In this document: positions 1 to 64,000 of the stretch, piece by piece
Position numbering within the stretch: position 1 is the first letter of the stretch
How the letters are laid out: every line of letters starts with the position of its first letter
Translations under genes and position numbers: made by a program
Origin: Cannabis sativa
Lineage: Eukaryota > Streptophyta > Magnoliopsida > Rosales > Cannabaceae
Length of the DNA: 64,000 bases
Assembly (NCBI RefSeq): GCF_029168945.1
Contig: NC_083610.1
Coordinates: 74,639,580 to 74,703,579 of the forward strand
Direction: 5' to 3'
Notes under the pieces: generated by a model
The model's input: only the letters and a program-made list of their open reading frames with translations
Told to the model about the DNA's origin: nothing
Database searches by the model: none

Positions 1-3000
1 TCACTCCAGATAGGAATTTGGACAACACCTCATCCCAACTTGATGCAATTTTTCGATCGCTGAGAAATGGTCGCCATGGACACCGCCTAAACTTGTGGAT
101 GGATGATCACCAGCAAGGTGGTGGATCAAATGCAGGTGTAGTACCCCAAGGCCTCGAGGAGTTGCTTGTTTCCCAATTAAGGCGACCTACCCTTGACAAG
201 ACTTCAGGTCAGGGCACATTAGGGCCTCAAAACAAAGATGAAGTTCAGTTACAAATATCAGAAGAAATTGCAAGACCTGAAAACTCTGCTGAGAACAATG
301 TGGATGATGAAAGTCGAGATGTGCCTGCTATAAGTACTGATACTTCTAGAAATGCTACTGTGAGAGCTGCTGTAAGTGAATCTCTACAAGCAGCAGATTT
401 GCCTAGTACACAATCACAATCTGTTGAGATGCAGTTTGAACATAATGATGCAGCTGTACGGGATGTAGAAGCTATTAGCCAAGAAAGTGGTGGGAGTGGA
501 GCAACTTTAGGAGAGAGTCTTCGAAGCCTTGATGTTGAAATTGGAAGTGCTGACGGCCATGATGATGGTGGAGAGAGGCAGGTTGCTTCAGATAGAACAC
601 CATTGGGGGATCCACATTCAGCTCGCACAAGAAGAACAAATGTTTCATTTGGAAACTCTTCAACTGTTAGTGCAAGAGATGTGTCCCTGCATAGTGTAAC
701 TGAAGTTTCAGAAAATTCTAGCCGAGAAGCAGAGCAGGATAGTTCAACTACAGAGCAGCCAATAAACAGTGATGCTGGTTCTGGTGCAATTGACCCTGCA
801 TTCTTGGATGCTCTTCCTGAGGAGCTGCGAGCAGAAGTGCTATCAGCTCAGCAGGCTCAGGCAGCTCCTCCTTCTACTGTTGAACCACAAAATGCTGGAG
901 ATATTGATCCAGAATTCCTTGCAGCCCTTCCCCCTGACATTCGAGCTGAAGTTCTTGCACAACAACAAGCTCAAAGGCTACACCAATCTCAGGAACTGGA
1001 GGGTCAACCTGTTGAAATGGACACAGTCTCTATAATTGCTACATTTCCTTCTGATTTACGCGAAGAGGTTCATTTTCCTTTTTATATTTTCTGTTTTACA
1101 TATTAATTTACAGTTTTGCTCTGTTGTGAGAAGTAATTGATTGTTTGTTTTTATTGTTCAGGTGCTTTTAACTTCGTCTGATGCCATAATTTCCAATCTC
1201 ACACCTGCACTAATTGCAGAGGCAAACATGTTGCGCGAAAGATTTGCCCATCGTTACAATCGTACTCTGTTTGGTGTATATCCTAGAAACCGTAGAGGTG
1301 ATACTTCTAGGCGAGGGGATGGTATAGGTTCTAGCCTGGAAAGAATTGGGGGCATTGGTCCTCGTAGGACCACAGGAACCAAGGTAGTTGAAGCAGATGG
1401 AGTTCCTTTAGTTGATACAGAAGCTTTACATGCAATGATACGGTTACTTCGTATTGTTCAGGTAAGAATAATGATTCATCACTTCTCTATGCTTTCTTTT
1501 TCTCTATGTTCAGAAAACTAATGTATCCAAATTTATGCAGCCATTATACAAAGGGCAGCTGCAAAGGCTTCTGTTGAATATATGTGCTCATAGTGAAACT
1601 AGAACTTCTCTTGTGAAAATTCTTATGGATATGCTCATCTTTGAGACAAGAAAGCCTATGAATCTAGTAGCTGATGTTGAGCCTCCTTATCGACTTTATG
1701 CTTGCCAAACCAATGTCATGTATTCACGCCCTCAATTCTTTGATGGTGAGACCTATTTTCTGCAAATGTAGTAAATTGTTTAATATTATAATTTTACTTG
1801 TGTAGGGAGTGAACGTAATTATTTGACCTTGATACTCATTTTATAATAATTATTTGACCTTGAGAACTTGCATGTGTTATTTTACTATTGCCTGTTACCT
1901 GTCTTTTGGGGTCAATTTTCTCATGGATTATGGAAGAGTATTTTGTTACTACACAAATAAGTCTAAAGCTCTTCTTGTTTTCTCATCTTTCCCTCATTTC
2001 TTAAAGTCTCTGATAATATTTGTTGATATATATTCTTATATATAGTATATACAGTACGGCACTGATTATATGTCAATTTTTTATTATAGGAGTGCCTCCC
2101 TTGGTGTCTCGCCGTGTGCTCGAAACTCTAACTTATTTAGCCCGAAATCATCCATATGTGGCAAAGATTTTGCTTCAGTTTCGGTTGCCTTTCCCTGTCC
2201 TACAAGAATCTAAGAACAGTGTTGATAAGAAATCTGGCAAAGGTGTGATGGTTGTTGAAGAAAATTGCCAGAATAAAACTGAAAACCAGGATGGATATTT
2301 GTGTGCTGTATTGCTTTTGAGCCTCTTGAATCAGCCTCTTTATCTGAGAAGTATATCACATCTGGAACAGGTGAAAACCCACTAATTTGGAAAGTAGGGA
2401 TGATACTATTGACGTTATAAAAACATTAAATTGTTTTGTTTTAGCTTTAATGATTTTTTAAAATTTTATTTCTCCAGTTACTCAACTTATTGGATGTCAT
2501 CATCGATAAAGCTGAAACCAAGAAGAGTCTATCTGTTAAATCTGATGCTTCGGTTTCCGAACATCCCTCTGGTCCACAACTTTTGACTTCAGATAGTGAG
2601 ATGAATCCCGAGTCTGGTGGAACTTCTAATGTTGGTGGTACATCATCTAAGATTGTTGATTTTTCCAGACCCTCAACTTCTGGTGCAGATGATGAATATG
2701 ACGCTCAAACTGTCCTACTTAGCCTGCCACAAGCAGAACTTCGGCTTCTATGCTCCTTGCTTGCTAGAGAAGGGTATGAAATAGATAATGCTTTATAATT
2801 TTTTACGGAGTAGTTACTAATTATCCATGATGATTTCTTATGTTGATTATACTGGTGTCATTTTTATTTTATGACTTGTGTAAGTTCCATAACACTTTTC
2901 CTGTTTTTCTTATTATATCTAGGTGGTAAGGCAATATGTATCTTCTCACTCCAGTTTGCCATGTACATTTGGTGTTTGATATTTTGTGTTTACGTTCCAG

Positions 3001-5476
3001 GTTATCCGATAATGCATACACTCTTGTAGCTGAGGTGATAAAAAAGTTGGTGGCAATTGCTCCTACTCATTGTAATCTGTTCATTACTGAGCTTGCAGAA
3101 GCTGTTCAGAAATTGACTAAATCTGCTATGGATGAGTTGCACTTGTTTGGTGAAGCTGTGAAAGCACTCCTCAATACAACATCTTCTGATGGTTCTGCAA
3201 TTTTAAGAGTCCTGCAGGCGTTGAGCTCCCTTGTTTCGTCACTGGCCGAGAAAGATAAGGAGGAGAAAGAGAAAGATTTGCAGGTTGTGCATTTGAATGC
3301 TCCCCCCCTTTCTCAGGTCTGGGACATAAATGCAGCGCTGGAGCCTTTGTGGGTGGAGTTAAGCACTTGCATAAGCAAAATAGAGAGCTATTCGGATTCT
3401 AACCCCGATGTCTCAACTTCATTTAAAGCTTCTTCATCTACACCATCTGGCATAGCATCTTCACTGCCTGCTGGAACTCATAACATTATGCCGTACATAG
3501 AATCTTTCTTTGTGGTGTGTGAAAAGTTACATCCTGCAATGCAAGGTCCTGGTCATGACTTCAATATTTCTGTGGTATCCGAGATTGATGATGCCTGCAC
3601 ATCTGCCAACCAGCAGAAGGCCTCGAGTTCTACTTTGAAAGTTGATGAAAAACACATTGCTTTTGTGAAGTTTTCAGAGAAGCACAGGAAACTGCTTAAT
3701 GCTTTTGTTCGGCAGAATCCTGGTTTGCTTGAGAAATCTTTCTCCCTGCTGCTGAAGGTTCCTCGTTTTATCGACTTTGACAACAAGCGTTCTCACTTCA
3801 GATCGAAAATTAAGCATCAGCATGACCATCACCACAGTCCTTTGAGAATTTCAGTTAGAAGAGCTTATATTCTTGAAGATTCGTATAACCAATTGCGCAT
3901 GCGATCAACTGATGATTTGAAAGGGAGGTTGACAGTTCACTTTCAAGGAGAGGAAGGTATTGATGCGGGTGGACTTACAAGGGAGTGGTACCAGCTGCTT
4001 TCCAGAGTCATTTTTGACAAGGGAGCACTACTGTTCACAACAGTAGGCAACGAATCAACATTTCAGCCCAATCCCAACTCTGTCTACCAAACAGAGCATC
4101 TTTCATATTTCAAGTTTGTTGGACGAGTGGTGAGCACAATGTTTAGTTGATCTTGTTTTCTTCAGCGCTTTTTGACTATTTACGGGCTACAAACTCAGTT
4201 CTCTTCTTCTGTTTTACAGGTCGGGAAAGCACTTTTCGATGGGCAGCTCTTAGATGTCCATTTTACACGATCTTTCTACAAGCATATATTGGGGGTCAAG
4301 GTCACTTACCATGACATTGAAGCTATTGATCCTGATTACTTTAAAAACCTGAAATGGATGCTTGAGGTATGGTGGATGCCAGAATGTGTATTTGTATTTG
4401 CACACCGGTGTTATAGATAAAATAAATAACTGGTGTTTCTCTTGTTTGCAGAATGATATCAGTGATGATCTGAACCTTACTTTCAGCATTGATGCTGATG
4501 AAGAAAAGCTGATTTTGTATGAAAGGACAGAAGTAATGTTCTCTCTCTTCCTTGTTTTTGATCTTGCATAATGTCTGTTTTGGTTCTAACTTTACAAACT
4601 TATTGAAGGTAACGGACTACGAATTGATTCCTGGTGGACGGAACATCAAAGTGACGGAAGAGAATAAGCACCAATATGTTGATTTAGTTGCTGAACATCG
4701 GCTGACAACAGCCATTCGCCCTCAAATAAATGCTTTTATGGAGGGGTTCAATGAATTAATTCATCGGGATCTCATCTCTATTTTCCATGACAAAGAATTA
4801 GAACTATTGATCAGTGGGCTTCCAGACATCGATTGTAAGTTCCTTTTTTATGAACAGTTCATTGTCTCTTAGATAGAGAGCATAGAAAATCCTAACAAAT
4901 AATTGTTGTATTGATCTATCTCAGTGGATGACATGAGGGCAAATACAGAGTATTCTGGATACAGTGCTGCCTCTCCTGTTATACAGTGGTTTTGGGAGGT
5001 TGCGCAAGGTTTTAGCAAGGAGGATAAGGCTCGTCTCTTGCAGTTTGTGACTGGAACCTCAAAGGTATTAATTTATAATCTAAAGAACCACGAATTAAGG
5101 ATCGTTATGAGTTTCGTGTTAATGTATTATAACATTTGTCTTTTCAATTTTTGCACAGGTTCCTTTAGAAGGTTTTAGTGCACTTCAAGGAATATCAGGC
5201 TCCCAGAAATTTCAGATACACAAAGCTTATGGAAGCGCCAATCACTTGCCATCTGCACATACTTGGTACTTTACTATTTTTTTTTACTACTTTGATCTTG
5301 CATAATTTCATGCTTGGATTACTACTTTGATTTGTCTCTTAAACATTTTCCTTTTTCATTTTTTTTTTTGCAGTTTCAATCAGCTGGATCTACCCGAGTA
5401 TCCTTCGAAACAACATCTGGAGGAGAGGTTGCTTCTTGCGATTCACGAGGCAAATGAAGGGTTTGGATTTGGCTAA
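1..5476 (+). CDS. UPL1/UPL2-like: HECT E3 ubiquitin ligase, UPL1/UPL2 type, copy A (3' part; 5' end outside window)
   Basis: The C-terminal third of a giant HECT-type ubiquitin-protein ligase, which would transfer ubiquitin from an E2 to substrates through a catalytic cysteine. Exons read from the sequence: 1-1067, 1162-1461, 1541-1745, 2090-2370, 2478-2773, 3001-4129, 4220-4366, 4452-4532, 4609-4834, 4925-5064, 5159-5265, 5374-5476. All introns are GT-AG, reading phase is kept throughout, and every exon has the same length as its partner in copy B. Base 1 falls in the codon matching residue 2333 of copy B. Visible parts are the ubiquitin-binding-like repeats with core LPxxLRxEVL (781-1066) and the HECT domain (from about 3845). 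The active-site Cys of the motif [14 protein letters not shown] has its codon split by the last intron (TG at 5264-5265, T at 5374). About 21 amino-acid differences from copy B were counted, nearly all before the HECT domain. No premature stop was seen, so it looks functional in this part; whether the 5' part exists cannot be seen. Confidence 0.93.
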
Positions 5477-6371
5477 TAACCAAGTGTTTTCAAAGTAGTG
5501 AGACAAGATTATATGTATAGTTACTCTGCTATAAAGAAAGGTTTATGGGAGGAATTGGGTAGCAAAGGTGGAAGGAATATGAGATAATTGAGAGTTTTGA
5601 GTTAATACAAACATGTTTATAAACTGTACAGTCGGTCGTTTTATTGGCAATGGGAAATGCGTCTGGCAGTTTTTTCAATTTGCCAATGCCTTATTCCGTT
5701 TTGTTACTATCTTTCATTCTTTTTTATCAAATTATAATTATTTATAGGCATGTTCTTTTTGTTTTTTTAACTAATTTTACTTAACATAGTTTGAAATAAT
5801 CAAACACATTGCTTCAACCAAAGTCGTTAAGAGCCAAATGAAAGTGGATTCACTCACCTCAAATCTCATCTACAAGTAAATATTACTTTCTTTCACATTA
5901 CCAATTACTCTAAACATCAATCAATTTAAATCTAAATTTTCATCAAAATTCAATGTTTTAGCAGGGCTCAGACACAAAGAAGGCAAATTGGATAAGATCT
6001 TGTGGTTCACTTTGATATCGATCTGCTTGGATTGTTGCGATTTCAGTGAGAATGTCTCTGCACAAGGATTTGTTCAATTATTAGATATTGAGTATGAAGA
6101 GACATTCTTTCTAGTGCATTATAATATTTGGTTTGTCTAGCTGTTCATGAAAAACTAGATAATGGTTTAAGATGTCTAATTATAGTTCAAGTCATTAGGA
6201 AATGTCCTCTATTAAATGGATTAAAACAATTACATGTAGTACAATAGAGTTAGCAAATATTTGCTAAAAAATGAAAATAATAACAATCCTATTTGCTTAT
6301 AGTTTTCATAAGAAGACAAGGTTATGAGTCTGCTATCATAGTTATATACATTATTGACTTAAATATTATTA
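5477..6371. other. 3' UTR and 3' flank of copy A, shared with copy B
   Basis: This aligns with 38252-38933 and then 39745-39830 of the copy B flank. Copy A holds about 100 bp (near 5730-5835) and about 30 bp (near 5870-5900) that copy B lacks. The larger gap is bordered by CAAAT/CCAAAT microhomology, so deletion in copy B is likely. The octamer TTTGCTTA at 6292-6299 is the uninterrupted site at which copy B carries an insertion. No convincing coding sequence was seen. Confidence 0.75.
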
Positions 6372-6800
6372 GGGAAACTTACAAAATATTGCTTTTTTTA
6401 CCAAATGTTTTCAAAAATACTGAGACACGGCAAACTTTATATTTTTACTGTCCAAGCCCATTGTTTTTTCTTTTATACTGCCCAGGCTCAATATATTTAC
6501 TTTTATACTGTAAACAATAACAAAACATAAACGGCACCTCTCCTTCGTGGTTGGGGACGGACAAATCAACACCGGAATAATAGAAACACGAGGAAAAAAT
6601 CATAAAATCTGGCAAAGAGAAAAAAATTACTAAATCAACAACAAATTACTGTTTTGTAGTGTTATTTTACTGTTGTTTTAATATGAAAAAAATACCACGT
6701 AAATGAAATATTGTGAAAAATGACAGGACATAGAATCTATACCAGTTCTCATAAAGAGCAATGGACAATGGGAAAAAGAACATAATTATTTCAAGAGAAT

Positions 6801-7153
6801 GTGACAATGCTCGAAAACAACACAACAATACTTGAAAATAACACAGCAACAACAAAATCATACACATTGGAACACCAATTAGAAGAAGGAGGAGAGTCAA
6901 AAACAAGAGAATTTGAAAACGACAAATTCGACATAGTTGACTATGCGAAGCTTGTTGCTAAAAAAATGGTAGAAAAACTTGAAAACAACAGTAAAAAAAA
7001 CTAGATCCAGAAATCGACATCAACAACGTGAAGCTAATAGCAGACAAACACCACCCAGAAGTTAAAAAAGGTCGGGCATACAAAGACAAGGAAACACTGA
7101 AGAAAGTTTACAGCTACTACGCAATCAAAAACAACTTCCAATACAGTTTTTGA
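6801..7153 (+). pseudogene. MULE transposase N-terminal fragment (MuDR-type), frameshifted
   Basis: An Asn/Glu-rich reading frame starts at 6801 and stops at 7002-7004. In another frame the sequence continues with KKGRAYKDKETLKKVYSYYA and IKNNFQY up to a stop at 7151-7153. That block (growing gap, then Lys-Glu-Thr-Leu-Lys, then SYYAIKNNF) is typical of the N-terminal domain of plant Mutator-like transposases, upstream of the catalytic region. The switch of frame lies in or next to an A run at about 6990-7000, which suggests a one-base slippage. The catalytic domain and SWIM zinc finger are absent, so this is a relic of the parent transposon inside the 6372-8618 element. Confidence 0.65.
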
Positions 7154-7227
7154 AAACATATTTAATTGGATTTCAGTAAGAATTTTTTTAATATCTTCAA
7201 TAACAAAGTAATAACCAGAGTTTATAA

Positions 7228-7471
7228 CTCTGGAATGGTAGTATTCCGATCGGGTGTACTTAGATTTTCAATCCTATAAAAAATATAAGAAAACACTACT
7301 AAAACAAAAAAAAAAAAACAATAAAGAACATAAAAACAAGCATAAAAAAACTCTGGAATGGTAGTATTCCGATCAGGTGTACTTGGATTCCCAATCCTAT
7401 ATAAAAACATAAAAAAACACTACTAAAACAACACAAAAAAAAATAAAGAATATAAAAAAACAAGCATAAAA
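7228..7471. repeat. Two-unit 123 bp tandem repeat
   Basis: Units begin at 7228 and 7351 with the same text (CTCTGGAATGGTAGTATTCC) and carry the same order of motifs: a GATC-GGTGTACTT block, AATCCTATA, then an A-rich tail. The two differ by scattered substitutions and A-run length. It lies inside the 6372-8618 element, so it is probably a subterminal or internal repeat of that transposon. Confidence 0.85.
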
Positions 7472-8626
7472 AAACATTAGAACTAAAATAATGAAATCAC
7501 ACACCTCAACAACCTTTTTCCCAATTATGATCTCAAACAGATCAATTGATTAAACAATCTCCACTGGGAATTTACCCTTTCCCTAAGAGTTAACAAAACA
7601 AAATCAAAACAACAACAAAACACAGAGTCAAACAAACAGAAAACCATAAAATAGGAGGACTAACAAAAAAAACATGCAAAATAAATAAATAAAAAAGAAA
7701 AGGGAAATGGAAAATATAATCAACCTGAAAAAAACCCTAAAACAACACAAGATCAATAGAAAAAAAACCTTATCAAAGTTGGGAGACTTTACAAAATAGA
7801 TTCCAAAGTCTCGAAGTTAAGTTTAAGATTGTTTATGTTGATGAAAAATATTAAACAAAAACAAAAATATGTGTAAGAAGAAGGTCACATGTATGGCATC
7901 ATGTAATATAAATATATTACAGTCACGATGATATAATTATATATCATGATTTGATTTGCCACCTTTGTCGTTTCTCAACTCCCACTTTCGAAAATTAGCT
8001 TCAAGATCTCAACTGGGTTGTAGCCATTTATGCTCCAAAACAACTATATATCTATATAATATATAATATACTCAATCATTGACCTTAACTAAAGCTCTAA
8101 CTCATCGCCTAGCCTCATGTGAAAACAGAGAGCCAAACAATGCAAATCCCTCTTCTAACTTCAAATCAAGTGGAAAGAGAAGGAGAGAACAAGGATTTAA
8201 TTGAAGCCCTTGAAGGGTTGGAGAAGTTTCTGGTTGAAAAAAAAAATAGAATAAGAAGATGAGTAGTAAGATATTGGAAAGTGAAATTTATATAATAATT
8301 ATTAAATATTAAAAAATAATAAAGAATAAAATTAAAAAAAAAAAAGTAAAGAATGTGTCACTTTTGTCACATCCCACGTCCAATCAACTTCTCTAATAAA
8401 ACAAAAAACTTTAAACATTGATGTGAGAAAATTTTATAGAGATACGAGTAATTAAAAAAAATAAAAAATTTGTGCACAAAAAAATCTATCCTGTTGATTC
8501 AAAAAAAAAAGTCTATACTGCCATATAAAAAAACATACACAGTAAAAAAGATAAAAATACCACCTGACATTATAAATGTAATAAATTGAAAAAAGTTAGC
8601 AATCCATATAAATTTCCCTATTATTA

Positions 8627-9002
8627 CAACTCTTAAAAAACTTTCGAAAGTTAAAAAATATTTAAAGGAGGAGTTTGAGATAAAAAAATCTTGGAACAAT
8701 AAAATTTTGTCTTGTTTACAATCAGAGCATTAAAAGATGAGATCTTTTTATTCATTAATTAATCCATGTTGAATTTAAAATTACTTTATATGTAAATATG
8801 ACATTCATTAAGTAGCCCAATAGTTAAATCACTCGTGGCTCGAAAGATATAGTTTTGCTCCAATGTCCTGCTTTGGCGAGTCAAGTCGGAGTCTTACCGG
8901 CTTTGCTCCGCCGATTGATATATAACACTTGATAAGATTTAAGAGGTATTGTTCCCTGATTTGATCTTTTAATACCATCTTCTTCATATATTATTTTCAA
9001 AA
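8627..9002. repeat. Distal end of the duplicated block, copy A
   Basis: This stretch matches 39833-40207 closely, up to the shared TTATTTTCAAAAG. After that the two copies have nothing in common, so 9002 and 40207 mark the 3' breakpoint of the duplicated segment. Within it, 8811-8923 is less AT-rich than its surroundings and has no recognised identity. No coding sequence was seen. Confidence 0.75.
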
Positions 9003-9194
9003 GATAAAATAGATGAATTTGTGATCATGTGTATTTATATATAGAATATGTCTATGGTAGAAATTATTGCTTTGTCTCTACCATAGGAATGCAGCCTTAG
9101 ATGATAAATCTAATGATTATAAATAAGTTTGTGTATACTAATTGTTAGCATTATAACACATTAGAGAAGGAGAAGAAGAAAACTGGGGTTAGTG
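9003..9194. other. Copy-A-specific flank with hairpin and long inverted-repeat arm
   Basis: Holds a perfect 10 bp palindromic pair (CTATGGTAGA with TCTACCATAG) separated by about 15 bases near 9050-9087, as seen at MITE ends. It is followed at 9112-9151 by a 40 bp arm found inverted at 14089-14128 (38 of 40 identical). No gene was seen. Confidence 0.5.
9112..9151 (+). repeat. 40 bp inverted-repeat arm (left)
   Basis: The reverse complement of 14089-14128 differs from this arm at two of 40 positions (core TAAGTTTGTGTATACTAA). The arms are 4.9 kb apart and enclose the LINE remnant, the nested TIR elements and the ABC-transporter fragment. They may be the ends of a larger element. No target duplication could be recognised outside the arms. 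Confidence 0.7.
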
Positions 9195-10915
9195 GAATGG
9201 CAAATTTTTCTTTAAAACTGGTAAAGAAACCCTAATTAAGATTGTGGTTCAGGATGTTCCTTCGTATGCCATGTCATGTTTCAAACTACTTGTGGCCACT
9301 TGTAAAAGTCTTGAGAGCCTTATGGCTAGCTTCTGGTGGGGGCAGCTAACAAGAAAGGAAAAATTCATTGGAAGGGTGGTTAAAGTTTTGTGATTTTAAG
9401 TTCTTTGGGGGTCTGGGGTTTAGATTTATTCACCATCATAATCAAGCCATGCTTGCAAAATAGGCTTAAAGAGTTATGTCCAATCCCTCTTCTCCCTTGT
9501 CTATACTTTTAAAGACTGAATACTTGAAACGAAATGACTTCCTCGCTGCTTCAAAAGGCCGCTACTCCTTGGCCACTTGGAGGAGTCTTCTTTGGGGAAG
9601 GGATCTGCTTCTCAAGGGCCTTTTTTGAAAAGTGGGCAATGGTAAATCTGTTTTTGCAGTCAATTCAAATTGATCCCTCATTTGAAATCCTTCAATTTTC
9701 TGAATGGTCTTCCCTCTCATGCCCTTATTGTGTCTTTTTTTTTATTAATGAGAGTGGATGTTGGGATATCACTAAACTTAATCTTTTCTTTCCTCCAGAT
9801 GTTGTGGATGCTATCCTTCAAGTCTTAATTGATCTTTTTTCTGCTGATAGTCTCATTTGGGGGCATCATTCCTCAGGTATTTTCACCTGGCTAAGTCCTC
9901 TTCCTACTCACCTTCTCCCTCTTCTTCCACTCCCTCATGCTTTAAAAGTTGGTAGAAAACTGTCTAGATATTAAAGATCCCCCCCCCCCCCCCAACTAGG
10001 CATTTTATTTGGAAAACTTCCAATCATGTCCTGCCTTGTGCTTTAAATCACTACAAGAGGAAAGCCTTACATAACCATACATGCTCTCTTTGCTCTTGTA
10101 AAGTGAAAACTATCTCTCATGACCTCTTAGAGTGTTCCAATGCTAGATCTGTGTGGAGAAAGTCTTCTTTTAAAAAAATTTATCTTGCAAATGTTAATTG
10201 TGATATTAAGGAGTTTTTTCTTCGAGATTTTGAGAGTTTGCAGAAAGAGAAGTTAGGTCTATTTTTTGAAATTATGTGGATGATTTGGATTAAAAAATGC
10301 TTATTTGTTTCAAAATAGAACGACATGCTGCACAGATATAGAAAACTGTGTTTTTGGTTTGCTGCAAGATTACTTGGAGCCCAAATGGAGCCCTTTTGCA
10401 ACAATAACTACTCAGCAGGGAGAGTCATAACATTTTGAACAAGTCAGTGAGAAAAGTGCTTTTCTGTTCGAGACTACCTTCCTCAGATTGTTACAAGTTA
10501 AACACAAATGTTGCCTTGGATGAAAAGAGAAGAAAAATTAGTATGGGAGCTATTATTAGAGACTGTAACAACATTGTGGTTGTAGGTTTTTCCTCTCCAA
10601 AGGTAGGAGCATTCTCTCCCATTTATGCAGAAGCTCATGCCCTTTATCAAGTGATGCTTTGGTGCTCTATAGCGTGTTTGTTGATTACTCTGATAGAGGT
10701 AGATTATCTTCAGCTAGCCACAAAGATCAAGCATAAATAGAAAAATTGTTCCTCGCTTTCAAATTTGGTGTTCAAGATTGTTGAGTCCCTGTCTTTATTT
10801 TCTAATTTGTCTCTGTATTATGTACCTAGAAGTGTGAATATTTTGGGGCATAATTTTAACTAGAAATTCATTAGGCTAGATGAGAATCTGGTTTGGAGGA
10901 AAATTCTTTCAAACT
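9195..10915 (+). pseudogene. LINE (non-LTR retrotransposon) ORF2 3' remnant
   Basis: Interrupted frames reproduce the C-terminal part of plant L1-type ORF2. First comes a reverse-transcriptase thumb/connection region (9210-9450: KTGKETL, then YAMSCFKL, then SFWWG). A zinc-binding RVT-like region follows (9530-10180: TWRSLLWGRDLL by frame switching, then WKVGNG). An RNase H region comes last (10480-10910: GAIIRDCNN, VVVGFSSPK, IYAEAHALYQ, then YVPRSVNILGHN-like text and LVWRKIL). Several frameshifts and stops separate these blocks, and the polymerase core is missing on the 5' side, so it is a dead 5'-truncated copy. A run of about 15 C residues sits at 9979-9993. Confidence 0.8.
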
Positions 10916-10991
10916 AACTTTTAGTAAATTGTAACTCTGATAATAACACATAGAAAGTGCTAAGCACCATTAGTGACTTTTAGCATTTCTC

Positions 10992-11093
10992 TTATTTAAT
11001 ATGTGCTTGTGTTTATTTGATAAAAATTATAAATGGCTTTTGAATATACACCTTATTTAATATGTGCTTATGTTTATTTGATAAAAATTATAT
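10992..11093. repeat. About 42 bp motif present twice
   Basis: A segment beginning CTTATTTAATATGTGCTT and ending GATAAAAATTATA occurs at about 10992-11033 and again at 11052-11093, nearly identical. It lies immediately downstream of the LINE remnant. The function is unknown. Confidence 0.7.
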
Positions 11094-11154
11094 TTTAAAG
11101 TATTGACACTTTTTTTTTAAAAAAAAAAACAATAATTCAAGGAAATACTAAATT

Positions 11155-11328
11155 TTTTAGTGACCTGTCATTGCCACGTGGGCAAAATTAGGACTTAACG
11201 AGGCTGGACAGACGACACCTTAAAAATATAAACGGAACTGTACTTTAGAGGGTTTTCCCACCAAAATATGAGGTTGGATGGTTTTTTGCAAGTAAATTGA
11301 TAGTTGGGGGGGTTTTGCCGCAAATTAC
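11155..11328. mobile_element. Fragment of a MULE-like MITE, one terminus
   Basis: The stretch ends GCCGCAAATTACTC at 11315-11328. This is the inverse of the terminus GAGTAATTTGCGGC that opens the element at 11546. The interior differs from that element. No matching left terminus or target duplication was found, so this is probably a truncated relative. Confidence 0.45.
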
Positions 11329-11451
11329 TCATATTCTAAATTTCTATTTCCTATATTTTCTTTTTCGGAACATGATATCCACAGTAAGAGAAACTGTCTT
11401 TTTTGGCAAGATTTTAAGGAGTTAGTACTCGTTATGGTGAGTTATAAAAAA

Positions 11452-13153
11452 GGTAAAAGTATTTTGAACCCTATATTTTGTAAAAGTTATTAATTAAACA
11501 TTTTATTTTGTTAAATAATAAAATAGACCTTAATATTTTCTAAAAGAGTAATTTGCGGCATAAATACCTAAGTCGTATTTTTAGCTGTAAAAATACCGTC
11601 TGTCACTAGTGTGGAACTTCCGTAGGTACCTGGTCGTTAAGTGCCATGTTAGAATTCACGTGTCACTCGTTCATTGGTCCATGTCATTAATTTTTATTAT
11701 TATCTAAATAATTATTTAAATGTTTAAAAATTATAAAAATTTAATAAAAAACTAAATATAATTATTTTTTATTTTTTAACATTTATTTATTTTCCATTGT
11801 TTTTTCTTTGAATTAAAAAATAAACTCAAATTGAGAAATTGAAACCAGTTAAACAAACTAAATTCAGATTTTTAACAAGATCAAAAATTAATTATTTTTT
11901 TGAATTATTATCCTAAACAAATCCAAATTCTTCAACAAAATATTCATAAACTATACAAAATTTGTTTAACACATACACTAAACCTAAGCAAACCCAGAAT
12001 TTGACAAGAACAAAATTTCATATTAGAATCCCAAATCAAAAGTAAATATTACAAACAAAATACAAATTAAACAATCAGACCTAAGCCAAAACTTAGATTT
12101 TGAAACCCTTAAATGAGTAGATTAAATGTCGATTAACTCCATGCTCAAGCCAAAACCCCATATCTATCAACATAAATAAAAACTCAAACCCAAAAATAAA
12201 AGCACAAACCACAAACTCTGATGAGGGATTTGTGGTCTTCCTACGATTTGGGACCAAGGAGAGACATAAAGAAGATGAAAGTAGGCCTCTGGTTCGCAGG
12301 TTGTCGAGAAGAGAGGAAAAGGAGGATGCACTGTGGTGAAATAGGGCTGCTCTAATGGTGAGGAGGAAGAAGGCGTCGATGAGCAGTCTTCGCAAGCCGA
12401 CGCCGATGAGGGAGAAGAACAATGACCCCATGGTTCCCGGAAGACGATAAGGGATGAATTTGACCCCTTGAATCGCATAAGAGAGAAGAACATTGAATCG
12501 GTTCTCATTCGCATAAGTGAAGGGAGAGAGAACGTGATTTTAGGGGTTAGGGATTTTATATTCTCAGCTTTTTTAGGTTTTGAATTAAATTTTGAATTTA
12601 ATTTAATTTTGTGTTAATGATAAAAAAAATTTGATTATATTTAATTTTTTTATTTTTTATATTTTTAAAATCATTTTTGAACATTTAAATAATAAATAAA
12701 AAAAATTAATGACATTGACCAATAAACGAGTGACACGTGGATCCTGACCTTGCACTTAATGACTAGGTACTTACGGAAGTTTCACACTAGTGACGAAAGG
12801 TATTTTTACCACCAAAAATACGACTTAGGTACTTATCTGCTACTCGGCATAAACCTTACGTATTTATGACGCAAATTACTCTTTCTAAAATGGTAAAAAT
12901 AGGATCCTGAGCTCAATTTTTAACAATTTTATTTTTTAATATAACCAACTTTTAGATAATTTCTAACACGAACATATATAGAAAATATAACCAGTTTAGA
13001 TCAGATTATTATTCAGTTTTATTTTGACAAAAAATCAGTTCAGGATCCTATTTGTACAATTTTAAAAAATACAAGGTCTATTTTGTCATTTAACAAAACA
13101 ACGGGTCCAATTAATAACTTTTACAAAACACAGGATCCAAAATAATATTTACC
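11452..13153. mobile_element. Outer MITE with about 80 bp terminal inverted repeats, split by the element at 11546-12881
   Basis: The left arm 11452-11532 (GGTAAAAGTATTTTGAACCC... to ...AATAGACCTT) pairs with the right arm at about 13074-13153 (AAGGTCTATTTTG... to ...AATATTTACC). They share AAAAGTTATTAATT and TTTTGTTAAAT. Without the inner insertion the element is only about 360 bp and mostly inverted repeat, so it is a MITE. Flanking TATAAA motifs suggest an imperfect target duplication. No coding capacity was seen. Confidence 0.7.
11546..12881. mobile_element. Inner Mutator-type element with 9 bp target duplication
   Basis: A perfect 9 bp direct repeat TTTCTAAAA (11537-11545 and 12882-12890) borders an element with terminal inverted repeats of roughly 170-200 bp. 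It opens GAGTAATTTGCGGCATAAAT and closes ATTTATGACGCAAATTACTC. Long inverted repeats plus a 9 bp duplication are the hallmark of Mutator-like elements. Inside there is no transposase. A moderately GC-richer stretch at about 12210-12540 gives two overlapping open frames on the minus strand (112 and 115 codons) without recognised homology; it may be captured sequence or chance. Confidence 0.85.
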
Positions 13154-13434
13154 CTATAAACGAATATACATATTATACTTTTTTGTTTACTAAGAAATGT
13201 TCATCATTAATTTTCTTATGTATTTATATTAATATATATATATTTTCATTATTACTAGACATGCTATCTGAATTGTGAAGAAGAGAGAAGCAAATATATA
13301 CAAATATTGATGTGTATATGAATGTGAGCAATAAATAAATAAACCCCCTAAAGAAAGTTATCAATCATTGATATTTGCTTTCTAAGTTTGAAGCTGAATT
13401 TTATTTGACTTAAGAGTGTTTTATTGTACTGTAG

Positions 13435-13770
13435 GCAGCAGCAACACTAGAAGGCAAAGAGACAATGACAGACTATGTTCTTAAGGTGAAAACTGTAAAA
13501 AAATAAAAAGGTCTTAACTTAGTGTTACTTATATATAAAATTGAAATTAGACTATTTCTGTGAAATTACTCAAGTAATTAAGACCATATGAATTACAGAT
13601 TCTTATTTTGGAAGTATGTGCTGATATAATAGTAGGGGATGAAATACTAAGGGGTATTTCTGGAGGACAGTCAAGTGTGTTACAACTGGTTTGGACAGTT
13701 TCATTACGTATCAAATTGTGAATTTACTCAAGCAATATGTTCATATCTTTAGTGGAACTTGTCAACTCTT
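13435..13770 (+). pseudogene. Fragment of a PDR/ABCG-type ABC transporter gene
   Basis: Two remnant exons of a full-size ABCG (PDR) transporter, first nucleotide-binding domain. Exon-like 13435-13485 reads AAATLEGKETMTDYVLK and is followed by GTGAAA. After an AG at 13597-13598 the text continues ILILEVCADIIVGDEILRG, then ISGGQ, the ABC signature. About 23 residues normally found between the signature and the Walker B/D-loop region are missing. The sequence then resumes in another frame with TGLDS-FITYQIVNLLKQYVHIF (13690-13760). The deletion, frame change and lack of any other exon make it non-functional. It may have been carried here by a transposon. Confidence 0.7.
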
Positions 13771-14161
13771 TACTTATGTATATACTAACAGCAATCAATA
13801 AACACAGATACTAAATTGATTCAAGAAAAATAGGATAAATTTGTTCCTCAAATTTTTTGGGTCTTCATCGTATAATAAGATAATCTTGCTACTCATACAG
13901 ACATGAACAAACAAGAAACAAGAAAAAAAAACAAGACCAAAAAAAAATTGGGGTTAGAAATTACATAGTAGCTGCTAAGATAGAGAAGGAGAGGAAGAAG
14001 ATTGAGGTTAGTGGAACTGACAGATGAGAGAGAATATAATATTTAATTACTTTTTTAAAAAATATTTATTTATTAAATAATATAGCAAATGCTAACTATT
14101 AGTATACACAAACTTATTTATAACCATTTGGTCTGATAGAAGACGACTGGGGACTCATATG
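13771..14161. other. AT-rich spacer with a repeat arm
   Basis: No gene seen. 13981-14025 resembles 9162-9206 in direct orientation (about 45 bp, purine-rich, core GAGAAGGAGA and GGTTAGTGGAA), and 14089-14128 is the right arm of the inverted repeat with 9112-9151. The last eight bases (CTCATATG, 14154-14161) are the left target duplication of the hAT element that follows. Confidence 0.5.
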
Positions 14162-15577
14162 CAGGGCCGGCTGTAGCTATAGACGGGCTAGTTGTGTATT
14201 TAGGGCTCACATTTTTCGAGACCCAAAATAAAAAAAAAAAAAAAAAATTATCAGGCTTTTATTTAAGTTAAATTAAGTGTATAGTAAACAATAAATATTC
14301 ATAGCTTAGTTGGTTAAGGTGTATGACATATTAAAGCATCTTCAATGGTAAAAAAAAAAAAGAGGATATTTGTTTAGATGGATAGATGATGTAACAAAAT
14401 GTTAAAATGTTATACTATTAGAGTGAAAAAAATGTTATTATAAGAATTTGTGGCAATGCTATACATAGCATCAATGCTATATAATTTTTTAATAAAAAAT
14501 TAAAACTAAAAATTTATTGTTGCTAAAAATTAAAAAACATATACAATTTTTAATAATAATAAAAAAAAATTACATATATAATAATGTTGTTAGGTTTACA
14601 ACTTATTATATATAATAGTAAAGTATTATAAAAATATTTGGTACGGTTTGAAGAAAATGAATATATAAGATTTTAATTAAGGGGAATTATGAAGTCCCTC
14701 ACTTCATTTTGAGGTGTGTAAGTGTAACACCACTAATAAGACAAATACCTTTTTAGTGTAATAAAAGTGGCCTGACTCCCTATAGCCGGTTTTTATAACC
14801 TGATTGTACAAATTTGCATGACAGGAAAATAATTTTTAATTGGGTTTTCTATATTTATCTAATAAAATATATTTTTGAGGGGTATTAAAGTAAATATTTC
14901 TTTTTGGTGAGATATATTTTCACTAAAGTGATATGTTTTGAGATCGATAAATGATGTATTTTAAAATTTTGGCATTTTTATAAGAATATGTTTCCCTATT
15001 AATTAATGTATATGGTTTTTGATGATTAGTACCAAAATAATACCATTAAATAGGATTAAAATGTTTTCCAATTAAATACATAAATATACTTATAATATGT
15101 TTCACTTTACATGTTAAAATATTATTTTGTTAGAGTATTTATCCCAAGGAGCACATTAAATTTAATGTCACACTATCATCAAATTTGATATTAAAAATTA
15201 TTTTCACTCTAATCACAACACTAAAAATTACACTAAAAAAATATTCTTTATTATTATATTATTTTTTAATAAAATAAAAAAAAATAATATTATATTAATT
15301 AACTAAAATTACCACAATTAACAAAATGCACCCCTCCAAATAAAAGAGTCAGACATGCAATAGACAGTTTGAATTTTATTTTCGGCGTGCTAAATTTTTT
15401 TTGAATTTTTCAAAAATATACAAAATGTTTTAAATAACTATAATGTACATAATCTTTAAAAAAAAATAGACTAAAAAACTCTCGAAACAGGTAAGAATAT
15501 ATCAGTGCACCATTTTTTTAAAAAAAATACACAATAAATTTATAAATATAGTTAATAATATAAATATAAATTATCTG

Positions 15578-16507
15578 TCTTATTAATTCCTAATGATTCT
15601 ACTGTAGATTCATAATTGCACTCTTGATTACATAGAACGCTCTATTAACCAATAATAGACATGATATAATTTATTCATTATGCCAATCTAAATAATCAAC
15701 AATCCTCTATAAATTGTCTACATTGAATATGGACTAAAATTACCGTTTTACCCTTCAATGTATTTTATTCTTAAAACACTTAGTTTTTTATTAATGATAT
15801 TTCAATAAACTAGTATAATACTGAAATAATAGCTCTTTCATTTATGTCTATTAGCCAAGCTCTAAGGAGACATCATTTCACTTCTATAAAGTTATAGAAG
15901 CTATAAATTCCATATCTATTATTAGCGCTCCCACTCAATCGCACTACCATATTCCTAAGATGTAAGTATTGGGTTAATACTACGAGTAGGCTTGTAACGA
16001 ACAAATCAGAGAGCATGTGTAATACAGTTAAACCAGAACTCAATCATCTCAGGATTAAGATCATTGATCTAATATCAACTATTAGAGATTTACTTAGAAA
16101 AAAAATATTATGGTAAGTTTACGATATCTTTTCTACTGTAAATATCAGTCCAGTCCGATATATAGCCAGTACATCCGATCTTAGCTTACTTTACTAATAC
16201 CTTAAAAAAATGTATTCCATTTATCTAAGTGTAAGTAAACTAATCGATGATTATCACGTCGATTAAATCATGTGCACTGATATATCATGAGACTTAATAT
16301 TTGAAGCTTATGATCATGATTATTTTTTACTATACAATAATCATGACTATCCATAAATTTTGGATTTAATAGAATTTATATATTAAAACTATAATCATAA
16401 AATAATCATGTGAACCAAGTAATATAAAGTTTCACTTCTATATCATTCTTTAATAGTCAATAAGATTACTTTGAGATGAGTTTTATTTAGGACATAAAAT
16501 TTCAACA
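15578..16507 (-). mobile_element. Truncated LTR, same family as the solo LTR at 58070-59990
   Basis: Aligns along its length with 59054-59990. Shared landmarks include a TTAGCGCTCCC motif followed by CACTCAAT(C/T)GCACTACC, ACATCCGAT, and the terminal TAAAACTCAT read on the minus strand. On the minus strand it begins TGTTG at 16507, matching the 5' end of that LTR, and the homology stops at about 15578, so the rest of the LTR is lost. Divergence from the 59 kb copy is considerable. Confidence 0.7.
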
Positions 16508-17131
16508 AGAAGAGTAGTGGTGGGATTGGCGGTGGTGGAGGAGGTGATCAAAGGTGTTTGAATGAGGTGGTGATGTGTTTGGGATTGGGAATAGAGAAGT
16601 AGAGAAAGAGAGAAGGAAATAAATAGAAAGAAAAAGATCGAAGAGAGTTTTGTGGGTTTTCATCAAGGTCACCTTTTGCCGGCGTAATTCAGCAGGCTGA
16701 CAAAGGTTTAAGAAATAAAATAAAATGAAACACTAGATGTGTGTGTTTCATATACTGTTTTACTTTTGCCGGCAAGCTTAATTACGCCGGTAAAAGTATT
16801 TTCCCGCATACTTTTTGGCATATTTTCCACCACGCGAGAAACGTTTCTCTATTTTTTTGAGACTTTTGTCAGCGCATTATAATGCCGACAAAAGCAAAAA
16901 AAACTGCCAAATGTTTGCGCTTGGCTTTTAGCACTCTTTGCTGGCAAAATTAAGTTGTTTCATCGACATAACAACCTTTTATCAGCGAGGTATTTTGCCG
17001 GCAAAGGTCTTCGATCGTGGATAATTTGGACATACATTTACTAGCAAACCAACTTTGTTTTGCTGGTAAACATCACATTTTGCCGATGCAATTCATGAAT
17101 TGCGTCGAGAAAAGGTGATATTCTTATGGTG
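16508..17131 (-). mobile_element. CACTA-type transposon end with subterminal palindromic repeats
   Basis: Between 16673 and 17115 the motif TTTTGCCGGC and its inverse GCCGGCAAAA recur many times in both orientations with slight changes, often as paired palindromes (for example 16863-16894 and 17077-17115). This dense subterminal repetition is typical of En/Spm (CACTA) elements, where transposase binds. The stretch ends TTCTTATGGTG at 17131, a plausible decayed version of the TTCTTGTAGTG terminus. The opposite end and a transposase were not found. A G-rich region at 16508-16620 may be element interior. Confidence 0.55.
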
Positions 17132-18596
17132 AAAGATTTGAACAAAATTTCCTAAAATAATTAATAAAACAATAGTATCATTTAATCTGCAAATATACAC
17201 AATTTCTTAATCAATAAATCAGCTAACAAAATTTAAATAAATATAATTTTCATAAATATAAATTTGAAGATATTATATACTTATATAAAAATACTAATAT
17301 TTATTAGAACAAGTATAATATTTTGATTTTAAATCTTTTTACGCAAAACAAGATCTCAATTTTATTTTAAAAATACTACAAATAATTAATTTTGTCATAT
17401 TTACTAAATATGCCACTAAGGACTTTACAATTAAACTTCTAATTGAATAGTTTTACAATGCTAAAAATACATATTTTAAACTATATGTATAAAAGAAACA
17501 GTGAAGTGTGTAATAAAATATTTGAATCTTATTTAGAATTTTTTAAAAATTTAGAGATAATCTTAAATAGTTATAACATACATGATCATTTAAATAATAG
17601 AATAAAATATTTTTCTTAATACCAAAATAGATGAAAGAATTACTAGAACAACTTTTTTAAAGTGTTCTATTATGAGATTAGGTAGGCACATTAACTGTAA
17701 ATAAAAAATAAAAAAAAAATGAGATAGTTAATAAAAGCACCAGGTTGAATATAGAAAAACAAAAATGCAAAATGAGATGATGAATAAGATATCTCAGTGC
17801 TTTTCAAAAAAAAAAAAAATATCTCAATGCCTTTTTTTTTAAAAAAAAAGATATCTCAGTGTAATTGAATAGAAGTACAATTTATTATTAAAAGAGAATA
17901 TATATTGTTTAAAAAAATTAGATAATAAGAAAATGTAAGATCGGTTGCCAATTTTAAATAATTTTTATACCCTTGCTTCTAGATGAAGGTATACCAGCCA
18001 TTGGATACCAAAAATGTGCATTCTTCATCAATCTAATGGTTAAAAAGCTATTGAAGTTTTACATGCCTCAAGTGTTAAATGAGGTTTTACATAATTGGCC
18101 TTTAATTAAAATTGAATAATTGAATATATATAATATTAATATATTAGAAAAGATTTGCATTTTAATTAATTATAATTTTGTTATTTTAAAAGTTAGTGTA
18201 ATTTTTTTTTTCTTTTGGTTAAGAAATTTAAATTTTATGTTAGGCATATTTATATTAATATATAATTTTTTAAAATTTAGTGTGATAATGTATTTATAAT
18301 TAAGAAAGTAATATATTAAATAATAATATGTGAGATCATAATAATTATAGCATTTTTGAAGAGTGCTATACCATTTGAGTGTTTTTAGAAGTAAGAGTCC
18401 AAAAAATGATGTGGAAGAGAGATAAAATAAAATATTATATTTTTGGATGATGTGGATATTTTTAGCATCCTTAAAGGATGCTACCATTGGAGATGCTATT
18501 ACACAATGCTCATAACACTCTTTTTCAAAAAAAAAAATTATATATATTTTGAAGGGCTCCAAAATCAAATTTGTCTTAGGCCCATAAATTTTCAGG
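17132..18596. other. AT-rich interior of the hAT shell
   Basis: No gene recognised. It contains poly-A/T tracts and a short inverted partner of the left subterminal region: CATTGGAGATGC at 18485-18496 against GCATCTTCAATGG at 14336-14348. That motif is common in plant MITEs. The open frame on the minus strand at 18170-18568 is low-complexity and is not taken as a gene. Confidence 0.4.
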
Positions 18597-18613
18597 ATCG
18601 GCCCTGCTGATAT

Positions 18614-19353
18614 TAGGAGTGTTCACAAAGTATCCGATCCAATCCAATCCGCACGATCCAATCCAATCCAATCCGCAAAATGCGGATATCCGCACTTGTG
18701 CGGATTGGATTGGATTGAAAAATCCAAAATCCGCACTTGTGCAGATTGGATGTTGTTTGACCTCAAAAAGTAACCGATCCAATCCAATCCGCACTTAGTT
18801 ATACATATTTTTAAAAAATTATAATATATAATATATATTAATCAAAAAAAAAAAAAACACAAACTTCTTTTAGTAACATATTGAGTTGGTGCATTTTATT
18901 TATTTTATAATAAAAAAATACAAGAAAAATAATTCTTATTCACATAGACACATACACATAAATTTAAATATATGTATACTAGCTTAGTTATTTTAGTAAG
19001 AGATACATATATATTTTAGTGTAAATCTAAAGATAAGTAGATATATATTGATATATATATATATGTATATTGGTTTGATTTGTATATAAATAGAGATGAA
19101 AATAGATTATTATTGGAGATTAAGAAACAATAGTCTTTTTTTAATTTTTTTCTATGAAATATTAAATAATTTATTATTAAAAAAATAACTGATTCAAAAT
19201 AACCGATCCAATCCGCACTATTGCGGATTGGATTGGATTGGATTTAAACTTTTATGCGGATCGGATTGGATCCAAAATATGAAATCTGCACTTAGTGCGG
19301 ATTAGATGTTGTTTGACCAAAAAAGTGCGGATTGGATCGGATGAACACCCCTA
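18614..19353. mobile_element. 740 bp hAT-type MITE with perfect 8 bp target duplication
   Basis: The octamer GCTGATAT at 18606-18613 is repeated at 19354-19361. The element begins TAGGAGTGTTCA and ends TGAACACCCCTA. Clusters of CCGATCCAATCC and GGATTGGATTGG with TGCGGAT/ATCCGCA lie near both ends, and the centre is AT-rich. It inserted at the right edge of the 14162-18606 hAT element, splitting that element's own target duplication. No coding capacity was seen. Confidence 0.85.
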
Positions 19354-19535
19354 GCTGATATGGGTTATGAGTATTTTTCATTTTTTAAATATGCATGTAC
19401 GCCCAATAGAAGACGATTGGGGTTGATAGTGGCACAAATAGTTATGTTATTTTTTATTTATATTATATTATTGTGTCTGATAGTGATATCTACCCGATAT
19501 TAGTATGATGCTTTGTTACAGAATGTCTAAATTTT

Positions 19536-20252
19536 TTCTTGTGTGTTTTTTTCCTGAAGAAAAGACCTCGACGCCTTATACTTTCAGTTTCAGAGCATTT
19601 CACAGGTCGTGTCACTTGGCATGATGATAGTTTTTACTATCCGAAGATTAGAGAAAAATTCGAGGAATTTAAATTATTTGATAGGGTGAAAGAATCTCCT
19701 TTCAAACAATTTTTTGAGAGACAACCATTATAATTTTTTGGGGCATTGATCCATCAGTTATTGTTGCACAAGATCAAATCTGAGAAACAAGACGAGGTCC
19801 ACTTTTATTTTGCGAAGAAGAGATACAGGTTCAGCTGGACCGAATGTGCTTTGGTGATGGGGTCGAACTTGTTACCCTGACCTACTAAAAAAGAAATTGA
19901 AGAGAAAGGAAATTCGAACCGATTAATTGTGCAGTACTTCAATGGTGATCCATCCATCAGCTTTGGCCAACTGCGCAAAGTTTTTAAGAGTTGTACCGAA
20001 CCTGATGATGTATACAAGTTAGGGATAACCTTATTTGCTATGGGCGTCTTCACTGGTAAGGAGGAGAAGACTACAGTTCCTCCTTTTGTGATAAGAATGG
20101 TTGACAACCTTAAATTTTTCTATGAGTATTCGTGGGGAAAAATTTCGTTCAACAAGTTGATGGAAACTTGTAACAAAGACTTTATAGAGGTGAAGAATCG
20201 AATGCATAAGAAGATTGAGAATGAAGCTTCTCAGAAGGAGGCGAAGTACTAA
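19536..20252 (+). pseudogene. DUF1985-type protein fragment (MULE/Ulp1-associated family)
   Basis: The first open stretch, 19539-19733, includes HFTGRVTWHDDSF and PFKQFFERQ. After a stop it continues in another frame from about 19758 (HKIKSEK, then YFAKKRYRFSWTECALVMG). A further in-frame stop at 19878-19880 interrupts the frame, which then stays open to 20252 (SISFGQLRKVFKSC, then ELW-less but typical FVIRMVDNLKFF and YSWGKISFNKLM). This pattern is that of plant DUF1985 proteins, usually found with Ulp1-like peptidase domains in Mutator-like elements. No peptidase domain follows. It is broken by at least two lesions. Family assignment is from recognition of the motif order only. Confidence 0.6.
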
Positions 20253-21692
20253 TATAGTAATTAGTTACTGTTTATAATTTTTTTTTTAAATCTTAGTTAA
20301 CATTCATTTTAGAATTAAGTTAATTAAATTATATGATATTATACGACAACTAATTAGCTTTTAAAATAACAAAAAAATATATAAAATAATCGGTATATAA
20401 AAATAGTAGCTTGTTATATTATATGACAACTCATTAGTTTTTATTTTTTTTAAGGTTATTTAAATGTATTTTAAATTATATTCTACCATGATATAACTTA
20501 AAAATAACTAATTAGTTACTAAGATGTATATGAATAAGTTTTTCGAGAGTAACCAAAGTGTATATCAAATTATATGATATAAAAATAATTTTTTTATATA
20601 TAAAGGTAATTAATTGGTTTCTTATTAACACTATTAGTAACCAATAAATTTAAAAAATGCAGGAAAATAAAAAAAATAAAAAACATCAAAAAACGTCAAA
20701 CAAGTCAGAAACGTCATAAAACGTCAAAAAGTCAGAAACGTCAAATTTAACTAACGTAATACGTCACTAATAATAATAAGATTTTTTTTTTGAAAAGAAG
20801 TGTTATTTATTAAGAAGAGCTATCGCCGAAAAGAATAGACAACAACTCTGAAGGAACTAATAATAATAATATTATTATGGCAAATTAGATGTAAAAATTA
20901 ACTTCCCTAAAATCAAAATATATTTATATCAATTACCCTTATTAAAATACGAAAAAGTATAGGTTAAAAAAAAACGAAAAAGTCATAGATTGGTAAAACT
21001 TAAAAGAAATAGTGGAGCTAACAGCTAAGTCACACACCAAAAATTTCTAAAAGATGACATATGCTTACTACATATATATTATTATAAAAAAGTACCACTT
21101 TTGTCCTTAGAGGATATTTTTATTATTATTTTTTTTAACATTTGAAACTGATTATTTTATATCATTAAAACTTCCAAAAATTATAATTTAATTTCATTTT
21201 TAAAATTTTCAAAAAAAATTATATTATTAAGAAATAGAATTTAAATAATTAATTGTCTCTTAAAAAAATGGTCGTCCCAAATTTACCTCAACCCATCCAA
21301 TTTTTCCATCCAAAAAAAGAAGTATATATGTATATAAAAAAAAAGTATATATGCTTATGACATTTTATTTTTATGATTACTAAATTAATTATTTAAATTA
21401 AATAATTAATTATTATACTATCACAGAAATAATTATATCTTTGCATATTATTATTAGTTCACAAGGCCACGCCTAGGAAATAAATTTTATTAGAAAAATA
21501 TTTAAACGAGCAAGACTTCTTTTGAAGGTTAATGAACAATATCTAAGTGTATGTAACCTGCACAATTATCACAAAGAAAATAATATAAAAAGTACATTTT
21601 AATAAAACACTGAAAACTTGTTGAGCTCAAGTTCTTCACACAATCAAAACTCTCTTTAAAACTTGAAAAATATTTGTAAAATAATACACTAA
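20253..21692. other. AT-rich intergenic stretch
   Basis: Nothing coding was recognised. 20680-20766 holds a cluster of ACGTCAAA/GTCAGAA words in irregular tandem. The remainder is A/T-rich with short poly-A and poly-T runs. Confidence 0.5.
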
Positions 21693-21945
21693 GGGTTCGT
21701 TTGGAACGCCGTATTATGTCGTATTGTATTGTATTGTATTGTATTGTAATATATTGAATTGTATTTTATGCAATATTTTTATATAAAACTATATGTGGTA
21801 TTAACTTTTATGGACACCTAAATGTATAATATTTTAGTATAAATTAAAGTTTAACATAGTTTTATATAAAAATATGATATATAATCCAATTCAATATAAT
21901 ACAATACAATACAATACGACCTAATACGGCGTTCCAAACGAGCTC
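21693..21945. mobile_element. Tourist-like MITE (PIF/Harbinger type)
   Basis: A 253 bp element flanked by TAA on both sides (21690-21692, 21946-21948), starting GGGTTCGTTTGGAACGCCGT and ending with the inverse ACGGCGTTCCAAACGAGCTC. Inside each end lies a run of TATTG/CAATA units. A 3 bp TAA duplication and inverted repeats of more than 20 bp are typical of Tourist-like elements. It is non-coding. Confidence 0.85.
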
Positions 21946-22085
21946 TAAGAGAGATATCAGAATTAACGACTAAGGATGTCTATATGTACCTTAGAATCAC
22001 TTTTAGGTCGTGAAAAAATAAATTAGAAACCAATCCACGAATAAATAAAAAATCTTTAAAAAAAAGTCAGATTGTTCAAATAGAT

Positions 22086-22699
22086 AAGGGTGGCCAATAT
22101 CCAATCCCATTCAATTGAATCGAACCAATCCAGTTTAATCCAATTTAATTACAAAAAATGAGATTGGATTGGATGTTAAAAGTTGGATTCTAATTGGATT
22201 AGATCGATTATTGGATGCCATTCTCAAAATTCAATTAAAAGTTGATTCAATCCAATTACATTTATATGTATTAAAAAATATTTTTATTTATTTATGTATA
22301 ATAAAAAAATTATATTCTAATTATATTTTTAGTAGATTTTTTTATGTTGAATTTGTAATATTTGGTTGTTTTATATATTTGTTTTCATGATGTTTTGTTA
22401 TATTTTATTACTTTGTAATGTTGTTGTTTTAGTTATTTCAAACTTTTAGTTGCATTACACTTGTAAAAATAATATTTTTATAGAGTATTACTTAAATAAA
22501 GAGTGATATTTAGTTTTTACGTATTTTTAAGTTAATATTAAAAATTAGATGTGTAATTAGATATCCAATTAAAAAACTAATTGAATTGAATTTTGAGGTC
22601 TAATTGTATTGAATCGGATGATAATTTTCTAAATTTAATTACTAATTAGATTAGATCAGATGAAGAAAAATGTGTGGAATTGGATCAAATATCCACCTT
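22086..22699. mobile_element. Probable MITE with CCAATCC/GGATTGG ends
   Basis: The left end AAGGGTGGCCAATATCC and the right end GGATCAAATATCCACCTT are imperfect inverses, with further CCAATCCAATT and AATTGGATTGGA motifs inward on both sides. The composition resembles the 18614-19353 element. No convincing target duplication was found, so the limits are approximate. Confidence 0.5.
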
Positions 22700-23150
22700 C
22701 ACAAACAGACTTCAATCTATTCAAACAAATTCATTAAATTTCGAAATAATTTAAACCCAATTTCTTTAAATAAATAAAGAAATTAAATACACAATTTATT
22801 TTTTAGACAAAAAAATAGATCAAATAATTCAAACTAAATAAATAAAACTTTTAATAAATATAAATATTAAGATATTATTTATAAAAAAATTAATTATTTA
22901 TAGAATATTCATATTTATAAATTATTTTCACAAACACTTAATTTTGTCAATTTTATTAAATATGCAATAACTTTTATTACAGAATATTAATTTTTATTTT
23001 TTATTTTTATACTTTAAAATAATTTTATATCAACTCAAACCATTTTTTACGCTGCAGTTTTAGAAAACACTTGGAGGACTATAGAGACTAACAAGTCGAA
23101 TAGTATAGAATAGCTAGGCGTCGCGTCACCTCTTTTCATTATATTTATTC

Positions 23151-23185
<35 letters not shown>

Positions 23186-23311
23186 TTATAGATTAATATT
23201 TGCTGGGTGGTTCAAGAAAATATTACACCACTTATTAAAATTATTAAAAATTAAAAAAAAAAAATAAATAAAAAAAATAAAAAGTGATACAATTACAAAT
23301 CAACATAGACC
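22700..23311. other. AT-rich promoter-distal region with (TAA)n microsatellite
   Basis: Nothing coding was seen. A (TAA)n run of about 12 units lies at 23151-23185, followed by A-rich sequence up to the leader of copy B. Confidence 0.6.
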
Positions 23312-23505
23312 TTGACAAACCCCACACACAGACGCCCCCCTTTCTCATTTTCCCTTCTTAGCTTTTGGGGTTTCACTTCTCTCTCTCTCTGTCTCTCTCT
23401 CTCTCTAATTCCTTTTATACTTTCTCTCTCATCTGCTCTACAAACTTCGGATGTGTATGCATCCACCGCCCCTCACTCATTTCTCTTTCTGGTATTCTTT
23501 CATCG

Positions 23506-23544
<39 letters not shown>

Positions 23545-23767
23545 CTGTGTATGTATATACTGTATCTATAGCTGTATCGGTTTATCTGATCTTTATTCTT
23601 ATTCAGTTTTGAGCTTTGTTTATTTGTCTGTTTTAAAAAAATTTATACTTTATTATGAGTGTTCACTAACTGGGTTTTATTCAAATCACCGATTCGGTTT
23701 CTGTTTGTTTTAATGTTTATGTTTTTTTTGGCTCAGTATTCAGAAGTAGTGAAACTGGGGTGAAGCT
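23312..23767 (+). promoter_or_regulatory. Likely promoter-proximal region and pyrimidine-rich 5' leader of copy B
   Basis: Two CT/TC microsatellites (23379-23406 and 23508-23537) lie within 400 bases upstream of the start codon, with T-rich sequence between them and the ATG. CT-rich leaders are common in plant genes. No transcription start or leader intron can be fixed from the sequence alone. The open frames across the CT runs are low-complexity artefacts. Confidence 0.5.
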
Positions 23768-26700
23768 ATGGCGGCCCCAAGATCGACCTTGCCCTCGAGG
23801 TTGCGGCAACTTCTGTCCGGCGATGGCAGCTTCGGTCCTTCGGTCAAACTGGACTCGGACCCTGTGAGTATTTGTGTATATTTAATTATCAGTCTTTTTG
23901 GTTAGTCATAAAACTATATAAGTGGGTGAACTTTTCTAAGGGGAATGTGTTAGTTGTCTCACACTTTCTTCTTTGTGCTACTCATATAGTACTTACAGTA
24001 GTTGTTTCGAATTTGGGTTTGACATGTTCAAGATGGGGAACCAAATGATTTTTCAAGTAGCTTCATCTTTTCCTTGCTGACAAAAGGGGTTGTGGATGTG
24101 AGATTGTGTTCTTTGATTGCAACGAGGCCTCAGTTTTTAGGAGCTCCTTTTTTATTTATGTCCATTGATTGGTGTGGTTGATCTTTTAGACATCTGGTTG
24201 AAGAATAGCCTTTAAAATGGAGTTCACTTCAGAGGGTGGGACTTTTCTTATCACTAGTCATTGTATACTTAACCATGTATTTTTCTTTTTGGGAACCTGC
24301 TCTGATACCATGAAGAAAATACAAAGGAAAAACAAATTTTTTTCGACTACTTCTTTTAGGGGCTCTGATACCCATGAAGAAAACAAGGTGGGAAAACCTA
24401 TATTGGCAAATAGGATTTGGCTATTTTCTCTACAACTTAGACTAGACTATATAAGGAAGAAGGGTTTGTCGGGTTCCTTTCCTTTCAAATTAATAACATT
24501 AATTTTGAAGTATCCATCTAGTTAGTTGTCTTTTCCTGTCATAGCATTGGAAAGATGGAGAATATGTTGAATGGAGATGATATTAGCCCTCTTTTATGTT
24601 GTTTGGTATTAAGAGTGAAGTTGGAAGGATTGAGATGACATTAATTGTTAAATGTGTCAGTATTATTTTTCAGCATGAATATTGTTACATTTTTAATGGA
24701 GGAAATAATTATATGAGACTTTTTCATTTTTACACTTCAAAACATTTTTTTTTTTACATTTTTACGGAATTCTACATAGAAACCTCTATTGCAACTAGCG
24801 GAGCAACTTAAATCGCAACCAAAAATCTTATAGCAACCCACATAGAAACTACCAGAGAAATTATTTTAGAAACTCAAACCGTAAATTTGAAAAAAAAGTT
24901 AAAAATATAGTATATCGGGTAATTCTCCTAAATATATTTTGTTTCATCTCTTTCTTCAATCTTTCCAAAAATGGTAGGATTGAGTTTTAAAGATTTGGTG
25001 GAGAAGGTCTCCCTCCATTGCTCCTTTATCTCCCCCTTGCCAAACAAGAAATTCTTCCTCTACCTTCATCTTTCCCTCTACCCTCACTCTCCATCCACCC
25101 ATATATACTACATACAATAGTGTAAAACGTGAATTTCTTTACCAGTTTGGTAATATTTGCGTGTTTTGAGGCTGTTGTGGAGTATGTGTATGAGTTTGTT
25201 AATATTGATGAAGCCACTGGTTCTTTCTGACTTAAAAGATGCATAGCTTGACAGTTTATATTCTGCCAGGGACTGTTTGTTCTGATTTTTTTTTAATGTG
25301 CAAACTGATTTTGTCATTTGTTTTAATTTGATTTTTCTACCTTATGAGTAATAATCTTATAATAGTCGGAACTACCTTTCTTTGTTTGCAGCCGCCTAAA
25401 GTCAAAGCTTTTGTTGACAAAGTTATACAATGTCCATTACAAGATATACAAATACCACTCTCTGGTTTTCGTTGGGAGTACACTAAGGTGCGTATATCTG
25501 CTTCTGACTTTTATATTATTTGTTGATTTATAATTTTACTTATTTGTTGCTTTTGGTTTTCAGGGGAATTTTCACCATTGGAGGCCTCTTTTTCTTCATT
25601 TTGATACATATTTCAAAACGTTTTTGGCTTCTAGGAATGACCTTCTCTTGTCAGATAAAATCTTAGAAGATGAGTGTCCTTTTCCTAAACATGCAATTCT
25701 TCAGATTTTGAGGGTGATGCAGATAATATTAGAGAATTGCCCTAACAAGGGTTCGTTTGATGGCTTGGAGGTATGCGCTTTACCCATAAAATAAATAATA
25801 TTAAATTGCCACAGTGAAATTTCTCATATATTTTGTTTATTTGTTTTAACATTTTTTCATTTTTTGCAACTTTTAATCATCTATCTGTTAATTTTGTTTA
25901 ATAAACTTTTTGCCATATTTGTCCAGCATTTCAGGCTCCTACTTGCATCAGCAGATCCCGAGGTCCTCATTGCAACACTTGAAACACTTTCTGCACTAGT
26001 AAAGGTTAATCCTTCTAAACTTCATGGAAGTGGGAAGCTGGTTTGTTGTGGTTCAGTGAATAGCTATCTCCTGTCTTTGGCACAAGGATGGGGAAGCAAG
26101 GAAGAGGGTTTGGGCTTATATTCATGCATTATGGCAAATGAAGCTACCCAAGATGATGGGTTGCATTTGTTTCCAGCAGAGGTGCAAGTTGATAGTGACA
26201 AGTCCCAATGCCGCGTGGGATCTACCCTTTATTTTGAATTACATGGAAACCCCCAAAGTACAGAAGAGAGCAGTACTAATATTAGCTCTTCTAATTCAAG
26301 AGTTATACAAATACCTGATCTACATTTGCGAAAGGAAGATGATTTAGAACTGATGAAACAATTTATTGAAGAGTTCAAGGTACCTTCTGAGCTCCGGTTC
26401 TCACTGTTGACTCGAATCAGATATGCTCGTGCCTTCCGTTCTCCCAGAATATGCAGGTTGTATAGCAGGATTTGCCTTCTTGCATTTACTGTGCTTGTTC
26501 AGTCTAGCGATGCTCATGAGGAACTTTTGTCCTTTTTTGCAAACGAGCCAGAGTATACTAATGAATTAATCAGGATTGTACGCTCCGAGGAAACTGTTTC
26601 TGGAAGCATTAGAACACTTGCTATGTTTGCTTTAGGAGCTCAGTTAGCTGCATATTCAGCGTCACATGAGCGGGCACGGATTTTGAGTGGATCTAGTGTC

Positions 26701-29700
26701 AGTTTTGCTGGTGGTAACCGTATGATACTACTGAATGTGCTTCAGAAGGCTGTTCTGTCTCTTAAAACCTCCAATGATCCTTCTTCTCTTGCTTTTGTTG
26801 AAGCACTTCTTCAGTTTTATTTGCTACATGTGGTTTCATCCTCAACTACAGGAAGTAATATAAGGGGGTCAGGCATGGTTCCCACATTCTTACCACTTCT
26901 CGAGGATTCTGATCCTACACATTTGCACCTTGTCTGCTTTGCTGTGAAAACTCTACAAAAGCTTATGGACTACAGCAGTTCAGCTGTTTCTCTTTTTAAG
27001 GAGCTGGGAGGAGTCGAACTTTTGGCTCAAAGACTGCAGATAGAGGTGCATAGAGTCATTGGTTCTGATATGGTTAATGATAATACAATGATGATTGGTG
27101 AAAGCTCAAGATGCAGTGATGATCATGTATACTCACAGAAAAGACTCATTAAAGTTTCATTGAAGGCACTTGGCTCTGCCACATATGCTCCTGGGAACTC
27201 GTCTAGATCTCAATATTCTCAGGATAGTTCTTTACCTGCTACCTTGTCTCTGATATATGGAAATGTAGATAAGTTTGGTGGTGATATTTATCACTCTGCT
27301 GTAACAGTTATGAGTGAAATAATACACAAAGATCCAACTTCTTTTTCTTCTCTGCATGAAATGGGTCTTCCTGATGCATTTATTTCCTCAATAGCAGCTG
27401 GAATTCTCCCTTCTTCAAAGGCTCTTACTTGCGTTCCTAATGGTCTTGGTGCCATTTGTCTCAATGCCAAAGGCTTGGAGGCCGTGAAAGAAAGTACAGC
27501 ATTACGTTTCCTTGTTGACATTTTCACTAGCAAGAAGTTCATTGTAGCTATGAATGAAGCAATTGTTCCTTTAGCGAATGCTGTGGAAGAACTCTTACGC
27601 CATGTATCTTCACTAAGAAGCACCGGTGTTGATATTATTATTGAAATTGTTGAAAAAATTGCTTCATTTGCGGACAACGATATTATGGGGTCATCTGTAA
27701 AAGTTATTGGAAGTACTGCAATGGAAATGGATTCCGAGGATAAAGAAAATGAAGGACATTGTTGTTTGGCTAATGCAGTTGATTCAGTTGCAGAGGGGAT
27801 CAACGATGAGCAGTTTATTCAACTATCAATCTTCCATTTGATGGTATTGGTTCAAAGAACAATGGAGAATTCAGAAACATGTAGGTTGTTTGTTGAGAAG
27901 TCAGGCATTGAAGCATTATTGAAGCTTTTGTTACGACCTAGTATTGTCCAGTCATCTGATGGAATGTCTGTTGCTTTACATAGCACCATGGTCTTTAAGG
28001 CGTTTACTCAACATCATTCTGCTGCACTTGCGCATGCATTTTGTTCCTCTCTTAGAGATCACCTTAAGAAAGCTTTGATTGGATTTGATGTTGCTTCAGG
28101 GTCCTTGTTGGATCCCCGAATGACACAAGATGGTGGAATATTTTCTTCACTGTTCCTTGTTGAGTTTCTTTTGTTTATTTCTGCATCAAAAGACAATCGT
28201 TGGGTGACTGCATTACTTGCTGAATTTGGAGGTGGTGGCAAAGATGTTTTGGAAGATATAGGGAGTGTACATCGTGAAATTCTTTGGCAGATTGCTCTTC
28301 TTGAGGATGCCAAGCCTGAGATGGAGGATGAAGGTGCTAATTCTTCAACAGAGTCACAACAATCAGAGTTGACTACATATGAAAGTGAAGAGCAACGTTT
28401 TAACTCTTTCAGGCAGATCCTTGATCCATTACTAAGAAGGAGAACATCAGGTTGGAATATTGAATCTCAGTTTTTTGACCTTATAAGCTTATATCGTGAT
28501 TTGGGCCGTGCTACTAGTTCTCAACAAAGAACTAGTGATGGTTCTTCAAATATACGTTTTGGATCTGGTCATCAATTGCATCATTCTGGACCTTCAGATT
28601 CTAGTGGGCCTATTAGTAGAAAGGAATATGACAAACAGAGATCATATCATACTTCCTGCTGTGACATGGTGAGATCTCTTTCTTTTCACATTACCCATTT
28701 GTTTCAAGAATTGGGGAAGGTAATGTTGCTTCCCTCTCGTCGGCGGGATGATATTGTGAATGTTTCTCCTTCTTCTAAGGCTGTGGCTTCCTCGTTTGCC
28801 GCCATTGCATTGGATCATATGAATTTCGAGGGTCATGTGAATGCTTCTAGATCTGAGGTGTCTGTATCAACAAAGTGCCGCTACTATGGAAAGGTGATTG
28901 ATTTTATTGATGGAAGTCTATTGGAGAGAGCAGATTCTTGTAATCCTGTTCTACTGAATTGCTTGTATGGACTTGGTGTTATGCAATCAATTTTGACCAC
29001 ATTTGAAGCTACTAGTCAATTGCTATTCACAGTCAATAGGGCACCAACATCTCCAATGGACACTGATGATGTAATTTTGAAGCAGGATGAGAAGGAAGTT
29101 ACTGACCACTCATGGATTTATGGTCCTTTAGCTAGTTATGGTAAACTTATGGACCACTTGGTGACGTCATCTTTCATTTTGTCTCCTTTTACAAAGCACT
29201 TACTTGTGCAGCCCCTAACCAGTTGTGATGTCCCTTATCCACGTGATGCTGAGACTTTTGTGAAGGTCCTCCAATCCATGGTGCTGAAAGCAGTGCTTCC
29301 TGTTTGGTCTCATCCACAATTCATCGAGTGTAGTTATGATTTTATTACTACAGTCATTTCTATCATAAGGCACATTTACTCTGGGGTTGAAGTGAAGAGT
29401 GTAAACAGCAATACCAGTGCTCGTATTACTGCCCCACCTCCAAATGAGACAACTATTTCAACAATTGTTGAGATGGGATTTTCTAGATCTAGAGCTGAAG
29501 AAGCTTTAAGACAAGTTGGATCAAATAGTGTGGAGTTAGCAATGGAGTGGCTATTCTCCCACCCAGAAGAGGTCCATGAAGACGATGAACTTGCACGTGC
29601 CCTTGCCATATCTCTTGGGAACTCTGATACGGACACTAAGGAAGCTGATACAGATGACAGTGTTCCTCAGCTAGAAGAGGAGATGGTCCAGCTACCCCCT

Positions 29701-32700
29701 GTTGAAGAATTATTATCTACATGCACAAAGCTTTTGCAAATGAAAGAACCTCTAGCTTTTCCAGTTCGAGATTTGCTGGCAATGATGTGTTCCCAAAATG
29801 ATGGTCAATATAGGTCAAATATTGTATCATTTATTGTGGACAGAGTAAAGGAGTGTAGTTTGACTGCTGAGGGTGGAAATGGCACCATGTTATCTGCTCT
29901 TTTCCATGTTCTTGCTTTAATTTTTCAAGATGATGTGGCAGCACGAGAAGTTGCCTCAAAGAGTGGTCTGGTAAAAGTTGCCTCAGATCTGCTTTCTCAA
30001 TGGGAATCTGGTTTAGATAGTAGGTTGAAGTGTCAAGTACCAAAGTGGGTTACAACAGCTTTTCTTTCTATTGATCGGCTGTTGCAGGTTGATCAAAAAT
30101 TAAATTCAGAAATTTCAGAGCAGTTGAAAAAGGATGGTATTAGCGGTCAGCATGGGTCCATTAACATTGATGAGGATAAGCAGAACAAGTTTCAGTCTGC
30201 ATTGGGAGTATCTTCTAAGTATATAGAAATGAAGGAACAGAAACAGTTGATTGAGATTGCATGTGCTTGTATTAAGAACCAGCTTCCGTCTGAAACAATG
30301 CATGCTGTTTTGCAGCTATGCGCTACTCTTACCAGAACACATTCTGTAGCTGTTTGTTTTCTTGATGCTGGAGGTTTAAGTTTACTGCTATCACTGCCAA
30401 CTAGTAGCCTCTTTCCTGGGTTTGACAATATTGCTGCTACAATCATTCGTCATGTCTTGGAAGATCCTCAAACACTTCAGCAGGCTATGGAATTTGAGAT
30501 AAGGCATAGCCTTGTCGCTGCTGCAAACAGGCACTCAAATGGAAGAGTTTCTCCTCGCAATTTTCTATCAAGTTTAAGTTCTGCCATTTCCCGTGATCCT
30601 GTGATTTTTATGCGTGCATCTCAGTCTGTTTGCCAAGTGGAGATGGTTGGTGAAAGGCCATATGTTGTATTATTAAAGGATCGTGACAAGGATAAAAGCA
30701 AAGAGAAGGATAAATCTGTGGAGAAAGAAAAACTCATTCTTAGTGATGGGAAGAATGCTTTGGGTAATATAAATACAGCGAGTTCTGGCAATGGGAATGG
30801 CAAAGTTAATGATTCAAATATAAAAAGTGTCAAAGCCCATAGAAAATATCCTCAGAGTTTTGTCAATGTGATTGAGCTTCTTTTGGATTATGTGTGCGCT
30901 TATGTACTTCCCTTGGAAGATGACATAGTCACAGATGTACCTCTTGATAACCCATCAGTAACAGATATGGACATCGATGTTGCTGCTGTTAAAGGAAAAG
31001 GAAAAGCAATTGCTACTGCTTCTGAAGATAAAGAAACCAGCAACAAGGAAGCTTCTGCATCTCTTGCTAAGGTTGTATTTGTTTTGAAGCTTCTGACAGA
31101 GATTTTATTGATGTATGCTTCCTCAGCTCATGTTTTGCTTCGAAGAGATGTTGAAGTTAGCACATCTAGGGGTTCCCATCATAAGGGTTTAACTTCCATA
31201 TGCACTGGTGGAATATTTCATCACATCCTTCTTAAGTTTCTCCCATATGCTCGTTGTGCAAAAAAGGAAAAAAGAGCTGATGGTGATTGGAGGCACAAAC
31301 TGGCAAGCAGAGCTAGTCAATTTTTAGTGGCAGCATGTGTTCGTTCTTCTGAGGCAAGGAAAAGAGTTTTTACAGAGATTGGTCACATTTTTATTGACTT
31401 TGTAGGCTCAGGTAATGGTTATAGGTCACCCAACAATAGCATACAGGCTTTCATTGATCTGCTCAATGATGTTTTGGCTGCCCGTACACCTACTGGTTCA
31501 TATATATCAACAGAAGCTGCTGCTACCTTTATAGATGTTGGTCTAGTTGGTTCATTGACCCGAACTCTCAAAGTGTTGGACCTGGACCATGTTGACTCAC
31601 CTAAAGTTGTTACATGTCTTATCAAGGCTCTGGAGGTTGTCAGTAAAGAACATGTCCATTCTACTGATTCCAGTGCAGTAAAGAGTGATATTAATGCTAA
31701 GCACCCTGATGAAAGTCAATCTGGGAGGGCAGATAATGTTGGTAACTCATCCCAATCAATGGATGCGGTTTCTCAATCCTTGTATGATTCTGTGCCTCCA
31801 GAGCACATTGAGACTTATAATACTGTGCAGTCCTTTGCTGGCTCTGAGGCTGTGACAGATGATATGGATCATGACCAAGATCTTGTAGGTTTTGCTCCCA
31901 CCACTGAAGATGATTTTATGCATGAAAATTCTGAAGATGTCAGGGGTCTTGAAAATGGCATTGACATAAGGTTTGAAATTCAACCTCATGTGCAAGAAAA
32001 TCTTGATGAAGATGAGGAGGAAGACGACGATGATGACGATGACGATGATGATGATGAAGAGATGTCTGGGGATGATGGAGATGAAGTAGATGAAGATGAA
32101 GATGAGGATGATGAGGAGCATAATGACATGGAAGATGAAGTCCATCACTTGCCACATCCCGACACTGATCAAGATGATCATGAGATTGATGATGATGAAT
32201 TTGATGAGGAAGTGTTGGATGAAGATGAAGAAGATGATGAGGACGATGAAGATGGAGTTATACTGAGGCTGGAAGAGGGCATCAATGGGATTAATGTGTT
32301 TGACCATATTGAGGTTTTTGGTAGAGATGACAATTTTCCCAATGAAACTCTCCATGTGATGCCTGTAGAAGTTTTTGGTTCTAGACGTCAAGGGCGCACT
32401 ACTTCCATTTACAGTCTTTTGGGCAGAACAGGCGAGAATGCTGCTCCATCACAACACCCTCTTTTGGTGGGGCCATCACTGCACCCAACCCCTCCTAGGC
32501 AATCAGGTACTTTTTTTTTTCTTAAATAAAAATCATTGTTCTTGGAAATCTGACTTGATTTTGGCATTAACCTAATTTATTCTCTCTTAAAATAAAGAAT
32601 TTTATCTGCTTTCTAAATAAAAGTATCTTTTATTTTTTTTTAAATAATGAAATTATTTCACGTTACTCCCCCCTCTAAAGAAATTATTTGTTTTACCTCA

Positions 32701-35700
32701 ATTGCTTTTTGATGCTGAAAATTCAATATTTCAGAGCTTGCTCGTGATGTGGTCACTCCAGATAGGAATTTGGACAACACCTCATCCCAACTTGATGCAA
32801 TTTTTCGATCGCTGAGAAATGGTCGCCATGGACACCGCCTAAACTTGTGGATGGATGATCACCAGCAAGGTGGTGGATCAAATGCAGGTGTAGTACCCCA
32901 AGGCCTTGAGGAGTTGCTTGTTTCCCAATTAAGGCGACCTACCCTTGACAAGACTTCAGGTCAGGGCACATTAGGACCTCAAAACAAAGATGAAGTTCAG
33001 TTACAAGAATCAGAAGAAATAGCGAGACCTGAAAACTCTGTTGAGAATAATGTGGATGATGAAAGTCGAGATGTGCCTGCTATAAGTACTGATACTTCTA
33101 GAAATGCTACTGTGAGACCTGCTGCAAGTGAATCTCTACAAGCAGCAGATTTGCCTAGTTCACAATCACAATCTGTTGAGATGCAGTTTGAACATAATGA
33201 TGCAACTGTACGGGATGTAGAAGCTATTAGCCAAGAAAGTGGTGGGAGTGGGGCAACTTTAGGAGAGAGTCTTCGAAGCCTTGATGTTGAAATTGGAAGT
33301 GCTGACGGCCATGATGATGGTGGAGAGAGGCAGGTTGCTTCAGATAGAATACTATTGGGGGATCCACATTCAGCTCGCACAAGAAGAACAAATGTTTCAT
33401 TTGGAAACTCTTCAACTGTTAGTGCAAGAGATGTGTCCCTGCATAGTGTAATTGAAGTTTCAGAAAATTCTAGCCGAGAAGCAGAGCAGGATAGTTCAAC
33501 TACAGAGCAGCAAATAAACAGTGATGCTGGTTCTAGTGCAATTGACCCTGCATTCTTGGATGCTCTTCCTGAGGAGCTGCGAGCAGAAGTCCTATCAGCT
33601 CAGCAGGCTCAGGCAGCTCCTCCTTCCACTGTTGAACCACAAAATGCTGGAGATATTGATCCAGAATTCCTTGCAGCCCTTCCCCCTGACATTCGAGCTG
33701 AAGTTCTTGCACAACAACAAGCTCAAAGGCTACACCAATCTCAGGAACTGGAGGGTCAACCTGTTGAAATGGACACAGTCTCTATAATTGCTACATTTCC
33801 TTCTGATTTACGGGAAGAGGTTCATTTTCCTTTTTATATTTTCTGTTTTACATATTAATTTACAGTTTCGCTCTGTTGTGAGAAGTAATTGATTGTTTCT
33901 TTTTATTGTTCAGGTGCTTTTAACTTCGTCTGATGCCATAATTTCCAATCTCACACCTGCACTAATTGCAGAGGCAAACATGTTGCGCGAAAGATTTGCT
34001 CATCGTTACAATCGTACTCTGTTTGGTGTATATCCTAGAAACCGTAGAGGTGAAACTTCTAGGCGAGGGGATGGTATAGGTTCTAGCCTGGAAAGAATTG
34101 GGGGCATTGGTCCTCGTAGGACCACAGGAACCAAGGTAGTTGAAGCAGATGGAGTTCCTTTAGTTGATACAGAAGCTTTACATGCAATGATACGGTTACT
34201 TCGTATTGTTCAGGTAAGAATAATGATTCATCACTTCTCTATGCTTTCTTTTTCTCTATGTTGAGAAAACTAATGTATCCAAATTTATGCAGCCATTATA
34301 CAGAGGGCAGCTGCAAAGGCTTCTGTTGAATGTATGTGCTCATAGTGAAACTAGAACTTCTCTTGTGAAAATTCTTATGGATATGCTCATCTTTGAGACA
34401 AGAAAGCCTATGAATCTAGTAGCTGATGCTGAGCCACCTTATCGACTTTATGCTTGCCAAACCAATGTCATGTATTCACGCCCTCAATTCTTTGATGGTG
34501 AGACCTATTTTCTCCAAATGTAGTAAATTGTTTAATATTATAATTTTATTTGTGTAGGGAGTGAACGTAATTATTTGACCTTGATACTCATTTTATAAAT
34601 TTATTTAGTTATTGGAACTTTCCATTGTTTCTTTTGAGAACTTGCATGTGTTATTTTACTATTGCCTGTTACCTGTCTTTTGGGGTCAATTTTCTCATGG
34701 ATTATGGAAGAGTATTTTGTTACTACACAAATAAGTCTAAAGCTCTTCTTGTTTTCTCATCTTTCCCTCATTTCTTAAAGTCTCTGAGAATATTTGTTGA
34801 TACATATTTTTATATATAGTATATACAGTACGGCACTGATTATATGTCAATTTTTTATTATAGGAGTGCCTCCCTTGGTGTCTCGCCGTGTGCTCGAAAC
34901 TCTAACTTATTTAGCCCGAAATCATCCATATGTGGCAAAGATTTTGCTTCAATTTCGGTTGCCTTTCCCTGTCCTACAAGAATCTAAGAACAGTGTTGAT
35001 AAGAAATCTGGCAAAGGTGTGATGGTTGTTGAAGAAAATTGCCAGAATAAAACTGAAAACCAGGATGGATATTTGTGTGCTGTATTGCTTTTGAGCCTCT
35101 TGAATCAGCCTCTTTATCTGAGAAGTATATCACATCTGGAACAGGTGAAAACCCACTAATTTGGAAAGTAGGGATGATACTATTGACATTATAAAAACAT
35201 TAAATTGTTTTGTTTTAGCTTTAATGATTTTTTAAAATTTTATTTCTCCAGTTACTCAACTTATTGGATGTCATCATCGATAAAGCTGAAACCAAGAAGA
35301 GTCTATCTGTTAAATCTGATGCTTCGGTTTCCGAACATCCCTCTGGTCCACAACTTTTGACTTCAGATACTGCGATGAATCCCGAGTCTGGTGGAACTTC
35401 TAATGTTGGTGGTACATCATCTAAGATTGTTGATTTTTCCAGACCCTCAACTTCTGGTGCAGATGATGAATATGACGCTCAAACTGTCCTACTTAGCCTG
35501 CCACAAGCAGAACTTCGGCTTCTTTGCTCCTTGCTTGCTAGAGAAGGGTATGAAATAGATAATGCTTTTAAATTTTTTTCGGAGCAGTTACTAATTATCC
35601 ATGATGATTTCTTATGTTTATTATACTGGTGTCATTTTTATTTTATGACTTGTGTAAGTTCCATAACATTTTTCCTGTTTTTCTTATTATGTCTAGGTGA

Positions 35701-38251
35701 TAAGGCAATATGTATCTTCTCACTCCAGTTTGTCATGTACATTTGGTGTTTGATATTTTGTGTTTACGTTCCAGGTTATCCGATAATGCATACAGTCTTG
35801 TAGCTGAGGTGATAAAAAAGTTGGTGGCAATTGCTCCTACTCATTGTAATCTGTTCATTACTGAGCTTGCAGAAGCTGTTCAGAAATTGACTAAATCTGC
35901 TATGGATGAGTTGCACTTGTTTGGTGAAGCTGTGAAAGCACTCCTCAATACAACATCTTCTGATGGTTCTGCAATTTTAAGAGTCTTGCAGGCGTTGAGC
36001 TCCCTTGTTTCGTCACTGGCCGAGAAAGATAAGGAGGAGAAAGAGAAAGATTTGCAGGTTGTGCATTTGAATGCTCCCCCCCTTTCTCAGGTCTGGGACA
36101 TAAATGCAGCGCTGGAGCCTTTGTGGGTGGAGTTAAGCACTTGCATAAGCAAAATAGAGAGCTATTCGGATTCTAACCCCGATGTCTCAACTTCATTTAA
36201 AGCTTCTTCATCTAAACCATCTGGCATAGCATCTTCACTGCCTGCTGGAACTCATAACATTCTGCCGTACATAGAATCTTTCTTTGTGGTGTGTGAAAAG
36301 TTACATCCTGCAATGCAAGGTCCTGGTCATGACTTCAATATTTCTGTGGTATCCGAGATTGATGATGCCTGCACATCTGCCAACCAGCAGAAGGCCTCGA
36401 GTTCTACTTTGAAAGTTGATGAAAAACACATTGCTTTTGTGAAGTTTTCAGAGAAGCACAGGAAACTGCTTAATGCTTTTGTTCGGCAGAATCCTGGTTT
36501 GCTTGAGAAATCTTTCTCCCTGCTGCTGAAGGTTCCTCGTTTTATCGACTTTGACAACAAGCGTTCTCACTTCAGATCGAAAATTAAGCATCAGCATGAC
36601 CATCACCACAGTCCTTTGAGAATTTCAGTTAGAAGAGCTTATATTCTTGAAGATTCGTATAACCAATTGCGCATGCGATCAACTGATGATTTGAAAGGGA
36701 GGTTGACAGTTCACTTTCAAGGAGAGGAAGGTATTGATGCGGGTGGACTTACAAGGGAGTGGTACCAGCTGCTTTCCAGAGTCATTTTTGACAAGGGAGC
36801 ACTACTGTTCACAACAGTAGGCAACGAATCAACATTTCAGCCCAATCCCAACTCTGTCTACCAAACAGAGCATCTTTCATATTTCAAGTTTGTTGGACGA
36901 GTGGTGAGCACAATGTTTAGTTGATCTTGTTTTCTTCAGCGCTTTTTGACTATTTACGGGCTACAAACTCAGTTCTCTTCTTCTGTTTTACAGGTCGGGA
37001 AAGCACTTTTCGATGGGCAGCTCTTAGATGTCCATTTTACACGATCTTTCTACAAGCATATATTGGGGGTCAAGGTCACTTACCACGACATTGAAGCTAT
37101 TGATCCTGATTACTTTAAAAACCTGAAATGGATGCTTGAGGTATGGTGGATGCCAGAATGTGTATTTGTATTTGCACACCGGTGTTATAGATAAAATAAA
37201 TAACTGGTGTTTCTCTTGTTTGCAGAATGATATCAGTGATGATCTGAACCTTACTTTCAGCATTGATGCTGATGAAGAAAAGCTGATTTTGTATGAAAGG
37301 ACAGAAGTAATGTTCTCTCTCTTCCTTGTTTTTGATCTTGCATAATGTTTGTGTTGGTTCTAACTTTATAAACTTTTTGAAGGTAACGGACTACGAATTG
37401 ATTCCTGGTGGACGGAACATCAAAGTGACGGAAGAGAATAAGCACCAATATGTTGATTTAGTTGCTGAACATCGGCTGACAACAGCCATTCGCCCTCAAA
37501 TAAATGCTTTTATGGAGGGGTTCAATGAATTAATTCATCGGGATCTCATCTCTATTTTCCATGACAAAGAATTAGAACTATTGATCAGTGGGCTTCCAGA
37601 CATCGATTGTAAGTTCCTTTTTTATGAACAGTTCATTGTCTCTTAGATAGAGAGCATAGAAAATCCTAACAAATAATTGTTGTATTGATCTATCTCAGTG
37701 GATGACATGAGGGCAAATACAGAGTATTCTGGATACAGTACTGCCTCTCCTGTTATACAGTGGTTTTGGGAGGTTGCGCAAGGTTTTAGCAAGGAGGATA
37801 AGGCTCGTCTCTTGCAGTTTGTGACTGGAACCTCAAAGGTATTAATTTATAATCTAAAGAACCACGAATGAAGGATCGTTATGAGTTTCGTGTTAATGTA
37901 TTATAACATTTGTCTTTTCAATTTTTTGTACAGGTTCCTTTAGAAGGTTTCAGTGCACTTCAAGGAATATCAGGCTCCCAGAAATTTCAGATACACAAAG
38001 CTTATGGAAGCGCCAATCACTTGCCATCTGCACATACTTGGTACTTCACTATTTTTTTTTTACTACTTTGATCTTGCATAATTTCATGCTTGGATTACTA
38101 CTTTGATTTGTCTCTTAAACATTTTCCTTTTTCATTTTTTTTTTGCAGTTTCAATCAGTTGGATCTACCCGAGTATCCCTCGAAACAACATCTGGAGGAG
38201 AGGTTGCTTCTTGCGATTCACGAGGCAAATGAAGGGTTTGGATTTGGCTAA
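23768..38251 (+). CDS. UPL1/UPL2-like: HECT E3 ubiquitin ligase, UPL1/UPL2 type, copy B (complete)
   Basis: Complete gene of 3,692 residues, close to the length known for Arabidopsis UPL1/UPL2. Exons: 23768-23863, 25392-25487, 25564-25770, 25927-32506, 32735-33819, 33914-34213, 34293-34497, 34864-35144, 35252-35547, 35775-36903, 36994-37140, 37226-37306, 37383-37608, 37699-37838, 37934-38040, 38149-38251. All introns are GT-AG and phases agree. The start ATG lies in a good plant context (GCTATGGCG), and the N-terminus reads [18 protein letters not shown]. Seen in order: armadillo-like N-terminal region (DUF908/DUF913 type); UBA domain about 1305-1345 ([13 protein letters not shown]); UIM about 1350-1368 ([12 protein letters not shown]); acidic tract about 2160-2250; two ubiquitin-binding-like repeats at about 2595 and 2633 (IDPxFLxALP, LRxEVL); HECT domain about 3330-3692 with catalytic Cys 3659, 33 residues from the end. 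In the family this ligase attaches ubiquitin to substrates; Arabidopsis upl3 relatives affect trichomes, but no substrate can be inferred here. Confidence 0.96.
23864..25391 (+). other. Intron 1 of copy B, 1.5 kb
   Basis: The longest intron of the gene. It contains two copies of the word GCTCTGATACC followed by ATGAAGAAAA (about 24298 and 24362) and an AT-rich stretch with repeated AGAAAC/GCAAC words (24770-24900). No inserted gene was seen. Confidence 0.7.
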
Positions 38252-38933
38252 TAACCAAGTGTTTTCAAAGTAGTGAGACAAGATTATATGTATAGTTACT
38301 CTGCTATAAAGAAAGGTTTATGGGAGGAATTGGGTAGCAAAGGTGGAAGGAATATGAGATAATTGAGAGTTTTGAGTTAATACAAACATGTTTATAAACT
38401 GTACAGTCGGTCGTTTTATTGGCAATGGGAAATGCGTCTGGCAGTTTTTTCAATTTGCCAATGCCTTGTTCCGTTTTATTACTTACTATCTTTAATTCTT
38501 TTGTATCCAAATGAAAGTGGATTCACTCACCTCAAATCTTGCACATTACCAATTACTCTAAACATCAATCAATTTAAATCTAAATTTTCATCAAAATTCA
38601 ATGTTTTAGCAGGGCTCAGACACAAAGAAGGCAAATTGGATACGATCTTCTGGTTCACTTTGATATCGATCTGCTTGGATTGTTGCAATTTCAGTGAGAA
38701 TGTCTCTGCACAAGGATTTGTTCAATTATTAGATATTGAGTATGAAGAGACATTCTTTCTAGTGCATTATAATATTTGGTTTGTCTAGCTGTTCATGAAA
38801 AACTAGATAATGGTTTAAGATGTCTAATTATAGTTCAAGTCATTAGGAAATGTCCTCTATTAATTACATGTAGTACAATAGAGTTAGCAAATATTTGCTA
38901 AAAATTGAAAATAATAACAATCCTATTTGCTTA
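38252..38933. other. 3' UTR and 3' flank of copy B
   Basis: Counterpart of 5477-6299. It lacks about 130 bp present in copy A. It ends in TTTGCTTA (38926-38933), the left target duplication of the element that follows. Confidence 0.75.
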
Positions 38934-39744
38934 GGGAAATTTGATACTCTAAAATGCATAGGAATTTAATACTCTAAAATTAATTAAATCTCAAAATACC
39001 CTCCTCATACCTTCCCTCTTTCTCTTGGCCTTCTCTCCCTCTCTCTCTAGCTCTCACCAAACCTAACCAATACCCATGACCACAGAACCATACCAAACCA
39101 GAACCAGGCCAAACCCACGACCATTGCACCACATCCGGCGAAACTCACTCCGAAGACGAAACGTAAGACAAAACCGAGGAGGATATCACGAAACTACAAA
39201 GAGAAATCGTGAAATCTGAAGCCCCAAAATCTATGAGTTCTCAATTCGCTTGTTTTCTGCATTTTTTTTTGTTTTTGACGATGTCGCGAAACATAGCTAA
39301 ATGTCGCGAAACATCGCGAAATCATGAAACATGCTAAATGTCTCCAATCTAGAATATTTCGAAACACATTGCGAAACACATCGCTAATATCATCGTTAAA
39401 TATCGCAAATTATCGCTAAATATCGTAAATCATTGCTAAAATTCATCCTAATCTCAGATTTGTTCTATCATTACAAATACATTGCTAAATTTCGTAAAAT
39501 ATCCCAAAAACTAGTAGAAAGAAACGTAAAAAACGAGAGAGGCCGTGAGAGAAGATGACGTTGAGGCCTTGCGACTGGGGTTCTGGGTCGGGGTTAACGC
39601 CATAGAGAAAGAGAGAAGTTTTTTTTTGAAATGTAAGGGTATTTTTTAGAGAAAAAAATATTAAAAGTATATATACTATTTCTAATTTAGTGGGATATTA
39701 AAACAATATATTTTACAATTACGCATACTAAAACCAAATTTCTC
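38934..39744. mobile_element. 811 bp TIR element, copy-B-specific insertion
   Basis: The octamer TTTGCTTA at 38926-38933 is repeated at 39745-39752; copy A has the single uninterrupted octamer at 6292-6299. The element opens GGGAAATTTG and closes CCAAATTTCTC, a short terminal inverted repeat similar to that of the 6372-8618 element (GGGAAACTTA). An 8 bp (possibly 8-9 bp) duplication fits hAT or Mutator-like; the similar terminus favours the latter. Inside, 39255-39430 is built of repeated CGCGAAAC, ATCGCTAAAT and similar words. No transposase was seen. Confidence 0.82.
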
Positions 39745-39752
39745 TTTGCTTA

Positions 39753-40207
39753 TAGTTTTCATAAGAAGACAAGGTTTTGGGTCTGCTATTATTGTTATAT
39801 ATATTATTGACTTAAATATTATTGGAACACTTAAAAAACTTTGAAAAGTTAAAAAATATTTAAAGGAAGAGTTTGAATGAAAAATCTTGGAACAATAAAA
39901 TTTTGTCTTGTTTACAATCAGAGCATTAAAAGATGAGATCTTTTTATTCATTAATTAATCCATGTTGAATTTAAAATTATTTTATATGTAAATATGACAT
40001 TCATTAAGTAGCCCAATAGTTAAATCACTTGTGGCTCGTAAGATATAGTTTTGCTCCAATGCCCTGCTTTGGCGAGTCAAGTTGGAGTCTTACCGACTTT
40101 GCTCCGCCGATCCATATATAGCACTTGATAAGATTCAAAAGGTATTGTTCTCTAATTTTTGATTTGGTCTTTTAATACCATCTTCTTCATATATTATTTT
40201 CAAAAGA
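39753..40207. repeat. Distal end of the duplicated block, copy B
   Basis: Matches 6300-6371 joined to 8619-9002 of copy A. It ends at the shared TTATTTTCAAAAG; beyond 40207 similarity stops. Non-coding as far as can be seen. Confidence 0.75.
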
Positions 40208-40644
40208 GAGGTGATATTGATGTTCAATTGCTCATAATCATTTGGCCTCACTACTCTAGCAAAGTATATAGCTAAGGTACAATTTATTAAGTCTAATAGC
40301 TCAGCTCAGCTGGTTATTTAAAAACCTAAGCAAAAGTGCAGTTTAATTAGTTACATACCAAAATAAGAATGTTGGTGATTTCAGTGTGTTGAGGTAATTG
40401 TGCTCATTTCAGTTAGCTCATCATACACCAAATGGACATGGCCATTTCCATATCCAAAAAAGAAGAATGAAAGTCAGAAGGGTTTCAAATTCAATGCCTG
40501 CTAGTACTCTCTGCTTACTCCTCTCCTCTGTGAGTACAATAACATTTCAGAAAAGAAACTTTAAATGGTTGTAGATGATACACAAGCCCTTTAGCAACAA
40601 CCATAAAATTAACCATTTACCTTCCTTTTTCTATATCCAGGAGA
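40208..40644 (-). other. Probable 3' UTR/flank of the HVA22-RNase H gene
   Basis: Unique-looking sequence between the end of the duplicated block and the stop codon of the minus-strand gene. It includes the convergent 3' ends of two genes. No other feature was recognised. Confidence 0.4.
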
Positions 40645-42474
40645 TTACCAGTTATTTCTAACATATATCCTTCCTTGAGCATCATTATTGATTATGTTGT
40701 GAAGCTTTTCTGGGAAGTCAACTGGCCGAAAAACGACGTCATGTCCCATAAGATTCATCTTTGCAAGATAATCAGCTGCAGTATTAGTTTCGCGCCATGA
40801 GTGAGATATCTTATACTTGTTAAATTTCTTTAGAAGCTCCCATATTTGGTTCAAACAGGGGATAACCTTCTGACTACTACAGGATTGATGTCTATTAATG
40901 GTATTCACTGCACTCATTGAATCAGACTCAACCCAAATAACTTTAATTCCAAGTCCCGCGGCAAGAACAAGACCTCTCCATATAGCCCATAATTCAACTG
41001 AGAAAACATCATTTCCTGGAGCTTTAGAGACAAAAGCACAAAGTGGTTGCCCATTGTGATCACGAAGCAAACCGCCAATACCAGCAGTTGTCCTGTCTAA
41101 GGATCCATCAGTATTTAGTTTTGTCCAACCAGAATTCGGTTTTTTCCATTTACAAAATATTGGTCTTGCAACTGGATTTAGCAACTTGACCGCAAAATGG
41201 TTAAGATTCTCAATAACACAAGTTTTCTTGATCATTATTGAAGACCTGCCATTCCTTTTGATCTGTTTGTAGAGCGCTAGGTCGTCTTCTTTGGCCTTAT
41301 GCTTCCGCCCCTTGAGGTGTTGGATTAAATTATTTTCGTTTGAAGTTCTTATCAGACAAAGGGCACAGCACCATTCCTTCTGAATGATTGGAATAACAGG
41401 CAAAGCATAATCAGACACAAGCTTTTTCTGCCAAAGACAAAACACAAAAATATTTTCATCAAGCAGTATGTATGAGGTAGTTAATTGTGTACTAATTACT
41501 CTTGAATACTATTTTGCACACTCCTTGGTGCTGAGGCTTCAAATTTGGTTCATCTTTACTTGTAAGAAAACAACACAAATCAAATAGATTACAATTTCAT
41601 TTACTAAAAGAATAAATCAAACTCTATAAGCTCAGAAAAGCCTACCTGCTCAGCAATAAACTTGTCGGGGTTGTGGAGTCCACCATTCGTGATATCTTCT
41701 TCGACCACGGGAACAAAGTGCTCTGGTTCACTTGAAACATAAGGTTCCTCTCTTTTTTCTTCAAACTTCCATATCAGAGAATTCCCCAAAAAAGTTGATC
41801 TAATGAGGTGATTGTAAATGTAACAAGCACCAGCAAAACATTGTACAACTAGGAAAACAGTAATAATACCCTTGGCATAAGGCCAGAAAGGAAGCCTGTA
41901 ATGCAAAGAAGCAAAAATGTTTGATCAGTATGTGACACACACCCGAATTAAGAATAATCTTTCATAATACACACACACACACTCTATCTTCTTCGAAATA
42001 CATATTAGTCGTTATTTGTTAGAGTCACATTGATAATGTGTAGGAATATAATAGCATATGTAAGATGCATGAGTTACTTCTCTCATTGTCAATTAGTTTT
42101 GAGATAGAACCCCATGCATCTTACCATACAGCTCACTTTATTTTACTTTCTCCATCACACTTTCACATTCAAACATAACTAGTTTGAACTTGAAGAAAAT
42201 GTTATTAGCCGAGAATGAACTGTAAAAGAACTTTTTAAGAAAGTTTCCTCCAAAGCCAAAAGCATATCCCCATTTTTTGTTACACAATTCTTTCTTATTT
42301 TAAATTACACTAACATGCAAAATTAAGCTCTAATCTCCAAAGTAAAGCCTTTTTACAACCAACCTGGAATCTGCAATTTTGAAACCCCAGAAAGAAGTAA
42401 AATCTAGAAAATTTTCTTGTAAAGTTAAAGCAGCATTAAAATGCAAGAAATGCTGTTTTGATCCATTTACATTG

Positions 42475-42505
<31 letters not shown>

Positions 42506-43283
42506 TGTTAAATTTAAAGCGAAAATAATATTCTTTGATAGCACACAGCACACAGATTGAAAAAAAAAAATTGTCAAAAAGATTAAACTACTCCATGTTC
42601 CATAAAGAAAGGTATAATCAGCAAGCTAGTTAATTATTTCTTTTTTTTTTTTTAAATAATGATAATATATAAATAAGTTTACCTAGAAAAGATATAAAGT
42701 AAAATGGATAATTTGTTTTTTCCTTTCTTTCTTTGGGTGCATTTCTCATTGTGTTAAGAATAAACTCCAAATCTGTAATTACCATTTCAAAAGCTTTTCA
42801 AGCACTGATTCTGACATTTTAACCAAAGCAAACAGGACCCAGTAAGTAAGGCACTGCTGGTTTTTGAATTCTGACTCACTCTCTATTGCTCGAACTGAAG
42901 CATACCTGTGTAATCACATTGAATTGGAAGGTACAAAAATATAATTGTTATATTATGAACTAAAAATATAAAAGAGAAAAAAAATAGATAAAACCCAGTA
43001 AGCAAAATCAGCATTTCAGAAGAATCATGTGGAAGAAAAAAAATTAATTACTTACAAGGGATAAACCAAAGAAAATGAAGGCCTGCACACCAAAAAAATA
43101 AATTATAAAAGATGAAACTTTTCATAAGAAATGAGAAGAAGAAGAAACCCATGAAAGTATTTTCAGATCACATGGAAAAGAAAGAAAAAGAAAAAAAAAA
43201 AACCCTTAATCAAAGATGATCACATACCAAGAGAAAATAGTAAATAATTTAGATGAAAGCAGGATAAGAACTTCCCAAGCCAT
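40645..43283 (-). CDS. HVA22-like protein fused to a U1-type zinc finger and an RNase H domain
   Basis: Five exons on the minus strand: 43283-43228, 43082-43056, 42905-42783, 41895-41646, 41427-40645. All introns are GT-AG with matching phases, giving 412 residues. Residues about 20-105 are an HVA22/TB2-DP1 domain: SLVYPLYASVRAIES, then CLTYWVL, then LPFWPYAKGIITVFLVVQ with hydrophobic membrane stretches. HVA22 proteins are ER membrane-shaping proteins linked to stress and vesicle traffic. Residues 171-195 form a C2H2 finger of the U1/matrin kind (C173-x2-C176-x12-H189-x5-H195). Residues about 253-375 are an RNase H domain like those of plant LINEs, with candidate catalytic acids D259 (NTDG), E297 (VELW), D321 (ESDS) and D371 (AADYLA) all present. 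No stop or frameshift interrupts it, which suggests a maintained gene rather than a transposon relic. The 27-base exon 2 is supported by the HVA22 motif it completes. Function of the fusion is unknown; separate adjacent transcripts are an alternative. Confidence 0.82.
42473..42501. repeat. (TA)n microsatellite
   Basis: About 13 TA units within the third intron of the HVA22-RNase H gene. Confidence 0.9.
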
Positions 43284-45085
43284 GATTCAATGTCTGTTCA
43301 GTTTTTGGGTCTTTTCTAGAAAAAAATTAAGATAAAATGGATGAATTTGTACAAACTGAGTTGGCATATATAAAGGAAAACTAAGAAAGAAAGAAAGAAG
43401 AAGAGAGAAACATGACATGAGTGAGTGAATCAAAGTTGAAAGACTTTCTGTTTCTTGGAGTTGGAGTTGGAACTGGAACATAGATGGGTATGATTATGTG
43501 TGGCAGCGGTGCATGGTTATAGGGTGTTTCCAAGCGTGTGGACTAAGGTTGTGACTGGAACCTATGAAATTCCAAACGTTTTTTTCTCTTTTTTTCTCGA
43601 TTTCATTTCACCAATGCAAATATGCCAACTCGTGTCTTTTCTCTCTCTCTCAATAAGTATATTTACAACTTGCTAAATTAATGTGTCCAAACATATATGT
43701 GCAATTTTATGTAATCTCCTATTTTAATTTAAGAAATTTTAGCAAAAGAACCATCTTAATTTTTATTTTCGTTGCACTTAATTTTAAAGTTCAAATTTTA
43801 GTAAAAAAACATTCAAAACTACTGTTTTATTTTTTAAAGTGTCGTCCCGACACATCACTATTAAGGTCCATCATGACTACCTTTACCTAATACTAAAAAA
43901 AAAAAAAATATTTTTACTAATTAATTAAATAATTAAAATGAAAATAAAAACTAAATAACAAAATCAAAATAAATCAAAAACTTATTTTTTAGAGCTAGAA
44001 ATTGATGAAGAAGAGAAGAAGAGAATGACAAATAAGATGAAGAAGAAAAGAAGAGAAGAGGAAAGAAAATGGTTCACCTTATTGTGAATTGTTGTTGTCG
44101 ACCTCAAAGAGAGTTATGATGAAGAGCTAGTAGACTAGTGCGAACCCAGGAAATTCGTGATATGCCCCCCCGTATCATGTAAGTTTGCATTTTTCTTCTC
44201 ATTTTTCCACAAGAAGTAATATTTTTTTGTAGTTTTATTTTGATAGCATGAGAGTGGGTGTAATTTTTGAGAATGGTACAACTCTCTTATGTGTGAACAT
44301 GCTGTTGTAGTTAAACTAGACATGCTGAGAAAAATAAGGAGGCTTGAAGATGAACTGTCATCTATGTGGAAAGTTGATGAAATTCCTGATTTGACAAACA
44401 TAGATGGAGCTCACTACAACAAAAGTTTTGATGACAGTAACCCAAGTGTTCTTGTTCTTGAAAATAAAGTAATCAAACTTTTAGATTTGTATTGTAGTTA
44501 TTTTATTTTCATCTGGTTGAAATCATGAACTTATGTAAAAATCAGTTACAATGTAATGAAATAAAGTCAAATATTTGCTCCAATTTTTTATTTGTCAATG
44601 CTGCATAATTGTTTGTTACCAAATAATTTTTTGATTGTGCTCCTGATGTTCACTTAAACCCAAAAGAGAACATTAAAAAGTAGCTCTTTATTTTCACATA
44701 ATCCCATTGTGCATCCTAACACCTAAAACTCCCTAAATTAGCATTCAAAAAAAGAAAAAAGAAGTAGCATATATTACTTACAATTCATACATCCAATACT
44801 CACATAACAAAAAATAAAAAATAAAAAAAATACATTTACAATTCAAAAAGTAAATCAATGGTCTCCTATATTAAGTTGTTGGATTGGAAGACCTTACAAT
44901 TGGAGCTACCTGTGCATGGATCCTGTCCTATTCTCTCTTGCCTCCCTTGCCAACTATTTTTTTTTTCTCTTCCTCATCTTCAAAGTTTTTTAGATGGGTT
45001 TTTGCTTGTGGGCGGCCTCCTTTGTTCTTCTCCACCTAAACATAGTTGTTATGACTTTAGTTTCATTTATTCATAGAAGCAAAGT
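43284..45085. other. 5' flank of the HVA22-type gene and unassigned sequence
   Basis: 43284-43640 should hold the promoter and leader of the minus-strand gene; a purine-rich run at 43382-43412 reads as a CT-rich leader on that strand. 43650-44130 is AT-rich. At 44289-44528 (+) lies a short open frame with CEHAVVVKLDMLRKIRRLED, a look that recalls the coiled segment of GRF-finger transposon-associated proteins. There is no start context or neighbour that supports it as a gene. The remaining sequence is probably the 3' part of the MULE whose transposase lies next to it. Confidence 0.35.
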
Positions 45086-46564
45086 CTAATAAATAGATAG
45101 CAATATGTAAATTAAATACATGTGGTTGTGGGGCCGAATTCTTTGGTTTCTACATTTTGTTTTGGTGTGTCCAGCTTGTTTGCAGTTGGAGCAATGCATA
45201 ACCAGGACGAATCTCCTGTTTTTAGTTGTAGTTGGTGGTGGTGGCTCATCAACTGCTCTCGTTCTCTTCTTTCTAAGTATGCCTTGTAAGTTGTGCTCTC
45301 CTGGAGGGCAAATTGAATTGAGACTTATTTTGGGCCATTTGTCTAGGCTAGGCATAAACAATCATGCCTTCATAAGCAGCTGCAAATGCTGACTTTTGGT
45401 TGTAAGCATGAATATAATCCCATGGATGATGTCCGTAATACGAAATAGTCGCCAAAGTATGTCCATAAGTTATTATAGTCAACTGAAATACTCTGTAACT
45501 GCATGTTTGTTTATCCAAATCAACCATACAACCACCTTTTATGTTCATCCTAACTTCAAACATTAATTCATTGACTCATATTTCTAAACACTGTCGTGAA
45601 ACTTTTTGATGTTGTTTGACAATCTTCACAATAATTATTGTGGACAGTGCATGTTCACTTCAGCACAAATTCTTTTCTCTTGCGAAATCGACACATTAAC
45701 AAAAACTTTATACTCTCTAAAAGAGTAATAATAGGCTTGTCCCTTGCGTCCATAATAGTATGGTTGAAACTTTTACATATGTTGTTGAGTAACATATCAC
45801 ATTTAATCCCCTCTTTAAAATGTGGTTTTGTCCATTCTATTGGTGATTTAGCAGCCAACCATTTGTAAGTAACTAGTTGGTGATTTAGAATGCAAGAGTT
45901 GTTAAAATGTCACATTTAATGACTCTTGCATTCTAGAGTCAAACTCTGCTGGTGTAGTGGCTCCAGCTGCTACCCAAAGCAATTGCAACTCGAGTCTTGG
46001 ATAGTCCTTTTTGAGTTTCCATGCATGTGTCTCACATAAAAGAGACTGCCCAGGGTGTTGAAGATAGACTCCACAACATTTTGGAGACCATTTTTCTAAT
46101 CACTGCACAATGAATGTGCTAGGGTTAGTGGGTGTCAAATCATCCTTCCATAGCTCAAAGAACCATGTCTAGCTGTTAGTTGTCTCTTTTTCTGTAACAA
46201 CAACTATTGAAAATATGTAGATAGTCCCATCTATCCCAACTGTTGCCAACATTACTCTTTTTTAATACCCTTCCATGAAACACCCATCTAAACCTATTAG
46301 TGGTATGTACCCTCTTAAAAATCAATCCTTGCAGGCCTTCACACATATGTATATTCTCTTTCCATCAACTAGGTCACTCTGAAGGTTAGTTGTGCTACCA
46401 AGATTTGTAGCTAACACCTCGTTGCAATGATCCTTTAATATTACAAATTGTTGAGCTATTGACCCCTTTAAATCTGCCTAGAATTTTTTTAGCCCTGTAA
46501 ATTTCCATCCAGTCACCATTAAGTACTTAATGTCCTGTGTCATTTCCTTAAATGTCATGAACTC
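45086..46564 (-). pseudogene. Mutator-like transposase pseudogene (C-terminal half)
   Basis: Read on the minus strand from 46564 downward. The broken frames contain the MULE core: LIGLDGCFMEGY, then MLATVGIDGTIYIF, then ETTNS-TWFFELWKDDL. The C-terminal part follows with AYEGMIVYA-side helices, a SWIM finger region (GGCMVDLDKQTCSYRVFQL) and a CCHC knuckle CSNCKQAGHTKTKC at about 45130-45195. Numerous stops and frameshifts are present, and the N-terminal half is cut off at 46564 by insertion of a Ty3/gypsy element. Confidence 0.75.
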
Positions 46565-48498
46565 TGTAATGACCGCTTAGTTTTAATATTAGAATTAGCA
46601 AATAATTAAGATTTAAGTTCAGAATTAGACTTTTATTTATTATTTATGCAATTATGGAGATATATTACAATTCTAAGTGTTTTAACTATGATGTATGTAA
46701 AATTTTATGATTTTCATATTATATGCCCGGTAATAGTAGAACATGACGTATGACCATAAAGTCACGTAGATATGATTTAGTATCTTATCGGGGTTATGGA
46801 TTATGACCATTTTACCCCTATGTATGTTGATTACTTCATGTTTAAGGATGGGTAATTAAGTCATTTTACCCTAAAATAGACTTATCTTTTTGAATGGGTT
46901 TTTGGGATAAAACCTAAGTTATTTACTTACTAGTTAATGCTAAATATTAAGTTGGTTTTTTTAGCAAACACTTTGAGGATAAATATCATACTTAAGAAAA
47001 ATCAAACCCAACCTACTTTCTCTCACTCTTTGGGTCGATTGCAACAAGAGGCAAGAAATTTAGGGGTTTTCTTGATGAATTATGAGCAAGTTGTCTCAAC
47101 TAGTTGAGGTAAGGCTTTTGCTTCCTTTTATCTTTGTGTTTTTAAGAGAAAAAGTTAGAGTTCATGACTGAATTTCTAGGGCTTTGCTTCTGTACGAGCT
47201 GAATTGTTTTCTTTTCTGCTGATTTTTTTGATGATTTAAATTGTTTTTAAGTTGGTTTGGGTGTTAATTTGGTGAAAGATCAAGTTTTTAGCTTTTAAGT
47301 TCAAACTTAAGTCTTTAATGGCAGATTTGGATTCAGAGATTTATATCTATTTTTATTGCTTAAAATATGTTTATTATGGCCTAATTAGGTGGTTTGGAGA
47401 GTTTAACACTATTTGGGGTAAAATAGAGTTCATGGTAAAGCTTTTAGGGTTTCTTTTAGGGAACTTGTTAATCGCTTCAGGCAGTCATGTAGAACCGGTT
47501 CACTGTTTCCCCAAACAGAACCCTAAGAACTGATTTTCCATTTTGAGAATCTAGTTTACTTGTTCTAGCAATTTTGGAACCCTAGTTTTTCGTGGTTTAG
47601 CAATATTTAGGGTATTGCCATGCTATCTATTGACAGGGTATTTCGTGGTTTACTTCTAGTTTTAATTTTAAGTCTCCAAAAAGTGATTTAGCGTATCACT
47701 TATCAGTTTTACAAATGTTGTGACTTAGGGGCCTGTAAATCATCGAGCAGCAGTTTTCACTCAGGTTGACCGACACACTTGAATTCAGAATCAAGGTAAG
47801 ATTAGAATAATAATATGCATATATAATTACATGTTTAGTGTGCATGTTTATGAATGCCTGTTAGATAACATATTAGTGATGGAAGTATTAATGTACATAG
47901 AGTTACACTAAATATCGACGAATATGTTTGACAAAGTACTGATTGGGGCTATTACATTGGTACAACTAGAGTACCAAGTATAAGATAATATTATGGTCAA
48001 TAGTACTATCGTATGAACGTTCTAGACTCAGTACGCGTGGGACGCGAGATAAGGTTATAATTGGGTGTATGGGTGCCTAGTTATAATCTTGTTTATGTTA
48101 TGTTATGATTATGCTTTTCTTACTCAGTCTGTCGACTCATAAATATTATTTGCATGTGTATGTAAGGACATGGCTAAAGCTAAATAGCAGTGAGCTCGAG
48201 CTAATGAAGATTCTACATATCGAGGCGATTAGACCTAGAGTGTTTGATCTTCAAAGCAACAAGCTTTATTTTGGTAGTCGCTAGGCGACAACTTTTGTAA
48301 CTAAATATTTTGTAAAATAGTTGTATATTTTAAAGATGGGATCCCATGTTATGTAAAATGTTTAATTAATTAGGTTTAAAGTTTAATTAAGAAAATTTTG
48401 AAAATTATCCACGATTTTCAATAAACCGTTGATTAGCAACGGATTGCACAGTTAGTATTTAAATCACGATAACACGCCTAATCTAGTAGGGTGTTATA
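46565..48498 (+). mobile_element. Ty3/gypsy LTR, copy 1 (1.9 kb)
   Basis: Starts TGTAATGACCGC and ends GTGTTATA (expected TTACA, seen intact in copy 2). It is directly followed by a primer-binding site TTTGGTATCAGAGCC matching initiator tRNA-Met usage in plant elements. The left neighbour is MULE sequence. Confidence 0.85.
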
Positions 48499-48765
48499 AT
48501 TTGGTATCAGAGCCACCAGGTTATATTGTCACTATATGTATAATCGTCATTAGAGATAAGCTCGACTCATGTTTTAGTAAGCTTCTTATGCTTTAATAAT
48601 TTGTTTTATTATTAAGTGATAAGAAAAGCCTGAGAAGAAGCATATTAGTAGCATGATAACTGAATAGCCGCATGTTTTATTTTCTCAAGTAAGCGGTAAT
48701 TTAAATTTAATCTTGATCGCGATTTGACCAGGCTAGCTCACTGTTTCGCAGGATTTTCTAATAGA

Positions 48766-49637
48766 ATGGACGCGAGGCGGAACACGAGAAGCCAGGGTAA
48801 TTTGATCGAATCAAGTGGCAGTCAGGGAATTAAATTTTCCCCTAATGTTAGCGATCAAGGCAGAGGCCCAAGAGGTAAAGCACCCGGTCAGAGTGATGTC
48901 AATCCACCGCAGGCTGCCCAGGATTGAGAGAATAGGTTTTTAAAATGCAAGCCAGGATTGATGAGCAAGATGAATAGATTAAGCGTCTGAGATAGCAAGG
49001 TGCTCCTGCAATGCCTTCTTGAAATGCCTACTCCTAAGGTGAAATGGCTCTTGCCCCTGTCATGTAAGTGGGGCTAGTTGCCATTGTCAATTGAATGGAA
49101 CCACTCTATGAAAGGTTATGTAAGTAAGCACCTCCTATCTTTCTAGGAGGTCTGAACATTATGAAAGCCAAGCAATGGCTAATTATTATTACCAAGATTT
49201 TGAATTTTATGGGAGTCACTAGAAATGACAGAGTGGCTTATGCAACGTTCCAATTCTAGGAAGATGCCCTGGTTTCGTGGGACATGGTATCCCTCATCCG
49301 AGATGTCACCGGAATTACTTAGGAAGAATTTCAAGAGTTGTTTAATGCAAAATATTACAATGAGGCAGTTCGTAGTGTCAAGAGAAAAGAATTTACTCAA
49401 TTGACACAAAAAGAAAATATGTCAATTACAGAGAAAATGACACAGTTTGATAGACTGGCTAAGTTGACCTCGAGAATAGTGTCTAACTTTAGTAAGAAAG
49501 AAAAGTATCTGGATGGGTTGAATTCCAAGATTACACATGACCTGATGATTACAACGGATGATGCTACCACTTATGTTAATATGGTGGGAAAAACACTGAG
49601 GGCACAATTGAGTGTATTCAGGAGTCCCAAGGGACTC
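48766..49637 (+). pseudogene. Ty3/gypsy gag fragment (unit 1)
   Basis: Begins MDARRNTRSQGN at 48766, is interrupted by a stop at 48925-48927 and further lesions, and regains the gag core at 49326-49637 (FQELFNAKYYNEAVRS, then FDRLAKLTSRIV, then KYLDGLNSKI). It breaks off at the duplication junction. There is no protease or polymerase in this unit. Confidence 0.8.
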
Positions 49638-52600
49638 ATTGCAATGATCCTTCAATATTACAAATTGTTGAGCTATTGACCCCTTTAAATCTGCATAGAA
49701 TTTTTCATAGCCCTGTAAAATTGCCACTCAGTCACCATTAAGTACTTAATGTCTTGTGTCATTTTCCTTGAATGTCATGAACTCTGTAACGACCGCTTAA
49801 TTTTAATATTAGAATTAGCATATAATTAAGATTTAATTTTAGAATTATTTTATTTATTATTTATGCAATTATGGAGATATATTACAATTCTAGGTGTTAT
49901 GATGTATTTAAAATTTTATGATTTTCATATTATATGCCCGGTAATAGTAGAACATGACGTATGACCTATATAGTCACGTAGATATTTACTTAAGTTATTG
50001 GGATAAAACCTAAGTTATTTACTTACTAGTTAATGCTAAATATTAAGTTGGTTTTTTTAGCAAACACTTTGAGGATAAATATCATACTTAAGAAAAATCA
50101 AACCCAACCTACTTTCTCTCACTCTTTGGGTCGGCTGCAACAAGAGGCAAGAAATTTAGGGGTTTTCTTGATTAATTCTGAGCAAGTTGTCTCAGCTAGT
50201 TGAGGTAAGGCTCTTGCTTCTTTTATCTTTGTGTTTTTAAGAGAAAAAGTTAGAGTTCATGACTGAATTTATAGGGTTTTGCTTATGTACTAGCTGAATT
50301 ATTTTCTTTTTCTGCTGATGTTTTATGATGATTTAAGTTGTTTTTAAGCTGGTTTGGGTGTTAATTTGGTGAAAGATCAAGTTTTTAGCTTTAAAGTTCA
50401 AACTTAAGTCTTTAATGGTAGATTTGGATTCAGAGATTTATATCTATTTTTATTGCTTGAAATATGTTTATTATAGCCTAATTAGGTGGTTTGGAGAGTT
50501 TGGCACTATTTGGGGTAAAGTTGAGTTCATGGTAAAGCTTTTACGGAACTAGTTAATCGGTTCAGTCAGTCCTATAGAACCAGTTAACTATTTCCCCAGA
50601 CGAAACCCTAAAAACCGATTTTCCATTTTGGGAATCTGGTTTACTGGTTCTAGCAATTTTGGAATCCTAGTTTTTTGTGGTGTAGAAATATTTAGGGTAT
50701 TGCCATGCTATCTATTGATAGGGAAACTTCTAGTTTTAATTTTAAGTCTCCGAAAAGTGATTTAGGGTATCACTTATCAGTTTTTCAAATGTTGTGACTT
50801 AGGGGCCTGTAAATCGTCGAGCAGCAATTTTCACTTAGGTGGACCAACACACTTGGATTCAGAATCAAGGTAAGATTAGAATAATAATATGCATATATAA
50901 TTACATGTTTTTGAATGCCTGTTAGATAACATATTAGTAATGGTAGTATTAATGTACGTAGAGTTACACTGAATATCGACGAATATATGTTTGACAAAGT
51001 ACTGATTGGCGCTATCACATTGGTACAACTAGAGTACTAAGTATATGATGATATTATGGTCAATAGTACTATCGTATGAACGTTCTAGACTCAGTACGCG
51101 TGGGACGCGAGATACGGTTATAATTGGGTGTATGGGTGCCTAGTTATAATCTTATTTATGTTATGTTATGATTATGCTTTTCTTACTCAGTCTGTCGACT
51201 CATAAATATTATTTACATGTGTAAATAAGGGCAAGGCTAAAGCTTAACAGCAGTGAGCTCGAGCTAATGAAGATTGTACATATCGAGGCAGTTAGACCTA
51301 GGGTGTTTAATCTTCAAGGCAGGAGGCTTTATTTTGGTAGTCGCTACCTAATAACTTTTGTAACTAAATATTTTGTAAAATAGTTGTAAATTTTAAAGAT
51401 GGGATCCCATGTTATGTAATGTTTTAATTAATTAGGTTTAAAGTTTAATTAAGAAAATTTTGAAAATTATCCACGATATTTCAATAAACCGTTGATTAGC
51501 AACAGATTGCACAATTAGTATTTAAATCACGATAACACGCCTAATCTAGTAGGATGTTACAATTTGGTATCAGAGCCACCAGATTATATTTTGAAGATTG
51601 TCACGATATGTATAATCGTCATTAGAGATAAGCTCGAGTCATGATTTAGTATGCTTTTTATGCTTTAATAGTTTGTTTTATTAGTAAGTGATAAGAAAAT
51701 CCTAATAAGAAGCATATTAGTAGCTTGATAGTTGAATAGGCGCATGTTTTATTTTCTCAAGTAAGCGGTAATTAAAATTTATTCTTGATCGCGATCTAAC
51801 TAGGTTAGCTCACTATTTCGTAGGATGTTCTAATAGAATGGACGCCAGGCAGAACACGAGAAACCAAGATAATTCGATCGAATCAAGTGGCAGTCAGGGA
51901 ATTAAATTTCCCCCTAATGTTAGCGATCGAGGCAGAGGCCCAAGAGATAGAGCACGCGGTCGGAGTGATGTTAATCCACCACAGGCTGCCTAGGATTGGA
52001 AGAATAGGTTTCTGAAATGCAAGCCATGATTAATGAGCAAGATGAAGAAATTCAGCGTCTGAGATAGCAAGGTGCTCCTGGAATGCTTGCTCCTGAGGTG
52101 CAAATGGCTCTTGCCCTTGTCATGTAAGTGGGCCTTGTTGTCGTTGTCAATTGAATGGAACCACTCTATGAAAGGTTGTGTAAGTAAGCACCTTCAGTCT
52201 TTCTAGGAGGTTTGAACATTATGAAGCCAAGCAATGGCTAACTATTATTACCAGGATTTTAAATTTTATGGGAGTTACTAGAAACGACAGAGTGGCTTGT
52301 GCAACGTTCCAATTCTAGGAGGATGCCCTGGTTTGGTGGGACATGGATCCCTCACTCGAGATGTCACCAGAATTACTTGGGAAGAATTTCAATAGTTGTT
52401 TATTGCAAAATATTATAATGAGACAGTTCGTAGTGTTAAGAGAAAATAATTCACGCAATTGACACAAAAGGAAAATATGTCAGTTACAGAGTATACGATA
52501 CAGATTGATAGACTGGCTAAGTTAACCTCGAGAATAGTGTCTAACTTTAGTAAGAAAGAAAAGTATCTGGATGGGTTGAATCCCAAGATTAGACATGACC

Positions 52601-52702
52601 TGATGATTACAACGGATGATGCCACCACTTATGCTAATATGGTGGGAAAAACACTATAAGCTGAGGGCGCAATTGAGTGTATTGAGGAGTCCCAAGGGAC
52701 TC
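49638..52702 (+). repeat. Tandem duplication, unit 2
   Basis: Repeats MULE flank (49638-49784), LTR and gag of unit 1, and then continues into the rest of gag-pol. It is about 150 bp shorter than unit 1, mainly through a deletion in its LTR that removes sequence matching about 46765-46905. Confidence 0.8.
49785..51561 (+). mobile_element. Ty3/gypsy LTR, copy 2
   Basis: Starts TGTAACGACCGC and ends ATGTTACA, so TGTAA/TTACA termini are intact. It is followed by TTTGGTATCAGAGCC (primer-binding site). Compared with copy 1 it carries an internal deletion of about 140 bp and scattered substitutions. Confidence 0.85.
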
Positions 52703-55640
52703 AAATTGCTGGTGGAGCCACTACTCCTCCTACCTCTGGTTATGGTAGGGGTGGTAGTAACTCAACCACTAATCAGAAAAGAAAAGTTCCATCTGTGTTT
52801 GGTGGCTCAAGCCAAAATAAAAGGTTTTGAGGGAACCAAGGTCATGGTAACCGTCAGGGTGGGTCTGAGAACTGACACACTTACCCAAAATGCCCTAACT
52901 GTAAAAAACATCATCTGGGAAAGTGTAGATATCAAGGATGTTTCCAATGTGGTGTAACTGGACGCTATAAAAGAGATTTCCCACATTTAAAGAAAGAAGA
53001 ACAGAAAACCGAGGTAAAGGTTGCTCCAGCAAGGGTGTTTGCTCTTACACAGGCTGATCGCATGTGTATTGACTACCAGGAATTAAATAAGTTAACTATT
53101 AAGAATAAGTACCCTTTACCTAGGATCGACAATTTGTTTAATCAACTTCAAGGAAAGACAATTTTCTCTAAAATTGATCTCTAATCGGGCTATCATCAAT
53201 TGAGAATCCAAGAGGAGGACATTCCATAGATTACTTTTCATACTAAGTATGGTCATTATGAATTCTTAGTTATGTGTTTAGACTACCCAATGCTTCGATA
53301 GCTTTTATGGACCTGGTGAATAGGGTATTCAAAGATTTCCTCGATATATGTGTTATAGTATTTATTGATGACATCCTTGTATACTCTCAGTCAAAAACAA
53401 AGTATGAGCAACATCTACGGATGGTTTTATAATGGCTATGGGAACATAAGCTCTATGCTAAGTTTAGTAAATATGAATTTTGGCTATCTCAAGTGTCATT
53501 TTAGGGCACATTATCAGTAAGGATGGGATCATGGTTGATCCAGGAAAGATTGAATTCGTTAGGAATTGGCCGAGGCCAAAAATGGTCACTGAAGTTAAAG
53601 CTTTCTGGGTTTAGCTGGTTATTACTGCCAATTTGTTGAGGGGTTTTCTAAGATTACAAAACCTTTACAAAGTTAATTAAGAAGAATCAGCGGTTTATGT
53701 GGACAGACAAGTGTGAAGCAAGTTTCCAAGAACTAAAGTAGTGATTGATCACAGCTCTGGTATTAACACTACCGTCAGATTAGGAAAAGTTTGTAGTTTA
53801 TTGTGATGCATCCAGATAAGGTCTGGGGTGTGTCCTAATGCAAGCTGATAGGGTTATTTGTTATGCCTTCCACTAATTGAAGGAGTATGAGCAGCGATAC
53901 CCAACTCATTAAAGATTTGGCAACACTATCTCTACAGTGAGAAGTGTGAGATTTACACCAATCTAAAGAGCCTCAAATATTTCTTTACTCAAAAAGATTT
54001 GAACATGAGACAGAGACAGTGGTTGGAAATGGTTAAAGACTATGATTGTGAAATCTTTTATCATCTCAGGAAGGCCAACGTAGTGGCAAATGCCCTAAAT
54101 AGGAAAGGTTCCAGGCAAGTATCCAATATGGTTATGATTTCACCTCAGTTGGTAGATGACATGGTCAAATCGGATATTGATTTTGTAGTGGGAAAACTTA
54201 ATATTTTGACATTGCAGTAAGATTTGTTAGACAAAGTTAGAACTGCTTAGTTAGTGGCTCCAGAATTAATAAAAATTCGAGAAGAGGTTTTAACTAGCCA
54301 ATTTAAAGATTTTACAATGTCAAGTATTGGAATGCTACTTTACAAAACTTGGGTTTGTGTTCCGATTAGTATAGAACTTAGAAAGGAAATTCTTGATGAA
54401 GCTCATACCACTTCCTATTCATTGCATCCTGGTAACACCAATATATATAAAGATTTAAAACCTTATTACTGGTGGTGCGATATGAAGAAGGATGTGGTGG
54501 AATATGTATCTAAGTGCTTGACTTGACAACAGCTTAAGGCTACACACCAAAGACCTGTAGGGTTGTTGCAGCCTTTGACTCTTCTTAAGTGGAAATGGGA
54601 GGATGTCACCATGGATTTTGTGGTTGGGTTACCTAGAACCACGGGTATATTTGATTCCATATGGGTAGTTGTGGATCAATTTACCAAGTCAGCACACTTC
54701 CTACCATTGAAAACAACATACACAGTAGATTAGTATGGAGAATTATATGTAAGGGAAATAGTAAGGTTGCATGGGGCTCCAAAGTCCTTTGTATCAGACA
54801 GGGATCTGAAGTTTACTTCTAAGTTTTGGGAAAGTCTCTAGTTAGCCATGGGTATGAAGCTAAAGTTCAGTATAACTGTTCATCCCCAGACAGATGTTCA
54901 ATCCAAAAGGACAATCTAGAAATTGGAAGATATGTTATGAGCTTGTGTAATGGATTTTAGAGGCTCTTAGAGTAATTATTTGCCATTGATAGAGTTTTCA
55001 TACAACAACAACTATCAAATTACCATAGGTATGGCTCTCTATGAGATGTTGTATGGCAGGAAGTGTAGATCTCCAATTCATTGGGATGAAACTAGAGAAA
55101 AAAAGTACTTGGGTTCAGAATCAATTTAGTAAACCAACGAGGCAATAGAAATGATCAAGGCCACGATGCTCACCTCTCAGAGTAGGCAAAAGAGCTATGC
55201 AGATTTGAAACGCAGAAATATAGAGTTTCAAGTAGGAGATTATGTATTCCTACGAGTGTCTCTGATGAAATGGATTAAACATTTTGGGAAAAAGGGCAAG
55301 TTATGCCCTAGATTTATAGGGCATTTTGAAATTTTTGGGAAAGTTGGATATGTTGCTTATCGTCTAGCCTTGCCTCCAGTATTATCATCAATTCATAATG
55401 TATTTCATGTTTCTATGTTACAGAAATACATCTCAGATCCCACTCATGTGTTGAGTTATGAAAACTTAGAACTCTAATCATATTTATCATATGAGGAGCA
55501 ACCAGTGTAGATCCTTGATAGGAAAGATAAAGTCCCCCAGAATAAAACCATAACATTGGTCAAGGTACTCTAGAGAAATAGTAAGGTGGAGGAAGCCACT
55601 TGGGAGTTGGAGTCTAATATGAGGGCTCAATAGGTTAGAT
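51838..55640 (+). pseudogene. Ty3/gypsy chromovirus gag-pol pseudogene
   Basis: In order: gag (51838-52960, with a decayed CCHC knuckle [12 protein letters not shown] and FQCGVTG near 52890-52960); reverse transcriptase (53040-53500: [20 protein letters not shown], then IDDILVYSQ at the active site); RNase H (53800-54110); integrase zinc region (54400-54530: HTTSYSLHPG, CLT, with the second cysteine pair lost to a TGA at 54523-54525); integrase core (54600-54930: DFVVGLPR, then VVVDQFTKSAHFLP); and a chromodomain-like tail (55490-55640: LDRKDKV, TLVKVLWRNSKVEEATWELE). The protease is largely deleted. Many stops and frameshifts make it inactive. The gag and tail resemble Tekay/Del-type chromoviruses. 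Confidence 0.85.
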
Positions 55641-55674
55641 TTTGAGGACGAAATTCTTTTAACGAGGGGATAAT

Positions 55675-56008
55675 TATAATGACCGCTTAGTTTTAATATG
55701 AGAATTAGCAGATAATTAAGATTTAATTCCAGAGTTAGACTTTTATTTATTATTTATGTAAGTATGGAGATATATTTGAATTCTAGGTGTATTAATTATG
55801 ATGTATGTAAAATTTTATGATTTTCATATTATATGCCCGGTAAAAGTAGAACGCGACGTATGGCATATATAGTCACGTAGATATGATTTAGTACCTTAGA
55901 AATAGTAGGGCGATATAGTTAGACATTTGGAATGTTGAATTATTTCAGGGTTATGGATTGTGACCATTTCACCCTTATGTATGTTGATTACTTCATGTTG
56001 AAGGAAGG
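55675..56008 (+). mobile_element. Ty3/gypsy 3' LTR, truncated
   Basis: Follows a polypurine tract (GAGGGGATAA, 55665-55674) and begins TATAATGACCGCTTAG, matching the LTR start with one change. Homology to LTR 1 stops at about 56008, where a different repeat begins, so about 1.6 kb of the LTR is missing. Confidence 0.75.
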
Positions 56009-57083
56009 GTGTTATACCCGAAATTTGGCAAGCACTTCAGAGGAGGACACGTGTCAAACTAGGAAGAATAAGAATCAAAAAATATAATGATAATTATATT
56101 TGAAAATGGAATAACTCTTTAAATGCAGAATTGACAGAGTATATTTACAACTTGCTGACTATAAGGTCTTACGGGAGATAAAGATATACAAATTGTTGCC
56201 TCGTGCATTAACGAGAAACCATACGACTCTAGATGTGCAAGGCGAGGCATCAACCTTGTTACACATGAAGAGACGCAGGCAAGATATAATAAATGTTAAG
56301 ACACTTAGCGTATAATACACAGTATACAAACTAATTATAACAGTCGGGTAAACCCAAACAACTAATAGCGAGGCGTCCATCTCGCTATAGGAAGGCACCC
56401 TCGTGGTACCTTCACTAATCAGCTCCAAACATCTTTCAATGAGATTCACAACTCCGTTGAGTTAGTTCTCTCAGATAGAAGCTGACATTCAAATGATGTT
56501 GACTGTTGAAGTTCACCTTGTCACCAAGAACTGCGATTGCCAGATGGAGCGTTACGTCTTCAGCGTAGAAGCGACGAGATTTACATTATCAACCTCCAAA
56601 AGATGTGGGAAAAGCTCTAGATCGCTACTAGAGTTATTGTTGCTTTGTTCCCAGCGAGACGTCCCAGAACAATACGATTTACAACGTATTTAATACACGT
56701 TTACATTGACCTAGTAAAAGCGGACCAATCGCAACTGTGTGAATTTCAAATATTTAATCGTATTTATTTTACGTGGGATGTAATCAAATCCCACAATTTC
56801 AGGGGATTATGGTTGTAAAATATCAATCAAATCTGTAATTAACTGCCCTCCTATGTAGTTAAAAATTGGGGCAGTTTACACTGAAAAAGGGACGAAAAAT
56901 TCATAAGAGAAAAAGCCCTAGAACTGTATCAGAAATCTAATAAGATTGACTCGTGGACTATGCATAATTTTAACTGCAAAACCACGTAAAAACCTTTTGT
57001 GTTCTTATTTTTCCTTTACTGCTTTTGTTTTCTGTGCAAGTTTATCATAATTTATGCTCAAATATAGTTAACGAAAATCTGCG
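56009..57083. mobile_element. LTR-like repeat fragment of another family
   Basis: Starts TGTTATACCCGAAATTTGG, a typical LTR opening, and is more GC-balanced than its surroundings. No matching end, target duplication or partner LTR was found. It contains no recognised protein. Assignment rests on the opening motif only. Confidence 0.4.
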
Positions 57084-57524
57084 TTAACGTATTTAAACAC
57101 AAAATAAAAATACACAGCAGATACAACCAGTCCAAAACAACTCTTAGCAACTCGACACACAATCCGGTTGGGTCAATATGTACATTGTTGGAGAAGGTAG
57201 TCACCTAATGGCAGCTCTAACTTTTCCTTGGCCTTACTTGCACCATATAGCACCTGTGGGTCACAAGGACTCAGCAAGAAAAGCAATAATAATAATCATA
57301 TAGTTTATTTTTCGAATATTATCATTTACACATAATCTGAATCAAACCATTACGCGTTATTCATAAGATGAAATCCAAATCACTACTGGCATCTGCCATG
57401 AATAAACATTAGTATACAATTATCTGTAATACAAAACCATGATACCAATAATAGGAATCATATTCATTTAAAAATATAAATTATATATATGTTACTTCAT
57501 AAAGTAACCATCTTCATTACATCA

Positions 57525-58069
57525 CATTGCCTAATCAGGCAAGTCGATGCTTTAAACTGATAACTTGTATTGTATTGCTTAATCAGGCAAGCTTGTGTCA
57601 TAGCCTAACACCATATATTGCATAACTACATCACCCAATCAGGTGAGCCCGTGCCAAAAGCTTGCACTCATATATCATATAATTGGATCATCCAATCAAG
57701 AGAGCTTGTGCCACAACCTAAAATCTATATATTGCCGCCTAATCAGACGAGCTTGTACCTACACTAAGTACATAATTGCATCACCTAATCAGGTGAGCCC
57801 GTGCCACAACTTGGCACCAATATATCACATCGTCTAATTAGACGAGCTCGTAGCTACGCTCGATACTTATCATATGTCACTGACGTCTGTACCTATGCCT
57901 GATACGTCGCTAGGAAGAAACCCAATAATAGTTCGATCTATGCCATAACCAGGCATTTTTATATCACTGACGCTTGTATCTTCACGTCGCTAGGAGGAAA
58001 CCCTACAACAGTTTCATTCTATGCCATAACCTTGAAATTTTCGTATCACTGACGCCCGTATCTACACGT
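57525..58069. repeat. Degenerate tandem array with CACCTAATCAGGTGAGC motif
   Basis: Units of about 45-65 bp repeat variants of ATCACCTAATCAGGTGAGC followed by a CGTGCC/ACCTACGCT and a TATATCAC box; farther on, TCACTGACGCxxGTATCT with ACGTCGCTAGGAG. The core CCTAATCAGG is itself palindromic. The array continues after the solo LTR at 59991-60115. Confidence 0.75.
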
Positions 58070-59990
58070 TGTTGGAAATTATTTTACCAGGATCTAGATT
58101 TACTAACAAGTATGTTGGATTAACAACCTAATATGAATTCTAAAACAATGAAAATAAACACATATAAAGTTAGAAAACCTTACAGTGGGTGCAGCGGAAT
58201 AATATGACTCCTTCCGTTCAGATCTCTAGCCCTTGATTCCTTTCTGTAGCAGAGCATCACCAAGATCTGAACCTGGATCTTCTTTTCTCCTTCTTTGATG
58301 CAGAAACTCCATAGTCTTCCATACTATGATTGAGATACTACTTGATGTGTGTGGGCACTACTCATCTCACAAGGATTTCGAAAATTTTCTCTCTTTTTCT
58401 CTCTCAATTTCGTGGCTCATAGTTCATATGATGTACTAGAGAAGAGAACAAGGGCTGCTATATATAGGGAGAAGGGAGAGCACAACTTTCCAAATAAACA
58501 GTTTCCTCTTTTACTATGTAATTGATTAACTGCCTTATTTAGTGTGATTCACCACTTTCCTATTATAGCTAGGCTTTGATTAGCAATTACATGACAATTA
58601 AAAAATAAAAATAATAATTGGGAAACACAAAGGGAGTGCTCGGCCATAGAGGGAATATGGGCCTCACTTGGATTTTGCAGTTTCCTCAATTTTATTTCAA
58701 TTTCTCCAAAAATGCCATTTTTCCAATTCTAATCATTTAAATGCCAAAACTAATTATTTAATAACTAAAATAGATTATTAAATAATATTGTCATTTAAAA
58801 TAATTATTAATTAGACATACAAAGTCTCTTAATTAATAATTAAACCTAGAAACCCTTTTATTTACGATTTCATCCTTAAACTGTGAGAATTCATAAAGTA
58901 GACATAGTCTAACTTTTAGAATTATAATTGATTAATTAAAATCAATTAACTGAGTCTTACAAGCAGTATGACCTCAACTAGTATGGGGACCATGGGTCTA
59001 TATAACCGAGCTTCCAATAAGTCGAACCGAATTTACCAAGTAAATTCCCTAACTTATTAATTCCTCATTGAATCCACACTTAGAACTTGGAATTGCACTC
59101 TCAGTCATATAGAAACGCTCTATATGTTCCACGATATAGACACGTCATTAGTTATCCATTGTTATAACCCTAATGTGATCAATGATCCTCTATATAGATG
59201 ATTTACACTGTACATGATTAAATTACCGTAACACCCTACAATGTATTTTATCCTTAAAACACTTAACCCTGTATAAATGATATTTCACCTAAGTGAAATG
59301 AGATCTCCACCATTTATCTTCGTTTGGTTAAGCTCGAAGGAAATCATCCTTTACTTCTATTTGCCAAATAGAAGCTATAGATTCCATATTTATGTTAGCG
59401 CTCCCCCACTCAATTGCACTACCGTGTTCCCAAAATGTACGTATTGCCCAGACTAAAGATTAGGCTTAACTAACAAATCAAAGAACACGAATAATACTCT
59501 TGAAATTGAGCCTAACCATATCAGGATTTCGATCATGTGATCTAGGATCAACAGGTGATATTGAATTGAATAGATATTACGGTAAATTTCAACATATCTA
59601 ATCAAAGTTCAATATCGGTCCCTTCCGATGTATACTTTATACATCCGATACTGGTAAACTTTGCCAATGCCCTGGAAAGGACATAACACTTTTCCAAGGT
59701 GTAAGAATACCTATCGCTGATTATACCATGTCAGTCTAAATCCAGTGTTCTGACAAATCAGGGAATAAACTTTTGAACATATAATAAAGATTATATTCCA
59801 CTGTGCTGACAACACTATAATCTTTAACCAACTTATATGTTCTGGACTTAAAAAGAATTCATACATTATATACCTATAATCATGAAATAAATCAGGTGAA
59901 CCATGCAACATAAAATGTTATTTCTGATCTTTATTAATAAGTAAATCTGATTATATGAAATGAGTTTTATTTAGGGCATAAAACCCAACA
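58070..59990 (-). mobile_element. Solo LTR, Ty1/copia-like, 1.9 kb, with perfect 5 bp target duplication
   Basis: CACGT at 58065-58069 is repeated at 59991-59995. The termini are TGTTGG and CCAACA. Removing the insert restores the array text TCTACACGTCGCCAGGAG. Read on the minus strand, a TATATATAG box lies at about 58460 and the end reads CTGGTAAAATAATTTCCAACA-like text, as in plant copia LTRs. No internal domain is present, so this is best explained by recombination between the two LTRs of a former element. Confidence 0.88.
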
Positions 59991-61622
59991 CACGTCGCCA
60001 GGAGTATCACATCACCTAATCAGTTGAGCCCATACCTACGCTCGGTACTCATACGTCACTGGTGCCTGTATCTACACGTCACCAGGAGCATCACATCACC
60101 TAATCAGGTGAGCTTGCTTATCACATTCATAATATCATCACATTATCATTGCTTAACCAATCAATCTTTTCACTATAACAATAATAACCACATCTTAATC
60201 TCAATATCAATCAATTCACAACAATACTAATTGTATTACAATACAACGTACTATGCAGTATAATATACTTTTCTTACCTTTAATCCAGGTTCATACATGT
60301 TGGCCAACCCAAGTGGAGAACTATTCCTAATGATCTCGGCCCTATGTCACAACAATGGCAACCAATAAGTGTTTATCCTAAAATACTACTTAATATTCAC
60401 ATAAGACAATCTAGGGTTTTCTACCAAACCGCGCCGTATAAATGCACTAAAATAAAACTTATATTTTGGCTCTAAAATATATACCATATTGTAGAGCTCG
60501 TCACAAGCTTCGAAATGGTATATAGAATGTCCAAAACAGACACCCGAATCAAAAGTTATGACAATAAATACGATTTTTGATCTCCTAGGAATTTCTAAAA
60601 ACAGTGAAACTCAAAAATCCCAAATTTGGCACTCACCGAAACACTACCAAAACTTATCCAAATCACTTCAAACTTCACAAGGCACATATATACCATAAAT
60701 ATTACCATCCTTATGTAAAAGAAATTAAAATTTAGTCCTTAAATGAATAATGTCATTAACGTTCGGACTAAGCTTCAAAAAGTTCCAAACTCGATTTCTA
60801 ACTAAAAATCACCTCAAAGTTAACAAGTAAACATTGAAACTAGTCCCATAGCTACCAAAGAACAATTCTACGAAGTCAAAATCTCCATAACCATTTTCAA
60901 TCACAAAGCTCCTATAAAAAACCAATCGTTTTTAGCTTAAAACGTAATTAAACCATACCTTAAGCTTTTCCTCTTCAAGGATTAGCTATCCCGCTACTAC
61001 CAGAGCTTAGATCGCTAGGTTTCGGGTTGAAAATCAAAGAAAATAGATATAGGAGAAGAAGGTTTTGTAGAAAGGGGAGAACGAGGGTTTCGTTCGTTCG
61101 TTTTTGTTTATGTTTACTGATATAATATATACATAAATTTTAACGAGAAGTTTTATATATATATATATATATATAAATAATATTATTAATAAATATTTTA
61201 TTATTAATAGTTATCTTATTATTTCTTAGCCACTAAGAAACTTCTACTTTTAAGGTAATTGGCCAACTTCGAGTACTCCAAAATATTTCAGTATTACTAA
61301 AATCAACTTATCCCAATAATTCTATCAATATTTCTAACTAAAATTATTGTGAAATTGTTAGCCTCCAATCGGGTCTCTAAGGTTGCAGAACTTGAAAATA
61401 TTTTATTTTAGAAATAACTCATATTATATCTACATTTTTCAAATAAATCTTCGTAATTAATTAAATTACGATTCTTTATCCACTTATCGGATCTTCAGGA
61501 TCATTGAACCTGAAAAATATTTTTAAGCTTATTTACTTACTTATAGTAGATTTGAATTTTATGCTGAAATAGATTAGTAGGATCATAATCCCACTTATTA
61601 CCTAATCAACCCATAATCAACA

Positions 61623-63000
61623 CATTATGTAAGTATGACTGTATCTAGAATAATCGTCAATAAAAGTGACGAAGTATTCATAACCACTTCGAGCTTGAAT
61701 ATTAATAGATCCACACACACTAGTGTGAATAAGCTTAAGTTATTCTTTGGCTCTATTACCTTCTTAAAAAAAAAGGTCTTTTAGCCATCTTACCTCCTAG
61801 AAATGATTATCATTCTAGAAGAGTTTCAACTTTTAGTTCTCTCATAAAACCATTCTTTGTTAATTGGATTATTCTGTTTAGGCCAATATAGCCTAAACGT
61901 AGATATCATAGATACGTTTGATCATCATTAGAAACTTTTTGCCTCTTATTATATTGAGGCAATGCTACTCTAAATAATTAATTGCTCACTTGACTTGAGC
62001 ACATAAAGTCTATTTCTATATTTTGCATAATAAATTGGCGTTCCAAATATAGAATTAATAATCTCATTATTAATAAGCTTAAATGGACTTTGCCAACACA
62101 TTTGACAGACACTTGTGTTCCATTGCCCACTCATATGGTCACCTTTTTATTAGTCAGTTTCCTTGAAAAATCAAGTATTTATATTGAAGAACAAATATTA
62201 TTAGTGGCTCCTGAATCAACAATCCATAAGGATTGATCATCTTCTACTAAATTAGCTTCAAGAACAAATAAATCAAATTTACTTTTCTTAAGCTCAGAGA
62301 GATACTTTTTACAATTTCTCTTCCAGTGTCCCATTATGCCACAATGGAAATACTTGCCTCTCATTTTTGTTATCCTTGGACTTAGGATTGGCTTTGTTTT
62401 TCTTAGCTTTACGTGCCTTTTTGCCTTTCGGCTTGGGCTTGCCACTACTGTTGTCCTTACCGTCCTATTTCCTTTTCTTATCTGAATAAGAAGGAAAGTT
62501 GGACTTTGCTTCAACTTGTTTTACTCACCTTTCTTGGACTTATTCTTGTAAAAGTTTTCAAACATAGTCAACTTGTTCAACTATTGAGTCATGTTGAATT
62601 ATATCTTGTTCATCACATAGCTTGTATTGAACACTTTGAAGCAATGAGTGAACGACTCAAGAATAATGCATACTTGAGTCCTCTTGTCTATGATAGACAT
62701 ACGTGTCTCGGCCTCATGTATTGCCTAATTACTTGCAATACATGATTTCTTAAAGAGACACTACTCAGTAAGGAAAAAATGTGTGGTTCTCACAAACTAA
62801 CATCATATTAAGATTAGATTTCCACTTAAGAAAATATTTACCATTTAGTTTTTCAATTGCTAGTAAAGCATTAAGGAAATTTGACATAGTAGATATTTTT
62901 GAAAATAAATAAAATGACATTATGATTATACTTGAAATATAAATATTATTTCAGAATTTATAAACGTGATGCATGAGTGCATACAAGTAAAACACACAAA
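61623..63000 (-). pseudogene. Ty1/copia gag-protease-integrase remnant
   Basis: On the minus strand, from high to low coordinates: decayed gag; a CCHC knuckle with a protease start at 62514-62179 (CGIMGHWKRNC, then LWIVDSGATNNIC; the protease DSGA is intact); then pre-integrase and integrase start at about 61810-61640 (GKMAKRPF, LIHTSVCGSINIQARSGYEY, FIDDYSRYSH). Reverse transcriptase and RNase H are missing, as the element is cut at about 61622. Several stops are present. Confidence 0.75.
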
Positions 63001-63537
63001 ATCTTGTTTAAGTTATTCTACGATAAAAATCTTTGACAATGAACCGCCGCCTTAGGGTCGGCATCGAGTCAATTTCATTGAGTCTATGAGACAATTCTCA
63101 TCTTTATTATTTTGAAACCTAAATATCTCATATTTTCTTTTCAAAATATAAAGTACCACTTTTTGACCAAGTTAACAACTAACCACTATAAAGCTTAGTT
63201 GCACTTTGTGAGTGTAACCCATATTTTAAATTTCATGACTTAACTTAGTGTATCGCCTTAAGGGTTGAAGTAACAGTAAAATACATCACTTCCTCTTATC
63301 TTAGTCAAGAGATTAACCTTGAGCAACAATTGCAACGTCCTAATCAATAGGGACACCACATGTGTGATTTTATAAAATAGTTAAATACTAATAGATTGAT
63401 TAATTATTAAAAACATCGATAATATTAAAAACTTGACTAAAATAAAACACTAAAAACGAACATTATAATAACATAAAAAGTGTGTTCTGGGGATCCCTGT
63501 TATAAAAAGTTTTACAAAAAAATATATGCGACGATGC
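63001..63537 (-). other. Probable untranslated leader of the copia remnant
   Basis: Lies upstream (minus strand) of the gag remnant and has no coding content. It contains CCGCCTTAGGGTCGGCATCG, a motif of the kind seen in leaders of large copia elements. No primer-binding site was identified. Confidence 0.35.
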
Positions 63538-64000
63538 CTCAAAGTATAAAACTAAAATACACAATAGATACAGCCCAAAATAACTCCTGACAACCTGACA
63601 CGCAGGCCAACAAGGTCAATATGTACATTGCTAGAGAGGACTGTCACCTCATGGTTGATCTAACTTTTCTTTTCCTTTACCTGCACCACATAGCACCCAT
63701 GAGTCACAAGGACTCAGCAGGAAAATTAATAATAATAATAATTATATAGTTTATTATTCGAATATTAGCATTTATACACAATCAGAATCAAACTATCACG
63801 TATTGTTCATAAGATGAAATCCAAATTACTACTGGCATCTACCACGAATAAACATCATTATACAGATATTTGGTAATACAAAACTATTATACCAATAATA
63901 GAATTCATATTCATTTAATCATATAAATTATATATATGTTACCTCATAAAGTAACTATCTACATTACATCACGTTGCCTAATTAGGTAAGTCGATGCTTT
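63538..64000 (-). repeat. Second copy of the 57084-57560 repeat (runs off the window)
   Basis: Direct repeat of 57084 onward with scattered substitutions, ending at the window edge within the segment matching 57547 (TAATTAGGTAAGTCGATGCTTT). It may be the partner LTR of the 57084-61622 region. Confidence 0.7.

What the first reader, a model, noticed from the sequence alone, without database searches (positions are those of the whole stretch)
40645..43283. Three-part fusion: HVA22 membrane domain + U1-type zinc finger + RNase H
Splicing with consistent phases joins an HVA22/TB2-DP1 domain to a C2H2 finger of the RNA-binding U1/matrin type and to an RNase H of LINE ancestry with all four acidic residues (D259, E297, D321, D371). 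The finger and RNase H share one uninterrupted exon. The open state argues for domestication of a retroelement RNase H attached to an ER-membrane-shaping protein. A membrane-anchored RNA:DNA-hybrid nuclease would be an unusual activity. That part is inference; similar architectures may already exist unnamed in other plants.
Basis: partly seen in the sequence, partly recalled or inferred. Interest (0 to 1): 0.82.

Follow-up and report, generated by a model that had tools for sequence, protein, structure and literature searches.

The report
ER-anchored plant RNase H fusion
A hemp gene joins a membrane-shaping domain, a zinc finger and an apparently active RNA:DNA-cutting enzyme into one protein; the same fusion is found in many eudicot plants and has been noted in passing in print.

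The parts
43228..43283 (-). exon 1 (coding, aa 1-19), start codon at 43283
   Evidence: spliced translation; the Cannabis protein P0001 starts at the same Met
43056..43082 (-). exon 2 (27 nt, aa 19-28)
   Evidence: GT-AG borders and phase
42783..42905 (-). exon 3 (123 nt, aa 28-69); in-frame and missing from the public Cannabis model P0001
41646..41895 (-). exon 4 (aa 69-152), rest of HVA22 domain and most of the linker
40645..41427 (-). exon 5 (783 nt with stop, aa 153-412): end of linker, zinc finger, RNase H, conserved C-terminal tail
   Evidence: predicted structure
41796..43060 (-). TB2/DP1/HVA22 domain (aa 27-102), interrupted by introns
   Evidence: Pfam PF03134; helices predicted in the Parasponia orthologue
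41299..41373 (-). C2H2 (zf-met) finger aa 171-195; ligands C173, C176, H189, H195
   Evidence: Pfam PF12874; ligands CCHH in 154 of 155 rows that cover all four (18 of 173 rows do not)
40756..41115 (-). RNase H domain (RVT_3) aa 257-376; active-site residues D259, E297, D321, R364, D371
   Evidence: Pfam PF13456; DEDRD in 167 of 169 rows that cover all five (4 of 173 rows do not); fold

Best explanation
This is the Cannabis copy of an old eudicot gene whose product is a membrane-tethered RNase H. The N-terminal TB2/DP1/HVA22 helices insert as hairpins into ER membrane (recalled from the Yop1/REEP family). A disordered linker of about 60 residues then carries a C2H2 finger that probably binds double-stranded or hybrid nucleic acid. 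The archaea-like RNase H cuts the RNA strand of RNA:DNA hybrids with two metal ions (mechanism recalled) held by D259, E297, D321 and D371, with R364 nearby. With HVA22-type topology (recalled) the finger and nuclease face the cytosol, so the likeliest substrates are hybrids made outside the nucleus, for example by reverse transcription. Shown: architecture, conservation, complete active site, predicted RNase H fold. Inferred: membrane site, topology, activity, substrate.
Against: No activity, localisation or RNA evidence from Cannabis itself. The public Cannabis model lacks exon 3 and so about half of the HVA22 domain, and the Humulus isoform X2 starts inside exon 3; some isoforms may not be anchored. 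WoLF PSORT in PMC9933743 predicts the wild-tomato RVT-3 member SpiHVA22f to be nuclear (passages). The full-length model of the Parasponia orthologue is weak on domain placement (pTM 0.49) and only moderate over the HVA22 helices. Some rows lack finger residues (gaps in 9-18 of 173 rows per ligand, partly fragments).
Confidence: 0.6

Rival explanations
1. The RNase H came from a cellular archaea-like RNase H gene of plants, not from a LINE. The protein would work the same way; only the origin differs.
For: Archaea-like RNase H exists as cellular genes in plants as well as in L1 and Tat elements (PMC5348765, passages). Best structural matches are cellular archaeal enzymes, and the second half matches NCBIfam archaeal RNase HI at 33.3 bits, below that model's cut-off of 140.
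Against: A decayed L1-type remnant in this same window (zf-RVT plus partial RVT_3) aligns with exon 5 from upstream of the domain, 26% over 101 aa at 32 bits, against 13.7 bits for Sulfolobus RNase HI by phmmer; the two programs are not strictly comparable. No set of plant L1 and plant cellular RNase H sequences was obtained for a tree.
Confidence: 0.3
2. The RNase H fold is kept as a binding module (with the finger) and has no nuclease activity.
For: The finger may be the main nucleic-acid binder; many RNase H-like folds have lost catalysis (recalled).
Against: All four acidic residues and the active-site Arg are among the most conserved columns of the domain. Outsider P0173 (last Asp to His) and the L1 remnant (NTN where the family has NTD) show what loss looks like.
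Confidence: 0.12
3. The protein works in the nucleus, for example on R-loops, through isoforms without an intact HVA22 hairpin.
For: Cannabis and Humulus models lacking part of the HVA22 domain; predicted nuclear location of SpiHVA22f.
Against: The HVA22 part is conserved at 0.53 against 0.23 for the linker, and 111 of 131 proteins from the whole-protein searches have it together with the RNase H.
Confidence: 0.15
4. Two neighbouring genes or a retroelement piece wrongly joined by the gene model.
For: Some records list only a finger+RNase H frame (for example P0092, P0131; none of the 42 proteins new in the length-limited search has the HVA22 part), as expected when frames are called on unspliced DNA or when candidates are limited in length.
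Against: 111 of 131 proteins of the whole-protein searches carry both parts; 18 of 24 short-contig clusters hold the whole frame; the same plan recurs from Ranunculales to rosids.
Confidence: 0.03

Closest known systems
Solanaceae HVA22 proteins with RVT_3 (SpiHVA22f, SlydHVA22f, StHVA22g, SmHVA22f, CaHVA22g, NbHVA22g; probably SlHVA22f) and their zf-met relatives
   Same: [quoted passage not shown] passages). PMC9933743 names six RVT-3 and twelve zf-met members in one group (passages). Solanaceae rows here (for example Capsicum P0086, Solanum P0090, Nicotiana P0111) carry all three Pfam domains.
   Different: In the passages and section read, these papers give domain lists and expression only; I saw nothing there on the active site, the RNase H class or the spread beyond Solanaceae. 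In the passage of PMC9933743 the zf-met and RVT-3 lists do not overlap, so the three-part plan is not stated there in words; the figures were not available to me.
Archaea-like RNase H of plant L1 (Ta11) and Tat retrotransposons and of archaea
   Same: D-E-D-R-D active site and fold.
   Different: Not part of a reverse-transcriptase polyprotein; fused to a membrane domain and a finger; apparently vertically inherited.
Eukaryotic RNase H1 (hybrid-binding domain plus RNase H)
   Different: Arg instead of His in the active-site set; C2H2 finger instead of hybrid-binding domain; membrane domain in front.
HVA22/REEP/Yop1 ER-shaping proteins
   Same: TB2_DP1_HVA22 domain.
   Different: Ordinary members end soon after this domain (recalled); here about 300 further residues carry a finger and a nuclease.

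Membership tests
TB2/DP1/HVA22 family | PF03134 domain above cut-off | tested here: met
   73.7 bits against 27.2
TB2/DP1/HVA22 family | Membrane hairpins, ER tubule localisation, both termini cytosolic | not testable with these tools
   Only helices are predicted, in the Parasponia orthologue, at moderate confidence
Archaea-like type 1 RNase H | D-E-D-R-D active site | tested here: met
   D259 E297 D321 R364 D371; 167 of 169 rows covering all five; class definition from PMC5348765 passages
Archaea-like type 1 RNase H | RNase H fold nearest to archaeal enzymes | tested here: met
   [not shown]
Archaea-like type 1 RNase H | Cleaves RNA of RNA:DNA hybrids | not testable with these tools
   needs an assay
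Plant L1 (LINE) RNase H | Falls within the L1 RNase H clade | tested here: inconclusive
   Only pairwise similarity to one decayed L1-type remnant in the window; no set for a tree
Plant L1 (LINE) element | Reverse transcriptase upstream of the RNase H | tested here: not met
   Upstream are the HVA22 domain and finger; no RT domain in the protein
U1/matrin-type (zf-met) C2H2 finger | CX2CX12HX5H spacing and zf-met profile | tested here: met
   31.2 bits against 21.2; the motif occurs once in 154 of 174 rows (window included), three times in Malania, not in 19, some of them fragments
U1/matrin-type (zf-met) C2H2 finger | Binds double-stranded RNA | not testable with these tools
   zf-C2H2_jaz match is below its cut-off (17.4 against 22.6)

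The most novel reading that the evidence does not exclude
Eudicots have a host-encoded RNase H fixed to the cytosolic face of ER membranes that destroys RNA:DNA hybrids of retrotransposons or pararetroviruses during cytoplasmic reverse transcription, built by capturing a retroelement's own RNase H. This would contradict the stated view that no host RNase H is available in the cytoplasm (PMC5348765, passage).
Probability: 0.17. Interest if true: 0.85.

Novelty: new member of a known kind. Interest (0 to 1): 0.52.

Why it matters
The architecture is in databases and its domains are listed in two tomato papers, but I saw no work on what it does. The results here are that the nuclease is the most conserved part of the protein, that its catalytic set is complete, and that the fusion appears as old as the split of Ranunculales and Nelumbo from other eudicots. 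That makes a host RNase H on a cytosolic membrane surface a concrete, testable proposal, relevant to control of retroelements and pararetroviruses, to cytosolic nucleic-acid clearance, and to how ER-shaping proteins gain new functions.

Tried and rejected
Chance splice model: rejected, since homologues match across the junctions. Two genes: rejected for relatives.

dN/dS: not done. I looked for other coding DNA in viral contigs, genome contigs and plasmids, collections not meant to hold plants, and found none. Protein-level conservation by region is the substitute.

Copies in the window's own genome: not done; the genome search did not complete.

Age before eudicots: open. The tables show 120 of 190 and 120 of 189 hits; every named row I read is a eudicot (recalled), but 70 and 69 rows were not shown, many rows are unnamed, and no search was aimed at monocots. 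Loss in Brassicaceae or other families is likewise untested. The third protein search, with the RNase H alone, returned 49 hits: 48 that I take as family pieces and one outsider, P0173, so it did not settle the origin. NCBIfam gave sub-threshold matches only and PHROGs none.

PDB profile search with A1 gave 46 weak matches; the best are fingers (SCAPER, a poly(A) polymerase; E from 0.0049), with alpha-L integrin and ribosomal uL29 rows that I regard as chance. P0003 alone matched nothing at E<=0.1. Rfam and tRNA scans of the window were empty.

Literature: HVA22 searches are (one search listed 30 of 85 papers, 15 of 326); some searches were on RNase H and domestication (lists capped at 10 of 28, 15 of 34 and 8 of 25). 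PMC10025482 (cotton; passages), PMC9437294 (REEP review; passages) and PMC3672674 (soybean; passages) do not describe the fusion in what I read. PMC7460785 (Medicago; one passage) mentions two tandem genes of its multi-finger section that are similar to HVA22. PMC8832786 was seen in listings only.

One search was an incomplete submission and filed nothing.

Full report
What is there. On the minus strand, exons 43283-43228, 43082-43056, 42905-42783, 41895-41646 and 41427-40645 have GT-AG borders and matching phases and give one 412-aa protein. Pfam finds TB2_DP1_HVA22 at 27-102, zf-met at 171-195 and RVT_3 at 257-376, all above their curated cut-offs.

Whose it is. The closest protein is Cannabis sativa F8388_012271, P0001. 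It equals the window's protein with 41 residues, those of exon 3, taken out after residue 28. Skipping exon 3 keeps the frame, so it is either a real isoform or an annotation slip; it removes about half of the HVA22 domain. Next are Humulus (isoform X2, 86% over 86%) and Parasponia (69% over the whole length).

It is a family. The first search shows 120 of 190 hits and the second, from Nelumbo, 120 of 189; together they gave 131 proteins. Of these, 111 have both the HVA22 and the RNase H part; of the 42 proteins that were new in the RNase H-only, length-limited search, none does. Named rows include Thalictrum, Coptis and Kingdonia (Ranunculales), Nelumbo, Tetracentron, Malania, Daucus, Solanum, Olea, Camellia, Populus, Gossypium, Glycine, Prunus and Ulmus (groups recalled). 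Of 57 homologues that I picked as annotated with both outer domains, 51 also have zf-met.

One descent. I built trees from the window and 56 named rows out of the 131 proteins; four rows fell out of the HVA22 tree for coverage, leaving 53, and 57 rows were in the finger+RNase H tree. Both are quick, unrooted trees with several weak branches. In both, Nelumbo and Ranunculales lie on one side of a branch, and Solanaceae, Apiaceae, Cornales, Fabaceae and Malvales each hold together. Rosales hold together in the finger+RNase H tree but are split in the HVA22 tree, and Malania and Tripterygium move between trees. The simplest reading is a single fusion before the eudicots listed here diverged, followed by vertical inheritance.

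One transcript. Twenty-four protein clusters from a source marked lgn with both outer domains have longest contigs of 1.4-2.3 kb. The room outside the frame is 197-1014 nt, less than the 1400 nt of introns in the window gene, and 18 of 24 span residue 1 to 410 or 412. I read these as spliced RNA contigs; the tool does not say what the source is. This is evidence from relatives, not from Cannabis.

Constraint and catalysis. Over 173 rows the chance that two rows agree in a column is 0.69 in the RNase H, 0.61 in the finger, 0.56 in the tail, 0.53 in HVA22 and 0.23 and 0.36 in the linkers. Pairwise, window against Thalictrum is 0.61 in the RNase H and 0.22 in the linker. The four catalytic acids are D259 in 171 of 173 (2 gaps), E297 in 173 of 173, D321 in 172 of 173 (1 gap) and D371 in 170 of 173 (2 gaps, 1 His). 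With R364 the set is D-E-D-R-D in 167 of 169 rows covering all five; the exceptions are P0165 (Arg changed) and P0173, a 30%-identical outsider. PMC5348765 gives Arg as the mark of archaea-like RNase H and His as that of the fungal/metazoan type (passages). The zinc ligands are CCHH in 154 of 155 rows covering all four.

Origin of the RNase H. The window also holds a decayed L1-type piece: zf-RVT at 9968-10315 and a partial RVT_3 at 10408-10737, where NTN replaces NTD and the domain stops short. It aligns with exon 5 at 26% over 101 aa, starting upstream of the domain. That favours, but does not prove, L1 kinship; plants also have cellular archaea-like RNase H genes (PMC5348765). The decayed copy is a useful contrast: without constraint the domain has lost its first Asp; in the fusion it has not.

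How it probably works. HVA22/REEP/Yop1 proteins are ER-shaping hairpin proteins with cytosolic ends (recalled). If that holds here, a flexible arm presents a nucleic-acid-binding finger and an RNase H to the cytosol. The plan resembles RNase H1 with a different binding domain and a membrane anchor. The most attractive substrates are hybrids from cytoplasmic reverse transcription, where PMC5348765 states that no host RNase H is available. Architecture and constraint are shown and the fold is predicted with confidence; location, activity and substrate are inferred. Against this stand the exon-3-less Cannabis model, the Humulus isoform that starts inside exon 3 and a predicted nuclear location for the wild-tomato member SpiHVA22f (PMC9933743, passages).

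What is known. [quoted passage not shown] PMC9933743 names twelve Solanaceae zf-met members and six RVT-3 members in one group (passages). In seven HVA22 searches, some with capped lists, I saw no functional study of such a protein. The finding is therefore a Cannabis member of a recorded but, as far as I saw, uncharacterised family; the added results are its spread, probable single descent, RNase H class and intact active site.

Noticed in passing
1-5732 and 32753-38512: A 5.7-kb segment is duplicated at 98.3% identity, with smaller matching pieces further on (5889-6299 with 38537-38933; 8619-9004 with 39817-40207); the second copy holds the UBM-bearing part of a large ubiquitin-ligase-like gene.
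   Followed up: partly
25795-32526 (+): A 2244-aa open frame with DUF908, DUF913 and UBA domains, like the UPL1/UPL2-type HECT ubiquitin ligases (name recalled; domains).
   Followed up: partly
9968-10737 (+): Decayed L1-type remnant: zf-RVT and a partial RVT_3 whose first catalytic Asp is replaced.
   Followed up: yes
46418-52703: Tandem-like repeat (46898-49638 with 49994-52703, 90.5% identity) next to or including a Retrotrans_gag frame at 49323-49676.
   Followed up: no
P0007 (Malania oleifera homologue): Three nearly identical tandem copies of the finger unit before the RNase H; Ipomoea P0110 seems by eye to have a second, imperfect finger.
   Followed up: partly
P0088 (Fraxinus homologue): Finger missing and the start of the RNase H repeated, in a predicted protein that may be a model error.
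   Followed up: no
43364-43373 (-): TATA-like run about 80 bases upstream of the start codon, seen by eye in the sequence.
   Followed up: no
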